Source: Syntrophobacterales bacterium (lineage in GTDB: Bacteria; Desulfobacterota; Desulfobaccia; Desulfobaccales; 0-14-0-80-60-11). Taken from it: a stretch of DNA of 49,235 nt. Every line of letters begins with the position of its first letter. Within the stretch, counting starts at the first letter, position 1. Below the pieces are notes generated by a model. The model searched no databases. It was given only the letters and a program-made list of their open reading frames with translations, and was not told where the DNA came from. This document shows, piece after piece, positions 1-49,235 of the stretch. Both the position numbers and the translations under genes were made by a program. Location of the stretch: the NCBI GenBank assembly GCA_023512475.1, contig JAILZL010000021.1, forward strand, positions 1-49,235, read 5' to 3'.

Positions 1-2936
1 CCGCCGGCCCCGAAGCCCAGGGCGATGGGCAAAGCACCCATGAGGGCCGCCATGGTGGTCATCATGATGGGGCGGAAGCGGATGAGGGCCCCCTGGTAGA
101 TGGCCTCCCGGGGGCTTTTGCCGTCGCGGCGCTGGGCCTCCAGGGCGAAGTCGATCATCATGATGGCGTTCTTCTTGACAATGCCCACCAGCATGATGAC
201 CCCCACAAAGGCATAGAGGTTGAGGTCGTGGCGGAAGAGGAGGAGGGTCACCAGGGCCCCCACTCCGGCGGAGGGCAGCCCCGACAGAATGGTCACGGGG
301 TGGATGAAGCTCTCATAGAGCATGCCCAGGATGAGATAAATCACCAGGATGGACATGAGGAGGAGCATCCACAGACCCTGCAGGGAGCTCTGATACGCCT
401 GGGCGGTGCCCTGAAAGCTGGTGGTGAGGGTGGCGGGCAGGGTCTCTTTGGCCAGCCGGGTGACCGCGTCCACCGCTTCGCTCAAGGCCACCCCGGGCTT
501 GAGGTTGAAGCTTAAGGTCACCGCGGGTAGCTGCCCGGCATGGTTGACGGTCAGAGGCCCGTAGCTGCGCTTCAGGGTCACGGCGGCGTTCAAGGGCACC
601 AGCTGGCCGGCATTGTTCCGGACATAGAGGAGGGGCAGGGCGGCGGGATCGGCCTGATATTCCGGCAGGAGCTCCAGGATGACCTTGTATTGGTTGTTGG
701 GGGCCAGGATGGTGGAGACCTGGCGGGTGCCGTAGGCGCTGTACAGAGCCTCCTCGATCCTGTGGGCCGAAAGCCCCAGGGCCGCGGCCTTGTCCCGCTG
801 GATGACCACTTCCACCTGGGGGTTTTTGATGAGGAGGTCGCTGGTGACGTCCTGCAGCCCCGGCAGGGCCTTCATCTTTGCCTCCAGGACCCCGGCGTAG
901 TGATAGAGCTCCTGGATGTCCGGGCCCTGGAGGGTGAACTGGTAGAGGCTTTTGGTGAGGGTGCCGCCGATGCGGATGGGGGGCAGGTTCTGGGGAAAGA
1001 CGGTGATGCCGGGGATGGCGGCCAGCATGGGCCGCAACTCCTTGATCACCTGCTCCACATGGGGCCGCTTATGCCGGGGTTTGAGCTGGATGAAGAGGCG
1101 GCCGGTGTTGGCGGCGGGGGAGTGCTGGCTGGCGCCGATGGCGGAAAAATAGGATTTCACCGCGGGATGGGTCAGGACCACCCGGCCCACCTCCTGCTGG
1201 CGGTCCTTCATGGCCTCAAAGGAGATGCCCTGGGCGGCCTCGGTGAAGCAGAAGATGGTGCCCTGATCCTCGCTGGGAAGAAAGCCCTTGGGCATGACGG
1301 CAAAGAGATAGACGGTCAGCGCCAGGATGATCCCGGAGGCCAGCAGGGTGGCCCGGGGCCGGGCCAGGACCTGCCTGAGGGTAACCTCATAGCCCCGGAG
1401 CAGGCCGTCGAAGAAGCGTTCGCTCACGGCATAGAGACGGCCGGAGTGCTCCTCCCGGGGGGGCCGGAGATAGCGGCTGCAGAGCATAGGGGTGAGGGTA
1501 AGGGAGACCACGCCGGAGACCAGGATGGCGGCGATGATGGTCACCGCAAACTCATGCAGCAGCCGGCCCAGGATGCCCCCCATGAAGAGGATGGGGATGA
1601 AGGCGGCGGCCAACGACAGGGTCATGGAGACGATGGTGAAGCCGATCTCCCGGGAGCCGTCCAGGGCGGCCTGGAAGCGGCCCTTGCCCATCTCCAGATG
1701 GCGGACGATGTTTTCCAGGACCACGATGGCGTCGTCCACCACAAAGCCCACCGCCAGGGTGAGGGCCATGAGCGAAAGGTTGTCGATGCTGAAGCCCAGG
1801 AGATACATCACCGAAAAGGTGCCAATGATGGACAGGGGCAGGGCCAGGGAGGGGATGAGGGTGGCGGAGAGGTTGCGGATAAAGAGAAAGATGACCAGGA
1901 TCACCAGGGCTACGGCCAGGAGCAGGGTGAATTTGACATCCCGGACCGACTCCCGGATGGACTCGGAGCGGTCATAGAGCACCACCAGGTCCACGGCGCC
2001 GGGAATCTGGTTCCGGAAGGTGGGCAGCAGCCGGCGTACCCGGTCCACCACCTCGATGGTGTTGGTGCCGGGCTGCCGTTGGATGGCCAGGACCACCGCC
2101 CGGGACTGCTTGTACCAGCTGGCGATCTTGTCCTCCTCAACACTGTCCAGGACCTGGCCCACATCCTGGAGACGCACCGGATGCCCCTGGCGGTAGGCGA
2201 TGATCAGGGGGCGGTAGGCCGCGGCGTGGGTGAGCTGCCCGGTGGCCTGGAGGGCAAAGGCCTGGTGCGGGCCGGTCAGGGTCCCGGTGGGCAGGTTGAC
2301 ATTGGCCTGCTGCACCGCCTGGGCCACCTCATCCAGGCCCAGACCCCGGGCCGCCAGGGCCTTGGGGTCCACCTGGATGCGCACCGCATACTTCTGGGCG
2401 CCGTACACCTGTACTTGGGCCACCCCCTCCACCATGGAGATGCGCTGGGCCATGAGGGTGTCGGCATATTCATGGATGGCGGACAGCGGCAGGGTGGCGG
2501 AGGTCAGGGCGAGGTACAACACCGGCATGTCCGCCGGGTTCACCTTGGCATAGGTGGGCGGACTGGGGAGCTCCGGGGGCAGGAGACGGGCCGCCTTGGC
2601 AATGGCCGCCTGCACATCCTGAGCCGCGGCGTCCAGGTTCTTGCTGAGCGCAAAGGTGAGGGTGATCTGGGTGAAGCCGTGGGCGTTCACGGAGTTTAAC
2701 GACTCCAGCCCCGCGATGGTGGAGAACTCCCGCTCCAAGGGCGTGGCCACCGCCGCGGCCATGGTCTCCGGGGTGGCCCCGGGAAGCTGGGCGTTCACCA
2801 GGATGGTGGGAAAATCCACGTTCGGGAGATGACTCACCGGCAGATAGCGGTAGGAGATCAACCCGAAGAGCAACAGGCCGAGCATGACCAACGTGGTCAT
2901 CACCGGCCGGCGGATAAAGGGCCCTGCAAGGTTCAT
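1..2936 (-). CDS. RND efflux transporter permease (MdtB/MdtC-like), 3' end cut off
   Basis: The minus-strand frame is open from an ATG at 2936 to the window edge, giving about 978 residues of a family usually near 1030, so only the last ~50-60 residues are missing. The N-terminus (MNLAGPFIRRPVMTTLVMLG) is the typical cytoplasmic start and first membrane helix of an AcrB/HAE1-type inner-membrane pump. The central segment DNLSLMALTLAVGFVVDDAI, with the paired aspartates of the proton-relay helix, resembles MdtB/MdtC. The last visible residues (TMAALMGALPIALGFGAGG) match the final membrane helices. It exports hydrophobic compounds driven by the proton gradient, together with the adaptor encoded 123 bp upstream. 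An outer-membrane channel gene may lie beyond the window. The start has no clear ribosome-binding site. A long plus-strand ORF over this region is only its GC-rich shadow. Substrate unknown. Confidence 0.93.
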   Translation of the reverse strand, partial: MNLAGPFIRRPVMTTLVMLGLLLFGLISYRYLPVSHLPNVDFPTILVNAQLPGATPETMAAAVATPLEREFSTIAGLESLNSVNAHGFTQITLTFALSKNLDAAAQDVQAAIAKAARLLPPELPSPPTYAKVNPADMPVLYLALTSATLPLSAIHEYADTLMAQRISMVEGVAQVQVYGAQKYAVRIQVDPKALAARGLGLDEVAQAVQQANVNLPTGTLTGPHQAFALQATGQLTHAAAYRPLIIAYRQGHPVRLQDVGQVLDSVEEDKIASWYKQSRAVVLAIQRQPGTNTIEVVDRVRRLLPTFRNQIPGAVDLVVLYDRSESIRESVRDVKFTLLLAVALVILVIFLFIRNLSATLIPSLALPLSIIGTFSVMYLLGFSIDNLSLMALTLAVGFVVDDAIVVLENIVRHLEMGKGRFQAALDGSREIGFTIVSMTLSLAAAFIPILFMGGILGRLLHEFAVTIIAAILVSGVVSLTLTPMLCSRYLRPPREEHSGRLYAVSERFFDGLLRGYEVTLRQVLARPRATLLASGIILALTVYLFAVMPKGFLPSEDQGTIFCFTEAAQGISFEAMKDRQQEVGRVVLTHPAVKSYFSAIGASQHSPAANTGRLFIQLKPRHKRPHVEQVIKELRPMLAAIPGITVFPQNLPPIRIGGTLTKSLYQFTLQGPDIQELYHYAGVLEAKMKALPGLQDVTSDLLIKNPQVEVVIQRDKAAALGLSAHRIEEALYSAYGTRQVSTILAPNNQYKVILELLPEYQADPAALPLLYVRNNAGQLVPLNAAVTLKRSYGPLTVNHAGQLPAVTLSFNLKPGVALSEAVDAVTRLAKETLPATLTTSFQGTAQAYQSSLQGLWMLLLMSILVIYLILGMLYESFIHPVTILSGLPSAGVGALVTLLLFRHDLNLYAFVGVIMLVGIVKKNAIMMIDFALEAQRRDGKSPREAIYQGALIRFRPIMMTTMAALMGALPIALGFGAG

Positions 2937-3059
2937 AGGCTGGCCATGGGGTGCGGGGAAGGCCGGGGGAGACTCAGCCCCCCGCCCTCCCCTCCCTCTC
3001 CCCTACCCCCGATCTGGGGCGGTAAGGGTATACAAGAGAGGGGTAAGGGCCTGCGGCCC

Positions 3060-4208
3060 TCAGCCCCCGTCCCCGGAATCTTTCACTGCCACCCGGGCCC
3101 CCGGGGTGAGGCGCAGGTGGCCGTCGGTGACCACGGTCTCCCCGGGGGTCACTCCGCCGGCCAGAACGGTTTCGCCCTCCAGGTGGCGCTTCACAGTGAC
3201 GGCGCGGTATTCCACGGTCTGGTCGGCCCGGATGACGAAGACATACTGCTCGCCCTGGCCGGTCTGCACCGCCCGGGCGGGGAGCACCAGGGCGTCGGGT
3301 TCGTCGGCCAGCTTCAGGGTCACCTCCACGAACTGCCCCGGCCAGAGGCGCTTGTCCTCGTTGGGGAAAGTGGCCTTGAGACGGAGGGTGCCGGTGGCCT
3401 GGTCCACGGCGTGATCCACAAAGGTGAGGCGGCCGTGGACGGGACGGGCTTCCTCCCCGGGGATGACGGCGGTCACCGCCACCGACCCGGCGGCCAAGGC
3501 GGTTTTGATGGCGCCCGTGTGCTGTTCCGGCACGGTGAAGCTGGCGTAAATGGGCTGGATCTGGTGAATGACCACCAGGACATGTTTTTCATCCTCGGCC
3601 TTGACGATATTCCCCTGGTGCACCAGGAGGCTGCCGGTGCGGCCGGCGATGGGGGCCCGGATGGTGCAGTACTCCAGCTTCAGGCGGGCGCTGTCCACCG
3701 CGGCTTCATCGGCCCTCACCGTGGCCTCCAGGGCCTGGGCGGTGGCGGTGATCTGGTCGAACTGCTCCCGGCTGATGAGGTCATCCTGGATGAGCCGGGC
3801 GTAGCGGCGGGCGTCATCCTGGGCCTTTTTCAGCAGGGCCAGGTCCCGGGCCAGCCGGGCCTGGGCCTCCCGGAGGGCCGCCTGATGGGGCCGGGGGTCG
3901 ATGGTGAAGAGGAGGTCCCCCGCCTTCACCTCCTGTCCCTCCCGGAAATGCACCTTGAGGAGCTCGCCTCCCACCAGGGCCTTGACGGAGACGGTGGCGT
4001 AAGCCTCCACGTTGCCGATGGTCCTGAGGACCACGGGCACGGTCTTTTTCTGCACCGGGGCGGCGGTAACCGGGACCGGCGGCGGGGCCACCGGGCCCTC
4101 GGAGCGGCCCCCGGAGCAGGCAGGTACACAAGCGAGAAGCCCGGCGAGGGCAAGGGCGGGAAACTTACCGCGCCGGAAAACGGCAAGGAATCTGGTCAGG
4201 GTGCGCAC
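3060..4208 (-). CDS. RND efflux periplasmic adaptor (membrane fusion protein, MdtA/AcrA-like)
   Basis: 382 residues starting at a GTG. The N-terminus has a basic stretch, a hydrophobic segment and a lipobox-like LLAC (Cys27), so it is probably a lipoprotein anchored in the inner membrane facing the periplasm. Residues ~60-100 form the first half of the biotinyl-lipoyl-like barrel (KVHFREGQEVKAGDLLF). A coiled-coil hairpin rich in Ala, Leu and Arg follows (~105-175), then the second half of the barrel (TIRAPIAGRTGSLLVHQGN) and beta-barrel and membrane-proximal domains. It links the RND permease encoded next to an outer-membrane channel. The two genes form an operon on the minus strand with a 123-bp GC-rich gap. 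The adaptor role is secure; the substrate is not deducible. Confidence 0.93.
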   Translation of the reverse strand: MRTLTRFLAVFRRGKFPALALAGLLACVPACSGGRSEGPVAPPPVPVTAAPVQKKTVPVVLRTIGNVEAYATVSVKALVGGELLKVHFREGQEVKAGDLLFTIDPRPHQAALREAQARLARDLALLKKAQDDARRYARLIQDDLISREQFDQITATAQALEATVRADEAAVDSARLKLEYCTIRAPIAGRTGSLLVHQGNIVKAEDEKHVLVVIHQIQPIYASFTVPEQHTGAIKTALAAGSVAVTAVIPGEEARPVHGRLTFVDHAVDQATGTLRLKATFPNEDKRLWPGQFVEVTLKLADEPDALVLPARAVQTGQGEQYVFVIRADQTVEYRAVTVKRHLEGETVLAGGVTPGETVVTDGHLRLTPGARVAVKDSGDGG

Positions 4209-4242
4209 CCGTGGTCCTGTCAGGGCTGGGAATGATGATTTT

Positions 4243-4248
4243 ATTATA
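4243..4248 (-). promoter_or_regulatory. Possible -10 element of the RND operon
   Basis: The minus strand reads TATAAT here, 35 bases before the GTG start of the adaptor gene. The -35 position holds a C-rich sequence with no consensus, so the promoter would be weak or activator dependent. Inference from spacing only. Confidence 0.3.
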
Positions 4249-4381
4249 GCCTAATTTTCGGGTGCGGGGGAAAAGGAGGGAGGGCGGGAGGGGAAACCCT
4301 CCTTTGGGGGAGGGCAGGCGGTGGTGATCCCCGGGCCCCGAGGCCCCTTTCCATAAAAAGTGCCTTGCCGGCAGATTTAGC

Positions 4382-4410
4382 TTGACACGGCCAAAGCCCC
4401 GGGTGATGAT
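4382..4410 (+). promoter_or_regulatory. Sigma-70-like promoter upstream of the cold-shock gene
   Basis: TTGACA (4382-4387) is a perfect -35. Seventeen bases later GATGAT (4405-4410) matches four of six positions of the -10. Transcription would begin near 4417, giving a leader of about 140 nt before the cold-shock start codon. The leader contains two hairpins (4438-4455 and 4461-4489). Confidence 0.55.
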
Positions 4411-4460
4411 ATAGGCAGATGGCAGGGCACGAGACATCAGGGAGGGTTCTCCCTGGAGAC

Positions 4461-4494
4461 AATCGAAGCGGCCGCGGGCCGTTTCGATTTTTTT
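4461..4494 (+). terminator. Strong hairpin plus U-tract inside the cold-shock leader (attenuator or sRNA terminator)
   Basis: AATCGAA at 4461-4467 pairs with TTCGATT at 4483-4489. Pairing continues inward through one G-U pair and five G-C pairs to a GCG loop, giving a 13-bp stem. The stem overlaps a run of seven T (4488-4494). A second hairpin, CAGGGAG / CTCCCTG with a GGTT loop, lies just upstream at 4438-4455. The element sits after the promoter at 4382 and 63 bases before the cold-shock start codon. It either ends a short RNA of ~75 nt or attenuates the downstream gene. Confidence 0.7.
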
Positions 4495-4557
4495 GTGGCC
4501 CGTCCATCATTTGGTCTGCTTTTCTTGCAGGCGATTTACATTTCGGAGGATAGTTGC

Positions 4558-4761
4558 ATGAGAGTACGTGGTACGGTGAAGTGGTTTAATGATGCCAAGG
4601 GGTTCGGGTTCATTTCCCGGGAGGATGGCCCGGATGTGTTTGTGCATCACAGCGCCATCCAGATGAACGGGTTCCGGTCCCTGCAGGAAAACCAGACCGT
4701 GGAATTCGAGATTGTGCAAGGCGCCAAGGGCCCGCAGGCCCAAAACGTCACCAAAGTCTGA
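4558..4761 (+). CDS. Cold-shock domain protein (CspA family)
   Basis: 67 residues, a single cold-shock domain of normal length. It begins [19 protein letters not shown] and carries RNP1 (KGFGFI) and RNP2 (DVFVHHSAI) plus the usual acidic C-terminal strand ([10 protein letters not shown]). The ATG at 4558 is chosen because the ribosome-binding site CGGAGGA lies 7 bases upstream and the family starts there; longer readings add a non-conserved tail. CspA-type proteins bind single-stranded RNA and DNA, melt hairpins and can cause antitermination. It is monocistronic: its own promoter and leader hairpin lie upstream and a terminator follows 21 bases after the stop. The terminator-like hairpin in the leader suggests autoregulation, which is inference. 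Confidence 0.96.
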
Positions 4762-4782
4762 CCCACAGGAGTCTGACCCACC

Positions 4783-4821
4783 GGCGGGCCCTCCGGTTTT
4801 GGGGGGCCCGCCTCTTTTTTT
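4783..4821 (+). terminator. Intrinsic terminator after the cold-shock gene
   Basis: GGCGGGCCC (4783-4791) pairs perfectly with GGGCCCGCC (4804-4812) around a 12-base loop, followed by TC and a run of T. It is 21 bases after the stop codon of the cold-shock gene. Confidence 0.85.
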
Positions 4822-5052
4822 CCTCCCTTGCCTTCCCTGCCGGACTCCGGCCGCACCTTATCCAAAAACCCTTCTCCGGCAGATTGGCGGGCGTCCGCCT
4901 CCCGGACCGTGTCCTCTTTCCTCCCACCAAGAACCCGCCCACCGGGCGGCCTCGACCTCCGGCTCTGAAACGGACGGATTTTTTTTCCCTGCGGATTTTG
5001 TTATTTTTCGGGTGAAGAAAATTCATCGGGAGGCCGATTTTCTTCCCAGAGT

Positions 5053-6627
5053 ATGGAGAGCTGGCACTTCACCGAGCAGGACCGTTGGCAGATGGCCGCC
5101 CTGGGGATCTCCGAAGCCCGGGTGCGGGACCAGCTCCGCTTTTTCAGCCGGCCCCGCCCGGCGGTGAAGCTGGCCCGGCCCTGCACCCTGGGGGATGGCA
5201 TCCGGCGCCTGGCACCGGGGGAGCAGGCCCGCTATCTGGCCCTCCAGGCCGAGGCCGCTTCCCGGGGGCGGTTTCTCAAATTCGTCCCTGCCTCCGGGGC
5301 GGCCAGCCGCATGTTTCAGGCGCCTTTAAGCTATCTGGCGGAGCTTCCCCCGGAGCTTGTCGCCGGAGAGCCGCCCGCGGGGGTCCCGGACCCGCCGCCG
5401 GCAGGTCCGGTGGCCGCCTTCTGCCAGGCTCTGAGTCGCTTTGCCTTCTTCCCGGATCTGGCCCGGTGCCTTAAGGAGAGAGGGCTTCATCCCGAGGGCC
5501 TGCTGGCCGCCGGGGCATATCACTGTGCGCTCTTCTATCTTCTGACCCCCGCCGGCCTCAATTATGCCGCCCTGCCCAAGGGCCTGCTGAAATTTCACCG
5601 CTACGGCCAGGAGTGCCGCACCGCCCTGGAGGAGCACCTGGTGGAGGCGGCCTTTTACGTGCGGGACTGGGAGGGGCGCTGCCGGCTGCATGTCACCGTC
5701 CTGCCGGAGCACCGGGAGCTGTTTGCGGGCTTGCTGCGGGAAGCCCAGCCCCGCTGGGAGGTTCGCCTGGGCTGCCGCTTTCAGGTGGAGTTTTCCTGCC
5801 AGAGCCACGCCACCGACACCCTGGCGGTGGACCTGGACCTCCGCCCCTTCCGGGAGGAGGACGGCCGCCTGCACTTCCGGCCCGGGGGGCATGGGGCCCT
5901 CCTCACCAACCTCCAGGACTGTGGCGGCGACCTGGTTTATATCAAAAACATCGACAATGTCGTCCCCGACCGCCTGAAGGAGCCCACCATCCTCTGGAAG
6001 CGGCTTATGGGGGGGCTGGTGGTGGAAGTGGAAGGGCGGCTCCACGGTCTCCTGCGGCAGTTGACCGCCGGGGAGACCGATCCCGGGCTGCTGGCCGACG
6101 CGGCCGCCTGGGCCCGGGAGGAGCTGGCGGTGTCCCTGCCCCCGGAGTTTGCCGCCTGGCCGGGGGACCGGCGGCGGGAGTTTCTGGTGGCTGCCCTGAA
6201 CCGGCCCCTCAGGGTCTGCGGGGTGGTGAAAAACGAGGGGGAGCCCGGGGGCGCGCCCTTCTGGGTGAGGGAGCCCGACGGCGGCTTCAGCCGGCAGATT
6301 GTGGAGGGGGCCCAGGTGGATCTGGCCGACCCGGAGCAGCGGGCGGTCTGGGAGGCGGCCACCCATTTCAACCCGGTGGACCTGGTGGTGACCCTGAGGG
6401 ACTATCAGGGCCGCCCCTTTGAGCTGCAGCGCTTTGCCGACCCTGAGGCGGTGTTCATCAGCCGCAAGTCCTACAACGGCCGGAAACTCCTGGCCCTGGA
6501 GCTGCCGGGTCTGTGGAACGGCGGCATGGCCCGCTGGCTCACCCTGTTTGTGGAAGTGCCGGCCATCACCTTCAACCCGGTGAAGACCGCCTTGGACCTC
6601 CTCCGGCCGGAGCACCTGCCGGAGTAA
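5053..6627 (+). CDS. DUF4301 family protein
   Basis: 524 residues. The N-terminal pattern (FTEQDRWQMAALGISEARV, then RPCTLGDGIRRL and KFVPASGAASRMFQ) is the signature of the DUF4301 family, best known from Bacteroidetes and some Desulfobacterota. The family has no established reaction. The glycine/alanine-rich PASGAASRM loop, followed by conserved His, Asp and Lys segments (GGHGALLTNLQDC, YIKNIDNVVPD), recalls a nucleotide-binding or sugar-nucleotidyltransferase-like core, which is speculative. No signal peptide or membrane helix, so probably cytoplasmic. The start has no strong ribosome-binding site; GGGAGG lies about 19 bases upstream. The DUF192 gene begins 21 bases after its stop, so the two may be co-transcribed. 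The 230 bases upstream hold only a short GC hairpin and an AT-rich stretch. Confidence 0.8.
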   Translation: MESWHFTEQDRWQMAALGISEARVRDQLRFFSRPRPAVKLARPCTLGDGIRRLAPGEQARYLALQAEAASRGRFLKFVPASGAASRMFQAPLSYLAELPPELVAGEPPAGVPDPPPAGPVAAFCQALSRFAFFPDLARCLKERGLHPEGLLAAGAYHCALFYLLTPAGLNYAALPKGLLKFHRYGQECRTALEEHLVEAAFYVRDWEGRCRLHVTVLPEHRELFAGLLREAQPRWEVRLGCRFQVEFSCQSHATDTLAVDLDLRPFREEDGRLHFRPGGHGALLTNLQDCGGDLVYIKNIDNVVPDRLKEPTILWKRLMGGLVVEVEGRLHGLLRQLTAGETDPGLLADAAAWAREELAVSLPPEFAAWPGDRRREFLVAALNRPLRVCGVVKNEGEPGGAPFWVREPDGGFSRQIVEGAQVDLADPEQRAVWEAATHFNPVDLVVTLRDYQGRPFELQRFADPEAVFISRKSYNGRKLLALELPGLWNGGMARWLTLFVEVPAITFNPVKTALDLLRPEHLPE

Positions 6628-6648
6628 GGTCGCCTCGGAGGCCCACCG

Positions 6649-7110
6649 ATGTCCCCGCCCGTCCGTCGCCTGCCCGGCGTCTTACGTCTGCTGGCGGCCC
6701 TGATGCTGCTGCTGACCGTCCCGGTCGCGGCCCGGGGGCTGTCGCCCCACGGCAATCCCGTCATCACCGTGCTCATCCGGGGGGTGGCCGTCACCGCCGA
6801 GGTGGTCTCCTCCCCGGAGAAGCTCTACCTGGGCCTGAGCCATCGCCCTGGCCTGCCCCCCGGTCACGGCATGCTCTTTATGCTCCCCGAGGTGGCGGTG
6901 CAGCATTTCTGCATGCGGGATATGCGCTTCCCCCTGGATTTCCTGTGGCTGAAAGACGGCCGGGTGGTGGGGGTGACCGTGGAGGTGCCGGCGGATTTCC
7001 CCGGCACCGTCACCTCCCCGGAGCCGGTGGCCCAGGTCCTGGAGGTGCCGGCCGGCTTTGTGGCGGCCCACGGCATCCGGGTGGGGGATCCGGTGGAGCT
7101 CCGCCCCTGA
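6649..7110 (+). CDS. DUF192 family secreted protein
   Basis: 153 residues. An arginine-containing N-terminus and a leucine-rich hydrophobic stretch ending near VAARG form a likely signal peptide, so the mature protein of about 120 residues is periplasmic or surface exposed. The body shows the DUF192 pattern: an early V(T)AEVVSSPEKLYLGLSHR segment, GHGMLFMLPE, a short CMRDMRFPLDFLWL strand with the dG-V turn, and a final VLEVPAGFVAAHGIRVGD. The fold is a small beta barrel of unknown function found across bacteria and archaea. GGAGG lies about 8 bases before the ATG, supporting this start. It probably shares a transcript with the DUF4301 gene; the next gene has its own promoter. Confidence 0.86.
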   Translation: MSPPVRRLPGVLRLLAALMLLLTVPVAARGLSPHGNPVITVLIRGVAVTAEVVSSPEKLYLGLSHRPGLPPGHGMLFMLPEVAVQHFCMRDMRFPLDFLWLKDGRVVGVTVEVPADFPGTVTSPEPVAQVLEVPAGFVAAHGIRVGDPVELRP

Positions 7111-7328
7111 GGTCCCAGGCGCCCCTTTCTCTGTCGGCCTCCCCGGCCCTGCGGTGGCCCGCCGGGTAGCCGGTGGTTTTTGGGCTGCGGCCGCCGCCGC
7201 GGGAGGGATTGGCTCCCGGGCCTTCCCCGCCGACCATGTTCTCCGCCCTCAGGGCTGAAGGGGGGGTCGGCCCGGGGCAGGGAGGTCGATTCCTGAGCCC
7301 CTCTCCCGCCCCCTTTCCCGGACCCGGC

Positions 7329-7357
7329 TTGTCAATTCCCTGGGCATCATTTATAGT
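7329..7357 (+). promoter_or_regulatory. Sigma-70 promoter of the ahbB-hemL unit
   Basis: TTGTCA (7329-7334), a 17-base spacer and TATAGT (7352-7357) match five of six positions at both boxes. Transcription would start near 7364, leaving a leader of only about 13 bases that is just long enough to hold the AGGAG ribosome-binding site of ahbB. Confidence 0.65.
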
Positions 7358-7376
7358 CCCGGAAGCAGGAGAAGGC

Positions 7377-7862
7377 ATGGAATTGAGCGATCTGGAGCAG
7401 CGGGTCATCCTGGCATTGCAGCAGGACCTGGAGGTGGTGCCGGAACCCTTCGAGGCGGTGGCCCGGCGGGCGGGGGCCACGGTGGCGGAGGTGCTGCGGG
7501 TGATCCAGGGGCTCAAGGAGCGGGGCATCATCCGGCGCTTCGGAGCCACCTTGAGGCATCAGCTCTCCGGCTTCAGCGCCAACGCCCTGGTGGTCTGGCA
7601 GGTGGAGGCGGCGGAGCTGGAGCGGGTGGGACGGCGGCTGGCGGCCTTCCGCCAGGTGAGCCATTGCTATGCCCGCCGGCCGGCGCCGGGCTGGCCCTAC
7701 ACCCTGTACAGCATGGTCCACGGCCGCAATCCGGAAGAAATCACCGCCTTGGTGGCCGAGATGGCTAACGAGGTGGGCCTGGACGCCTATGAGTTGCTCT
7801 TCAGCGACCAGGAGCTGAAAAAGACCACCATGCGCTATTTCCGGGAAGACGACCCGGAATAA
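7377..7862 (+). CDS. ahbB: Siroheme decarboxylase subunit AhbB (Lrp/AsnC-like)
   Basis: 161 residues from an ATG preceded by AGGAGAAGG. The N-terminal ~60 residues are an AsnC-type winged helix-turn-helix ([15 protein letters not shown], then [20 protein letters not shown]). The C-terminal half carries the AhbB hallmarks [20 protein letters not shown] and VHG, which separate it from AhbA. With AhbA it removes the acetate side chains at C12 and C18 of siroheme to give didecarboxysiroheme, the first step of the alternative heme pathway of sulfate reducers and archaea. No ahbA, ahbC or ahbD is visible here. hemL lies 88 bases downstream, so this is a tetrapyrrole locus with its own promoter at 7329. 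A DNA-binding role is an alternative, but the SHCY/WPY motifs favour the enzyme. Confidence 0.86.
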
Positions 7863-7950
7863 CGGCGTTTTTGGCCGAAAGGGGGAGGGGGCGGAGGCCG
7901 GCGGATCTCCAATCCCCCGGTGTCTCTTTCCCCCGTATGAGGAGTTTCCC

Positions 7951-9231
7951 ATGTCAGACGGCGAGCGGTCGGCCCGGTTGTTTGAGAGGGCGCGAAAACT
8001 CATGCCCGGGGGGGTCAACAGCCCCGTCCGGGCCTGGGGCGCGGTGGGCGGCAGCCCCCGCCTCCTCGCCCGGGGGGAAGGGGCCCGGGTGTATGATGTG
8101 GACGGCAACAGGTATCTGGATTATGTGGCCTCCTGGGGGCCCCTCATCCTGGGGCACGCCCACCCCGCGGTGGTGACGGCGGTGGCGGAGGCTGCGGCCC
8201 GGGGCACGAGCTTCGGGGCCCCCACCCCCGGGGAACTGGAGCTGGCGGAGCTGCTGTGTGAGGCGGTCCCCTCCCTGGAGATGGTGCGCCTGGTGAGCTC
8301 CGGCACCGAAGCCTGCATGAGCGCCCTGAGGCTGGCCCGGGCGGTCACCGGCCGGCCCCGGGTGATCAAGTTTGACGGCTGCTACCACGGCCATGCCGAT
8401 TCCTTTCTGGTGGCGGCGGGCAGCGGGGTGCTCACCCAGGGCATCCCCGGCAGTCCGGGGGTGCCGCCGGCCATTGCCGAGCTCACCCTGTCGTTGCCCT
8501 ACAACGACCTGGAGGCGGTGCGCCGGGCCTGTGAGCGCTACCCCGGGGAGATCGCCGCGGTGATCGTGGAGCCGGTGGCGGGCAATATGGGGGTGGTGCC
8601 GCCGGAGCCCGGCTTCCTTTCCGGTCTGAGGGAGCTCACCCGCCGGGAGGGGGCGCTCCTCATCTTTGACGAAGTCATCACCGGTTTCCGGGCGGCCTGG
8701 GGCGGGGCCCAGGCTCTGTATGGCGTCACCCCGGATCTCACCTGCCTGGGGAAGATCATCGGCGGAGGGCTGCCGGTGGGGGCCTACGGTGGCCGCCGGG
8801 AGCTCATGGAGCACCTGGCGCCGGTGGGGCCGGTCTATCAGGCGGGGACCCTCTCCGGCAACCCGGTGGCGGTGGCCGCGGGGTTGGCCACCCTCAAGGC
8901 CCTGAAGGAGCCCGGTGTGTATGACACTCTGGAGTCCAAGGCCGCTTTGCTGGCGGCGGGCCTCACGCAGGTGATCCGGGAGAGGGGTCTGCCCTGCTGT
9001 GTCCAGCGGGTGGGCTCCATGCTCACGGTGTTTTTCACTCCGGGGCCGGTGCGTTCCCTGACGGAGGCCCAGCAGGCCGATCTAGAGGCCTTCCGGCGTT
9101 TCTTCCAGGGGATGCTGGCCCAGGGCATCTATCTGCCGCCCTCCCAGTTTGAGGCCTGGTTTGTCTCTCTGGCCCATAGCGAGGCTGATCTGGAGGCGAC
9201 GGTGCAGGCCTTTCGGCAGTGGCTGGGATAG
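7951..9231 (+). CDS. hemL: Glutamate-1-semialdehyde 2,1-aminomutase
   Basis: 426 residues, normal for HemL. It starts [20 protein letters not shown] and contains [10 protein letters not shown] near the N-terminus, the glycine-rich [16 protein letters not shown] cofactor loop, the aspartate segment [12 protein letters not shown] and the PLP-lysine context [19 protein letters not shown]. It is a PLP- or PMP-dependent enzyme that converts glutamate-1-semialdehyde to 5-aminolevulinate in the C5 pathway, in the cytoplasm. The ribosome-binding site GAGGAG is 8 bases before the ATG. It follows ahbB in the same orientation and probably shares its transcript, joining early (ALA) and late (siroheme to heme) steps. 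The next gene has a separate promoter. Confidence 0.97.
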
Positions 9232-9296
9232 GTCTGAAAATGAACAGTCAGGGTCGGAATCCGGACAAGGAAATCGCGCCGGCCCGTCAATTTCTC

Positions 9297-9326
9297 TTGT
9301 CAGGAAAATTTGTCCTCCGCTAATAT
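9297..9326 (+). promoter_or_regulatory. Sigma-70-like promoter of the OFA transporter unit
   Basis: TTGTCA (9297-9302), an 18-base spacer and TAATAT (9321-9326). The predicted start near 9333 gives about 50 bases before the small ORF at 9383 and about 145 bases before the transporter. Confidence 0.5.
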
Positions 9327-9382
9327 GGAATTGGAGTACCACCCTTCCGAGGAAAGCCCGCCCCCCAGAAAGGAGGTGACGC

Positions 9383-9466
9383 ATGGCCGGAAGACCGGGG
9401 GAGAAATGGCGCTCAGATATAGCGATGGTTGCGTGGGCTTTTTGGCACTCAGTCCTTAGACAATGA
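9383..9466 (+). CDS. Tiny ORF (27 aa) just upstream of the OFA transporter
   Basis: A 27-residue reading frame starts with an ATG directly behind AAAGGAGGTGA, the strongest ribosome-binding site in this part of the window, and ends 10 bases before the transporter's ATG. It begins MAGRPGEKWRSD and continues with a short hydrophobic, tryptophan-rich stretch (IAMVAWAFWHSVL). Such a peptide could be a single-helix partner of the transporter or a translated leader that couples translation. No known family was recognised; spurious translation cannot be excluded. Support is the ideal Shine-Dalgarno, the tight spacing and the amphipathic hydrophobic segment. Confidence 0.45.
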   Translation: MAGRPGEKWRSDIAMVAWAFWHSVLRQ

Positions 9467-9476
9467 GGAGGGTTAC

Positions 9477-10760
9477 ATGGCGGACAAAGTCCCTGCCAAG
9501 GCGTGGGTGGTTACCTTTTCCGGAACCGCGGTCAACCTCTGTCTGGGTATTCTTTATGCCTGGAGCGTCTGGGCCAAGGCCCTGATCAACGAAAAGATGG
9601 TCGGTCAGCCCATGACCGGCATCAACGAGGGCTGGCATTATCTGAGCAACGCCCAGGCCTCCATGCCCTTTTCCATCTGCGTTCTTGTTTTCGCCTTATT
9701 CATGATTCCCGGGGGCCGTATTCAGGATAAATTCGGGCCCAAGGTGGGGGCCATCACCGGCGGTCTCTTCCTGGCGGTCGGCTGCATCATCTCCGGTCTG
9801 GCCAAGAGCTATGCCGGTCTGATCATCGGTTTCGGCATCCTGGGCGGCATCGGCATGGGCATCGGCTACGCCGCGCCCACTCCCGCGGCGTTGAAGTGGT
9901 TCGGCCCGCACAAGCGGGGTCTCATCGCCGGCCTGGTGGTGGGAGGTTACGGCGGCGCGGCCCTCTACATTTCGCCGTTGGCCAACTATCTCATCAAAAA
10001 CGGCATCACGTACAGCTTTGTGTGGTTGGGCATCTTCTTCGCCATCGTGGTGATCATCGCCGGGTCGCTCTTGGCCTGGCCGGAACCCGGCTATGTGCCG
10101 CCGGCGCCCCCGGTGAAGGTGGGCGCGGCTCCCGCGGCCCCGGTGGGCACTGCCATTGACTGGGCGCCCTCGGAGATCATCGGCACCTGGCAGTTCTATG
10201 CCCTGGTGCTCATGTTCATCGGCACCACCCAGTCCGGCCTGATGGTCATCGCCAACGCCGCCAAGCTGATGGCGGAGACCGCCAAGGCCAACCCGGAAGT
10301 GGCGGCCATGGCGTGGCTGCTGCCGTCCTTCGGCGGCGCGGTGAACGCCCTGGGCCGGGTGGGCACCGGTCTCTACTCCGACAAGATCGGCCGCTCCAAT
10401 GCGTATGCCCTGAACTGCATCGTCTCCGCCCTGTTCCTCTTCCTGACGCCCTTCATCATTGCGTCGGGGAACGTCTTCCTGCTCTTCCTCTCCCTGGGCA
10501 TCGCCTACTGGCAGTACGGCGGCGGTCTGGCCCTGATGCCCTCCTTCACCGCGGACTTCTTCGGGCCCAAGAACCTGGGGATGAACTACGGCCTGGTGTT
10601 CATCGGCTGGGGTCTCGGGTTCTTCATGGCCCGGATCGCCGGCACCATCCGGGACATCTATGGCTCCTTTGATTATGCCTTCTACCTCTCCGGTCTGGTG
10701 CTCATCATCGCGGTGATCATCAGCTGGGTGACCAAGCGGCCCATGCACGCCAAGGAATAA
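9477..10760 (+). CDS. MFS transporter, OFA (oxalate/formate antiporter-like) family
   Basis: 427 residues from the ATG at 9477, which has GAGGAGG 6 bases upstream. The protein is almost entirely hydrophobic with about 12 membrane helices. The N-terminus (LCLGILYAWSVW) is typical of the OFA branch of the major facilitator superfamily, as is the loop PGGRIQDKFGPK between helices 2 and 3. Charged linkers (KWFGPHKRGLIAGL, DKIGRSNAY) and the central hydrophilic stretch rich in Pro and Ala (~200-225) follow the family plan. OFA proteins exchange or import small carboxylates such as oxalate, formate and lactate; the substrate here is unknown. A promoter at 9297 and a 27-codon ORF precede it and paired hairpins follow, so it appears to be its own unit. 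Confidence 0.9.
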   Translation: MADKVPAKAWVVTFSGTAVNLCLGILYAWSVWAKALINEKMVGQPMTGINEGWHYLSNAQASMPFSICVLVFALFMIPGGRIQDKFGPKVGAITGGLFLAVGCIISGLAKSYAGLIIGFGILGGIGMGIGYAAPTPAALKWFGPHKRGLIAGLVVGGYGGAALYISPLANYLIKNGITYSFVWLGIFFAIVVIIAGSLLAWPEPGYVPPAPPVKVGAAPAAPVGTAIDWAPSEIIGTWQFYALVLMFIGTTQSGLMVIANAAKLMAETAKANPEVAAMAWLLPSFGGAVNALGRVGTGLYSDKIGRSNAYALNCIVSALFLFLTPFIIASGNVFLLFLSLGIAYWQYGGGLALMPSFTADFFGPKNLGMNYGLVFIGWGLGFFMARIAGTIRDIYGSFDYAFYLSGLVLIIAVIISWVTKRPMHAKE

Positions 10761-10770
10761 CCTTGTAACC

Positions 10771-10831
10771 CGGCCCGACCGCGGCTGGTCGGGCCGCCAT
10801 CCGGGAGGCAGGGCCTGCAGGCTCTGCCTCC
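10771..10831 (+). terminator. Two consecutive hairpins after the OFA transporter
   Basis: CGGCCCGACC (10771-10780) pairs perfectly with GGTCGGGCCG (10787-10796). GGAGGCAG (10804-10811) pairs with CTGCCTCC (10824-10831) around a palindromic CCTGCAGG. Only a weak T stretch (CGTCTGTTT) follows, so termination may be partial or Rho assisted. Confidence 0.6.
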
Positions 10832-10858
10832 TCGTCTGTTTCAGATACCGACGCGCTG

Positions 10859-11506
10859 ATGCCTGCCCACCCTTCCTGGCCGGTCCCGTACTTTCTGGAT
10901 CCCCGTACCCTGGCGCTGGACGCCCTCATCTCCTTTGTGCTGGCCATCCTCTTTGCGGTGCTGGTGAACGCCGAGGCCCAGGCCATGGCAGCCGCCCTGC
11001 TGGGGGACCGCCGCCCCGGAGCCAAGGACCGGCATCATTACATCGCCTTCCTGCATCTGGACGTATTGGGCACCCTGTGCTTTCTGGTGGGTGGCTTCGG
11101 CTGGGCCAAACCCCTGGATATTGACGCCACCCGGTTCCCCCGGCCCTTTCTCTATACCATCCTGGCCCGGGCTGCGGGCCCCGTGGCCAATGTGCTGTTG
11201 GCCAATATCGCCGCCAGCCTGGTGGCGTTGATGCGCTGGTTTGGCGCCACGCCTTTGGTCTTTGAGATGGTGGTGGGGGTGAATGTCACCATGGCGGTGT
11301 ACAATCTCCTGCCCCTGCCCCCCCTGGCCGCCGGGGAGGTGGCGGCCTTCCTGCTGCCGCCCCAGGCATCCTGGTTTCTCTCCCGTCTCGGCCCCTTCGC
11401 CCTCCTGGGGCTGGCCCTGCTGGACCGCCTCACGCCCGGGGGCCTGGTGAGCCCGTACCTCCACCCCCTGGTGCACTCCCTCTACCGCTATATCCTGGGC
11501 GGCTGA
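10859..11506 (+). CDS. Site-2-protease (M50)-like membrane protein lacking catalytic residues
   Basis: 215 residues with about five to six hydrophobic segments. The order of features follows the small bacterial M50 proteases. A membrane helix is followed at the metalloprotease site by NAEAQ (~40-44) and then LLGD, where active members read HExxH...LLGD. Next comes the conserved GWAKPLDID segment, and finally NLLPLPPLAAGE where active enzymes have NLxPxxPLDG. Both zinc-binding histidines, the catalytic glutamate and the third ligand aspartate are therefore missing. The overall architecture is intact and the frame is open, so it looks like a pseudoprotease with a binding or regulatory role rather than a decayed gene. 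No clear ribosome-binding site precedes the ATG. Hairpins separate it from the OFA gene, and no partner is evident. Confidence 0.72.
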   Translation: MPAHPSWPVPYFLDPRTLALDALISFVLAILFAVLVNAEAQAMAAALLGDRRPGAKDRHHYIAFLHLDVLGTLCFLVGGFGWAKPLDIDATRFPRPFLYTILARAAGPVANVLLANIAASLVALMRWFGATPLVFEMVVGVNVTMAVYNLLPLPPLAAGEVAAFLLPPQASWFLSRLGPFALLGLALLDRLTPGGLVSPYLHPLVHSLYRYILGG

Positions 11507-11522
11507 GCCCCGGATTTTTTCC

Positions 11523-11551
11523 TTGCCCCCAAAGAGGGAAGGCGGTATAAA
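11523..11551 (+). promoter_or_regulatory. Possible promoter after the M50-like gene, reading toward rfbB
   Basis: TTGCCC (11523-11528), a 17-base spacer and TATAAA (11546-11551). It would start an RNA near 11558 with a leader of about 550 nt before rfbB. The first 100 nt can fold (GCGAG with CTCGC; GGTG with CACC), but no known riboswitch was recognised. Confidence 0.4.
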
Positions 11552-11644
11552 GGGGAAGCGATGCGAGTTCCACCGTAAAGCTCGCCCGAACAGGCCGGCG
11601 CGAGGGTAAGGGTGGATCCCTGCAGAAGTGGCCCGACCGGGTGA

Positions 11645-11791
11645 CAGCCTGACACCTTCCTGCCCCAGCTCTGCAAACCAAAAGGTTACTTTCTTGGTCT
11701 AAGAGATTACAACCAGGTTAAAGTTTACCGCCTGAATGTCGTTAAGGAGATGGAAGGCGGCCGGAGAATTGTGACTGAGAAAGGCGTGTAA
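11645..11791 (+). other. Coding-like remnant without start codon
   Basis: Between a TGA at 11642 and a TAA at 11789 one frame reads 48 sense codons with a protein-like composition, for example KPKGYFLGLRDYNQVKVYR then VVKEMEGGRRIVTEKG. It has no ATG, GTG or TTG near its 5' end. Codon use is AT-richer than the neighbours. It may be the 3' end of a decayed gene; chance cannot be excluded. No family recognised. Confidence 0.3.
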
Positions 11792-11796
11792 GGAGT

Positions 11797-11878
11797 ATAC
11801 ATTCCCGGCGGGGAGGGGGTCCCGGACAACGCCTGGTGCACCGGCGAGCCGGGGATCATACATTCCCGGCGGGGAGGG
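11797..11878 (+). repeat. 21-bp direct repeat, two copies 61 bp apart
   Basis: The same 21 bases, beginning ATACATTCCCGG, occur at 11797-11817 and 11858-11878, followed by similar GGTCCCGG tails. Both lie in the non-coding leader of rfbB. Purpose unknown. Confidence 0.8.
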
Positions 11879-11932
11879 TCCCGGCCGGGAGGACAGGGAA
11901 GCGCAACCGGACCGGGGAGGGGTGGTGAAGCA

Positions 11933-12087
11933 GTCATCCCCCGCCCTGGAGGACGACAGGCGGGGCGGGTCTGCTGGCCTGCCGCGTCGGCGTCATCCCC
12001 CGCCCTGGAGGACGAGGGAGCTCAGGCCGCGGGGATGGGGTGACCCGGCGCCGGCGGGTCCATCCTTCCGGCCTGAAGGACGAGGGA
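11933..12087 (+). repeat. 24-bp direct repeat, two exact copies and one diverged copy
   Basis: GTCATCCCCCGCCCTGGAGG plus ACGA occurs at 11933-11956 and again at 11992-12015. A diverged third unit at 12058-12087 keeps GTC-CATCC...GGACGAGGGA. Spacing is 59 and 66 bp. Each unit can pair with G-rich sequence just after it, giving a chain of hairpins ending 25 bases before the rfbB start. Two or three units with unrelated spacers do not make a CRISPR array. Confidence 0.75.
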
Positions 12088-12112
12088 CCGCGGGCAGCGG
12101 GGGAGGAAGCGC

Positions 12113-13177
12113 GTGACCACGGTGTTGGTGACCGGCGGGGCGGGATTTATCGGCGCCAACTTTCTGCATTTCCTGCGCCGGGAGCGCCCCCGGTGGCACC
12201 TGATCAACTTCGACCTCCTCACCTACGCCGGCAACCCGGAGAATCTGGCCGACCTGGCGGGCGATCCCCACTACACCTTCATCCGGGGCGATGTGGCGGA
12301 CTGGGAGGCGGTGACCCGGGTCTTCAGCCGCCATGACATTGACCTGGTGGTGCACTTTGCCGCCGAGACCCACGTGGACCGCTCCATCCTGGATCCGGCC
12401 GTGTTTGTGCGCACCAATGTGGTGGGCACCGGCCACCTGCTGGAGGCGGCCCGCCGGACCTGGGGCCCTGAGGCCCGGGCCCGGGGACGGCGTTTTCTGC
12501 AGATCAGCACCGACGAGGTCTTCGGCTCCCTGGGAAGCCACGATCCGCCGGTAAGGGAGACCGCCCCGTACGCCCCCTCCAGCCCCTATTCCGCCTCCAA
12601 GGCCGGGGCCGACTGGCTGGCCCGGGCCTACGGCCGCACCTACGGCCTGCCGGTGCTCCTGACGCACTGCTCCAACAACTACGGCCCCTACCAGTTCCCG
12701 GAAAAGCTCATCCCCTTTGCCCTCTGCCAGGCCCTGGAAGGCAAACCGGTGCCCATCTACGGCACCGGCGGCAATATCCGGGACTGGATCTACGTGGAGG
12801 ATCACTGCCGGGGGCTGTTGGCCGTCCTGGAAGGGGGAGAGCCCGGCGAGAGCTACAATCTGGGGGGCGAGCAGGAGATCTCCAATCTGGAGCTGGTGCG
12901 CCTGCTCCTGGCGGAACTGGTGGCACAACGCCCCGACCTGGGGCCCCGGGACCACCTCATCACCTTCGTCCCGGATCGGCCGGGCCATGACTGGCGCTAT
13001 GCCCTGGATCTGACCAAGGTGCGCACCACCCTGGGCTGGCAGCCCCAGGTGAGCCTGAAGGAAGGTCTGCGCCGCACGGTGGCGTGGTATCTGAGCCATC
13101 CCGGGTGGCTGGAGCGGGTGCGCACCGGGGAATACCGTCACTTTCTGCAACGCCAATATGGAGGAGTGGCCGGATGA
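12113..13177 (+). CDS. rfbB: dTDP-glucose 4,6-dehydratase
   Basis: 354 residues, an extended short-chain dehydrogenase of the family's normal length. It starts with a GTG; GGGAGGAAGC lies just upstream. The NAD-binding loop is VTGGAGFIGANF. The dehydratase signature STDEVFGSLG and the catalytic YSASK (Tyr and Lys) are present, as is HCSNNYGPYQFPEKLIPF. It converts dTDP-glucose to dTDP-4-keto-6-deoxyglucose, the precursor of rhamnose and other deoxysugars of surface polysaccharides. rfbA, rfbC and rfbD are not adjacent. Its stop codon overlaps the start of a histidine kinase gene (ATGA), so the two are probably translationally coupled, an unusual pairing. The repeat-rich leader upstream may affect expression. 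Confidence 0.95.
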   Translation: MTTVLVTGGAGFIGANFLHFLRRERPRWHLINFDLLTYAGNPENLADLAGDPHYTFIRGDVADWEAVTRVFSRHDIDLVVHFAAETHVDRSILDPAVFVRTNVVGTGHLLEAARRTWGPEARARGRRFLQISTDEVFGSLGSHDPPVRETAPYAPSSPYSASKAGADWLARAYGRTYGLPVLLTHCSNNYGPYQFPEKLIPFALCQALEGKPVPIYGTGGNIRDWIYVEDHCRGLLAVLEGGEPGESYNLGGEQEISNLELVRLLLAELVAQRPDLGPRDHLITFVPDRPGHDWRYALDLTKVRTTLGWQPQVSLKEGLRRTVAWYLSHPGWLERVRTGEYRHFLQRQYGGVAG

Positions 13178-15323
13178 GGATGCCGCGGGAAGAGGAACCG
13201 GCGCCGGCGGCGGTGCCCCCGAAGCAGGGTGAGCCCGGCCCGGGTGCCCCAGGCCACGGCGTCTCCCCCCGTCCCCAGGAGCCGCGCGAGCGCCCGTGGA
13301 TCCTGGTGGTGGATGACGATCCCACTTTGGGAAGCTGGTCCGGGATCTCCTCTCCCGGACCTATCTGGTGGATATCGCCACCCACCCCCGGGAGGCCCGG
13401 GAGAAGCTTCGGACCCGCGCCTATGATGCGGTGCTCACCGACATGGTGATGCCGGACATGAGCGGCCTGGAGCTGGTGAAGTTCGTCCAGCTGCACCACC
13501 CCGACACCCCCGTCATCGTCTTCACCGGATTTGCCAACTTCAAGGATGCGGTGACCGCGGTCAAGCTGGGGGCCTTCGATTACCTCAGCAAGCCGGTCCA
13601 GGGGGAGATGCTGCTGCATGTCCTCACCCGGGCCCTGGAGTTCCGGCGCCTCAAGCGGCTGGAGGAGGAGATGGAGGTCCTCCTGGCCGGGGCCGAGGCG
13701 TTGGGCTGGCAGAGCCTGGAGCTGCTGGCCGAGACCCCGGAGGCCGCGCTCCTGGCGTCCCTGCGGGAGGCCTGCCGCCAGGAGAAGGACCTGTCCCAGG
13801 CTGCGGAGCGGGTGCTGGAAGCGGCGGAGCATCTCCTGGGCGCCACCCGGAGCTCCGTGTTCCTGTACCAGCCCGGCGAACGGCAGTTCATCGGCGTGGC
13901 CGCCCGGGGACCGGAGGCCGAGGCCCGACGGCGGGCGGTGGTGCCTCTGGGCGAGGGGGTTATGGGGCAGGTGGCGGTCAGCCAGCGCCCTTTGCTGGTG
14001 CGGGATGTGGCCCTGGCCACCGGCTTGGCCCCCGGGCGTTATTCCTACCGGGGCACCAGTTTCCTCATCCTGCCGGTGAAGAGCAGCCGCCTGTGGGGGG
14101 TGCTCAATGTCACCGACCGCCGGGACAACACCCCCTTCCAGGCCCGGGAGCTTTTCCTGGGCTGGCTCCTGGCCCGGCTGCTGGCGGAATATCTGGAAAG
14201 CCGCCAGCCGGTCACCCCCGCGCCGGAGGCCGAACCCCTGGTCCGCTCCCTGCTTCAGGAGCACTTGCCCCTGGGGCTGGCCCTGGTGGACCGGGAGCTC
14301 AGGATTGTCCTGGCCAACCGCACCCTCTCCCGGCTGGCGCGGGCCCCCGCCGAGGACCTGATCGGGGCCTCCCTGCCCGCCAGTCTGGGGTTGTCTCCCG
14401 GGGACCAGGAGGCCGTGGCCCAGGCCTTGCGGGACCTCTTCCGGGACGGGGAACCCCGGGAATTCCCCATTCTCAAGAGCCACCGTCCCGGATCCTCGCC
14501 CGGCTACCTGGGACTGAAGCTACTGCCATCGCTGGCCGCCCCAGGGGAACAGCCGGCCTTGGTGGTGGTGGAAGATGTCAGTGAAGTGGAGCAACTCCGG
14601 CAACGCCTGCATCTCTATGAGCATCTGGCCATCATGGGCAAGCTCAGCCTGTGCGTGGCCCATGAGCTGAACAACCCCCTGGACGGCATCCGGCGTTACA
14701 TCTCCCTGGCCCAACGCAAAAAGGACCAGCCCGAGGAGGTGGAGTGCTACCTCACCGAGGCGCTGAAGGGCCTCCAGAAGATGTCCCTCACCATCCGCTC
14801 GCTGCTGTCCTCGGCCAACCCCCTGAAGGCGCCTCGGACCGCCGACAACCTGCTCAATCTCCTGCAGGAGGCGGTGAAGATCATGATGTTCCAAGCCAGC
14901 GACCACCGGGTGCAGGTGGATTTTCACCCCTCCCCGGAGCTCAAGGCGGTGGCGGTGGAAGGCGACCTCTACCACGTGTTCATCAACCTCATCAAAAATG
15001 CCTTGCAGGCCATGCCCCAGGGGGGCAGGCTCCTGATCCAGGGCGGCCTCACCCCCCAGGGGGTGGAGATCTCCTTCAAGGACACAGGCCCCGGCCTGCG
15101 GCCGGAGGAAGTGGAACAGATCTTCCAGCCTTTCTACTCCACCAAGGAAGGGGGCGAGGGCCTGGGTCTGGGATTGCCCATCTGCCGGAAGATCCTGGAG
15201 CGCTATCACGGGACGCTCCTCGTGGAGAGCGAACCGGGGGCCGGCACCTGCGTGCGGATCCTCCTGCCGCAGCCATCAACGGGAGGACAGGGTGTCAAAG
15301 AGCAAGATCCTCGTCGTGGATGA
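13174..15323 (+). CDS. Hybrid REC-GAF-PAS sensor histidine kinase, disrupted by a one-base frameshift near 13326
   Basis: Starting from the ATG at 13174 (overlapping the rfbB stop) the frame reads a Pro/Glu-rich tail and then PWILVVDDDPT, the start of a receiver domain. After codon 51 the same domain continues only in another frame as FGKLVRDLLSRTYLVDIATH and DAVLTDMVMP. Restoring one base between 13325 and 13326 gives a 716-residue protein. Its parts are receiver (~42-165, phosphoacceptor Asp ~90), a GAF domain (~195-335), a PAS-like region (~350-470), a HisKA box VAHELNNPLDGI (His ~497), and an ATPase domain with NLIKNALQAM, DTGPGL and GLGLGLPICRK. It is soluble. As it stands only the part after 13368 has a start codon (an in-frame GTG) and lacks the acidic pocket. 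The next gene, an NtrC-type regulator, overlaps its end by 32 bases and is the likely partner. Confidence 0.85.
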
Positions 15324-16824
15324 TGATCCCCTGGTCTGCGAATCCTTAAAGGAGCTGCTCCTGCTGGAGGGGTATGCGGTGGATACCGCCCCGGACGGCG
15401 AGGCGGCGGTGACCAGGGTCAAGGCGGATCACTTCCACCTCATCATCTCCGACATCCAGATGCCGGGGCTCAACGGCATGGAGCTCCTGAAAGAGCTGAA
15501 GGGGGTGGAACCCGACGCCCCGGTGATCTTTATCACCGGTCACGGCCACATTGACGGCGCGGTGGAGGCCATCAAACAGGGGGCGTACGACTATGTCACC
15601 AAGCCCATCGACGACGTCCGCCTCAAGCTCACCATCCAGCGGGCCCTGGAGCAGCGACACCTGCTGAAGTCCCTTAAGGATCTGAAAAAGCGCCTCAAAC
15701 CCTGGGACGTGCAAACCACCATCACCTTCCGGGACCCCAAGATGACCCAGCTTCTGGAGCTGGCCCACACCATCGCCGGCACCCAAGCCACGGTGCTCAT
15801 CACCGGGGAATCCGGCACCGGCAAGACCCTTTTGGCCCAATACATCCACGAACACTCGGACCGCAAGAACCAGCCCTTTATCAAGATCAGCTGCGGCGCC
15901 CTCTCCGAAACCCTTCTGGAGAGCGAGCTTTTCGGCCATGTGAAGGGGGCCTTCACCGGCGCCCTGCGGGACAAGAAGGGCAAATTCGAGGAGGCCCACG
16001 GCGGCACCATCTTTCTGGACGACATCAACACCGCCTCCCCCTCCCTGCAGACCAAACTGCTCCGGGTCCTGCAGGAAAAGTGCCTCCAGCGGGTGGGGGG
16101 CAACACGGACATTCAGGTGGATGTGCGCATCATCTGCGCCACCAACACCTCCCTGCAGGAGGAGGTGGCCCAGAAAAAATTCCGGGAGGACCTCTACTAC
16201 CGGGTCAACGTGGTGGGGCTCCACATCCCGCCGTTGCGGGAGCGCCTGGGAGACATCGCCCCCCTGGCGGAGCACTTCATCAAACGCTTCAACCTGCTGC
16301 ACCGCCGCCGCATCAAGGGGCTGGCCCGCAGCGCCCTGCAGATCCTGCTGCGGCATCCGTGGCCGGGGAATGTGCGGGAGCTGGAAAACGTCATGGAGCA
16401 GGCGGTGATTCTGAGCCGGGGGGAGTACGTGGTGCCGGAGAGCCTGCCCCTCTATCTGCGGGACAAGGCCCTGCCCCCCCTGCCCGAGACGGAAAACCTC
16501 ACCCTGGAGGAAGCCCTGGCCCTGGCCGAGCGCCAGATCCTCCAGGAGACCCTGGAGCGCTGCCAGTGGAACCGGCAGGAGGCCGCCAAAACTCTGGGTA
16601 TCAGCCGCACCACCCTGTTCAACAAGATGCGCCGCTTCCAGCTCTTCGGCCGCCGCACCCGGGGACGGCCCCGCCCCGGAGATAACCGAAGAAGCCGCTC
16701 AGGCCTTCGGCCGCCGCACCCGGGGACGGCCCTCCCTGTCCCAGGAAAGCCTCCCCTCCTAAGCCACCCCAGGAAGTCAGGGGGCCATAACCACAGTTCT
16801 GAGAGGGGGAAACGGGCAGGATGA
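15292..16824 (+). CDS. Sigma-54-dependent response regulator (NtrC family), altered C-terminus
   Basis: 510 residues from a GTG preceded by GGGAGGACAGG. Receiver domain at 1-120 (VVDDD, phosphoacceptor Asp54 in LIISDIQMPG, Lys in VTKPID). AAA+ domain at ~140-385 with Walker A GESGTGKT, the sigma-54 contact loop GAFTGA, Walker B GTIFLDDI and the LRHPWPGNVRELENVM segment. A Fis-type helix-turn-helix (WNRQEAAKTLGISRTTLFNK) ends near residue 440. It activates sigma-54 RNA polymerase after phosphorylation, probably by the kinase encoded just upstream. The C-terminal ~65 residues after FGRRTRG are low-complexity and family-atypical. They arise after a 27-bp repeat at 16645/16706; the second copy, read in the first copy's frame, would end the protein after about 11 more codons. 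Targets unknown. Confidence 0.93.
   Translation: MSKSKILVVDDDPLVCESLKELLLLEGYAVDTAPDGEAAVTRVKADHFHLIISDIQMPGLNGMELLKELKGVEPDAPVIFITGHGHIDGAVEAIKQGAYDYVTKPIDDVRLKLTIQRALEQRHLLKSLKDLKKRLKPWDVQTTITFRDPKMTQLLELAHTIAGTQATVLITGESGTGKTLLAQYIHEHSDRKNQPFIKISCGALSETLLESELFGHVKGAFTGALRDKKGKFEEAHGGTIFLDDINTASPSLQTKLLRVLQEKCLQRVGGNTDIQVDVRIICATNTSLQEEVAQKKFREDLYYRVNVVGLHIPPLRERLGDIAPLAEHFIKRFNLLHRRRIKGLARSALQILLRHPWPGNVRELENVMEQAVILSRGEYVVPESLPLYLRDKALPPLPETENLTLEEALALAERQILQETLERCQWNRQEAAKTLGISRTTLFNKMRRFQLFGRRTRGRPRPGDNRRSRSGLRPPHPGTALPVPGKPPLLSHPRKSGGHNHSSERGKRAG
16645..16732 (+). repeat. 27-bp direct repeat 61 bp apart at the 3' end of the regulator gene
   Basis: The 27 bases beginning TTCGGCCGCCGCACCC occur at 16645-16671 and 16706-16732, separated by 34 unique bases. 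The 61-bp offset is not a multiple of three, so the second copy is read in another frame. It appears to have shifted and lengthened the end of the regulator gene. Confidence 0.85.
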
Positions 16825-16900
16825 GCCGGGCGGGTCAGGGGGGGGGAACCGCACTTCTGAAGGTGAGGGCACGGGGGAGGGAAAAGGGTTTCCGGTAGGC

Positions 16901-16961
16901 GCCCCGCCTTCATGCCCGGCTGGGACGGGGATAGGGTGACCTCCCCGGCATGAAGCAGGGC
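16901..16961. terminator. Inverted repeat between convergent genes (possible bidirectional terminator)
   Basis: GCCCCGCCTTCATGCC (16901-16916) is nearly the reverse complement of GGCATGAAGCAGGGC (16947-16961), with about 30 bases between. It lies between a plus-strand regulator gene and the end of the minus-strand Hdr operon. There is no T-tract, so the termination role is a guess. Confidence 0.4.
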
Positions 16962-16989
16962 GGCCCTAACAGGCGGTGGAAAAACACCC

Positions 16990-17115
16990 TCCCGGAAATC
17001 TGGCAGTATGAGGCCGCCTGGTTCTGCCGGTTTGGCGAAGCCACGTCCCCCATATGGGGTTGGAGGAGGGGGTTTAGGGGAAGGGCAGGGGTCTGGGACC
17101 CCTAGTCCCTCCCCC
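16990..17115 (-). repeat. Dispersed intergenic repeat, copy D (minus orientation)
   Basis: Read on the minus strand this stretch follows the same order as the copies at 40872 and 41047: a GC hairpin around AGGGGTC/GACCCCT, a C-rich run with CCAACCCC, GGCTTCGCCAAACC, GGCCTCAT and a final CCAGATTTCCGG. It is more diverged than those copies. It fills part of the convergent intergenic region; nothing else was recognised in 16825-17265. Confidence 0.6.
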
Positions 17116-17265
17116 GGGCCTCCGGGGGCTTTTCCATAGGCGCCGGTTGTGCCCCAGGCCCCATCGCCTCCGGCCAGGGGCGGCGGAGGGTGCGGCCGCC
17201 ACCTCAGGCCCTTTTCCGTAGGTCGCAGGGATGGCCCTGCTTCCCCGAGCCCGCCGGGGGCCCCT

Positions 17266-20178
17266 TCACTTACCGCTGCGCAGGAATTCCTTTACCAGAC
17301 GCTCCCAGCCCAGATCCGGATACTGGCCGTAGATGTCGTCGAGGAGGACGCCACCGGCCTGCAGGGTGGCGCCGACCCCCGGGTCCAGGAGGGCGATGAG
17401 GCGCAGGGTCTCCTCCTCCATCCAGGTGACTCCCTGGGTGCCGGGGATGAGCTTCTCCAGATCGGGCTCCAGGCTGATGGGCGCCACCTCCAGGATCCAG
17501 CCGTCCCCGTAGGGGTCGTCGTGCACCAGGGAGGGGCGGCTCAGCACCTTGGGGTTCACCTTTTCCACCACCCCATAGAGGGGGGCCAGCACCGGGGCCG
17601 GGTTCTTGCCCCGGTAGAGCACCAGGTGGGCGAGATTGCGGCGGATCTCCTCCCCCACCAAGGGCACCTGCAGGCCATCGCCGGGCCCCAGAAGCTTCTG
17701 GGAGAAGTCATCCAGCCCGAGGCGCACCCGGCCGCCGCTCTCCAGGGCCACCCAGGTATGCCCCTGGTGCAGATAGCGGGAGAGGGGCACCCGCACCCCG
17801 AAAATCTCCTCGAACTCCTCCGTTCTCCGGGCCAGATAGACCGCCAGGCCGCGGAAACGGGGCAGGCGGGCGCCCTCCTGGGCTTCCGCGGCCAGGCGTT
17901 GGACAACGGCCTGATCCAGGGAGGCGGGCAAATACGCCGTGCCCGGCCGCACCCGGGGATTGAGCCGCACGGTGGCCTGCAGCCGTTCCTCCCGGCCGCC
18001 CACGGTGACCACGTCGCCGGGTCTGAGCCCCAGGGCTTCGGCATCCTGAGGATGGACCTCCAGGCTGAGCTCCCGCAGTTCCATGCTTCCGGGCCACCGG
18101 ACGGCGGGGCGGGCGCAGGTGGTCCCCAGGGCCAGCCGCAGGGGATGCTCGGCGTCCGGCGCCGGGGTGAGCGCGGCCAGCTCGGCCAGAAAATGATCCA
18201 CCGCGTCCAGGAAATCCCCCACGCCGTTGGCGGCCAGGGACCGGAAGGCGAGGCGGAAGGGCTCGACCCCGGCCTCCGCCAGCATGGCCTGCACCTGGCT
18301 CACCGCCTTGTCGGCGCACAGGTTGCCGTGGCTGGATTTGCAGTTGTCCGGGGGGCAGCCCAGCACCAGGACGCCCTCGGCCCCGGCGGCGAAGGCCTGG
18401 AGGAGGAATTCCGCGTCCACCTTGCCGGCGCAGGGGAGCTGCAGCGCGGCAAAGCCCGGCGGCAGGACCCCGGCCTTGAGGCGCAGCACGGACTGATAGG
18501 CCTCCCAGGCGGAATTGCGGCACAGGAAGGCCACCATCCGGGGGCTGAGGCCCGGATCCAGGGCGGTCAGTTGGCTCACCACCTGCTCATCGCTGTAATT
18601 GAACACCTGGATGGCGTCGTTGGGGCACTGGCTGGCACAGATGCCGCAGCCCTGACAGGCCAGCTCATTGATGATGGCCCGGCTGTCCCAGGTGATGGCG
18701 CCGTGGGGACAGTAGCGGTAGCAGGTGAGGCACAGGACGCAGCGGCCCCGGTCCACCACCGCCCGCCCCTGGGGGGCCTGGGCGTAGCCGTCGCCCAGCA
18801 GCTCCTGGACGGCCAGCACTGCGGCCTGGATGTCGGCCTCCGTCTCCTCCAGGTCGAGCAACCCCCGGGCCGGCCCCACCGCCAGGATGCCTTTGCGGTA
18901 GGTGGCCACCGGCAGCAAATGCACGTTGTCGTCCTGGAGAAAACCCCGGGGACCGAGCTCCAGGCGGAAGGCCTCCGCCAGTCGCACATTTTCCGCCGCG
19001 GCCCGGTAGTGATCGTCCAGGACCACCAGATCCGGGCGCAGGATCACCGGTTTCCGCAGGGAGGGCTCAAAGAAGCTGAGGCTCACCCCGGCCTCGCCCA
19101 CTTCAATGGCAGGGCAGTCTTTCAGCTTGATGAGCACCAGGCCCGCTTCCTGGGCTTGCCGGAGAGCCCTCTCGATGCCGGGGCCGGCCAGTTTGGCGTT
19201 GCCCACCAGGAGGCAGACCTCCCGGCCGGCGGTCAAAAGCCGGTGGGCGGCCGCCAGCGCCCGCTTCAGGGACAGGGGATGCCCTTCGCCGGCCAAGCCC
19301 ACCAACAGGGCGGTCATCCCGGGGAGGCCCTCCGGGTTCTCCTCCAGGAGGGCTTCCAGACGGTTCTGGCAGAGGATCCGCGGATCCTCGGGCACCGGGT
19401 AGCAGCAGAGAGCGGGCTGGCGGTGCAGTTCCGGCGCCAGGACCACCGCCCCCACCTGCTCATTCACGCGGCCTTGGGGGGTGAGGAGCCTGACCCCGAA
19501 CCGACCCGTGGTCCCCTGGAAATCCAGGAGCTGGGCCTCATACAGGGGCTTGATCAGGGGGTGCTCCTGGGCCTGCCGGGTGAGCCCGGCCAGGGCTTCC
19601 CCGCCGGCGGTGCCCCGGGCATACTCAAAGGCCAGGGGGCTGGGTGCCGGCCCGGAGCTGGCCAAAAGCACCGGGAACCCGCGGCTGGCCAGCTCCAGGG
19701 CGGCCCGGAGGGCGGCATAGGAATCCCCCCAGACCAGGACCTGACGACTGACGGGCACGGTTTGGGTGCCCACCGGGACCGCCCGGCGGAGCTGGGCGGC
19801 CGCCAGCCGCACCAACTCCAGGCCTTTGGCCCGGCGCAGGTCCAGCTCCGGGTAGTCCAAGGCCGGGGTGAGATCCACCGGGGCCACCAGGGAGGGCGGC
19901 AGACCCAGTTCTTCCCGCAGGCGGGAGAGCACTTGGGCCCGATGCTCCGGCTCCTTGGCCGCCACCACCACCGGCTGGCGGTCCGCCGCGGCCAGGAATT
20001 CCGTCAGGGCCTGCCGCTGTTCCTGCTCCGGCCGGGCCAGGTCCACGGCCAGCACCCGAGCGTGGGGCAATTCCGCCAGCCTGCGGGAAAATTCCTGGGG
20101 GTCCAGACCGGCGCCGGTCAATTCCGGGCCATGCAACAGGACGATGTTCACCGGGTGTTCGGGGTGCACGGAGCTCAT
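17266..20178 (-). CDS. Multidomain HdrA/QmoB-like - 2x[4Fe-4S] - MvhD - MopB-C - GcvH-like lipoyl fusion
   Basis: 970 residues from an ATG that overlaps the preceding stop (ATGA) with GGAGGAAA upstream. Domains in order: a QmoB/HdrA-like region with two nucleotide-binding parts (~1-470); two ferredoxin clusters, CVLCLTCYRYC (~480-490) and CQGCGICASQC (~508-518); an MvhD-type [2Fe-2S] domain (~547-650: FLCRNSAW, LPCAGKVD, GCPPDNC); a domain like the C-terminal molybdopterin-dinucleotide-binding fold of formate dehydrogenases (~680-765: LEVHPQDAEALGLRPGDVV); and a GcvH-like lipoyl domain (~795-925). In the last, GKNPAPVLAP aligns with the ESVKAVSDIYAP lipoylation site, placing Lys858 at the modified lysine. 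WVALESGGRVRLGLDDFSQK and DPYGDGWI are further GcvH marks. It is the last gene of the Hdr-MetFV operon, so a role in electron transfer to or from the complex is likely. The electron or C1 carrier is inferred. Confidence 0.85.
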   Translation of the reverse strand: MSSVHPEHPVNIVLLHGPELTGAGLDPQEFSRRLAELPHARVLAVDLARPEQEQRQALTEFLAAADRQPVVVAAKEPEHRAQVLSRLREELGLPPSLVAPVDLTPALDYPELDLRRAKGLELVRLAAAQLRRAVPVGTQTVPVSRQVLVWGDSYAALRAALELASRGFPVLLASSGPAPSPLAFEYARGTAGGEALAGLTRQAQEHPLIKPLYEAQLLDFQGTTGRFGVRLLTPQGRVNEQVGAVVLAPELHRQPALCCYPVPEDPRILCQNRLEALLEENPEGLPGMTALLVGLAGEGHPLSLKRALAAAHRLLTAGREVCLLVGNAKLAGPGIERALRQAQEAGLVLIKLKDCPAIEVGEAGVSLSFFEPSLRKPVILRPDLVVLDDHYRAAAENVRLAEAFRLELGPRGFLQDDNVHLLPVATYRKGILAVGPARGLLDLEETEADIQAAVLAVQELLGDGYAQAPQGRAVVDRGRCVLCLTCYRYCPHGAITWDSRAIINELACQGCGICASQCPNDAIQVFNYSDEQVVSQLTALDPGLSPRMVAFLCRNSAWEAYQSVLRLKAGVLPPGFAALQLPCAGKVDAEFLLQAFAAGAEGVLVLGCPPDNCKSSHGNLCADKAVSQVQAMLAEAGVEPFRLAFRSLAANGVGDFLDAVDHFLAELAALTPAPDAEHPLRLALGTTCARPAVRWPGSMELRELSLEVHPQDAEALGLRPGDVVTVGGREERLQATVRLNPRVRPGTAYLPASLDQAVVQRLAAEAQEGARLPRFRGLAVYLARRTEEFEEIFGVRVPLSRYLHQGHTWVALESGGRVRLGLDDFSQKLLGPGDGLQVPLVGEEIRRNLAHLVLYRGKNPAPVLAPLYGVVEKVNPKVLSRPSLVHDDPYGDGWILEVAPISLEPDLEKLIPGTQGVTWMEEETLRLIALLDPGVGATLQAGGVLLDDIYGQYPDLGWERLVKEFLRSGK

Positions 20179-21419
20179 AGGGTTTCCTCCAGATAGCGGC
20201 ATACTTCCTGGGCCGCCCGGGTGGCTTGGGTGATGCACTCAGGAATGCTCAGGGGGCCGGTGGCGGTGCCGGCCAGGAAGATGCCGGGGGGGAGGGAGGC
20301 GGCCCCGTTGCCCGAGCCCAGAAAGCCGTCGGCCGTGAGGGGCAGACCCAGCATCTCCGCCAGCCGGGGGTTGTCCGGTCCCGGCGCGATCCCCACCGCC
20401 AGCACCAGCAGGTCCACCACCCGGAAGAGGGCCTTGCCGCTTTGGTCATCAAAAAAGCGGAGCATCAGGGAGCCGTCGGTGGTGAGGGCCACATCCCCCG
20501 GCAGGGCCCGGATGAGCTCCAGCTCCCGGCTCACCATGGCCTCGAATTCCTCCGGGTCCGGCCCCACGTTCTGCAGGTCCATGTAAAAGGTACTCACCTG
20601 CACCTCCGGCCAGCGGTGGCGCACCAGGCGGGCCAGCCTGAGGCCATAGCCGCAGCAGACCCGGGAGCAGTAGGCATGCTCCCGGTCCCGGCTGCCCACG
20701 CACTGGATGAAGGCCAGACGCCGCACCTGGCGGCCGTCCGAGGGCCTGAACAGCGGCCCGCCCTGGCGCAGGAGCTCCTCCAGATCCCCGCCGGTGATGA
20801 CCTGGGGGAGACCCGCGCGGGCAAAGACCGACCGGGGCGGCGGCGGGGAGGGCTGGTAGCCGGTGGCCACCACCACCCCGGCGGAGGTGAGCTCCACCCG
20901 GGTTTCCGGGCGGGTGAGATCCAGGGCGCCGGTGGGGCAGACCGCCTCACAGCGGCGGCAGGAGCCGTCCTGGAAAAAGAGGCACCGGGCCGGCTCCACC
21001 GCGAACCGGGGGTGGTTTTCGGCGGAGACCGTGTTCAGGAGCGCCCCCGGCACCGGGCACTCCGCCAGGCAGAGGCCGCAGTCCGTGCAGCGGGTGGGGT
21101 CCACCGCCTGGGGCCGGGTGACCAGGGTCAGATGCATGCCGCCCTTCCCCGGACTGACCGCCATCACCTGGGTATGGGGGAAGCGGCGGATCTCCGGGGT
21201 CTCGAAGAGCTCCCGCAGGGCCTGATCCACCCGGCAGGCGCCGCATTTCTGGCAGACATCGGTGGCCTTGCAGACGAAGCTCGCCGCCCGGCCCCCGAAA
21301 AAGGGGCTCTTCTCCACCAGAGCCACCGGCACTCCCGCCCGGTTAAGCTCCAGGGCGGCGGTGATGCCGGCAATGCCGCCGCCCAATACCACCACCGGAT
21401 GTGAAACGTGCGCTTTCAT
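20175..21419 (-). CDS. HdrA/QmoA-like FAD-dependent oxidoreductase (short form)
   Basis: 414 residues. FAD-binding loop VVLGGGIAGITAALEL at the N-terminus, the Cys motif CQKCGACRVD (~57-66), one ferredoxin cluster CTDCGLCLAEC (~113-123) followed by a second Cys set CLFFQDGSCRRCEAVC, and the HdrA-type block IQCVGSRDREHAYCSRVCC. This matches the compact QmoA/HdrA forms of sulfate reducers that bifurcate or transfer electrons at FAD. In the operon it sits between metF and the large fusion gene; its stop overlaps the start of the latter. An 83-bp gap separates it from metF, the largest within the operon. It probably pairs with the fusion protein as QmoA pairs with QmoB. No membrane subunit (QmoC) is encoded here, so quinone reduction is not indicated. 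Confidence 0.85.
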   Translation of the reverse strand: MKAHVSHPVVVLGGGIAGITAALELNRAGVPVALVEKSPFFGGRAASFVCKATDVCQKCGACRVDQALRELFETPEIRRFPHTQVMAVSPGKGGMHLTLVTRPQAVDPTRCTDCGLCLAECPVPGALLNTVSAENHPRFAVEPARCLFFQDGSCRRCEAVCPTGALDLTRPETRVELTSAGVVVATGYQPSPPPPRSVFARAGLPQVITGGDLEELLRQGGPLFRPSDGRQVRRLAFIQCVGSRDREHAYCSRVCCGYGLRLARLVRHRWPEVQVSTFYMDLQNVGPDPEEFEAMVSRELELIRALPGDVALTTDGSLMLRFFDDQSGKALFRVVDLLVLAVGIAPGPDNPRLAEMLGLPLTADGFLGSGNGAASLPPGIFLAGTATGPLSIPECITQATRAAQEVCRYLEETL

Positions 21420-21501
21420 GGAATGATCCGTGTCGTTTCCGGGCGCGGTCTGGGGAGACCACGCTGCCGCTCAGGGTTGCTCATGAGGCCGGGCCTGCCT
21501 C

Positions 21502-22386
21502 TCAAAACCCGGCGGCCTGAAGAAAAGCCGCCGCCAGATCCGCCCGGCCCTTGGCCTTGAGATAGACGCCGTCCGCCAGTTTTTCGCTCCGGAGCTGTCG
21601 GGCCAGGCGTCCAGCCAGGGCCGCGCCCTTGGCCAGCACCTCCTCGGGGTCGCCTCCGGAGAGCTCCTGGATCACGGCGGGCGGCAGGGTATAGACCTTC
21701 CGGAGCTCGCCCCGGGCCGCCTTCTCCACCTCCTCGGCGGAGGACACCTTGAGGCAGGCCAGGATCTTCACCCCGTCGGGCACCACCTCCCGGCGAAAGG
21801 CGCGGTATCTGTCCAGGTCGAAGATGGGGGCGGTGACGAAGAAGTCGGCCCCGGCCTCCATCTTTTTCCGGAATTTCAGCCGCTGGGGGCCCAGGGGCTG
21901 GGCTTCGGGGATGACCACCGCGCCCAGGAAGAACGTGGGGGCACCCTTCAGGGGGTTGCCGGCGCTGTCCCTGCCGGCCATGAGCTCCCGGGCCAGCTGC
22001 AGGAGCTGCACCGAATCGGCGTCGTAGACCGGCTTGGCGTCCGGGTGGTCCCCCTGATGGACGTAATCGCCGCTTAAAAGAAGGAGGTTTTCCACCCCCA
22101 GGGCGGCGGCCCCCAGCAGGTCGCTTTCCAGGGCCAGGCGGTTGCGGTCCCGGCAGGTGAGGAGCATCAGGGGCTCGCCCCCGGCCTCCTGCACCAGGCG
22201 GGCGGCGGCCAGGGCGGAGAGGCGCATCCGGGCATGTTCGTTGTCCGGCACCCCGAAGGCGGTGACCTGGCCGTTCAAGCCCGTCACCGGGGCCAGCATG
22301 CCGGCCACCTCCACCCCTTTGGGCGGCTTCACTTCCACCACCAGGGGGAACCCCCCGGCGGCCAGGGCGTCCTTGAGCTTACTCAT
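21502..22386 (-). CDS. metF: Methylenetetrahydrofolate reductase catalytic subunit
   Basis: 294 residues, close to bacterial MetF. A TIM-barrel FAD enzyme: the N-terminus has LVVEVKPPKGV, where the glutamate is the family's proton donor. LTCRDRNRLALESDLLGAAA and NLLLLSGDYVHQGDHPDAKPVY are the flavin- and folate-binding segments. It interconverts methylene-THF and methyl-THF in the methyl branch of the Wood-Ljungdahl pathway. Its start overlaps the end of metV by 8 bases and GGAGA lies upstream, so the two are translated together, as in Moorella-type metVF. In this Hdr-rich operon the likely electron route is the Hdr/MvhD proteins rather than free NADH, which is inference from context. It can run as reductase in acetogenesis or as dehydrogenase in acetate oxidation. 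Confidence 0.93.
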   Translation of the reverse strand: MSKLKDALAAGGFPLVVEVKPPKGVEVAGMLAPVTGLNGQVTAFGVPDNEHARMRLSALAAARLVQEAGGEPLMLLTCRDRNRLALESDLLGAAALGVENLLLLSGDYVHQGDHPDAKPVYDADSVQLLQLARELMAGRDSAGNPLKGAPTFFLGAVVIPEAQPLGPQRLKFRKKMEAGADFFVTAPIFDLDRYRAFRREVVPDGVKILACLKVSSAEEVEKAARGELRKVYTLPPAVIQELSGGDPEEVLAKGAALAGRLARQLRSEKLADGVYLKAKGRADLAAAFLQAAGF

Positions 22387-23059
22387 GGGCGGCGTATCTC
22401 CTTAAATAAGCCGGGTGGATCACCGTTCCCGGGCTGGTGGTCCGACTATGGGGATGGAGGGGCAGGATGGCCTCGATCTGCCCCAGGCGCCCCTGGCTCT
22501 CCAGGCGCTCATAGATCTCGCACCAGGCGCAGGGCCGCTCCGGGTCCACCTCGCATTTTCCCGCCACCGTGCCGCCGCAGGGGCCGTTGAGCAGGCCCTT
22601 GGTGCACATGGTCACCGGGCAGATGCCGCCGGTGATGCCCAGATAGCACTGATGGCAGGAGCGGCAGCGCTCGGTGTAATGGCCCGCCGCCTCGTTCACC
22701 CCGATGAAGGTGGTGTTGAGGGCCGGGAAGACCGGCTTCTCTTTCAGGAGGGCGGCCAGAAACTGCACCCCGGCGCCGCAGGCGGTGGAGATGACCGCCT
22801 CGTAGTCGGCCGCACTCTCCTGCAGGGGCTCGATGAACTCCCGGTCGCACTGGCGCTCCACGGTAATCTCACCCAGGCGGCCGGCTTGCCCGGCCAGATT
22901 GCGGGCCAGCTTCAGTTGCGCCGCCAGCAGCCCCACTTCCTTTTCGCCCCCGGCCAGGCAGACGGCCACGCAGGTGCCGCACCCGACGATGAGGACGTTG
23001 CCGTAGGGGGCCACCATCTCCTGGATTTCCTTGAAAGGCTTGCGTTCTGCGATGATCAT
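22379..23059 (-). CDS. metV: MetV, partner subunit of methylenetetrahydrofolate reductase
   Basis: 226 residues from ATG 23059, which overlaps the mvhD stop (ATGA). The N-terminal half carries a GCGTCVAVC motif typical of the MTHFR C-terminal/MetV family, then a second Cys at TACGAGVQ. The C-terminal third has the Cys-rich pattern CRSCHQCYLGITGGICPVTM, then CTKGLLNGPCGGT, GKCEV and CAWCEIYERL, which bind Fe-S clusters and zinc. In acetogens MetV is needed for MetF activity and links it to Hdr-type electron carriers. Reading frames that start further upstream overlap mvhD and lack conservation, so the short start is preferred. Position between mvhD and metF is that expected for an Hdr-coupled methylene-THF reductase. 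Confidence 0.92.
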   Translation of the reverse strand: MIIAERKPFKEIQEMVAPYGNVLIVGCGTCVAVCLAGGEKEVGLLAAQLKLARNLAGQAGRLGEITVERQCDREFIEPLQESAADYEAVISTACGAGVQFLAALLKEKPVFPALNTTFIGVNEAAGHYTERCRSCHQCYLGITGGICPVTMCTKGLLNGPCGGTVAGKCEVDPERPCAWCEIYERLESQGRLGQIEAILPLHPHSRTTSPGTVIHPAYLRRYAAHE

Positions 23060-23553
23060 TGTGCCACCACCCGTTGAACTGCCGCCGCCACCTGGGCGGG
23101 GCTCCCGCCCTCCCGGTGCAGCGGGCTGGGACCCAATTTCTTCACCCGCTCCGTCATCTCCCGGACCACCATGACCCACTTGGGGGCGTCGGAGGCGGCC
23201 ACCTCAAACATCTCCAGGCGCTCGGGCTCCAGGCCGATCTCCGCCAGGAGTTTTTTGGCATACTCCACCCGTTCCCTAGCCCGGAGATTGCCCTCCAGGA
23301 AGTGGCAGCTGCCGGCCTCGCAGCCGCTCACCATCACCGCATCCGCCCCGGCCTCGAAGGCCTTGAGGATGTGCAGGATGTCGATGCGGCCGGTGCACAA
23401 GTACTTGACGATGCGCACCGTGGGGGGATACTGCATGCGGGCCGAGCCGGCCATGTCCGCGGCCGTGTAGGTGCAGTAGGTGCACACCAACGCCAGGATC
23501 TTGGGCTGAAATTCCGCCACCGGAGCCGTCGGGATCACTTTGGAGGCTTCCAT
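23056..23553 (-). CDS. mvhD: MvhD-type iron-sulfur protein (hydrogenase/Hdr delta subunit)
   Basis: 165 residues. It holds ILALVCTYCTYTAADMAGSA, RMQYPPTVRIVKYLCTGRID and GADAVMVSGCEAGSCHFLEG, the cysteine blocks of the [2Fe-2S] protein MvhD. The central fold is of normal size; a Lys/Glu-rich tail follows. MvhD passes electrons between a donor (hydrogenase, formate dehydrogenase or similar) and HdrA. No hydrogenase catalytic subunit is encoded in the window, so the donor is unknown. The gene starts 3 bases after the end of hdrA and its stop overlaps the metV start. A second MvhD domain is present in the fusion gene at 17266, so the complex may contain two such relays. Confidence 0.93.
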   Translation of the reverse strand: MEASKVIPTAPVAEFQPKILALVCTYCTYTAADMAGSARMQYPPTVRIVKYLCTGRIDILHILKAFEAGADAVMVSGCEAGSCHFLEGNLRARERVEYAKKLLAEIGLEPERLEMFEVAASDAPKWVMVVREMTERVKKLGPSPLHREGGSPAQVAAAVQRVVAQ

Positions 23554-23556
23554 GGA

Positions 23557-26500
23557 TTACCTCGCCTCACCGCCCATGGCCGGCCAGGATGCGCTGACGG
23601 CCAGGATCTTGGCGATGAACTGCTCGTCCAGGTTGTGTTTCACTTCGATGGCCTTGCGGGGGCAGGCGCTGGCGCAGTTGCCGCAGCCCTGGCAGGAGGC
23701 GGCGTCGATCCGCACCACGCCCTCGCTCTCATCCATCTGGGGCACCCCGAAGGGGCAGGTGCGCATGCAGGTGAGGCAGGCCACGCACTTGAGGGGATCC
23801 ACCTGGGCCACCGCGCCGGCCACGTACATCTCCTCCCGGGAGAGCACCCCCAACGCCCGGGCGGCGGCGCCCTGGGCCTGGGCCAGGCTCTCCTCCAGGG
23901 TCTTGGGACCGTGGGCCAGCCCGCAGAGGAAGATGCCGGCGGAGGCGAAATCCAGGGGCTTCAGCTTGAGATGCGCCTCCATGAGGAAGCCGTCGGGGTC
24001 CAGGGGCAGCTTGAAGACCCGGGCCACCTCGGCGCTGGCGGGATGCGGCCGCAGGGCGGCGGAGAGCACCAGGTAATCCGCCGGAAGCTTCAGGGGCATC
24101 TTCAGGGACTGGTCAAAGACGGTGACCAGGAGGCCCTGGCCCTGGGGGGTGACCTCGGGGCGGCGCTCCGGCTCGAAGCGCACAAACTGCACCCCCAGCT
24201 CCCGGGCCTTCTTGTAATGGAGCTCCATCAGGCCGTAGGTGCGGATATCCCGGTAGAGGATGAACACCTGGGCCCGGGGCTGCAGTTCCTTGATTTTCAG
24301 GGCGTTTTTCACCGCCTCGGCGCAGCAGATCCGGCTGCAGTAATTGCGCTCCGGCTCCCGGGAGCCCACGCACTGGATCATCACCACCCGGGCCTCCGGG
24401 GGCAGCGCGTCGGGAGTGTCGGCCAACAGCTCTTCCAGCTCCAGCTGGGTGAGGACCCGGTCGTGCTGGCCGTAGAGGTATTCCGTGGGCTGGTATTCCT
24501 GGGCGCCGGTGGCCACCACCACCGCGCCGTACTCCAGCTCCCGGCGGAAGCGGCCGGCTTCGGCGGTGCTCCGGAATTTGCCGATGTGGCCCTTGACATC
24601 CAGGATGCGGGTGAAGGGCAGCCACTCGATCAAGGGGTGCTCCTCCACCCGTTTCACCATTTCGGCGATGAAGGGCTGGATGGCGTGGCCCTGCAGGGTG
24701 TGGTGCTGGCGCCGGGCCAGGCTGGCCCCCAGCTTCTCCCCGGGCTCGGTGAGATACACCGGGTAACCCGCCTCCGCGAGGGTGAGGGCGGCCTGGAGGG
24801 CGGCCAGCTCCCCGCCCACCACCAGGGCCTTCTGGGTCACCGGGAAGAGGAGGTCGCCCACGGGCTTCAGGAGAGCGGCCCGGGCCACGGACATGCGCAC
24901 CAGCTCCTTGGCCTTTTCGGTGGCCAGGGCGGGCTCGCCCTGGTGCACCCAGGAGTCCTGATCCCGGATGTTGGCCATCTCAAAAAGGTATTTGTTCAAG
25001 CCGGCCTTGCGCAGGTTCTCCTGGAAGAGGGGCTCGTGCGTCCGGGGGCTGCAGGAGGCCACCACCACCCGGTTGAGGCGCTGCTCCTCGATCACCTGGC
25101 GCATGCGGTCCAGGGAGTCGGTGGAGCAGGTGAAGGTGAAGTGGTCAGCGTAGACCACCTGGGGCAGGGTGCGGGCGTAGTCCGCCACCGCCGCCACATT
25201 CACCACCCCGGCGATATTAATGCCGCAGTGGCAGACAAAGACCCCGATGCGGGGTTCCTCGGCCAGGATATCCCGCTCCGGGGGATATTCCTCCTTGGTC
25301 ACCAGGGTGCCCCGGGCTTCCGCCAGGAGCGCCGCGGCGGCCCCGGCGGCGGCGGAGGCCTGCCCCACAGTCTCCGGGATGTCCTTGGGGGCCTGGAAGA
25401 CCCCGCAGGTGTAGATGCCCTCCCGGCTGGTGGAGATCATCTGCAGGGGCGGACTGACCGCAAACCCGTAGCGGTCGGTGTCCAGGGCGAGCCTGGCCGC
25501 CAGCTCCCGGGCCGCCGGATGGGGGGTGAGGCCCACCGAGAGGACCACCAGGTCAAAGGTCTCGGTGATTACCTGGTTGTCCTCGGAGACGTAGCTCAGC
25601 TCCAGGTTGTGGCTCCTGGGGTCCTGGGCCACCCGGGAGATCATGCTCCGCACATAGCGCACCCCGTGGGAGGCCCTGGCCCGTTCGTAATAGCGGTCAA
25701 AGCCCTTGCCCTGGGCCCGCATGTCGATGTAGAAGATGGTGGGCTCGATGTTAGGGTCGTGCTCCTTGGCGATGATGGCCTGCTTGGTGGCATACATGCA
25801 GCAGACATAGGAGCAGTATTCCCGGCCCAGGGAGGCGTCCCGGGAGCCCACGCACTGGATCCAGGCCACCTTTCTGGGGGCCTTATGGTCGCTGGGCCGC
25901 ACCACATGTCCGCCGGTGGGGCCGGTGGCGGAGAGCAGGCGCTCAAACTGCAGGGAGGTGATCACATTGGGGTAGCGGCCGAAGCCGTACTCCGCCTTTT
26001 GCCCGGCGTCGAAGGGCCGGAAGCCCGGGGCGAGGATGAGGGCCCCCACCTCCAGCTCCCGGGTGGCGGGCTGCATGCGGTGGTCGATGGCCCCGGCCTG
26101 GCAGGCGGTGACGCACTGCAGGCACTCGGAGCACCCGCCGCAGTTGATGCAGCGCTCCGCCTCGCTCACCGCCTGATCCTCGCGGAAGCCCAGCATAATC
26201 TCCCGGAAACCCTGGGTCCATTCCGAGAGGGGCAGCTCCGGCATGCGGGCCCGGGGCTTCCGGGCAGACTTGGGAGGCAGGGGAGCCCAGTTCCCTTCCC
26301 CTTTGGGGAGAGGCTTTAAAGGAAATTCCCGGCCCTCCCTGAGATCCCGGCCGGAGAGGTAACGGTCAATGGACTCCGCCGCCTCCCGGCCGGCGGCCAC
26401 TGCGGCGATGGCGATGTAGGGTCCGGTGATGACGTCGCCCCCTGCAAAGACCCCCTCCCGGCTGGTGGCCAGGGTTTCCGGATCCACCTCGATGAGGCCC

Positions 26501-28065
26501 CGGGGGGTGAGTCGGATGCCGTCCGCCTCGGTGAGGAAGCAAAGATCGGTCTTCTGGCCGATGGCGAAGATCACCACATCGGTGTCCCGGCGGGTGGTCT
26601 CCTCCTCCCGGTAGGTGGGGGCGAAGCGGCCCTGCTCGTCAAAGACCCGCGCCACCGCCTTGAGCACCACCCCGGTGACCTGACCCCGGGGCGCCACGAT
26701 CTCCTTCACGCCCCAGCGGTGCAGGATGCGGATGCCTTCCTGTTCCGCCTCCGCCACCTCCCAGGGGGAGGCGGGCATCTCCTCCCGGGTCTCCAGGCAA
26801 ATGACCGTCACCTCGCCGCCCTGGCGCCGGGCGGTGCGGGCCACGTCCATGGCCACGTTGCCGCCGCCGATGACCGTGACCCGGCGGCCGCGGAAGTCCT
26901 GGGGCCGGCCGGCGGCGGACTCCTTCAGGTATTCCACCCCCCAGAGCACCCCCTGGGCGTCGGCCCCGGGGACCGGCAGCCGCAGGGAGTCCTGGGCCCC
27001 CACCCCCAGATACACCGCCCGGAAGCCCTCCCGGGTGAGGAGATCGTTGAGGGTGAGGCGGGGGCCGATGGGGGTGTTCACCCGGAACTCCACCCCCAGG
27101 CGGCGGATGTAGTCCACCTCCCGGTCCAGCACCTCCTTAGGCAGGCGGTATTCGGGAATGCCGTAGCGCAGCCAGCCGCCGATCCCGCTTTGGGCCTCAA
27201 AGACCGTGACCCGGTAGCCCCGGCGGGCCAGGTGATAGGCGCAGCTCAAACCCGAGGGGCCGGAGCCCACCACCGCCACCCGCTCGGGCCGGGGGGTGAT
27301 CTCCGGCACCGGCAGGCTCTGCCAGTCCGCCACGTCGGCGGCGAAGCGCTTCAGGGCGCAGATGGCCACCGGCTCATCCAGCTCGCCCCGGCGGCAGGCC
27401 TCCTCGCAGGGATGGGGGCAAATGCGGCCGATGGTGCCGGGAAGGGGCAGGAGGTCCATGATCAGGGCCAGGGCCTCGGCGTATTTCCCCGCTTTGATGA
27501 GCTGCACGTAGCCCTGGGCGCTTAAGTTGGCGGGGCAGGCCCGGACGCAGGGGGCCCGGTCCAGCTTTTTGATGGCATAGGCGGCGGGAATGGCCTGGGG
27601 GAAATGGCGGTAGGCCGCCGGCCGGGTGCCCAGGCCCTCGTCGAAGGCGCTGGGCAGGTTCACCGGGCAGGCCTCGGCGCAGGCGCCGCAGGCGTTGCAT
27701 TTGGCCCGGTCGATAAAGCGGGGCTCCAGGTTCAGGGTCAGCCGGAAGCTCCCCGCCTCGCCCTCCACCCGGGCCACCTGGGCCTGGGTGATGATCTCGA
27801 TGTCCGGGTGCCTCGCCACCTCAATGAGTTTGGGGGAGATGAGGCAGGTGGAGCAGTCGTTGGTGGGAAAGGTCTTGTCCAGCTGGGCCATGACCCCGCC
27901 GATGGAGATGTCCCGCTCCACCAGATAGACCTTGTAGCCGGCGTTGGCGGCGTCCAGCGCGGCCTGCATGCCGGCGATGCCGCCGCCCACCACGGCAATG
28001 GCGCCCACTTTTCCGTTGGAGGCATTCATATGCGTCCCGTCCGCAGCTGAAGGTGAAAAAGCCAT
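23557..28065 (-). CDS. hdrA: HdrA with inserted NfnB/GltD NAD(P)H-oxidoreductase module and duplicated HdrA part
   Basis: 1502 residues from the ATG that shares one base with the hdrB stop; a second ATG at 28029 is possible. Parts in order: HdrA FAD loop (~25-35), Cys motif CSTC (~71) and ferredoxin CNACGACAEAC (~123). Next is a complete GltD/NfnB-like insertion (~165-575) with its own Cys set (CVRACPAN, CPHPCEEAC), FAD loop GSGPSG (~268) and NAD(P)H loop GGGNVAMD (~400). The HdrA core then resumes with cluster CINCGGCSECLQC, CVGSRDASLGREYCSYVCC and the HdrA hallmark FVCHCGINIAG. A second HdrA-like flavin module (~1010-1390) follows, ending in two ferredoxin clusters (CVACLTCMRTC, CQGCGNCASAC). 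HdrA is the flavin-based bifurcating subunit; the built-in NAD(P)H site suggests pyridine nucleotides enter directly. Partners HdrB, HdrC and MvhD flank it. Confidence 0.92.
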   Translation of the reverse strand: MAFSPSAADGTHMNASNGKVGAIAVVGGGIAGMQAALDAANAGYKVYLVERDISIGGVMAQLDKTFPTNDCSTCLISPKLIEVARHPDIEIITQAQVARVEGEAGSFRLTLNLEPRFIDRAKCNACGACAEACPVNLPSAFDEGLGTRPAAYRHFPQAIPAAYAIKKLDRAPCVRACPANLSAQGYVQLIKAGKYAEALALIMDLLPLPGTIGRICPHPCEEACRRGELDEPVAICALKRFAADVADWQSLPVPEITPRPERVAVVGSGPSGLSCAYHLARRGYRVTVFEAQSGIGGWLRYGIPEYRLPKEVLDREVDYIRRLGVEFRVNTPIGPRLTLNDLLTREGFRAVYLGVGAQDSLRLPVPGADAQGVLWGVEYLKESAAGRPQDFRGRRVTVIGGGNVAMDVARTARRQGGEVTVICLETREEMPASPWEVAEAEQEGIRILHRWGVKEIVAPRGQVTGVVLKAVARVFDEQGRFAPTYREEETTRRDTDVVIFAIGQKTDLCFLTEADGIRLTPRGLIEVDPETLATSREGVFAGGDVITGPYIAIAAVAAGREAAESIDRYLSGRDLREGREFPLKPLPKGEGNWAPLPPKSARKPRARMPELPLSEWTQGFREIMLGFREDQAVSEAERCINCGGCSECLQCVTACQAGAIDHRMQPATRELEVGALILAPGFRPFDAGQKAEYGFGRYPNVITSLQFERLLSATGPTGGHVVRPSDHKAPRKVAWIQCVGSRDASLGREYCSYVCCMYATKQAIIAKEHDPNIEPTIFYIDMRAQGKGFDRYYERARASHGVRYVRSMISRVAQDPRSHNLELSYVSEDNQVITETFDLVVLSVGLTPHPAARELAARLALDTDRYGFAVSPPLQMISTSREGIYTCGVFQAPKDIPETVGQASAAAGAAAALLAEARGTLVTKEEYPPERDILAEEPRIGVFVCHCGINIAGVVNVAAVADYARTLPQVVYADHFTFTCSTDSLDRMRQVIEEQRLNRVVVASCSPRTHEPLFQENLRKAGLNKYLFEMANIRDQDSWVHQGEPALATEKAKELVRMSVARAALLKPVGDLLFPVTQKALVVGGELAALQAALTLAEAGYPVYLTEPGEKLGASLARRQHHTLQGHAIQPFIAEMVKRVEEHPLIEWLPFTRILDVKGHIGKFRSTAEAGRFRRELEYGAVVVATGAQEYQPTEYLYGQHDRVLTQLELEELLADTPDALPPEARVVMIQCVGSREPERNYCSRICCAEAVKNALKIKELQPRAQVFILYRDIRTYGLMELHYKKARELGVQFVRFEPERRPEVTPQGQGLLVTVFDQSLKMPLKLPADYLVLSAALRPHPASAEVARVFKLPLDPDGFLMEAHLKLKPLDFASAGIFLCGLAHGPKTLEESLAQAQGAAARALGVLSREEMYVAGAVAQVDPLKCVACLTCMRTCPFGVPQMDESEGVVRIDAASCQGCGNCASACPRKAIEVKHNLDEQFIAKILAVSASWPAMGGEAR

Positions 28066-28892
28066 CACAGGAGTCCCTTGCCCGCCAGCAGGGGCCGGGG
28101 GTCCACCAAGTGGCGGCTTAGCCAGCCGGCGGCCCCGGGATGGCCCAGGGCCAGCCCCAGGAGCTCGGTGAAATACAGGACCGGCAGGTAGTAGCGCATT
28201 CCGGTCTTCTCCGAGATGCGGCTTTGGGTGAGGTCCAGGTTGGCCTGGCACATCTGGCAGGAGACCACGAAACACTCGGCCCCGGCGGCCAGGGCCCGGT
28301 CATAGAGGCGGCCCACCAGGGTGTCGATGATATCCGGCCGGGCCACCGCCAGACCGGCGCCGCAGCAGTCGGTCTTGTAGGACCAGTCCAGGGCCTCGGC
28401 CCCCAGGGCCTCCAGGAGGCGGTCCATGGCAGTGGGGTTTTCCCAGTCCGGCTTGTCGGTGATCTGGGGGGGCCGGGCGGAGAGGCAGCCGTAGTAGGCC
28501 ACGGCCTTCAGGCCCGTCAGGGGCTTGACCAGCCGCCGGGAGACCTGGGTCAGAAAAGTCTCCTGGGTGAGGAAATCCAGCAGATCCCAGATGCGCACCG
28601 GTCGGGCAGCGGGCTCGGCCGTCTCTTTTTCCGCCGCCTTGAGGCGGTTGAAACACAGGGCACAGGGGACCACCACATCCAGCCCCCGCTTTCGGGCCAG
28701 GGTCAGGTTGCGCCCCGGGAGGGCCAGCGCCAGCTCATGATTGAGACTGTGGGCGGCGCTGGCGCCGCAGCAGTTCCAGTCCTCCAGCTCCAGGAGTTCC
28801 ACTCCCAGGAGCGGGGCCACGGCCGAGATGGAGGCGGCGTAATCCGCCGCGGTGCCTTCCAGGGAACAGCCGGGATAGTAGCTGACTTGCAT
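28065..28892 (-). CDS. hdrB: Heterodisulfide reductase subunit B-like
   Basis: 275 residues with two complete CCG domains. The first has YYPGCSLEGTA, WNCCGASAAH and PCALCFNRL. The second has YYGCLSARPP, KTDCCGAGLAV and SCQMCQANL. These cysteines ligate the two non-cubane [4Fe-4S] clusters that cleave a disulfide in methanogens. In bacteria that lack CoM and CoB the substrate is unknown; the MetFV context suggests the protein feeds electrons toward methylene-THF reduction or takes them from it. It starts 6 bases after the hdrC stop and its own stop shares a base with the hdrA start, showing tight coupling. The protein is soluble. Confidence 0.94.
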   Translation of the reverse strand: MQVSYYPGCSLEGTAADYAASISAVAPLLGVELLELEDWNCCGASAAHSLNHELALALPGRNLTLARKRGLDVVVPCALCFNRLKAAEKETAEPAARPVRIWDLLDFLTQETFLTQVSRRLVKPLTGLKAVAYYGCLSARPPQITDKPDWENPTAMDRLLEALGAEALDWSYKTDCCGAGLAVARPDIIDTLVGRLYDRALAAGAECFVVSCQMCQANLDLTQSRISEKTGMRYYLPVLYFTELLGLALGHPGAAGWLSRHLVDPRPLLAGKGLL

Positions 28893-28898
28893 GGCTCC

Positions 28899-29480
28899 TC
28901 ATGCCCCCGCTTTCTCAAAGATGGCCCGGATGTCCTGTCGGCCCTTGAGGGCCGGCGGGCCCCACAGCCGCAGGCGCCGCCGCCGGAAGAGCTCCCAGCC
29001 CAGCTTCAGTTGGCGCACCAGCTCCGCGAGGTTGGGGCGGCGGCGCAGTTGGAACAGGGTATAACGCTGCATCAGGGCGGTTTCCGACAGGCGGCCGCCC
29101 CCCCGGCGGATGCTGTCCAGGAAATAGCGGTGGAAGGTGGCCACCTCGGGCTGGGGCACCGCCACCCCCCGGCGCACCGCCTCCTCCTTGAGCCAGTCCA
29201 TCACCCCGGCGATGTCAATGCCGTTGGGGCAGCGGGTGGTGCAGGTGACGCAGGAGGCGCAGACCCAGATGGTGCGGCAGCGGAGCAGGGCCTCCTCCTG
29301 GCCCAGCAGGGCCAGCCGGATGACCGTATCCGGCAAAAGGTCCATGGCAAAGGTCAGGGGACAGCCGGCGGAACACTTCTTACACTGGTAACAGACGGAG
29401 GGAGAGACGCTAAACTGCGCCGCAAGGCGCGCCGGCAAGGCGGTGGAGGGGGTCAGCCCCTCAGTGGTCAGGCTTTCCAT
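28899..29480 (-). CDS. hdrC: Heterodisulfide reductase subunit C-like
   Basis: 193 residues from ATG 29480, chosen because GGGAG and GGAGA lie directly upstream; an in-frame GTG six codons earlier is the alternative. Two ferredoxin-type clusters are visible: CYQCKKCSAGCPL (~30-42) and CASCVTCTTRCPNG (~73-86). The C-terminal part is basic and helical (RRRRLRLW), as in HdrC. It relays electrons between HdrA and HdrB. It is the first gene of the eight-gene operon that ends at 17266. A sigma-54 promoter with a -24/-12 match lies about 75-90 bases upstream. No membrane helix, so the complex is cytoplasmic. Confidence 0.93.
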   Translation of the reverse strand: MESLTTEGLTPSTALPARLAAQFSVSPSVCYQCKKCSAGCPLTFAMDLLPDTVIRLALLGQEEALLRCRTIWVCASCVTCTTRCPNGIDIAGVMDWLKEEAVRRGVAVPQPEVATFHRYFLDSIRRGGGRLSETALMQRYTLFQLRRRPNLAELVRQLKLGWELFRRRRLRLWGPPALKGRQDIRAIFEKAGA

Positions 29481-29553
29481 TCTCCGGACTCCCGACACAG
29501 GGTTTGGCAGCAGCCACGGTGGCCGGGTGGCGGGCCGGGGCTGCCTTTCCTCC

Positions 29554-29571
29554 AGGCAAGGCCTGTGCCAA
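29554..29571 (-). promoter_or_regulatory. Sigma-54 (-24/-12) promoter of the hdrCBA-mvhD-metVF operon
   Basis: On the minus strand TTGGCACAGGCCTTGCCT has TGGCAC and TTGC with GG-N10-GC spacing, a near-perfect sigma-54 element. The start would be near 29544, 64 bases before the hdrC ATG. A palindromic site about 110 bases upstream of that start fits an enhancer-binding activator. Confidence 0.75.
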
Positions 29572-29644
29572 CCGGCCTTGTCAAAGCAACTAATGGAAAT
29601 TAATAATAAATTTTTCCAAGGGCCCTTCCCGGGCCCCCGGAAAA

Positions 29645-29671
29645 TGTCGGATTAGGCGACAGATTTGTGTC
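29645..29671. promoter_or_regulatory. Palindromic upstream activator site for the sigma-54 promoter
   Basis: TGTCG-N7-CGACA (29645-29661) is a perfect inverted repeat. It overlaps a second one, GACA-N6-TGTC (29658-29671). The centre is about 110 bases upstream of the predicted start at 29544, a usual distance for NtrC-type activators. Which regulator binds is unknown. The rest of 29481-29844 holds a GGGCCC-GGGAA-GGGCCC hairpin (29616-29640) and AT-rich sequence. Confidence 0.5.
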
Positions 29672-29844
29672 ATTCCTTTTAACTTATTGGATTTCCTTGA
29701 AATTGGCCTGTTGGAAAAAACCACAGCCCGGGGAAGTCCTTTGTCCCACCGCCGGTTGACAGGGAAGGCAAAAAAGGGGCAGACCTGAAGCCGGGTGGGG
29801 AAAGGAGGGAAAGGGCCCTGGGAGGGAAGCCCCGAGGCGGGAGG

Positions 29845-32376
29845 TCAGGCCGGCGACTCCAGGCGGAACTCCTGCCGCCGGAAGGCCTCCAGGTGCCGCT
29901 GAAGAGCCGCCTCGGAGGTCAGGGCGACATCCAGTTGCCGGCAAAAGGCGAACAGGCAGGCCACCTGTTCCAGGAGGGCGGCGCCTTTCCCGGCGGGATA
30001 TTTGAGCAGGCGGGCCCGGAGAAGGTCGCCGGTGAGCTCCGCCTCGAAGCCCAGGTCGGTGAGGATGGTCTTAAGCAACCGCAGGCGGCGCTCCCGCCGG
30101 TCCTCGGCGGCGGCGCCGCCCTGAAACTGCAGGGCGAGATAGTTGTCGTTGATTTCCGGCCCCAGGTAGGCGTCCACCACGGCGAAGTGATAGCCCAAAC
30201 GGGAGCTGAAGTGCAGGTAATTTTCCGCCACCAGGGCAAAACTGGCCTCCCCCAGCTCCCCTTCCGACCTGCCGGCGTCATAGAGGGTGTTGGCCACCAC
30301 GGACAGAAAGCCCTGAAGATCGGGGGCAGCGCGGCTCATGCCCTGCAGTCCCGGGTGACGAAAGCCCTTGAGCAGGGCCCTGAGAGGCAGGCTGGTGATC
30401 TGGGCCTCCTCCAGTATTTCCGGGTCCGTGGCGGTGGTGCCGCCCCCCAGATCCAGAATCAGGAGATGAAAGGGCAGGTCGGTCTTAAGGCGACGCACGC
30501 CGGCCGCCTGGCGCAGACCCCCCACCTTCTGGGAGAACATGGCTGCCATGGCCTTCTCATGGCAGAACCGGGTGAGGTCGTGGAAGGAGCGGCAGTTTTC
30601 CGGCCGGAAGCCGGGATCGGCCGGGTCCAGGAGGTGCAGGGGCGTCACCTGCCGCAGCACCTGCCGGTATTTCAGGTTCCGGGACCGCTCCTGCCCGGAG
30701 ACCTTCTCCCGGCGGGGACGGTGGGCCAAAACGGGATGCCGCCCGGGATAGATCCGGGTCCGGTCGGCGTCCACGGTGACCCACTGCCCCGGGGTCAACC
30801 GGCTGACGGCGCCCTCCAGCCCCACGAGGGTGGGCACCTGGTATTCCCGGGCCAGGATGGTGAGGTGATCCGTGGGGCTGCCCACCTCCAGGATGAGGGC
30901 CGCCAGCCGGTCCAGCACCATGGCCAGGCGCAGGGAGGGCCTTAAGGCCACCAGGACCGCCCCTGAGGGAACCGCCTCCGGATCCCCCTCGGGTGGAAGG
31001 ACGGCCACCGGACCGGCGCCCATGCCCCGCACGGCGCACACCCCGCCCTCCAGGAGCGGTCCGGGTCCGGGTGCGGGATCCGCCTGGAGGACCTCGACTT
31101 CGGCCTCCAGGCGCAGGTCCCGGGACTGGAGGATCACAATGTCCCCGGAGTCATCCACGGCCCATTCCACGTCCTGGGGGCCCCCGAAATGGCGCTCCAA
31201 AGCCAGGCCGAGCTCCCGTAAGGCGGCCAGCTCCTCAGGGGAGAGGCAGGGGGCGGTGGCCTGCTCCGGGTCCAGCGGCTCCTCGACGCAGCCACCCCCG
31301 GGCAGGGGCCGCAGGGCCACCGGCTTGCGGGCGATCTCCTGCCGGCTGAGGCGCCCGGACTCCCGCTCCAGGCAATACAGATCCGGGGTGATGACCCCGT
31401 CCACGGCATATTTCCCCAGCCCGAAGACGGCGTTGATGAGCAGAGTGCCCGTCTCGGGCCGGCGGGGATCCACGGTGAACATCACCCCACTGGCCCGGGC
31501 GGCCACCATGCTCAACACCCCCACGGCCATGGGGAGACCGCCGGCCTCGTAGCCGTGCCGCCGCCAGTAGGCCACCGCGGCGGGATGAAACTTGGAGGCG
31601 ATGATCCGCTTATAGGCGGCGGGCAGTTCCGCCACCGGCACATTGAGGAGGGTGGTGAACCGGCCGGCGAAGGAGTGCTCCCCGTCTTCGCCCACGGCGC
31701 TGGAACGGACCGCCAGGCGCTCTGAGGGCAGCGCCTGGGCGGCCAGGTGCAGGATCCCCTCCAGATCGGGCGGCAAGGGGGTGTTCAGGATGAGGGTCTG
31801 AATGTCCTCGCAGACCCGGGTAAGAAGGCCCGTGTCCTCCGGGGGGACGGCGGCCAGTCTGGCGGCGATGGTCTGCTCCAGGCCCTGGGCGCGCATGAAG
31901 GCCTGATAGGCGGCGGTGGTGACGGCAAACCCCCGGGGCACCGGCAGGCCCAGGCGGTGGCGGATCTCCCCCAGCCGGGCCATCTTCTCCCCCACCGCCA
32001 GCCTCTGCTCCCGGCTGAGGGCATGCAGGGGCAGGAGATAGGGGGTATCCGGGATCTCCGGTGCGCCCTCCAGGGTTCTTTGCAGCCGCTGCCACAGGGC
32101 CTGGAAGACCCGGCTCAGCTGGGGGTAACGCTCCCCGCTCAGCCGGTGGAGGGCGGTGATCATCTCCGCCACCCGCTCCCCCAGTTCCTCCAGGCGCCGG
32201 TAAAGATGCTCCTCTTCCGGCCGGGATGCCGGGGCCGGGCTCTCCTCCAGTTCCGCCATCAGGGCCAGGATCTGATTGTTCGCCTCCAGCAGGCGGCGGA
32301 AGTGGGCATATTTCTCCCGCAGATACTCCAGGGAATTTTCCCGGTGGGGAGCCATCGTCCGCAGGAAACTGAACAT
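29845..32376 (-). CDS. PEP synthase/PPDK-like protein with novel C-terminal region
   Basis: 843 residues; GGAGGTG stands 7 bases before the ATG. The N-terminal ~120 residues are helical. Then comes a pyruvate-phosphate-dikinase ATP-binding domain (~125-430): GEKMARLGEIRHRLGLPVPRG, LAVRSSAVGEDGEHSFAGRF, ASGVMFTVDP and DVEWAVDD. A phosphohistidine swivel domain (~470-550) carries GSPTDHLTILAREYQVPTLV with the His of the TxH motif. The usual PEP/pyruvate TIM barrel is absent. Instead ~290 residues of unrecognised sequence follow, including LDLGGGTT and LGYHFAVVDAYLGPE. So it may phosphorylate an unknown acceptor from ATP rather than make PEP. It is the third gene of an operon with a TSUP permease and a USP-like protein, an association I recall from other Desulfobacterota. 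Known PEP-synthase activity cannot be assumed. Confidence 0.82.
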   Translation of the reverse strand: MFSFLRTMAPHRENSLEYLREKYAHFRRLLEANNQILALMAELEESPAPASRPEEEHLYRRLEELGERVAEMITALHRLSGERYPQLSRVFQALWQRLQRTLEGAPEIPDTPYLLPLHALSREQRLAVGEKMARLGEIRHRLGLPVPRGFAVTTAAYQAFMRAQGLEQTIAARLAAVPPEDTGLLTRVCEDIQTLILNTPLPPDLEGILHLAAQALPSERLAVRSSAVGEDGEHSFAGRFTTLLNVPVAELPAAYKRIIASKFHPAAVAYWRRHGYEAGGLPMAVGVLSMVAARASGVMFTVDPRRPETGTLLINAVFGLGKYAVDGVITPDLYCLERESGRLSRQEIARKPVALRPLPGGGCVEEPLDPEQATAPCLSPEELAALRELGLALERHFGGPQDVEWAVDDSGDIVILQSRDLRLEAEVEVLQADPAPGPGPLLEGGVCAVRGMGAGPVAVLPPEGDPEAVPSGAVLVALRPSLRLAMVLDRLAALILEVGSPTDHLTILAREYQVPTLVGLEGAVSRLTPGQWVTVDADRTRIYPGRHPVLAHRPRREKVSGQERSRNLKYRQVLRQVTPLHLLDPADPGFRPENCRSFHDLTRFCHEKAMAAMFSQKVGGLRQAAGVRRLKTDLPFHLLILDLGGGTTATDPEILEEAQITSLPLRALLKGFRHPGLQGMSRAAPDLQGFLSVVANTLYDAGRSEGELGEASFALVAENYLHFSSRLGYHFAVVDAYLGPEINDNYLALQFQGGAAAEDRRERRLRLLKTILTDLGFEAELTGDLLRARLLKYPAGKGAALLEQVACLFAFCRQLDVALTSEAALQRHLEAFRRQEFRLESPA

Positions 32377-32403
32377 GCCCGCACCTCCGCCGCGCCGCCG
32401 GGC

Positions 32404-33471
32404 TTAGCCCAGGGATTCCTCAGTGGCTTCGATACCGGGGCTCCCGGAGACCTCCGCCCGCCACATGGCCCCCAGGATGATGACGGCTCCCACCACCAAG
32501 GCCAGACACATGAAGAGGAAGCTCATTTTGTCCAAAACGGTGAGCGTCCCCGGGCCGAGGGCCATGAGGCCCAGATCCGTGAGATACCGGGGCACCGCCA
32601 AGGCCCGGCTCACCGCCACGATGAGCATGATGGTGCCCATGACCACCTTGATCATGTGCTCCTTGACATAGGTGGTGCCGATGGCCCCCAGTTGCACCCC
32701 GAGGAGGGAGCCTGCCAGAATGATGAGGGTGAGGCGGATGTCCACCATGCCGTTCACGGCCCACTTGAGGGTGCCACCCAGGCCCATGACAAAGGCGATG
32801 ACCAGCTCGGTGGCCGAGGCCACCAGGCTCGGCGCCCCCAGGACATAGATCATGCCCGGCACACCGATGAACCCGCCCACCGCGATGGTGGCGGCCAGCA
32901 TCCCGGTGGCGAACCCGATGGGCAAAGTGAACCACAGGGAGATGCGGGTGTTGGCCGTATGGAGGGTGATCATGGGCGGCAGGTGGATCTGCGCCAGCCG
33001 CCGGGCCAGGGGTGAGACCTTCTCGCCCCCACCCTGACGGGCGATTCTGTAAGCGTCATAGAAGACATATCCGCCCACCAGGACCAGGACGGCCACGAAG
33101 GTGAGACTGACATAGAGGTTGGACCCCGCCTGTCCCCAGGATTGGAGGATCCACTCCTGGATCTTGATGCCCACCTGCACGCCCACGCCGGCGGAGGCGG
33201 CCATGATGAGGCCGAGCTTGAGGTCCACCTGGCCGTATTTATACCGTTTGATGGCGCCCACCAAAGCCTTGGGGAACTTGTGGCACATGTTGCTGGCCAC
33301 CGCCACCGCGGCCGGGACCCCCAGGCTCATCATGCCGGGGGTGAGGACAAAGGCCCCCCCGGAACCGATGAAGCCGCTCACCAGGCCGCCGACGAAGCCG
33401 ACGCAGAAGAGAAACAGGATGGTGGTGGTGTTGAGGTCGATAAATGGGACGCTGCCGGCCATTTCATGCAT
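32404..33471 (-). CDS. TSUP family (TauE/SafE) membrane permease
   Basis: 355 residues with eight or so membrane helices. The N-terminal GGLVSGFIGSGGAFVLTPGMM and the mid-protein ATGMLAATIAVGGFIGVPGM repeats are the paired signature of the sulfite exporter TauE/SafE family. A charged loop (~140-165) separates the halves. GGAGGG lies 8 bases before the ATG. Members move sulfite, sulfoacetate or other small anions; in sulfate reducers the substrate is often not known. It sits between the USP-like membrane protein (27-bp gap) and the PEP-synthase-like protein (27-bp gap), so all three are co-expressed from the sigma-54 promoter at 34362. A link between anion transport and the ATP-dependent enzyme is inferred from this order. 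Confidence 0.9.
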   Translation of the reverse strand: MHEMAGSVPFIDLNTTTILFLFCVGFVGGLVSGFIGSGGAFVLTPGMMSLGVPAAVAVASNMCHKFPKALVGAIKRYKYGQVDLKLGLIMAASAGVGVQVGIKIQEWILQSWGQAGSNLYVSLTFVAVLVLVGGYVFYDAYRIARQGGGEKVSPLARRLAQIHLPPMITLHTANTRISLWFTLPIGFATGMLAATIAVGGFIGVPGMIYVLGAPSLVASATELVIAFVMGLGGTLKWAVNGMVDIRLTLIILAGSLLGVQLGAIGTTYVKEHMIKVVMGTIMLIVAVSRALAVPRYLTDLGLMALGPGTLTVLDKMSFLFMCLALVVGAVIILGAMWRAEVSGSPGIEATEESLG

Positions 33472-33498
33472 GGGAAAACCCTCCGTAAACCCGGTGCC

Positions 33499-34314
33499 TT
33501 AGACATTGAGGCGCAGACGGGGCCGCGGCCGCTGACGCCGGGCCGGGCGGGCCTGAGGCCGCACCTTTTGCTGCGGGGCCCGGATGCCCAGAGCCTCCCA
33601 GAGGTGATGGGCAAAGGTGCCGTGGATGTAAGAGAACAGAAAAACCGTGGCCACCGGCAAAGCCGCATACCAGCCGCCCCGGGTGAAATAGCCCATGATG
33701 CTCTCGGAGTTCAGGAATACGGCGGCATAGAGGGCCACCGTGGCCGCCCCCCACCCGAGGGTCCGCCCGAGCACCTGCCTCACATTCGGTTCCGCGGTCA
33801 CGTTCATCTCCCCTTTCCCCGTGGAAATGGTAAAAACCGGGAGTGACACCCCGCCCAGCATGTCGGCTTCCCGGCTGTCCGTGGCGTTCAGGACAAATTC
33901 GATGCGCCTTTTCTCCCGGTGCAGCACGGTCATCACCTCGCCGAGGCCGCCGAAGCGCACCTGATGCTCAGCCTTCAGGCCGGCGGCCTTAAGCCTTTTC
34001 CGGACCGGCCGCCAGGCCCAGGAGGCCTGGGCGCAAAACCACGCCCGCCGGGCCCGGGCCTTCAGCCCCGCCAGGGGGCCGGCTGCAGGGGAGGCCGGGC
34101 CCACGTTCACGGCCACCAGATCATAGCCCAGCCGGTCCGCCAGATTGAGGGCATAATCCAGGACCGAGTCCGTGAATCGGGCCCCCTGTCCCACCAGGAG
34201 GATCTTGCGGTTTTCCGGCGCCAACTCCGGCGGCACCGACAGCCCCTTGGCCATCAGGCTGGCCGCCGCCGCCTCCCGGGGGTCCCATCCTGTACTTGAC
34301 TGCTTGCCGTCCAT
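33499..34314 (-). CDS. USP-like protein with C-terminal membrane helices
   Basis: 271 residues from ATG 34314, which has GGAAGGGG 8 bases upstream; an in-frame GTG seven codons earlier is less likely. Residues ~30-160 resemble a universal-stress-protein Rossmann fold: KILLVGQGARFTDSVLDYAL then DRLGYDLVAVNVGP and FGGLGEVMTVLHREKRRIEFVLNA. The usual ATP-binding G-2x-G-9x-G(S/T) loop is not evident. Two hydrophobic helices follow at ~185-240 (GWGAATVALYAAVFL and YAALPVATVFLFSYI), then a Lys/Arg/Pro-rich tail. So the USP-like part is probably anchored to the membrane with its tail in the cytoplasm. It is the first gene of the operon with the TSUP permease and may regulate it. Function not known. 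Confidence 0.65.
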   Translation of the reverse strand: MDGKQSSTGWDPREAAAASLMAKGLSVPPELAPENRKILLVGQGARFTDSVLDYALNLADRLGYDLVAVNVGPASPAAGPLAGLKARARRAWFCAQASWAWRPVRKRLKAAGLKAEHQVRFGGLGEVMTVLHREKRRIEFVLNATDSREADMLGGVSLPVFTISTGKGEMNVTAEPNVRQVLGRTLGWGAATVALYAAVFLNSESIMGYFTRGGWYAALPVATVFLFSYIHGTFAHHLWEALGIRAPQQKVRPQARPARRQRPRPRLRLNV

Positions 34315-34361
34315 GTCGGTGCCCCTTCCGGTCACTTTGGATTTTGTCCTGGCCTCTTCCT

Positions 34362-34378
34362 ATGCAAAGGCCGGGCCA
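34362..34378 (-). promoter_or_regulatory. Sigma-54 (-24/-12) promoter of the USP-TSUP-PEP synthase-like operon
   Basis: On the minus strand TGGCCCGGCCTTTGCAT matches TGGCAC-N5-TTGCW in all but one position with exact GG-N10-GC spacing. The start would be near 34352, 38 bases before the ATG at 34314. Two palindromes lie about 110 and 185 bases further upstream. Confidence 0.7.
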
Positions 34379-34450
34379 CGGGAGACATATTCTTTTTCTT
34401 AATGATTTTCACTAGATAACCGGAAAAGGGGAATGTGGATGCCGGCATCG

Positions 34451-34470
34451 GATGTTGCATAATGCAATGG
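34451..34470. promoter_or_regulatory. Palindromic operator 1 (TTGCATAATGCAA)
   Basis: A perfect 13-bp palindrome, TTGCAT-A-ATGCAA, at 34455-34467 within a longer site starting GATG. It matches operator 2 (34528-34547, opposite orientation) in 15 of the first 16 positions. It is centred about 110 bases upstream of the sigma-54 start at 34352, as expected for an NtrC-type upstream activator site. Confidence 0.65.
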
Positions 34471-34527
34471 TCATTGATTTTTATAATATTTTCAGGTATA
34501 TAAAAATTGTTGCTCCCTGGGTCGCCT

Positions 34528-34547
34528 ATGCTGCATTCTGCAACATC
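34528..34547. promoter_or_regulatory. Palindromic operator 2
   Basis: The reverse complement reads GATGTTGCAGAATGCAGCAT, sharing GATGTTGCA and AATGCA with operator 1. Its centre is 76 bases from operator 1, about 185 bases upstream of the sigma-54 start of the minus-strand operon and about 65 bases upstream of the predicted start of the REC-Lon gene. It could serve both directions. Confidence 0.6.
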
Positions 34548-34568
34548 AGCCCCCGAGGGCGAAGGCCG

Positions 34569-34597
34569 TTGTGCCCGGGAGGATTTCCCCCTATAAT
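34569..34597 (+). promoter_or_regulatory. Sigma-70-like promoter of the REC-Lon gene
   Basis: TTGTGC (34569-34574), a 17-base spacer and a perfect TATAAT (34592-34597). Transcription near 34604 gives a leader of about 90 bases that carries a GC-rich stretch resembling part of the dispersed repeat (GGGGAAGGGGCCAGGGG). Confidence 0.6.
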
Positions 34598-34694
34598 GAA
34601 GCTGTGACCACCTCGTGGGGGGAAGGGGCCAGGGGCGGGGCCTCCGTCCGCCTCCTCCCGCCCCCACTCCTGAATCTTGGTCAAGACGAGGCCC

Positions 34695-36698
34695 ATGTTT
34701 TTTCGCCGCCCTCCCCCGCCCGAAGCCCCCAAGGCCGCGCCGGAACTGGAGAGCCTGCGCCAGACCCTGAAGCAGGCCCGCCTGCCGGAGACCGCCGCCC
34801 AGGTGGCCTGGCGGGAGCTGGAAAAGCTGGAAAAGACGGACCCCACCCTGCCGGAGTATGCCATCGGGCTCAGTTATCTGGACCTGCTCCTGTCCCTGCC
34901 CTGGGAGCGCAGCACCCCGGACAACCTGAACCTCAGGCATGTGGAAGCGGTGCTCAATGAGCAGCACTACGGGCTTCAGCCGGTCAAGGAGCGCATCCTG
35001 GAATATCTGGCCGGCCGCATGCTCTGCAGCCTGCAGCCCAGCCGGGTCCTGGTGGTGGATGATGAAGAGATCGCCCGCACCAACCTGGAGTACATCCTGC
35101 AAAAGGACGGCTACCAGGTGGACACCGCGGCCAGCGCCCTGGAGGCCCTGGACAAGCTGGCGAGGCGGGAATTCGATGTGGTGCTCACCGACCTCAAGAT
35201 GGAGCGCATGGACGGCCTCCAGCTGCTGGAGGCCATCAAGGCCCAGGCGCCGGCCACGGAAGTGGTGATGATCACCGGCTACGCCACCGTGGGCACCGCG
35301 GTGGACGCCCTGCGCAAGGGCGCGGCCCACTATCTCCCCAAGCCCATCAACCTGGAGGAGCTGCGGCGGACGGTGCAGGAGCTGGCTGAAAAAAAGCGCC
35401 TCTTCCAGGCGAGCCAGGGGCCGGTTCTGTGTTTCAGCGGGCCGCCGGGCACCGGCAAGACCTCCATCGGCCAGGCCATCGCCACCGCCCTGGGCCGCAA
35501 GTTCGTGCGCCTCTCTCTGGCCGGCATGCGGGACGAAGCGGAGCTCCGGGGCCACCGCCGCACCTATGTGGGGGCCCTCCCCGGGCGGATCATCAGTGAA
35601 CTGCGGCGCCTGGGGGTCAACAACCCGGTCTTCATGCTGGATGAAATTGACAAGATCGGCCAGGATTTCCGAGGGGATCCGGCGGCGGTGCTCCTGGAGG
35701 TGCTGGACCCGGAGCAGAACCGCCACTTTGTGGATCATTACCTGGAAGTGCCCTTCGACCTCTCCCGGGTGATGTTCATTGCCACCGCCAACGCGGTGAC
35801 CGACCTGCCGGCGGCGCTGGTGGACCGGCTGGAGGTCATCACCTTCCCCGGCTACACCACCCGGGAGAAACGGGAGATCGCCCGCCGCTATCTCTGGCCG
35901 CGGCAGTTGCGCAGCCACGGCCTGTCCGGGCAGGAGCTGGAGCTGACCCCCGAGGCCATCACCACCATCATCCAGCATTACACCCGGGAGGCCGGCTTGC
36001 GGCAGCTCAACCGGGCCTTGGCCACCCTGGCCCGGAAACTGGCCCGCCTGTGTCTGGAGGAGCAGCAGCGCTGCCCGGTGACCTATCTGGACGCCGCGGT
36101 GGTGGAACGGCTCCTGGGGCCCCATCTCTATCAGCACGAGATCGCGGCCCGGGAGGATCGGGTGGGGGTGGCCACCGGCCTCGTGTGGACCGAATTCGGC
36201 GGGGAGATCATCTTTGTGGAGGCGGTGCGCATGAAGGGCCAGCAGCAGCTCCTCCTCACCGGCTCCCTGGGGGAGGTCCTGCGGGAATCGGCCCAGACCG
36301 CCTTAAGCTACGTGCGCAGCCACGCCGCCGACCTGGGGGTGGATCCCGACTTTTTCCGCCACAGCGACATCCACATCCATCTGCCCTCCGGGGCCATCCC
36401 TAAGGAGGGACCCAGCGCAGGGGCCGCTTTGGCGGTGAGCCTCATCTCCCTTCTCACCGGCCGGCCGGTGCGCCGGGAGGTGGCCCTCACCGGGGAGCTC
36501 ACCTTAAACGGTCAGTTGCTGCCGGTGAGCGGCGTCCGGGAAAAACTGCTGGCGGCCCAGCGGGCCGGGGTCCAGGTGGTCATCCTCCCCCGGCAGAATC
36601 AGGCGGAGGTGGCCCGGGTGGAGGAGGAGGCCAAGGAGGGCCTGGAGATCCTCCTGGCCGACAATCTCCGGGAGGTTCTGGACCGGGTGCTGCGCTGA
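34695..36698 (+). CDS. Lon (S16) protease with an inserted receiver domain (REC-Lon)
   Basis: 667 residues from ATG 34695; a TTG six codons earlier is the alternative. Residues ~14-109 are the helical part that precedes the ATPase of Lon (LPWERSTPDNLNLRHVEAVL, HYGLQPVKERILEYLAGRML). The usual ~200-residue N-terminal substrate-binding domain is absent. A complete response-regulator receiver follows (~115-235: VLVVDDE, phosphoacceptor Asp166 in VLTDLKM, Lys216 in LPKPIN). The Lon AAA+ module resumes at GPVLCFSGPPGTGKTS (Walker A ~249-257), with LDEIDKIGQDFRGDPA and arginine and sensor motifs. The protease domain has the catalytic serine in KEGPSAGAA (Ser574) and the lysine in GVREKLLAA (Lys617). 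All catalytic residues are present. The receiver is about half identical by eye to that of the regulator at 36867, whose kinase is therefore the likely phosphodonor. Degradation targets unknown. Confidence 0.92.
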   Translation: MFFRRPPPPEAPKAAPELESLRQTLKQARLPETAAQVAWRELEKLEKTDPTLPEYAIGLSYLDLLLSLPWERSTPDNLNLRHVEAVLNEQHYGLQPVKERILEYLAGRMLCSLQPSRVLVVDDEEIARTNLEYILQKDGYQVDTAASALEALDKLARREFDVVLTDLKMERMDGLQLLEAIKAQAPATEVVMITGYATVGTAVDALRKGAAHYLPKPINLEELRRTVQELAEKKRLFQASQGPVLCFSGPPGTGKTSIGQAIATALGRKFVRLSLAGMRDEAELRGHRRTYVGALPGRIISELRRLGVNNPVFMLDEIDKIGQDFRGDPAAVLLEVLDPEQNRHFVDHYLEVPFDLSRVMFIATANAVTDLPAALVDRLEVITFPGYTTREKREIARRYLWPRQLRSHGLSGQELELTPEAITTIIQHYTREAGLRQLNRALATLARKLARLCLEEQQRCPVTYLDAAVVERLLGPHLYQHEIAAREDRVGVATGLVWTEFGGEIIFVEAVRMKGQQQLLLTGSLGEVLRESAQTALSYVRSHAADLGVDPDFFRHSDIHIHLPSGAIPKEGPSAGAALAVSLISLLTGRPVRREVALTGELTLNGQLLPVSGVREKLLAAQRAGVQVVILPRQNQAEVARVEEEAKEGLEILLADNLREVLDRVLR

Positions 36699-36707
36699 CA
36701 GGAGAGT

Positions 36708-36808
36708 GAAAAGAGTCATTCGGGGGAGGGGCCAGGGTCCCCCTCCCCCACCCATTGCTTTGCCCAACCGGCCCCTCAGCCAGACTCCCCCCGGATTGCG
36801 GGAAGGGC
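36708..36808 (+). repeat. Dispersed intergenic repeat, copy C (shortened)
   Basis: Starts AAAAGAGTCATTCGGGGG ten bases after the REC-Lon stop and ends CCGGATTGCGGGAAGGGC. It shares both ends and the middle order with the copies at 40872 and 41047 but lacks about 40 internal bases, mainly the right arm of the hairpin. Confidence 0.75.
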
Positions 36809-36866
36809 GGTGGACCAGGAGGAGGCTCTCTCCGGCCCTCGCAGCCCCGCCCCCGGGGTGGTGCCC

Positions 36867-38219
36867 TCAGGCCAACCCGTAGCGTTTCAGTTTCCGCCAC
36901 AAGGAGACCCGGTCAATCCCCAGGATCTCGGCGGCCCGGGTCCGGTTGCCCTGGACCTGCTCCAGGATCCAGGCGATATATTCCTTTTCGTTTTCCTCCA
37001 GGGTCAGAAATTCCCGCCGCTGTCGGCGGATCATCTGCAGGCTGCGTTGCTGCAGGTCCGGCGGCAGGTGTTTCACTTCGATGAGGGGCCCGGTGGCCAG
37101 GGTCACGGCCCGCTCGATGATGTTCTCCAACTCCCGGACATTCCCCGGAAATTCGTAGTGCAGGAGGACCTCCAGGACCTCCGGGGCGAAGCCCTCCACC
37201 CGCTTGCCCTGGCGGGCCGCCACCTGGGTGAGGAAATGCTGGCAGAGCAGGGGGATGTCATCCCGGCGCTCCGCCAGGGGCGGCACCACCAAGGTGACCA
37301 CATTGAGGCGGTAGTAGAGGTCCTGGCGGAAACGGCCCTGGGCCACCTCCTGACGCAGATCCTTGTTGCTGGCGGCCACCAGGCGGACGTCCACCGGGAT
37401 CTCCTCCACCCCGCCCACCCGGATGAGGGTCTTTTCCTGGATCACCCGCAACAGTTTCACTTGCATGGCCGGGGGCATATCCCCCACTTCGTCCAGGAAG
37501 AAGGTGCCGCCGCTGGCCACCTCCAGGAGGCCCTTTTTGGCGCTGTGGGCTCCGGTGAAGGCCCCCTTTTCATGCCCGAAGAGCTCGCTGGCCAGGAGCT
37601 CCTCGCTGAAGGCGCCGCAATTGACCGCCAGAAAGCGCTTCCCCGCCCGGGGGCTGAGGGCATGGAGGGCCCGGGCCACCAGCTCCTTGCCGGTGCCGGT
37701 CTCCCCCAGGATGAGGACATTGCAGTCAGCAGGGGCGATCTGGGCGATGGTCTCCTTTAAGGCGACCATTTTGGCATTCTGCCCGATGAGGGAGGGATAG
37801 CCCGTCTGGGCCGCCACCTGGCGCTTCAGCTCCCGCACCTCCAGGCGCAGGCCCCGCTTGTCCAGGGCCTGGCGCACCAGCAGGCGGACCTCCTCATTCT
37901 GATAGGGCTTGGCCAGGTAGTGGTAGGCGCCCTGCTGCATGGCCGCCACCGCGCTGGCCACCGTGGCGTAGCCGGTGATGACGATCACCTCGGTGTCCGG
38001 GGAGAGCTCCTTGGCCCGCTTCAGCACCTGCATGCCATCCACCCGGTGGAGCCGCAGGTCGGTGAGGACCAGGTCGAATTCGCCCGCCTCCAGCTCCTCC
38101 AGGGCCTGCTCGCCGCTCTCCACCGCCACCACCTCATAGCCTTCCTTGCCCAGGATGTATTCCAGGTTTTCCCGGGCGATCTGCTCGTCATCCACGACCA
38201 GGATGCGGGGAGCGCTCAT
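36867..38219 (-). CDS. Sigma-54-dependent response regulator (NtrC family)
   Basis: 450 residues, normal for the family. Receiver domain at ~4-120 (ILVVDDEQIARENLEYIL, phosphoacceptor Asp54, Lys in LAKPYQ). AAA+ domain at ~140-375 with GETGTGKE, GAFTGA and GTFFLDEVGDMP, then the YEFPGNVRELENII block. A Fis-type helix-turn-helix at the end reads GNRTRAAEILGIDRVSLWRK. It activates sigma-54 promoters after phosphorylation. Its ATG overlaps the stop of the histidine kinase gene by four bases (ATGA), so they form a cognate pair. It converges with REC-Lon, whose receiver is strikingly similar. Two matched palindromes and a sigma-54 promoter at 34362-34547, just beyond REC-Lon, are plausible targets; that link is inference. 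Confidence 0.95.
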   Translation of the reverse strand: MSAPRILVVDDEQIARENLEYILGKEGYEVVAVESGEQALEELEAGEFDLVLTDLRLHRVDGMQVLKRAKELSPDTEVIVITGYATVASAVAAMQQGAYHYLAKPYQNEEVRLLVRQALDKRGLRLEVRELKRQVAAQTGYPSLIGQNAKMVALKETIAQIAPADCNVLILGETGTGKELVARALHALSPRAGKRFLAVNCGAFSEELLASELFGHEKGAFTGAHSAKKGLLEVASGGTFFLDEVGDMPPAMQVKLLRVIQEKTLIRVGGVEEIPVDVRLVAASNKDLRQEVAQGRFRQDLYYRLNVVTLVVPPLAERRDDIPLLCQHFLTQVAARQGKRVEGFAPEVLEVLLHYEFPGNVRELENIIERAVTLATGPLIEVKHLPPDLQQRSLQMIRRQRREFLTLEENEKEYIAWILEQVQGNRTRAAEILGIDRVSLWRKLKRYGLA

Positions 38220-39640
38220 TCCCTGGGCTCCTCCCCCTGAGCCTCCGGCAAAGGCAGGCGGATGGTGAAGGTGGTGCCCTCCCCCACCCGGCTCTCCACC
38301 TCAATGCTCCCCCGGTGCTTTTCGATGATGCCGTAGACGATGGACAGGCCCAGGCCGGTGCCCACCCCTTCCTCCTTCAGGGTAAAGAAGGGATCGAAGA
38401 TCTGGTCCAGGGCCTCGGGGGGAATGCCCACGCCGTTGTCCGACACGGTGATGACCACCTGGCCCCGGTTCGGGTCCGCTTCCGCCTTCAGGGTGATGCG
38501 GCCGGGCCCCTGGGGGATGGCCTGGATGGCATTCATGATCAGGTTGAGAAAGACCTCCTGCAGGCGCTGGGGATCGATCTCCGCCACCAGATCGTCGGGC
38601 ACCTCATTGACGATGTCGATGTGGGAGGGCACCTGACTGGAGATGAGCTGCAGGGAGCGCTTCACCACCTGGGCCAGGGGCACCCGGTGCAGGGAGAAAT
38701 CCCGCACCCGGGAAAACTCCAGCAGGCCTTTGACGATATCCCGGGCCCGGATCACCTCCTGCTGGATATTGTGCAGCATCTTGCGCAGGAGCTCCGGGGG
38801 GCCGCTCTCCAGTTCCTCCAGCAGGATCTGACAGGAAGTGGAGATGTTGTTCAGGGGATTGTTCAGCTGGTGGGCGATGCCGGCGGTCAGGATGCCCAGG
38901 GAGGACATCTTTTTGGACTCCACCAGCTGGTGCTGCCGCCGGGAGAGCTCGGTCACCATGCGGTTGAAGGCCTCCACCACCTGCTGGGTTTCATCCCGGG
39001 TCTGCAGCACCGGCAAAGGCCGGAAATCCCCTTTGGCGATCCTGAGGGTGGTATTTTCAATCACCTTCAAGGGCCGGAGGATCTTGCGGCTGATGAGAAC
39101 GGTGAGGAAAATACCGCAGAAGATGAAAAAGATGACCGCAGTGATCAGTTGGGCTTTCAGATTGGTGATGATCTCCAGAATGCGCTGCCGTTCGAAGATC
39201 ACCAATTCCCGGGAGAGCTCCACCAGCTTTTTGCCCCGCTCCCGCATCTCCTCTTCCTCGGCACTGCTCACTTTGGCCGTCCCGGAGACGAATTTCTGCA
39301 TCAGTTTGCGATAATTGTTTAGTTCGGTCTCCAGTTGCCCGAGAAACTGGGAGATTTTGAGAATCTTCCCTTCCGGGTAGAACTGCCTCAGGGTGTCAGA
39401 AGCCAGCTCAATCTGGTGCAGGTTTTCCTGTAAATCCTGGGGGGAATGATATAAGAGAAAATTTTTCTCATAACGTCTGATTTCCAGAATGATTTCCCGC
39501 AGGTCATTGGCCATTTCCACGATATGCTGCTTCACCTCAATCACTTTCAGGTAATAATAGGAATAACTGGCGATGAGGCCGATGACCACGATGGCGGCGG
39601 CAAAAATCACGATGACCTTCTGGCGGATATTGAGATGCAT
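38216..39640 (-). CDS. Membrane sensor histidine kinase (HAMP-HisKA-HATPase)
   Basis: 474 residues. First membrane helix at ~8-31, a mainly helical periplasmic sensor region of ~130 residues (including [15 protein letters not shown], typical of four-helix-bundle sensors), and a second helix at ~165-185. Then a HAMP domain ([21 protein letters not shown]) and the HisKA box [14 protein letters not shown] with His257. The ATPase domain shows [24 protein letters not shown] and GTGLGLSI. It senses an unknown periplasmic or membrane signal and phosphorylates the regulator encoded by the overlapping next gene. By receiver similarity it may also phosphorylate REC-Lon. Asn and Leu/Pro composition of the sensor gives no ligand clue. 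AT content of the 5' third is higher than in the neighbours. No strong ribosome-binding site. Confidence 0.94.
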
Positions 39641-40032
39641 GGCAGATCCCGGTGGCGGCGGCGGTAGGGGATGGGCCCCTGTCCTGCCCAGAAGACGCGG
39701 TCTTTCCCCTGACGGGCTGACTCGGCCGCGCGGCCTTTCGATAGGGAGACTCGGCTACCCGGCGCGCTCTCTCCCCCGCACCGCCATCCGCCCGGCTCCC
39801 CCGAAAGCGGCAGGGAATGACCGGAAAGAGGAGAGCGAGGTGGCCCCGGTGGCCCCTCCTCCAGCTTATACCACAAAATCACAAAAGGCGAGAGGACGGA
39901 GGCGCAGGACCGCCGGGAAGGCCGCTCTCCGGGCCCGAAAAGACGCAGTGAGGGGCCGCCCGGCAGGAGCGCAAGGGGGGGCACATTCAGGCCGGAGGCA
40001 GCCGGCGGCTCCGGCGCAGCTGCCGCCCGGCC
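39641..40032. other. Intergenic region upstream of the kinase gene
   Basis: 392 bases between the kinase start and the end of the zinc-ribbon gene, both on the minus strand. A TGG-TATAAG on the minus strand (39865-39873) could be an extended -10 for the kinase-regulator pair but lacks a good -35. A 12-bp palindrome GGCCGCGCGGCC lies at 39724-39735. No gene or sigma-54 element seen. Confidence 0.4.
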
Positions 40033-40680
40033 CTATGGAGCGGGAAGCTCCGTAAGCCCGGCGATCTTCCAGGCGCCGCCTTCCCGTTTCAGCTCCACCC
40101 GGAACACCTGGGTGGCGGTGAGGGTCTCCCCTCCGGCCCGGGGTTGGGCCTGCAGTTCCCAGGTGATGCGCACCCGGGCCTGGTCGGCGGCCACCGGGGT
40201 CACCTCATCGAGGAAGTAAAACATGTTGGTGAAGGAGTACTCCTCCCAGGCCTTCTGGGTCTGCTGGCGCTTCTCCGCCAATCCCGGATAGGAGGGGGAA
40301 TAGCAGCTCAGAAACAGGGTCAGGTCCTTTTTGAGCTGGGCCTCCCGCAAGGTGTTGAAGAGGACCTGAATCTGCTCCTGGAGGGGGGGAGCGGGGGAGC
40401 CCGGCGCCGGCGCCCCGCCTGAGAGGTCGGGGGCGGCCGGAGCAGGAGCGGAGGGAGAGGGGGAGGAGGGGGAGAGATAACCCTGGGAGTATGCCAGCCA
40501 GAGAATCATCCCCAGGACCGCCAGCCCCCCCACCAGGGGCAGGACCCGGGAGCGGACTGCGGCGCGGGCCGCCAGGGGGGCCTCAGAACCCGGCCCGGAA
40601 GCGCTCAATGGGGCGCCGCAATCCTGGCAGGTCTGCCGGCCGTCCGGTTGGGGCATCTGACAGCGGGGACACACGGGCAT
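40033..40680 (-). CDS. Zinc-ribbon membrane protein with NTF2-like C-terminal region
   Basis: 215 residues; GGAGG lies 8 bases before the ATG. Residues 4-22 form a zinc ribbon with two CxxC pairs (CPRCQMP...CQDCGAP). A hydrophilic linker leads to a single membrane helix (~46-65, VLPLVGGLAVLGMILWLAYS), followed by a Pro/Ser/Ala-rich linker (~70-98). The C-terminal ~115 residues (LFNTLREAQLKKDLTLFLSC, then FLDEVTPVAADQARVRITWEL and VELKREGGAWKIAGL) resemble an NTF2-like or SnoaL-type fold exposed outside the membrane. Such proteins are common but uncharacterised in Desulfobacterota. It has its own promoter at 40732; no operon partner. Confidence 0.7.
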   Translation of the reverse strand: MPVCPRCQMPQPDGRQTCQDCGAPLSASGPGSEAPLAARAAVRSRVLPLVGGLAVLGMILWLAYSQGYLSPSSPSPSAPAPAAPDLSGGAPAPGSPAPPLQEQIQVLFNTLREAQLKKDLTLFLSCYSPSYPGLAEKRQQTQKAWEEYSFTNMFYFLDEVTPVAADQARVRITWELQAQPRAGGETLTATQVFRVELKREGGAWKIAGLTELPAP

Positions 40681-40731
40681 CAGCTATCCTCCTTCCCGGT
40701 TAAAGCCCTTTTCGGAGCGTGTTCTGGAAAA

Positions 40732-40761
40732 ATTAAGACGGCAAGAACGGACATAAGTCAA
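40732..40761 (-). promoter_or_regulatory. Sigma-70-like promoter of the zinc-ribbon gene
   Basis: On the minus strand TTGACT (40756-40761), an 18-base spacer and CTTAAT (40732-40737). Predicted start is about 45 bases before the ATG at 40680. Confidence 0.5.
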
Positions 40762-40871
40762 GCATTCTCCATGAAAAAGGGGCGGAGGCCCGGTGGCCTC
40801 CCGCCCCGTGAGCAAATCCATGAGGGAAGAGGCAGCGCGTCCGGGGTTCAGACCCCTCTGGCAGGTTGTCG

Positions 40872-41013
40872 AAAAAGGGTCATTCGGGGAAGGGGCCAGG
40901 GGTCACAGACCCCTGCCCCTCCCCCAACCCCCCTCCCCAACCCCAGACATGGTTTCCGCTTCGCCAACCCGCCAAAATCGCACAGCCTCATTCCACCGGA
41001 TTGCGGCAAGGGC
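40872..41013 (+). repeat. Dispersed intergenic repeat, copy A
   Basis: 142 bases beginning AAAAAGGGTCATTCGGGG and ending ATTGCGGCAAGGGC. The left third is an imperfect hairpin whose arms GGGGCCAGGGGTC and GACCCCTGCCCC flank an ACA loop. A near-identical copy B starts 175 bases later. Both lie between the zinc-ribbon and beta-helix genes. Confidence 0.85.
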
Positions 41014-41046
41014 CGCTTCTCCATGGTCTGCCAATCTGCGTGGGGT

Positions 41047-41186
41047 AAAAAGTCATTTGGGGAAGGGGCCAGGGGTCACAGACCCCTGCCCCTCCCCCAA
41101 CCCCCTCCCCAACCCCAGACATGGTTTCCGCTACGCCAACCCGGCAAAATCGCACGGCCTCATTCCACCGGATTGCGGCGAAGGGC
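41047..41186 (+). repeat. Dispersed intergenic repeat, copy B
   Basis: 140 bases, nearly identical to copy A in order and sequence (hairpin, CCAACCCCAGACATGGTTTC, CGCCAACC, AAAATCGCAC, CCTCATTCCACCGGATTGCG). It ends 10 bases before the stop codon of the minus-strand beta-helix gene. Together with copy A it fills most of the 515-base gap 40681-41195; no gene is evident there. Confidence 0.85.
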
Positions 41187-41195
41187 TGGCTTTCA

Positions 41196-43124
41196 CTAGT
41201 AAACATTGACGATGACATCATCAATATAAACGGTGGTGGTGCCGCTGGAAGAGTCGGCGTACACCTCAAACTTGGCCTTGACCGCACCTTTGGGCACGAA
41301 AGCCCCCAAGGTGAGGACATGCCAGGTGGCATCCGTATTGGTGCGCTGGGTCCAATTGCCTTGGTCCCCGTGGACATCATCCACCGTTACATTCTCCCCC
41401 TTGTCGTTGTAAAAGGTGAGAGACGTGCTGGTAGAACCGGTGGTGATGGTGCGGTGTTCCCACAGGCTGATGGTGAGGTGCTGGCCGGGCTCCACGGCGA
41501 ACTGCTGGGAGGCGGCGCACCACTTGCCGGCCCCGGCTTCCAGCTTCAGGCTGTAGGATCCGGTCTTCTTCTGAGTCGTACTCGCCGTCACGGTGCCGCT
41601 GCCCGCGGTGGTCCAGCCATTGGTGTTCCCGGTCTCAAAGCCCCGGTTGTAAAGGCGGCTGGGATATTGCGCAATGGCGAAGGGGGCCCCGCCGGTCCAC
41701 CAGGTGTTGACGTTGTCCACCGTCACCCGGCCCAGGCCTTCCACCAGCAATCGATGCCCGGAATTCACCTCCGGGGTGTAGTTGCTCCAGAGGTTATTGA
41801 TCCAGAGGTTGCGGATATGCAGGCCGCGGAATAAGTTGGAATTATGGACCCGAAACAGGGCATTGTTGTAGCTGGCGGCGCTGGTAACCCCGAATATCTG
41901 GCAGCCATCCAGCAGCACATATCCATTGACACTGTTCAAGTTGAGCCAATATCCACTGGAGGAGGAACTGCCGCTGGCCTCAAAATGAGAATCCCGGAAA
42001 ACTGCGGAGACATCACCGGTTATTTCGGGATAGTTATTGTCAAAAGCACATTTGTTAAAAAAATAATTTCCAGTACCTAAGGATATATAATATCCTGCCC
42101 CATCAAGGAAAGCACAATTATTGAAGCCGAGACTGGCACCCATATTGCTAAGACCCACAGCGACATACATCCCTCCCCAGCGTACTTGACAATCATAGAA
42201 AGCAACTAACCAGGCATTCTGAAGGAGGCGGATATTATATTGGAATCCTTGTATGGTACAATTTTGAATGTTAAAGAGAGAATTGCCTGTATATGTGGCA
42301 TGACCTATACATAAGCCCGTGTGAGCCTTAATGCTGCCTGCAGAATAGGAACCGATGATAAAAAAGCCCTGCAGGGCGGTTTTGCGATTCTTCAGCAAAT
42401 TGACGTAATCTGCGGAAGAATAGAGATGCAGGGCATAATTATCCACGCCGGAGGCCGGCAGCCCGCTGAAATCCAGGGTGGTACCATCCCCCAGCAGCTG
42501 GGTTTTGGATATATCGATGGGGGTGAGCTTGGTATTGAGCTTATAGGTCGCCTGACGGAATTTCACCGGTTTGAGCCAGGTCTGCGCCACTGTCAGACAT
42601 TTATCCACCGCGGCATAATCGTTGGCGACCCCATCCCCCACCGCCCCGAACCACTCCGGCAGGGCATGGGCAATCAGGGGCGATCCGCCCACGGTGCCCG
42701 TGCCGCTTAAGGCAAAGATCTGATAGGGGCCGGCGGTGAGGGCCCCGTTGATGGTCAGGGTGACGCCGTTGGCAATGTTGAACATGCCCCCCCGCTGCAC
42801 CACCAGGTGGACGTTGGCCGGAATGGTGGTGTTGGCGGTGATGTTGACCGTGCCCGCCGGGATTACCAGGCTCACGGGCGTGGAGCCGATCGTGCTCAAG
42901 GCCGCGGCCAGGGTTTCATAGCCCGGATCCCCCAGGGTCTTGTACCTGCCCAGGTGGGCGTCCACAAGGTCCAGGCCGGCGTCAAACTGGCCCATCTCCC
43001 CGGTGCCCCGGGCCCCGAGGCTCGGTTTGTAGAAAAACTGATTGGTAGTCTTCACCCCGGCCTCGGCCACGGGCACCATCAGCAAGACCCAGCCTATCAG
43101 CCACCCCATCATCTTCCTGCGCAT
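41196..43124 (-). CDS. Secreted right-handed beta-helix protein with C-terminal carbohydrate-binding-like domain
   Basis: 642 residues from ATG 43124, where GGGGAG stands 7 bases upstream and a signal peptide begins (MRRKMMGWLIGWVLLMVPVA, cleaved near AEAG). A linker of ~100 residues precedes PEWFGAVGDGVANDYAAVDK, the start of pectate-lyase-3-type beta helices common in phage tailspikes and surface enzymes. Repeated short strands rich in Asn and Gly run through ~150-480. The last ~150 residues (RGFETGNTNGWTTAGSGTV, then SYSLKLEAGAGKW and VYIDDVIVNVY) look like a CBM4/9-type jelly-roll binding module. It probably binds or cleaves a polysaccharide outside the cell. The helix part has visibly lower GC (around 42000-42450) than the neighbours. 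Active-site residues are not identifiable. Confidence 0.78.
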   Translation of the reverse strand: MRRKMMGWLIGWVLLMVPVAEAGVKTTNQFFYKPSLGARGTGEMGQFDAGLDLVDAHLGRYKTLGDPGYETLAAALSTIGSTPVSLVIPAGTVNITANTTIPANVHLVVQRGGMFNIANGVTLTINGALTAGPYQIFALSGTGTVGGSPLIAHALPEWFGAVGDGVANDYAAVDKCLTVAQTWLKPVKFRQATYKLNTKLTPIDISKTQLLGDGTTLDFSGLPASGVDNYALHLYSSADYVNLLKNRKTALQGFFIIGSYSAGSIKAHTGLCIGHATYTGNSLFNIQNCTIQGFQYNIRLLQNAWLVAFYDCQVRWGGMYVAVGLSNMGASLGFNNCAFLDGAGYYISLGTGNYFFNKCAFDNNYPEITGDVSAVFRDSHFEASGSSSSSGYWLNLNSVNGYVLLDGCQIFGVTSAASYNNALFRVHNSNLFRGLHIRNLWINNLWSNYTPEVNSGHRLLVEGLGRVTVDNVNTWWTGGAPFAIAQYPSRLYNRGFETGNTNGWTTAGSGTVTASTTQKKTGSYSLKLEAGAGKWCAASQQFAVEPGQHLTISLWEHRTITTGSTSTSLTFYNDKGENVTVDDVHGDQGNWTQRTNTDATWHVLTLGAFVPKGAVKAKFEVYADSSSGTTTVYIDDVIVNVY

Positions 43125-43304
43125 CTTTTGCTCCCCCTCGGCTTCGCCTTTTTCCGGCGATTCCCCCGACCAAGTCTGCCTAGGTCCCGGGGAACAGCCC
43201 GATACTGGGGGAGAGATACTCCAAGGCGGAAAAACACTCCAGCACGGGAGGGACAGGTGGCACACAACCGGCCGCCGGCCCGGAAAACCCTGTCCGGGGG
43301 CCGT

Positions 43305-44432
43305 TCAGGACAGGAGCAGCCGGATGATGCGCTCCTGATCCGCCGGGGAGAGATAGGGGTGCATGGGGAGGCTGAAGATGCGGCGGGCCACCTCCTCACT
43401 GACCGGAAAGTCGCCCGGCTGGTAGCCCAGGAAAGCATAGGCGGGTTGCAGATGCAACGGCAGGGGGTAATACACCGCGGTGGGAATGCCGGCCGCCTCC
43501 AGCCGGGCCCGCAGCTCCTCCCGCCTGGGGCTCTGAAGGGAGTACTGGGCCCAGACTGAGCGGCACCCGGGGGCCACGTACGGGATGGTGAAGGCCCCGG
43601 CCAGGGCCTGATTATAGCGGGTGGCCACCTCCTGGCGCCGTTCCACCTCCTCGGGAAAGATCTCCAGCTTGCAGAGCAGCACCGCGGCCTGCAGGGTGTC
43701 CAAGCGGCCGTTGAGCCCCAGGCGCACGTGTTCATAGCGGTGCCGCCCCTGGCCGTGCACCCGGATGGAGCGCAGGATATCGGCGAGCTCATCGTCATCG
43801 GTGAAGATGGCCCCGCCGTCGCCGTAGCCCCCCAGGGGCTTGGCCGGGAAAAAGGAGGTGGCCGCGGCATGGGCCAAGGCCCCGGCTTTTTTGCCCTGAT
43901 ACTCCGCCCCGAAGGACTGGGCCGCATCCTCCAGGACCAGAAGGCCGTGACGGGCTGCCAGGGCGTTGAGGCGCTCGTAATCCGCCGGCTGTCCGAAGAG
44001 GTCCACCGGGATGAGCGCCCGGGGGCGCAAACCGGCGGTGCGGGGATGGCGGCCGACCTCCGCCAGCGCCGCCTCCAGAGCCTGGGGGTCCAGGTTGTAG
44101 GTCCGGGGGTCAATATCCACCAGAACCGGGGTGGCCCCCACCAGGCAGATGACCTCTACAGTGGCCACGAAGGTGAAGGGGGTGGTGAACACCGCGTCGC
44201 CGGGGCCCACTCCCCAGGCCATCAGGGTCATGAGCAAGGCGTCGGTGCCCGAGGCGCAGGTGACGGCGTGGCGCACGCCCACAAAGTCCGCCAGGCGCTC
44301 CTCCAGTTCCAAGACCTCAGGCCCGAGGATGTACTGGCCGTGTTCCAGGACCCGGTGCAGGCGCTCCAGGAGACGGGGCCGCAGGCGCTCCTGCTGGGCT
44401 TTGAGGTCGATGAAATCCAGGCGTTTGGTCAT
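43305..44432 (-). CDS. DegT/DnrJ/EryC1/StrS sugar aminotransferase (WbpE-like)
   Basis: 375 residues; GGAGGGGGTGAC stands directly before the ATG. The start MTKRLDFIDLKAQQERLRPR and HGQYILGPEVLELEERLADF are typical of the WbpE/WlbC group that aminates C3 of UDP-2-acetamido-2-deoxy-3-oxo-glucuronate. PLP features: CASGTDALLM, DLFGQPADYE, LEDAAQSFGAEY and the lysine in FFPAKPLGGYGDGG. It uses glutamate as amino donor to make an amino sugar for surface polysaccharide. Exact substrate is inferred from overall resemblance only. It lies upstream of the beta-helix gene (180-bp gap) on the same strand. A second aminotransferase of the same superfamily is at 47988. Confidence 0.9.
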   Translation of the reverse strand: MTKRLDFIDLKAQQERLRPRLLERLHRVLEHGQYILGPEVLELEERLADFVGVRHAVTCASGTDALLMTLMAWGVGPGDAVFTTPFTFVATVEVICLVGATPVLVDIDPRTYNLDPQALEAALAEVGRHPRTAGLRPRALIPVDLFGQPADYERLNALAARHGLLVLEDAAQSFGAEYQGKKAGALAHAAATSFFPAKPLGGYGDGGAIFTDDDELADILRSIRVHGQGRHRYEHVRLGLNGRLDTLQAAVLLCKLEIFPEEVERRQEVATRYNQALAGAFTIPYVAPGCRSVWAQYSLQSPRREELRARLEAAGIPTAVYYPLPLHLQPAYAFLGYQPGDFPVSEEVARRIFSLPMHPYLSPADQERIIRLLLS

Positions 44433-44755
44433 GTCACCCCCTCCCTAGAAGGAGGCAGAGGCCGCATCCTCCTTGGGGACGCTGCACTTTTATCTGGGGG
44501 AGGCAGCCGGGGCCGGTCCACCCTGCCCCTCCCCCACCCCAGGCGGGATGAGGAATTTTACCAGAGGCGGCCTAAAAGAAGGGAGGCCTTTTTCCCGGCC
44601 CTGGCTCACAAAATTTTCCGGGCAGGGTCCTGCCGGGGACCGGGCCTGGGGCGCTGACCGCACTTCATCTTCCTGCGACCCGGCCTTTCTTCCCCCTCAT
44701 TTTGGAAAATAAGAGTATAATGATCTCCATGGAAGGGAAAGAAGGCCTGACCGAA
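44433..44755. other. Intergenic region between divergent genes
   Basis: 323 bases. A GGGGGAGGCAGCC...CTGCCCCTCCCCC hairpin (~44496-44537) may be a diverged fragment of the dispersed repeat. TATAAT at 44716-44721 on the plus strand could be the -10 of the DUF523/DUF1722 gene, without a recognisable -35. Nothing else seen. Confidence 0.4.
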
Positions 44756-45715
44756 ATGGGGGCCCCAAGCGGCAAAATCCGTCTGGGCATCAGCGCCTGC
44801 CTGCTGGGACAGCCGGTGCGCTACGACGGCGGTCACAAGCTGGACCGCTTCATCGTGGACACCCTGGGGAAGTATGTGGAGTTTGTGCCGGTCTGCCCGG
44901 AGGTGGAGTGCGGCCTGCCCGTACCCCGGGAAGCCATGCGTCTGGTGGGGGATCCCCACAACCCCCGGTTGGTGACGGTACGCAGCGGCATCGACCACAC
45001 CGAGCGCATGCTGGCTTTTGCCCGCCGCCGGGTGGTGGAGCTGGAGAAGGAGGATCTGTGCGGCTTCATCTTCAAAAGCGACTCCCCCTCCAGCGGCATG
45101 GAGCGGGTCAAGGTCTATACGCCCCAAGGGATGCCCAGCAAGACCGGGGTGGGAATGTTCGCCCGGGTCTTCATGGAGCACTTTCCCCTCCTGCCGGTGG
45201 AGGAGGAGGGCCGGCTGCACGACCCCAAACTCCGGGAGACCTTCATCGAAGCCATCTTCACCTTAAAGCGCTGGCGGGAATGTGTGGCTCAGGGAGAGAG
45301 TGCCGCCGCCCTGGTGGACTTCCATACCCGCCACAAGCTTTTCCTCATGGCCCACAGTCCCCGGCATCTCAGGGAGATGGGGCAACTGGTGGCCAAAGTG
45401 CGGGAGCTGCCGCTTGCCGAGGTCTATGAGCGCTACCAGAGGCTGCTGCTGGAGGCGGTGCGGCTGAAGACCACCATCAAAAAGAACACCAATGTCCTGC
45501 ATCACCTGATGGGGTATTTCAAAAAGGAGCTGACCGCCGATGAAAAGCAGGAGCTCCTGGAGATCATCGGGCACTACCATGCGGGCCTGCTTCCCCTCAT
45601 CGTGCCGGTGACCCTCATCAATCACTATGTCCGCAAATATCGCCAGCCTTACCTTCTGACCCAATACTATCTGAACCCCCATCCCTTGGAACTGCAGTTG
45701 CGTAACCACGCCTGA
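44756..45715 (+). CDS. DUF523-DUF1722 protein (YbgA-like)
   Basis: 319 residues from ATG 44756; earlier in-frame starts at 44720 and 44729 overlap or abut the TATAAT box. The N-terminal half is DUF523: IRLGISACLLGQPVRYDGGH, the Cys and Glu segment VCPEVECGLPVPREAMRL, and GFIFKSDSPSSGMERVKVY. The C-terminal ~120 residues are DUF1722: LVDFHTRHKLFLMAHSPRHL, TTIKKNTNVLHHLMGYFKK and RQPYLLTQYYLNPHPLELQL. The two are commonly fused in bacteria, in some genomes near photolyase or stress genes, but without an established function. Conserved Cys residues suggest metal or Fe-S binding. No membrane helix. The next gene follows after 83 bases in the same direction. Confidence 0.87.
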   Translation: MGAPSGKIRLGISACLLGQPVRYDGGHKLDRFIVDTLGKYVEFVPVCPEVECGLPVPREAMRLVGDPHNPRLVTVRSGIDHTERMLAFARRRVVELEKEDLCGFIFKSDSPSSGMERVKVYTPQGMPSKTGVGMFARVFMEHFPLLPVEEEGRLHDPKLRETFIEAIFTLKRWRECVAQGESAAALVDFHTRHKLFLMAHSPRHLREMGQLVAKVRELPLAEVYERYQRLLLEAVRLKTTIKKNTNVLHHLMGYFKKELTADEKQELLEIIGHYHAGLLPLIVPVTLINHYVRKYRQPYLLTQYYLNPHPLELQLRNHA

Positions 45716-45798
45716 GTTCCTGCGGCGCCACGGTGGCGGGCTCCCGGGGGAAAATCGCTGGCGGCCTTGTCAGGGGGCGGCGGGCGGGATATGATACG

Positions 45799-46461
45799 AT
45801 GATGTGCCGGATTTGGACCTGGCAGCCGGAGACCCAAGAGTCTGTGGTACAGGAGGCGGGGAAGCTGCTTCTGGCCGATGGTCTGCTGGCGGTGCCGACG
45901 GAGACTTTTTACGCCCTGGCCTGCCACCCCTTCCGGCTCGGGGCCCTCAGGCGCCTGTTTGCCCTGAAGGGGCGTCCGCCGGACAAGCCCATTCTGCTCC
46001 TGGTGGCGGACCCCCAAGGGGTGCGGCAGGTGGCCCGGGAGGTCCCGGAACCGGCGCTGCGCCTCATGGCGCGTTTCTGGCCGGGTCCGGTGACGGTGAT
46101 CCTGCCGGCCCGGCCGCAGCTGCCGGACCTGATTACCGGCGGCACCGGCACCGTGGGGGTGCGGCAGCCCCGGCAGCGGGCCACCCTGGCGCTGCTGGCG
46201 GCCCTGGGTTTCCCCCTCACCGGCACCAGCGCCAACCGGGCGGGGGAGGCGCCGGCCTGCACCGCCCAGGAGGTGGCCCAGGCCCTGGGGAGCGGGCTGG
46301 ATGCGATCCTGGATGACGGCCCCTGTCCCGGAGGCCTGCCCTCCACAGTGGTGGACCTGACCACCCGGCCGCCCCGGCTGGTGCGCCCGGGCGCGGTGAG
46401 CCCGGAAGAGCTGGCGGAGGTGCTGCCGGATCTGGCCGCAACGGGGGTGGCACATGGCTAA
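45799..46461 (+). CDS. Sua5/YciO/YrdC family L-threonylcarbamoyladenylate synthase-like
   Basis: 220 residues from ATG 45799; ATG 45802 is equally possible and neither has a clear ribosome-binding site. It carries the YrdC-fold motifs LLADGLLAVPTETFYALAC, the substrate-binding LKGRPPDKPILLLVAD, RFWPGPVTVILPA and the SxN motif in LTGTSANRAGE. These enzymes make threonylcarbamoyl-AMP from threonine, bicarbonate and ATP for the tRNA modification t6A. The length (about 220) fits YrdC or YciO, without the C-terminal Sua5 domain. Whether it is the essential t6A enzyme or a YciO-type paralogue cannot be decided. Its end overlaps the ROK kinase start by 8 bases. Confidence 0.88.
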   Translation: MMCRIWTWQPETQESVVQEAGKLLLADGLLAVPTETFYALACHPFRLGALRRLFALKGRPPDKPILLLVADPQGVRQVAREVPEPALRLMARFWPGPVTVILPARPQLPDLITGGTGTVGVRQPRQRATLALLAALGFPLTGTSANRAGEAPACTAQEVAQALGSGLDAILDDGPCPGGLPSTVVDLTTRPPRLVRPGAVSPEELAEVLPDLAATGVAHG

Positions 46462-47437
46462 AGACACTGCGGTCCTCGCGTTGGACCTGGGCGGCACCAA
46501 CATGCGCTGGGCCCTGGTGAGCGACACCGGCCGCATCCTGAAGCGCTGGGAGCGGGCCACCGCCAGCATGCCGGACCAGGAGGCGCTCCTCAGCACCCTG
46601 GTGGCAGAGTTTCTGGCCACCGCCCGGGAGGCGGAGAAAATGGGTCTGGACATCCTGGCCGCGGGCCTGGGGGTGCCCGGGCGGGTCCTGCCGGAAGAGG
46701 GGGTGGTGGCCTTTTCCCCCAATGTGCCGGCCCTCAACGCCTGTCCTGTGATCCCCAGCCTCAGCCCCCTGCTGCCATGGCCCCTGCGTCTGGAAAACGA
46801 CGCCAACCTCTTTGCTCTGGGGGAATACTGGGTGGGGGCCGGCCAAGGCCATCCCCAGATGCTGGGTATCACCCTGGGAACGGGGGTGGGGGGCGGCCTC
46901 ATCCTCAACGGCCGCCTCTGGTCCGGCACCGCCGGCACCGCCGGGGAGATCGGTCACATGACCATCGACCCGGATGGCAAAAAGTGCCACTGCGGCAACC
47001 GGGGCTGCCTGGAGACCCTGGCCTCCGGGGCTTGGACGGTGCAGTACGTCAAAGACCAGCTGGCGGAAGGCACCCCCTCCTGGCTGTCGGATCTGTATGA
47101 AAAGGACCCCGCGGCCATCGACGGCGAAACCCTGGTGGTGGCGGCCCGCATGAGCGATCCGTTGGCCCTGCGGGCCTTTGAGCGGGTGGGCAAGGCCCTG
47201 GGCGTGGCCATTGCCAATGTGGTGCACCTGTTGGGGCTGTCCCGGGTCGTCCTGGGCGGCCGCTTCTCCCGGGCCTGGGACCTCTTCCATCTGCCGCTGA
47301 TGGAAGAGCTGTACAAGCGCCTGACCATGTTCCCGCCCGCGGCCATGAGCATTGTGCCTGCCCGGCTGGGGGATGAGGCGGGGCTAATAGGGGCGGCCCG
47401 CCTGGCCTGGGAGACCGTGACCCCGCCCGAGGAATAA
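46454..47437 (+). CDS. ROK family sugar kinase (glucokinase-like)
   Basis: 327 residues. N-terminal phosphate-binding loop LALDLGGTNMRWALVSDTG, the catalytic aspartate in ENDANLFALGE, a second phosphate loop GITLGTGVGGGLILNG, and the ROK zinc motif GEIGHMTIDPDGKKCHCGNR ending GCLE. This is the pattern of ROK glucokinases and N-acetylmannosamine kinases; glucose-6-phosphate formation is the simplest reading. Its start overlaps the end of the YrdC-like gene by 8 bases, which shows co-translation. It may feed sugar phosphate into the nucleotide-sugar pathways served by the aminotransferase at 47988. Substrate not provable from sequence. Confidence 0.92.
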   Translation: MAKDTAVLALDLGGTNMRWALVSDTGRILKRWERATASMPDQEALLSTLVAEFLATAREAEKMGLDILAAGLGVPGRVLPEEGVVAFSPNVPALNACPVIPSLSPLLPWPLRLENDANLFALGEYWVGAGQGHPQMLGITLGTGVGGGLILNGRLWSGTAGTAGEIGHMTIDPDGKKCHCGNRGCLETLASGAWTVQYVKDQLAEGTPSWLSDLYEKDPAAIDGETLVVAARMSDPLALRAFERVGKALGVAIANVVHLLGLSRVVLGGRFSRAWDLFHLPLMEELYKRLTMFPPAAMSIVPARLGDEAGLIGAARLAWETVTPPEE

Positions 47438-47559
47438 GCTCCTGCCCGGAGGAGGAGGCTTTGTGGCCGCAGCCTGCAGGCCCACCTGGGGGCAGCCAGC
47501 CGGCCCGGCAGAAGCGGACTGGCGGGATTCCCGGGCCAGAATGTTCAGGGAGGCCTTAT

Positions 47560-47979
47560 ATGGGCCAGGTCAGCGTGGTGATGCAGTTTCCGGTGCCGGT
47601 GGAGAAGGTGTGGGAGCGTCTGAGGGATTTTGCCGGCATCATCAAATGGTATCCGGAGCTGGCGGAGCTCAAGCTCATCGGCAGCGGCGTCGGGGCCCGG
47701 CGCACCCTCACGGACCGGGAGGGGCGACGGCAGGTGGAGCGCCTGGAGAGTCTGGATGAGGCGGCCCGCACCCTGACCTACAGCGTTCTCGACACCACTC
47801 TGCCCCTGGAGGGCTGCATCGCCCGCCTGTGGGCCCGGGAATCCGGCCTCGGGCGCTCGGAGGTGGAATGGAGCGCCACCTTCGGGGCCAAGGGCGCGCC
47901 GGAAAGCGAGGTGGCCGCCCTCCTGGAGCAACAGTTCCGCCGCAACCTGGCCCGCCTGGCGCGCCAGCTGTCCTCCTGA
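47560..47979 (+). CDS. SRPBCC (START-like) domain protein
   Basis: 139 residues from ATG 47560, chosen for GGGAGG 8 bases upstream and because the domain begins there; the upstream in-frame extension is not conserved-looking. The pattern VVMQFPVPVEKVWERLRDFA, IIKWYPELAELKLIGSGVGA, then TLTDREGRRQVERLESLDEA and LTYSVLDTTLP is a polyketide-cyclase/MxaD-type SRPBCC fold that binds a hydrophobic ligand. No function can be assigned. It lies 122 bases after the ROK gene and 8 bases before the aminotransferase start, so it is probably part of that operon. Confidence 0.84.
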   Translation: MGQVSVVMQFPVPVEKVWERLRDFAGIIKWYPELAELKLIGSGVGARRTLTDREGRRQVERLESLDEAARTLTYSVLDTTLPLEGCIARLWARESGLGRSEVEWSATFGAKGAPESEVAALLEQQFRRNLARLARQLSS

Positions 47980-47987
47980 GGCGAGCC

Positions 47988-49148
47988 GTGGACGCTCTGC
48001 CCCTTATTCCGGTGGCCCGCCCCACCCTGGGGGAGGAGGAGGCCGCCGCGGCCCGGCGGGTCATCCTCTCGGGCTGGGTGGTGCAGGGCCCGGAGGTGGC
48101 CGCCTTTGAGGAGGAGTTTGCCGCCCGGGTGGGGGCGCCCGCGGCCGCGGCCTGCTCCAGCGGCACCGCCGCCCTGCATCTGGCCCTCCTGGCCCTGGGG
48201 GTCGGCCCCGGGGACGAGGTCATCACCGTCAGCCACTCCTTCATCGCCACCGCCAACGCCGTGCGCTACGTGGGGGCCACCCCGGTGTTTGTGGATGTGG
48301 AGCTGCACACCGGGAACCTCAACCCGGAGCTTCTGTCCGCCGCCCTCAGCCCCCGCACCCGGGCCATCCTGGCGGTGCACCAGCTGGGGATGCCCTGTGA
48401 TCTCCCCCGCATCCTGGCTTTTGCCCGGGAGCACGGCCTACCCGTGATTGAGGATGCCGCCTGCGCCCTGGGCTCGGAGGTGGCGGTGGATGGAGGGGGC
48501 TTTCAGCCCGTGGGCCGGCCCCATGGCCTCCTGGCTACCTTCTCCTTCCACCCCCGCAAGGTCATCACCACCGGGGACGGCGGCATGGTGACAGGTCCCC
48601 CGGAGCTCATCGGGCGCATCCGGCGCCTCAGGACCCACGCCATGAGCCTGTCCACCGCCGAGCGTCACCGGGCGGCGGGGGTGGTGTTTGAGGAATATCC
48701 GGAAGTGGGCTGGAACTACCGCCTCACCGACATTCAGGCGGCGGTGGGCCGGGAGCAGCTGAAGCGCCTGCCGGAGATGCTCGCCGCCCGGCGGCGGCTG
48801 GCGGCCCGGTATCTGGAGGCCCTCAAGGGGCATCCCTGGCTGCTTTTGCCCCGGGAGCCTGCGTACGGCCGCAGCAACTGGCAGTCCTTCTGGATCATCC
48901 TGGCGCCGGAGTGCCCTTTAAGCCAGCGCCAGGTGATGGAGGGCCTCAAGGCCCGGGGGGTGGACAGCCGCCGGGGGGTGATGTGCGCCCACCGGGAGGG
49001 CGCCTACCGGGACCTGCCTTTGCGCTTCCCTCTGCCGGTGAGTGAATACCTCCAGGACCGGGCCATCATCCTGCCCCTGTTTCCGGAGATGACGGAGGCG
49101 GAGCAGGCGCGGGTGCTGGAGGCGCTAAAGGAGGTCCTGGCCGGCTAA
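47988..49148 (+). CDS. DegT/DnrJ/EryC1/StrS aminotransferase, nucleotide-sugar type
   Basis: 386 residues from a GTG eight bases after the SRPBCC stop; longer readings run back through that gene. It has LIPVARPTLGEEEAAAARRV and ILSGWVVQGPEVAAFEEEFA at the N-terminus, CSSGTAALHLALLALGVGPG, IEDAACALGSE, the PLP lysine in FSFHPRKVITTGDGGM, and NYRLTDIQAAVGREQL. This family (ArnB, PseC or PerA types) transfers amino groups to keto-sugar nucleotides for surface glycans. The exact substrate is not determined. It may use the product of rfbB-type dehydratases, but rfbB is far upstream and on a separate transcript. An AT-rich stretch follows the stop. Confidence 0.92.
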   Translation: MDALPLIPVARPTLGEEEAAAARRVILSGWVVQGPEVAAFEEEFAARVGAPAAAACSSGTAALHLALLALGVGPGDEVITVSHSFIATANAVRYVGATPVFVDVELHTGNLNPELLSAALSPRTRAILAVHQLGMPCDLPRILAFAREHGLPVIEDAACALGSEVAVDGGGFQPVGRPHGLLATFSFHPRKVITTGDGGMVTGPPELIGRIRRLRTHAMSLSTAERHRAAGVVFEEYPEVGWNYRLTDIQAAVGREQLKRLPEMLAARRRLAARYLEALKGHPWLLLPREPAYGRSNWQSFWIILAPECPLSQRQVMEGLKARGVDSRRGVMCAHREGAYRDLPLRFPLPVSEYLQDRAIILPLFPEMTEAEQARVLEALKEVLAG

Positions 49149-49235
49149 GGGCCTCACCTTTTTGTCACACTTAATTGTCATTTATAATTTTTTAACATTT
49201 ATGAATCACTTAATTTTTTAAATACACATTAATGT
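49149..49235. other. AT-rich end of window
   Basis: After the aminotransferase stop the sequence turns abruptly AT-rich (TTTATAATTTTTTAACATTT and similar), unlike the rest of the window. It could be the regulatory region of a following gene or the edge of an acquired segment. Too short to decide. Confidence 0.4.

Follow-up and report, generated by a model that had tools for sequence, protein, structure and literature searches.

Genes and candidate regulatory sites at the locus

The window, that is the whole stretch of DNA that was analysed, comprises 49,235 nucleotides from a Syntrophobacterales bacterium. It contains an operon with the gene order USP-TM, TSUP, PPS-like, in which USP-TM is the first gene and gaps of 27 bp separate it from the TSUP gene and the TSUP gene from the PPS-like gene on the same strand. 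A Lon/NtrC/kinase system stands opposite to this operon. The features are as follows:

29612..29644, minus strand: terminator-like hairpin with a 14-pair stem, after the PPS-like gene and before hdrC
29845..32376, minus strand: gene of a PEP-synthase-like phosphotransferase (PPS-like), 843 codons, ATG start
32404..33471, minus strand: TSUP (TauE/SafE) anion permease gene, PF01925, E 6.5e-38
33499..34335, minus strand: USP-TM, a weak USP-domain protein (PF00582, E 0.013, below cut-off) with a C-terminal part that is hydrophobic by eye
34363..34378, minus strand: weak sigma-54-like promoter with one mismatch, directed at the operon
34455..34467, strand-neutral: palindrome TTGCA-N3-TGCAA, perfect copy
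34531..34543, strand-neutral: second copy of the palindrome, one mismatch
34677..36698, plus strand: gene of a receiver-Lon protease fusion, divergent from the operon
36867..38219, minus strand: gene of an NtrC-type sigma-54 response regulator with GAFTGA
38216..39640, minus strand: gene of a HAMP-HisKA-HATPase histidine kinase

The codon-position GC of the PPS-like ORF (0.75/0.47/0.86) resembles that of the adjoining coding genes. That the downstream hdr genes belong to the same operon was considered and judged unlikely, because a 346-bp gap with the terminator-like hairpin lies between. The stem of this hairpin is the longest among eight found, with 4.2 expected from shuffles.

Sigma-54-like sites with up to two mismatches are not enriched in the window (20 versus 23 expected). 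Two palindromes with at most one mismatch are by themselves not rare either, since 25 of 100 window shuffles had as many. The case for the palindrome is made by its recurrence, as the pair is present upstream in 11 of 11 loci having a USP-TM gene, and by the perfect copy, which occurs only once in the whole 2.78-Mb genome. We regard it as a candidate NtrC enhancer site.

Domains shared with PEP synthase

The PPS-like protein can be divided into four domains:

32041..32376, minus strand: N-terminal helical domain, residues 1-112, helices at 15-45, 55-80 and 86-103
31102..32040, minus strand: ATP-binding domain, residues 113-425, Pfam PPDK_N (PF01326) at 127-425, E 3.5e-76
30742..31059, minus strand: swivelling phosphohistidine domain, residues 440-545, Pfam PF00391 at 470-539, E 1.3e-14
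29848..30711, minus strand: new C-terminal domain, residues 556-843, no Pfam row; its polar set is invariant

The Pfam matches confirmed the ATP-binding and phosphohistidine domains with a TDH motif that a first-pass annotation had read from the DNA. In an alignment of 73 sequences the residues K131, R224, D402, E404, Q417 and R419 of the ATP domain are invariant, and H504 at the end of the TDH triplet is a histidine in 73 of 73, the window protein included; in the position before it, 60 sequences have G and 8 have D. Both domains superpose on rifampin phosphotransferase (RPH), the best structural match (Z 42.4 over 417 residues), and on PEP synthase (Z 38.8 over 375 residues). The His domain also resembles PTS Enzyme I (E 0.0008; structural Z 12.4).

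N33 of the N-terminal domain is likewise invariant (73/73). The sole further Pfam rows for the protein fall on the N-terminal helices (E 0.23 and 0.39), and the structural matches of this domain, mainly designed helical proteins with a best E of 2e-5, were taken as an effect of composition.

The strong signalling context around the family genes could be reconciled with a catalytically dead scaffold or an allosteric sensor which only binds ATP. We consider such a role very improbable because the ATP-site residues and H504, needless for a scaffold, are invariant in all 73 sequences.

A C-terminal domain distinct from the PEP barrel

As in PEP synthase and PPDK, an ATP-grasp domain with conserved nucleotide residues is followed by a phosphohistidine domain. 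The PPS-like protein differs from these enzymes in the lack of the PEP/pyruvate barrel (PF02896), in its other C-terminal domain and in the extra N-terminal helical domain. The first-pass annotation had described the C-terminal region as unlike the barrel and had named remote homology to it as the observation that would speak against this. The comparison by hhalign was negative: the C-terminal domain reached probabilities of 0.8% and 0.4% against PEP barrels, whereas the positive control reached 99.7%. A structural model, the other check proposed there, shows an alpha+beta fold with an antiparallel sheet (227 of 288 residues with pLDDT of at least 70), and its order of helices and strands differs from that of a beta-alpha barrel.

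That the protein is simply a PEP synthase or PPDK whose barrel has diverged is therefore already contradicted by these results and is the least probable of all readings. The top match of the protein in NCBIfam is indeed a PEP synthase, yet the scores of 265.4 bits for NF005057 and 247 bits for TIGR01418 stay far below the cut-offs of 598 and 739.75. In addition, the genome has two matches of barrel-type PEP enzymes that are separate from the family.

Searches for relatives of the new domain gave a uniform picture. Pfam returned no row up to E 1 for the window's domain (about 285 residues), and over the C-terminal domains of 73 members the best stray row had an E of 0.011, with no family matched by more than two members. 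Sequence profiles of the PDB reached only chance level (best E 0.037), and UCHL5 was dismissed as a relative for the same reason (E 0.05 over about 46 columns). With Foldseek, the domain alone had no match at E <= 0.001 in the PDB and in viral models. The strongest VIA-align match had Z 7.4 over 80 residues, and the matches were mainly to ferredoxin-like pieces. The fold matches 2plg and 4h5b (E 0.02-0.09) and the rows for coproporphyrinogen oxidase and bilin-reductase-like proteins (Z 5.7-6.7) lie within the noise level and were rejected. No relative of the domain was found in viral contigs by a single-protein query suited to close relatives, and no account of this domain or of this domain layout was found in the open-access literature.

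Across all 73 sequences, seven residues of the domain never vary: C595, H599, D600, H606, H730, R764 and D816. They could be purely structural in role; this polar set appears to resemble a catalytic pocket more than a docking face.

Family distribution and gene neighbourhood

Judged by its sequence, the PPS-like gene is a member of a large unnamed enzyme family, often multicopy, in the phylum of the sulfate reducers. Members were found in 107 of 297 genomes of this phylum and in other phyla too, and the genome studied here has seven copies. In the set of 129 family matches used below, the number per genome ranged from two to nine. This copy number was absent from the first-pass annotation, as were the N-terminal helical domain and the weak USP gene at the start of the operon.

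Unlike PEP synthase and PPDK, the multicopy family is linked to transporters and two-component genes. In 21 genomes, 53 of 123 family genes have one of the listed TSUP genes at a distance of no more than 5 kb, compared with 2.8 expected, whereas none of 48 barrel-type PEP enzymes does so (Fisher p 5e-10). Distances were measured from the C-terminal domain. The count covers 123 of 129 family matches (6 fragments left out), 48 of 60 barrel enzymes (12 fragments left out) and the best 122 of 182 TSUP matches; the number expected by chance would rise by about half if every TSUP gene were included. The TSUP matches left out include 28 weaker rows; read by eye, these bring in one further family gene (G001:C11) and none of the 48 barrel genes. 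One of the barrel fragments (G304:C151, 52 residues) is 1.5 kb from a TSUP gene, so that the control becomes 1 of 60 when fragments are counted.

A broader survey used our own ORF scoring, independent of annotation, and labels for neighbour clusters that rest on one Pfam-scanned representative per cluster. Only the named set of 99 genes in 80 loci is quoted, because the larger counts (154 genes, 120 loci) combine two sets that overlap in part. Within four genes, TSUP or DASS permeases are found for 59 of the 99 family genes, signalling genes (receivers, kinases, sigma-54 regulators) for 62, at least one of the two types for 77 and neither for 22; where four genes are present on both sides (48 genes), neither type occurs in 6. 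Recurrent neighbours are response regulators, histidine kinases, USPs and DASS permeases. The survey, which the first-pass annotation had suggested, thus showed that the linkage to TSUP genes recurs across genomes and that USPs recur too. The substrate linked to the permease which had been proposed there fared less well: signalling genes are as frequent nearby as transporters, and this suggests that regulation is at least as likely as substrate metabolism.

The divergence of the TSUP proteins followed that of the C-terminal domain (r 0.58) more closely than that of the ATP (0.43), His (0.44) or N domain (0.41), values uncorrected for shared ancestry; each of these differences stayed above zero in a fraction of at least 0.99 of the 300 bootstraps. 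For this mirror-tree analysis we used unique members of 800-930 aa, each partner once, with a TSUP gene within four genes (62 pairs) or a response regulator within two genes (49 pairs). The comparison also addressed a possible pairing of the receiver with the N domain. The response regulator tracked no single domain; its correlation was highest for the middle of the ATP domain (r 0.61), and the value for the N domain exceeded that for the C-terminal domain by 0.03 (interval -0.09 to 0.16).

These data bear on a donor similar to PTS Enzyme I, in which H504 would pass its phosphate to a partner protein, namely the TSUP permease, a USP or the receiver of a response regulator, with the C-terminal domain as docking site. 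The resemblance of the His domain to Enzyme I and the covariation of TSUP with the C-terminal domain speak for it. The phosphate source of Enzyme I, a PEP barrel, is absent from the PPS-like protein, which has an ATP-binding domain instead. A single-domain response regulator directly adjoins 28 of the 99 family genes; in L052, L069, L070, L095 and L154 it is the only gene between two family members. On the other hand, histidine kinases able to phosphorylate receivers are often nearby (clusters HK764, HK570 and HK313 near 24, 8 and 7 of 99), the response regulator tracked the N domain unclearly, and the invariant polar set would be more pocket-like than a docking face. We rate this donor as possible, though not probable.

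Comparison with known systems

The first-pass annotation had drawn a parallel to rifampin phosphotransferase, which in that form found no support beyond the shared ATP and His domains and a third domain that is not a pyruvate domain. In RPH the order is given as ATP domain, rifampin domain and C-terminal His domain (PMC4844700, in the part consulted), while the His domain of the PPS-like protein is central (470-539). The NCBIfam model for rifamycin phosphotransferase (NF041857) scored 208.8 bits against a cut-off of 999, and Pfam and NCBIfam detected no similarity between the substrate domain of RPH and the C-terminal domain.

Further counterparts come from Desulfovibrio. According to the sections of PMC4001038 that were consulted, mutants in a PEP-synthase-like, a receiver and a TSUP gene of a 'nitrate cluster' are nitrate-resistant. 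The published data are partly inconsistent: in D. vulgaris the pooled fitness of mutants in DVU0250 and DVU0245 was low, while that of the G20 homologues was high, and for DVU0250 the results of pooled and isolated mutants disagree (same sections). For Dde_0604/DVU0246 the annotation there gives PPDK_N and the mobile domain, and among the neighbours are a TSUP gene, a kinase, a receiver and a phosphatase; Table 3 of that paper names no C-terminal domain for them, in contrast to the PPS-like protein. The window locus differs from the cluster, as neither a single-domain receiver nor a phosphatase nor a PhnD-type protein adjoins it. The gene order of the cluster recurs around family members in Pseudodesulfovibrio (L203) and, without the PhnD-type gene, in Desulfovibrio sp. 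A2 (L197). We assign the window protein to one family with these two because PPDK_N and the mobile domain are present in both, and both fit the profile of the C-terminal domain (E 5.4e-81 and 5.0e-72). Going by annotation and gene order, DVU0246 probably belongs to this family as well. The genes listed for the nitrate cluster in these sections include no DNA-binding regulator; a post-translational route is therefore plausible, which is in line with the Enzyme I-like donor.

A dual-specificity-type phosphatase follows in loci resembling the nitrate cluster, and it could reverse the phosphorylation of a small molecule. A dikinase comparable to RPH, acting on a toxic or scarce metabolite, would explain the transporter linkage by its substrate and would agree with RPH as the top structural match for the ATP and His domains and with a subfamily of about 1060 residues that has weak lectin-like matches in an extension. 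We think this rather unlikely, as the domain order differs from that of RPH, Pfam and NCBIfam show no similarity of the substrate domains, and the presence of two to nine matches per genome, often beside signalling genes, is not what is seen for a resistance enzyme.

The divergent genes recall the three-component stress system DVU3298-3305 of D. vulgaris (PMC3333781, PMC10102598, PMC4641369, each in part). As in DVU3303-3305, where they control an adjacent operon, a receiver-Lon protease, a histidine kinase and a sigma-54 response regulator are combined, and the target operon there likewise contains USP-type proteins and a putative anion transporter. The correspondence of DVU3299 to TSUP is one of position and role, since the text covered names DVU3299 only as a putative anion transporter; that text reports no PEP-synthase-like gene in the target operon, which distinguishes it from the operon in the window.

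Proposed role and significance

Taken together, we favour a phosphotransferase of the PPDK/PEP-synthase superfamily in which the pyruvate domain was probably replaced by another acceptor domain, and which would act as the enzymatic output of a signal-controlled anion-transport module. ATP would bind to the grasp domain and phosphorylate H504, as the intact invariant residues imply, and, going by the architecture, the swivelling domain would carry the phosphate to the C-terminal domain. There an acceptor, which may be either a small molecule or a partner protein, would be phosphorylated at a putative site formed by C595/H599/D600/H606/H730/R764/D816. Timing would be set by the single-domain response regulator or, at the window locus, by the Lon/NtrC/kinase system, and the outcome would permit or tune uptake via the neighbouring TSUP or DASS permease. 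The acceptor may be a protein, and to this extent the explanation overlaps with the Enzyme I-like donor.

A wider and clearly speculative extension of the favoured reading is a PTS-like control of inorganic anions in sulfate reducers and other anaerobes, in which a histidine of an enzyme derived from PEP synthase, charged by ATP instead of PEP, would hand its phosphate via the new catalytic domain to a TSUP/DASS permease or to a dedicated messenger, under two-component control, with the phosphatase as eraser and each parallel copy serving one transporter.

The C-terminal domain of the family is undescribed, and automatic models score the family nearest to PEP synthase. The neighbours of the PPS-like gene suggest a control of ion uptake, for example of sulfate or nitrate. 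Nitrate is applied to oil fields to counter souring. Its inhibition of Desulfovibrio is relieved by mutations in such a cluster, and recognising the domain and the module makes the question of how nitrate resistance arises testable in laboratory strains.

A putative phosphotransferase with an undescribed C-terminal domain

The first-pass annotation had described the following gene as encoding a PEP-synthase-like (PPS-like) protein with ATP-binding and phosphohistidine domains, in which the last ~290 residues do not resemble the PEP/pyruvate barrel.

29845-32376, minus strand, PPS-like gene, 843 residues

Pfam confirmed the first part, with PPDK_N at residues 127-425, the mobile phosphohistidine domain at 470-539 and all other rows at chance level; the NCBIfam cut-offs for PEP synthase and rifamycin phosphotransferase lie far above the scores of this protein. 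An AlphaFold model of the whole protein (73-sequence alignment, mean pLDDT 86.8, pTM 0.70) places three helices at the N-terminus (within residues 15-103), ahead of the ATP and His domains, and ends in an alpha+beta domain. Its ATP and His parts match the structure of a rifampin phosphotransferase with Z 42.4 (rmsd 2.7 over 417 residues) and that of a PEP synthase with Z 38.8 (rmsd 4.9 over 375 residues); in these parts K131, R224, D402, E404, Q417, R419 and H504 are invariant in 73/73 sequences.

The second part was borne out as well. Profile comparison of the C-terminal domain (residues 556-843) gave a probability of 0.8 with PEP-synthase barrels and 0.4 with a mixed barrel set, compared with 99.7 for two barrel families against each other as positive control. 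A Pfam scan of the 73 members yielded a best row of E 0.011 in this domain and no family matched by more than two members. Structure prediction of the isolated domain, as the annotation had proposed, resulted in an antiparallel sheet with flanking helices (mean pLDDT 81.9; fragment residues 126-153 below 50), and a structural search with this model revealed no match rising above noise. Judged by the order of its predicted strands and helices, the domain is not a TIM barrel. It is undescribed in the open-access literature covered, and the PPS-like family is a variant of the PPDK-type phosphotransferases. C595, H599, D600, H606, F614, P635, G671, H730, G754, R764 and D816 are invariant in 73/73 sequences; the polar residues among them may form one active site.

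Distribution of the family

The PPS-like family is real and widespread. The genome of the window carries 7 copies, each of the 21 genomes examined (its own and 20 relatives) contains between 2 and 9 matches, including a few fragments, and matches occur in 107/297 genomes of the phylum (E <= 1e-5). A scan of named genomes gave at least 565 confirmed stretches; the best 80 of these, mostly from metagenome-assembled records, include, by record title, Desulfobacca, Desulfovibrio, Pseudodesulfovibrio, Thermodesulfovibrio, Acidobacteria, Ignavibacteria, Zixibacteria, Poribacteria and Phycisphaerae. Member lengths cluster near 855 residues. A subfamily of ~1060 residues has an extension behind the C-terminal domain (L204-L209 and L212, 1053-1153 residues), with weak lectin-like Pfam matches under the cut-off in all five of the seven members scanned. 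In Desulfovibrio sp. A2 a 1334-residue ORF (L193:4435-8439, plus strand) has a PPS-like protein preceded by a methyltransferase-like N-terminal part, which could be a genuine fusion or reflect the choice of start site.

Linkage to transporters and signalling genes

The neighbourhood survey suggested by the annotation upheld the association with TauE/SafE anion permeases (TSUP): in the 21 related genomes a listed TSUP gene lies within 5 kb of 53/123 PPS-like genes (2.8 expected), in contrast to 0/48 genes for barrel-type PEP enzymes (1/60 with barrel fragments counted). Within four genes of 99 PPS-like genes in 80 named loci, with Pfam identity taken from one representative per cluster, we found TSUP (51), a single-domain response regulator (39), a Cache-PAS histidine kinase of ~764 residues (24), DUF4881 (17), a single USP (17), a Cache-like sigma-54 activator (16) and DASS (10). 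A transporter was present near 59 genes and a signalling gene near 62; 44 had both, 77 either and 22 neither. At L059, L061, L063, L106, L148, L154 and L156 CBS-domain proteins are paired with DASS (sodium:sulfate) symporters next to PPS-like genes, one representative of each having been Pfam-scanned; here DASS is a second transporter type that replaces TSUP. Carbonic anhydrase (Pro_CA) genes lie near PPS-like and histidine kinase genes at L041:11571-12188 (minus strand) and four other loci (one of this cluster of 5 scanned), which hints at bicarbonate as another anion served.

The divergence of the paired TSUP correlates with that of the C-terminal domain at r 0.58 (0.48 and 0.54 for its two halves), more strongly than with ATP-domain pieces of similar size (0.37-0.41) or with the N domain (0.41). 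The result suggests that domain and permease change together, with shared ancestry still contained in these correlations. For response-regulator divergence no PPS-like domain stood out (r 0.58 for N, 0.55 for C-terminal and 0.61 for the middle part of the ATP domain).

The operon and its surroundings

As annotated, the PPS-like gene shares an operon with a TSUP permease: a weak-USP protein with a hydrophobic C-terminal part (USP-TM), TSUP and PPS-like follow each other with 27-bp gaps. Divergent to it lies a receiver-Lon fusion, a candidate phosphorylation-controlled protease by its domains; past this fusion come the genes of an NtrC-type regulator (GAFTGA) and of a histidine kinase.

29644-29612, after the PPS-like gene, terminator-like hairpin with a 14-pair stem, the longest of 8 such hairpins in the region (shuffled sequences would give 4.2)
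34677-36698, plus strand, receiver-Lon fusion (receiver 124-233, AAA 251-390, Lon_C 472-672)
21502-29498, minus strand, MTHFR, DUF5981 (presumably MetV-type), large FAD and Fe-S protein, CCG gene and 4Fe-4S gene (which we take to be HdrA-, HdrB- and HdrC-like)
29555-29570, sigma-54-like site with one mismatch, upstream of the preceding gene group
42134-42149, plus strand, perfect TGGCACN5TTGCW match inside an opposite-strand ORF, where GC is lower

In 11/11 loci with the USP-TM gene, several of them close relatives, two TTGCA-N3-TGCAA palindromes (up to one mismatch each, spacing 76-89 bp) lie upstream of that gene. Two such sites in the window alone are not rare (25/100 shuffles); the perfect palindrome occurs once in the 2.78-Mb genome. 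A sigma-54-like site lies closer to the gene start in the window, and is weak promoter evidence because, with up to one mismatch allowed, it recurs in only 4/11 loci, in one of them inside the called gene, and the window shows no enrichment of such sites.

Similar receiver-Lon genes adjoin the USP-TM gene in six other surveyed loci (cluster of 7; window member Pfam-scanned). The arrangement in the window resembles DVU3303-3305 of D. vulgaris (receiver-Lon, kinase and sigma-54 regulator), which controls an adjacent operon likewise with USP-type proteins (PMC3333781, PMC4641369). According to PMC10102598, these genes show co-fitness over 0.9 and are a disadvantage under chlorate; among their targets, the putative anion transporter DVU3299 is important in chlorate.

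Relation to the Desulfovibrio nitrate cluster

According to PMC4001038, nitrate resistance arose from insertions in a 'nitrate cluster' of D. alaskensis G20 and D. vulgaris, consisting of TSUP, a hypothetical protein, a PtxB-like periplasmic protein, kinase, receiver, the PPDK-like Dde_0604/DVU0246 and a phosphatase. There, 100 mM nitrate made no difference to the growth of isolated DVU0246, 0247, 0250 and 0251 mutants, and a leaky thiosulfate transporter was proposed by the authors. Since insertions in the phosphatase gene gave opposed fitness (DVU0245 -6.04 in D. vulgaris, Dde_0605 +2.08 in G20) and results for DVU0250 were inconsistent, an opposition of kinase and phosphatase is suggestive only.

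The same gene order surrounds PPS-like members in Pseudodesulfovibrio pelocollis (L203) and in Desulfovibrio sp. A2 (L197), the latter with no PhnD-type gene called.

L203 order: TSUP, 203 aa, 91-aa ORF, PhnD-type protein, sCache-PAS kinase, 119-aa receiver, PPS-like, dual-specificity phosphatase

The likeness to the published cluster is one of gene order; the C-terminal domain was detected in the L203 (E 5.4e-81) and L197 (E 5.0e-72) proteins. The L197 protein was matched at at least 92% identity in 7/8 genomes grouped with Nitratidesulfovibrio liaohensis (L122), one being its own genome and one match a fragment; the L122 genome itself gave no match at this limit. By NCBI taxonomy D. vulgaris falls in Nitratidesulfovibrio.

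Proposed function

Layout, conservation, breadth and linkage are shown for the PPS-like family, and a conserved upstream site for the loci with the USP-TM gene. We propose that phosphate would pass from ATP to H504 and from there to an acceptor, a small molecule or a protein, at the C-terminal domain, and that this phosphotransfer would serve signal-controlled anion transport.

Follow-up and report, generated by a model that had tools for sequence, protein, structure and literature searches.

Lon proteases that carry a receiver domain are already known and have been little studied. The closest described system, D. vulgaris DVU3303-3305, was reported as a three-component system in which one response regulator bears a Lon protease (Rajeev 2011, PMC3333781), with orthologues in Desulfomicrobium, Desulfohalobium, and Thermodesulfovibrio (PMC3333781), and DVU3305 regulates its own operon as well as the neighboring DVU3302-3298 operon (PMC3333781, PMC4641369). 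In a 2023 transposon study, DVU3303-3305 showed cofitness above 0.9 and were detrimental in chlorate, and the anion transporter DVU3299 was a target (PMC10102598). This cofitness could stem from polar insertions, as DVU3303 seems to lie ahead of the kinase and regulator genes in a single operon. Our literature search found no biochemical study and no phosphotransfer, ATPase, or degradation assay of a protein of this kind.

RssB and CpdR are separate receiver proteins acting as ClpXP adaptors, and to our knowledge receiver control of AAA+ proteolysis has so far been known via such separate adaptor proteins. NtrC/ZraR-type regulators likewise join a receiver to an AAA+ ATPase, but they are sigma-54 activators with an N-terminal receiver on a linker and no protease. 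Here, we describe a receiver-containing Lon, hereafter REC-Lon, encoded in a window of 49,235 nucleotides (contig JAILZL010000021.1 of a Syntrophobacterales genome), which would tie AAA+ proteolysis to two-component signaling as RssB and CpdR do, with the difference that the receiver is part of the protease itself. As in D. vulgaris, a Lon-containing response regulator has a histidine kinase and a sigma-54 response regulator as neighbors, and the Usp and transporter genes of the adjacent DVU target operon have their counterpart in a divergent Usp-TauE pair with paired dyads; in the window, however, the genes for the regulator and kinase do not follow REC-Lon but run toward it. DVU3303 is likened here by its published description, with members from Desulfovibrionaceae and Desulfomicrobium as sequence stand-ins, and the members we found in Desulfomicrobium, Desulfocurvus, Desulfohalobiaceae, and Nitrospirota share the DVU3303-3305-type cassette or protein. 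The novelty implied by an initial annotation of the window was therefore overstated, DVU3303 having been described in 2011. As far as literature searches show, the new elements are the precise site of insertion, the recognition that the substrate domain was lost separately, the phylum-wide conservation of residues, the split between the REC-Lon core and that of ordinary Lons, the docking face shared by two receivers, and the conserved dyad pairs.

We propose, at a probability of roughly 0.58, that REC-Lon forms the proteolytic branch of a two-component system with two outputs, in which the adjoining HAMP-type histidine kinase would phosphorylate both the receiver of the NtrC-type regulator and Asp166 of REC-Lon. 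Acting from the paired dyads, the phosphorylated regulator would activate the divergent operon of Usp and the anion exporter and probably also REC-Lon. Phosphorylation-driven rearrangement of the REC-Lon receiver would alter nucleotide handling or ring assembly, and the altered motor would start or stop protein degradation under that same stress. Transcription of an anion-stress cassette would in this way be linked to proteolysis gated by the signal; we infer the direction of this gating and its substrates as much as the gating itself. In a conserved, widespread protease whose motor houses the receiver, signal-gated proteolysis would be seen directly, and such an enzyme could find use as a protease that can be switched; the cassette, insertion point, docking residues, and dyad pairs turn the brief remark of 2011 into testable questions.

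Domain architecture of REC-Lon

REC-Lon is one uninterrupted 667-amino-acid frame (34695..36698, plus strand, as are all of its parts below) opening with an ATG at 34695, a start that agrees with homologues, most of which begin with M-x-FFR(K/R). The initial annotation had proposed a Pfam search for Response_reg, AAA, and Lon_C, and all three matched: Response_reg at residues 118-227 (E 1e-30), AAA at 245-384, and Lon_C at 466-666 (E 2e-78), with Lon_lid at 407-458. A three-helix bundle or neck (residues 16-90, 34740..34964), which aligns with 4ypn, is followed by the Box II or first AAA+ helix, HYGLxxVKERILEYLA (residues 91-113, 34965..35033), the receiver (residues 116-236, 35040..35402), the AAA+ alpha/beta and lid domains (residues 241-459, 35415..36071), and the Lon_C proteolytic domain (residues 466-666, 36090..36692). 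The receiver has the acidic pair D122/D123, the phosphoacceptor Asp166 (35190..35192), T194, and K216 (PF00072 E 1e-30); the ATPase has Walker A K255, Walker B D316/E317, sensor-1 N366, Arg finger R378, and sensor-2 R436; and the protease dyad consists of Ser574 (36414-36416) and Lys617 (36543-36545).

With a Lon_C domain bearing the Ser-Lys dyad and a Lon-type AAA+ module fused to the protease, REC-Lon belongs to the Lon family (peptidase S16), and the NCBIfam lon model TIGR00763 scores 692, above its cutoff of 608. It has the AAA+ motor, lid, Ser-Lys protease, and three-helix neck before the AAA+ module of LonA (S16; TIGR00763), but differs from LonA in lacking the N-terminal LON_substr_bdg domain (PF02190), which the Pfam search did not find in REC-Lon, and in carrying a receiver after Box II. 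A LonB or LonC subtype was rejected, with TIGR00764, TIGR02902, and TIGR02903 scoring far below their cutoffs. The best NCBIfam matches of the receiver are AtoC/NtrC-type models, and the RssB and CpdR models match it only as a generic receiver. The same genome also encodes three ordinary Lons (at G000:C26:58077, C32:14206, and C53:18447), so REC-Lon is additional to, and is not, the housekeeping Lon.

The receiver lies inside the AAA+ module

Solved Lon structures match REC-Lon at residues 16-111 (neck and Box II) and then again from 235-241 to about 666, with about 124 residues inserted where solved Lons have a short linker, and this match in two pieces indicates that the receiver interrupts an otherwise co-linear Lon. 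The receiver had first been placed between the helical neck and the AAA+ ring, directly before the Walker A strand; its position before that strand holds, but because the Box II helix, the adenine-contact element of AAA+ proteins, precedes the insert, what the receiver interrupts is the AAA+ module itself, not the border of neck and ring. The insertion point is invariant across the aligned REC-Lons.

An AlphaFold2 model built on 48 family sequences has a mean pLDDT of 86.9 and a pTM of 0.82, a value for the monomer that does not fix the seat of the receiver in the ring. In the model, the helix at 95-113 leads to receiver beta-1 at 117, and a long receiver alpha-5 (220-240) leads to AAA+ beta-1 at 244, with linkers of about three residues on either side. 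Insert aside, 514 residues of the model superpose on E. coli Lon (6u5z) at 2.2 Å and 495 on B. subtilis Lon (3m6a) at 2.0 Å; residues 15-386 align with 4ypn, which comprises the three-helix bundle and AAA alpha/beta domain, at 2.1 Å, and the receiver aligns with 3crn_A over 129 residues at 1.3 Å. With connections this short, the modeled receiver could hardly move without shifting either the helix that contacts the nucleotide or the Walker A strand, and a receiver joined by such linkers to the Box II helix on one side and beta-1 on the other would be expected to alter the motor when phosphorylated. It is plausible that phosphorylation gates the ATPase or protease activity of REC-Lon. The more specific idea that the receiver works on the AAA+ ring as an allosteric clutch, with one Asp phosphorylation per subunit switching Lon on or off, we hold tentatively, at a shade under even odds; if true, it would mean two-component control of a protease without transcription or a separate adaptor.

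The initial annotation regarded the receiver as replacing the function of the usual N-terminal substrate domain. PF02190 is indeed absent, but its loss is a change separate from the insertion of the receiver. A related possibility, in our judgment rather unlikely, is that the receiver recruits substrates according to its phosphorylation state, standing in for the lost N-terminal domain and leaving the motor ungated. The absence of LON_substr_bdg in REC-Lon and its presence in an ordinary Lon of the same genome (residues 20-214) would suit such a role, as would the precedent of RssB and CpdR, which are known receiver adaptors of ClpXP, but the modeled receiver is set into the AAA+ fold by short linkers rather than appended N-terminally, and beyond scattered Lon-specific receiver positions no extra conserved surface pointing to clients was identified. 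Given the short connections in the model, we favor a receiver that gates the motor rather than one that hangs free as an adaptor.

Spread and conservation of REC-Lon

Among 395 genomes evenly sampled from the phylum, 49 encode the REC-Lon architecture at 94-53% identity, as do 47 of the 328 of good quality. In 31 near genomes, full-length REC-Lons were found at 94-65% identity, with ordinary Lons scoring well below. A contig scan, whose listed matches were mostly NtrC-type regulators and which gives names rather than a census, added named loci among the matches listed in Desulfovibrionaceae, Desulfocurvus, Desulfomicrobium, Desulfohalobiaceae, and two Nitrospirota, as well as the isolate Desulfobacter vibrioformis DSM 8776. 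Because the window comes from a draft assembly in 73 contigs, of which it is one of 49 kb, a chimeric assembly or decaying fusion might be suspected, the initial annotation having named absence of the architecture from related genomes as the sign of a chimera. We give this explanation practically no credence, as it is refuted by the same architecture in the 49 genomes, in single-contig assemblies (G021, G062, G292, and G381), and in named isolates and metagenome-assembled genomes.

Loss of the phosphoacceptor in homologues had been the other foreseen objection, and it was seen in none: Asp166, T/S194, and K216 are kept in 52 of 52 REC-Lons (53 were aligned, one row being blank there), which also rules out a degenerate receiver. 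The Walker lysine, Walker B DE, sensor-1 Asn, Arg finger, sensor-2 Arg, Ser574, and Lys617 are kept in 53/53, and the conservation of these active sites holds down to 52-53% identity, bearing out the initial description of an intact receiver within a Lon that retains all its catalytic residues. In a tree of the ATPase-protease core, a branch with 100/100 support divides REC-Lons from ordinary Lons, a pattern consistent with one origin of the family.

Several members depart from this picture. A Nitrospirota REC-Lon (L105:7391-9820) has a putative 809-amino-acid frame with more than 100 extra residues before the neck. In one locus (L043), the neck and the receiver-to-protease part stand in two separate frames, and in another (L044) unread bases (N) interrupt the receiver region, each reflecting either a draft-assembly fault or a true break. 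In a genome of the same genus that is 95% complete (G002), both REC-Lon and the TauE exporter described below are absent at the cutoffs used, which suggests that the cassette was gained or lost as a unit.

A conserved gene cassette around REC-Lon

Pfam searches identified the neighbors of REC-Lon, all on the minus strand. Convergent with it is an NtrC-family sigma-54 response regulator of the architecture REC-Sigma54_activat-HTH_8 (36867..38219), followed by a HAMP-HisKA-HATPase_c sensor histidine kinase (38216..39640), the presumed kinase for both receivers. Diverging from REC-Lon in the order given are a Usp-like protein with a hydrophobic C-terminal part (33499..34335), a TauE/SafE-family anion exporter of sulfite type (32404..33471), and a PEP-synthase-like protein with PPDK_N and PEP-utilizers domains (29845..32376). 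For the Usp-like protein, the Pfam evidence in the window is weak (PF00582 E 0.013), and in orthologues it is firm, with E values down to 4.7e-7.

Of 53 REC-Lon loci, 41 have the partner regulator, 42 the kinase, 40 Usp (in 36 of them divergent and no more than 1.5 kb away), and 31 TauE; in the other 12 loci, no partner regulator was found within the stretch read, some of these stretches ending at a contig edge. Taking an E value below 1e-100 as the mark of an orthologous TauE across the 395 genomes, TauE and REC-Lon co-occur in 33 genomes, compared to about 6 expected (Fisher p about 1e-24, uncorrected for shared ancestry). The PEP-synthase-like gene, often part of the cassette, recurs near REC-Lon in several genomes; in its 843-amino-acid product in the window, the two domains are followed by about 300 residues that match nothing in Pfam, at the place of the PEP-binding domain in PEP synthase. 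At two loci where no TauE was found (L065:11253-13067 and L085:3810-7234), CitMHS or Na_sulph_symp anion transporters adjoin REC-Lon, hinting at anion stress as a common theme of these loci.

Docking residues common to two receivers

The receivers of REC-Lon and of the partner regulator have in common I126, A127, N130, and K137 in alpha-1 and H212 in beta-5, all rare in 67 other receivers; N130 occurs in 100% of Lon receivers, 100% of partner receivers, and 3% elsewhere. The comparison receivers were gathered by the patterns [VIL]LVVDDEE and DLKM, a choice that biases the comparison near 119-125 and 167-173 and not at the shared positions. No excess similarity of the two receivers was found in beta-2 or alpha-2. 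Positions I126, A127, and N130 are equivalent to residues 14, 15, and 18 of Spo0F, part of the known face that contacts kinases and phosphotransferases. As a docking face common to both receivers is rare elsewhere, one kinase probably phosphorylates both, and gene order together with the shared docking residues strongly supports kinase input to REC-Lon, albeit as read from sequence. Likeness between the two receivers would also be expected from common descent. In a receiver tree of 121 columns, the partners cluster with part of the Lon receivers (SH-aLRT 86); with the tree loosely resolved and the Lon label needing two changes, no exclusive sister relation of the two is claimed.

The kept docking face would also serve a receiver that only competes with the regulator for phosphoryl groups while proteolysis goes on unaltered. 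We regard such a phosphate sink as very improbable, for it leaves unexplained both the ATPase and protease residues kept in 53/53 and the invariant insertion site inside the motor. Somewhat less remote, and still improbable, is that REC-Lon docks on its own kinase, regulator, or Usp protein and degrades it, ending the response. A docking face in common with the regulator and the tight gene cassette would fit this form of feedback, but the fitness effects of the three D. vulgaris genes have the same sign (PMC10102598), which counts against it, as a protease acting in negative feedback should work against the regulator, although polarity may blur that comparison. The branched system, in which a shared kinase feeds a regulator and a phosphorylation-gated protease, remains our preferred reading.

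Paired dyads and promoters in the control region

Between the REC-Lon and Usp genes lie paired TTGCANNNTGCAA dyads, both given without strand. The first, TTGCATAATGCAA (34455..34467), a putative site for the NtrC-type regulator, is the only perfect copy in the 2.78-Mb genome, and the second, CTGCATTCTGCAA (34531..34543), lies 76 bp from it. Across 49 REC-Lon upstream regions, 65 dyads were seen and 2 were expected; 29 of these regions have at least two, and in 25 of the 29 pairs the spacing is 86-91 bp, compared to 76 bp in the window. No sigma-70 promoter passed the prediction rule, and TTGTGC-17-TATAAT at 34569-34597 before REC-Lon was spotted by eye only. A sigma-54-like promoter, TGGCCCGGCCTTTGCA, stands upstream of the Usp/TauE genes (34363..34378, minus strand) as a consensus match only, and its place beside the dyads is weak evidence, since a scan of the window returned 161 such matches against 134 expected. 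Together, the dyads and the sigma-54-like element look like a candidate upstream activating site of the NtrC-type regulator, a reading that fits the published control by DVU3305 of its own and the neighboring operon.
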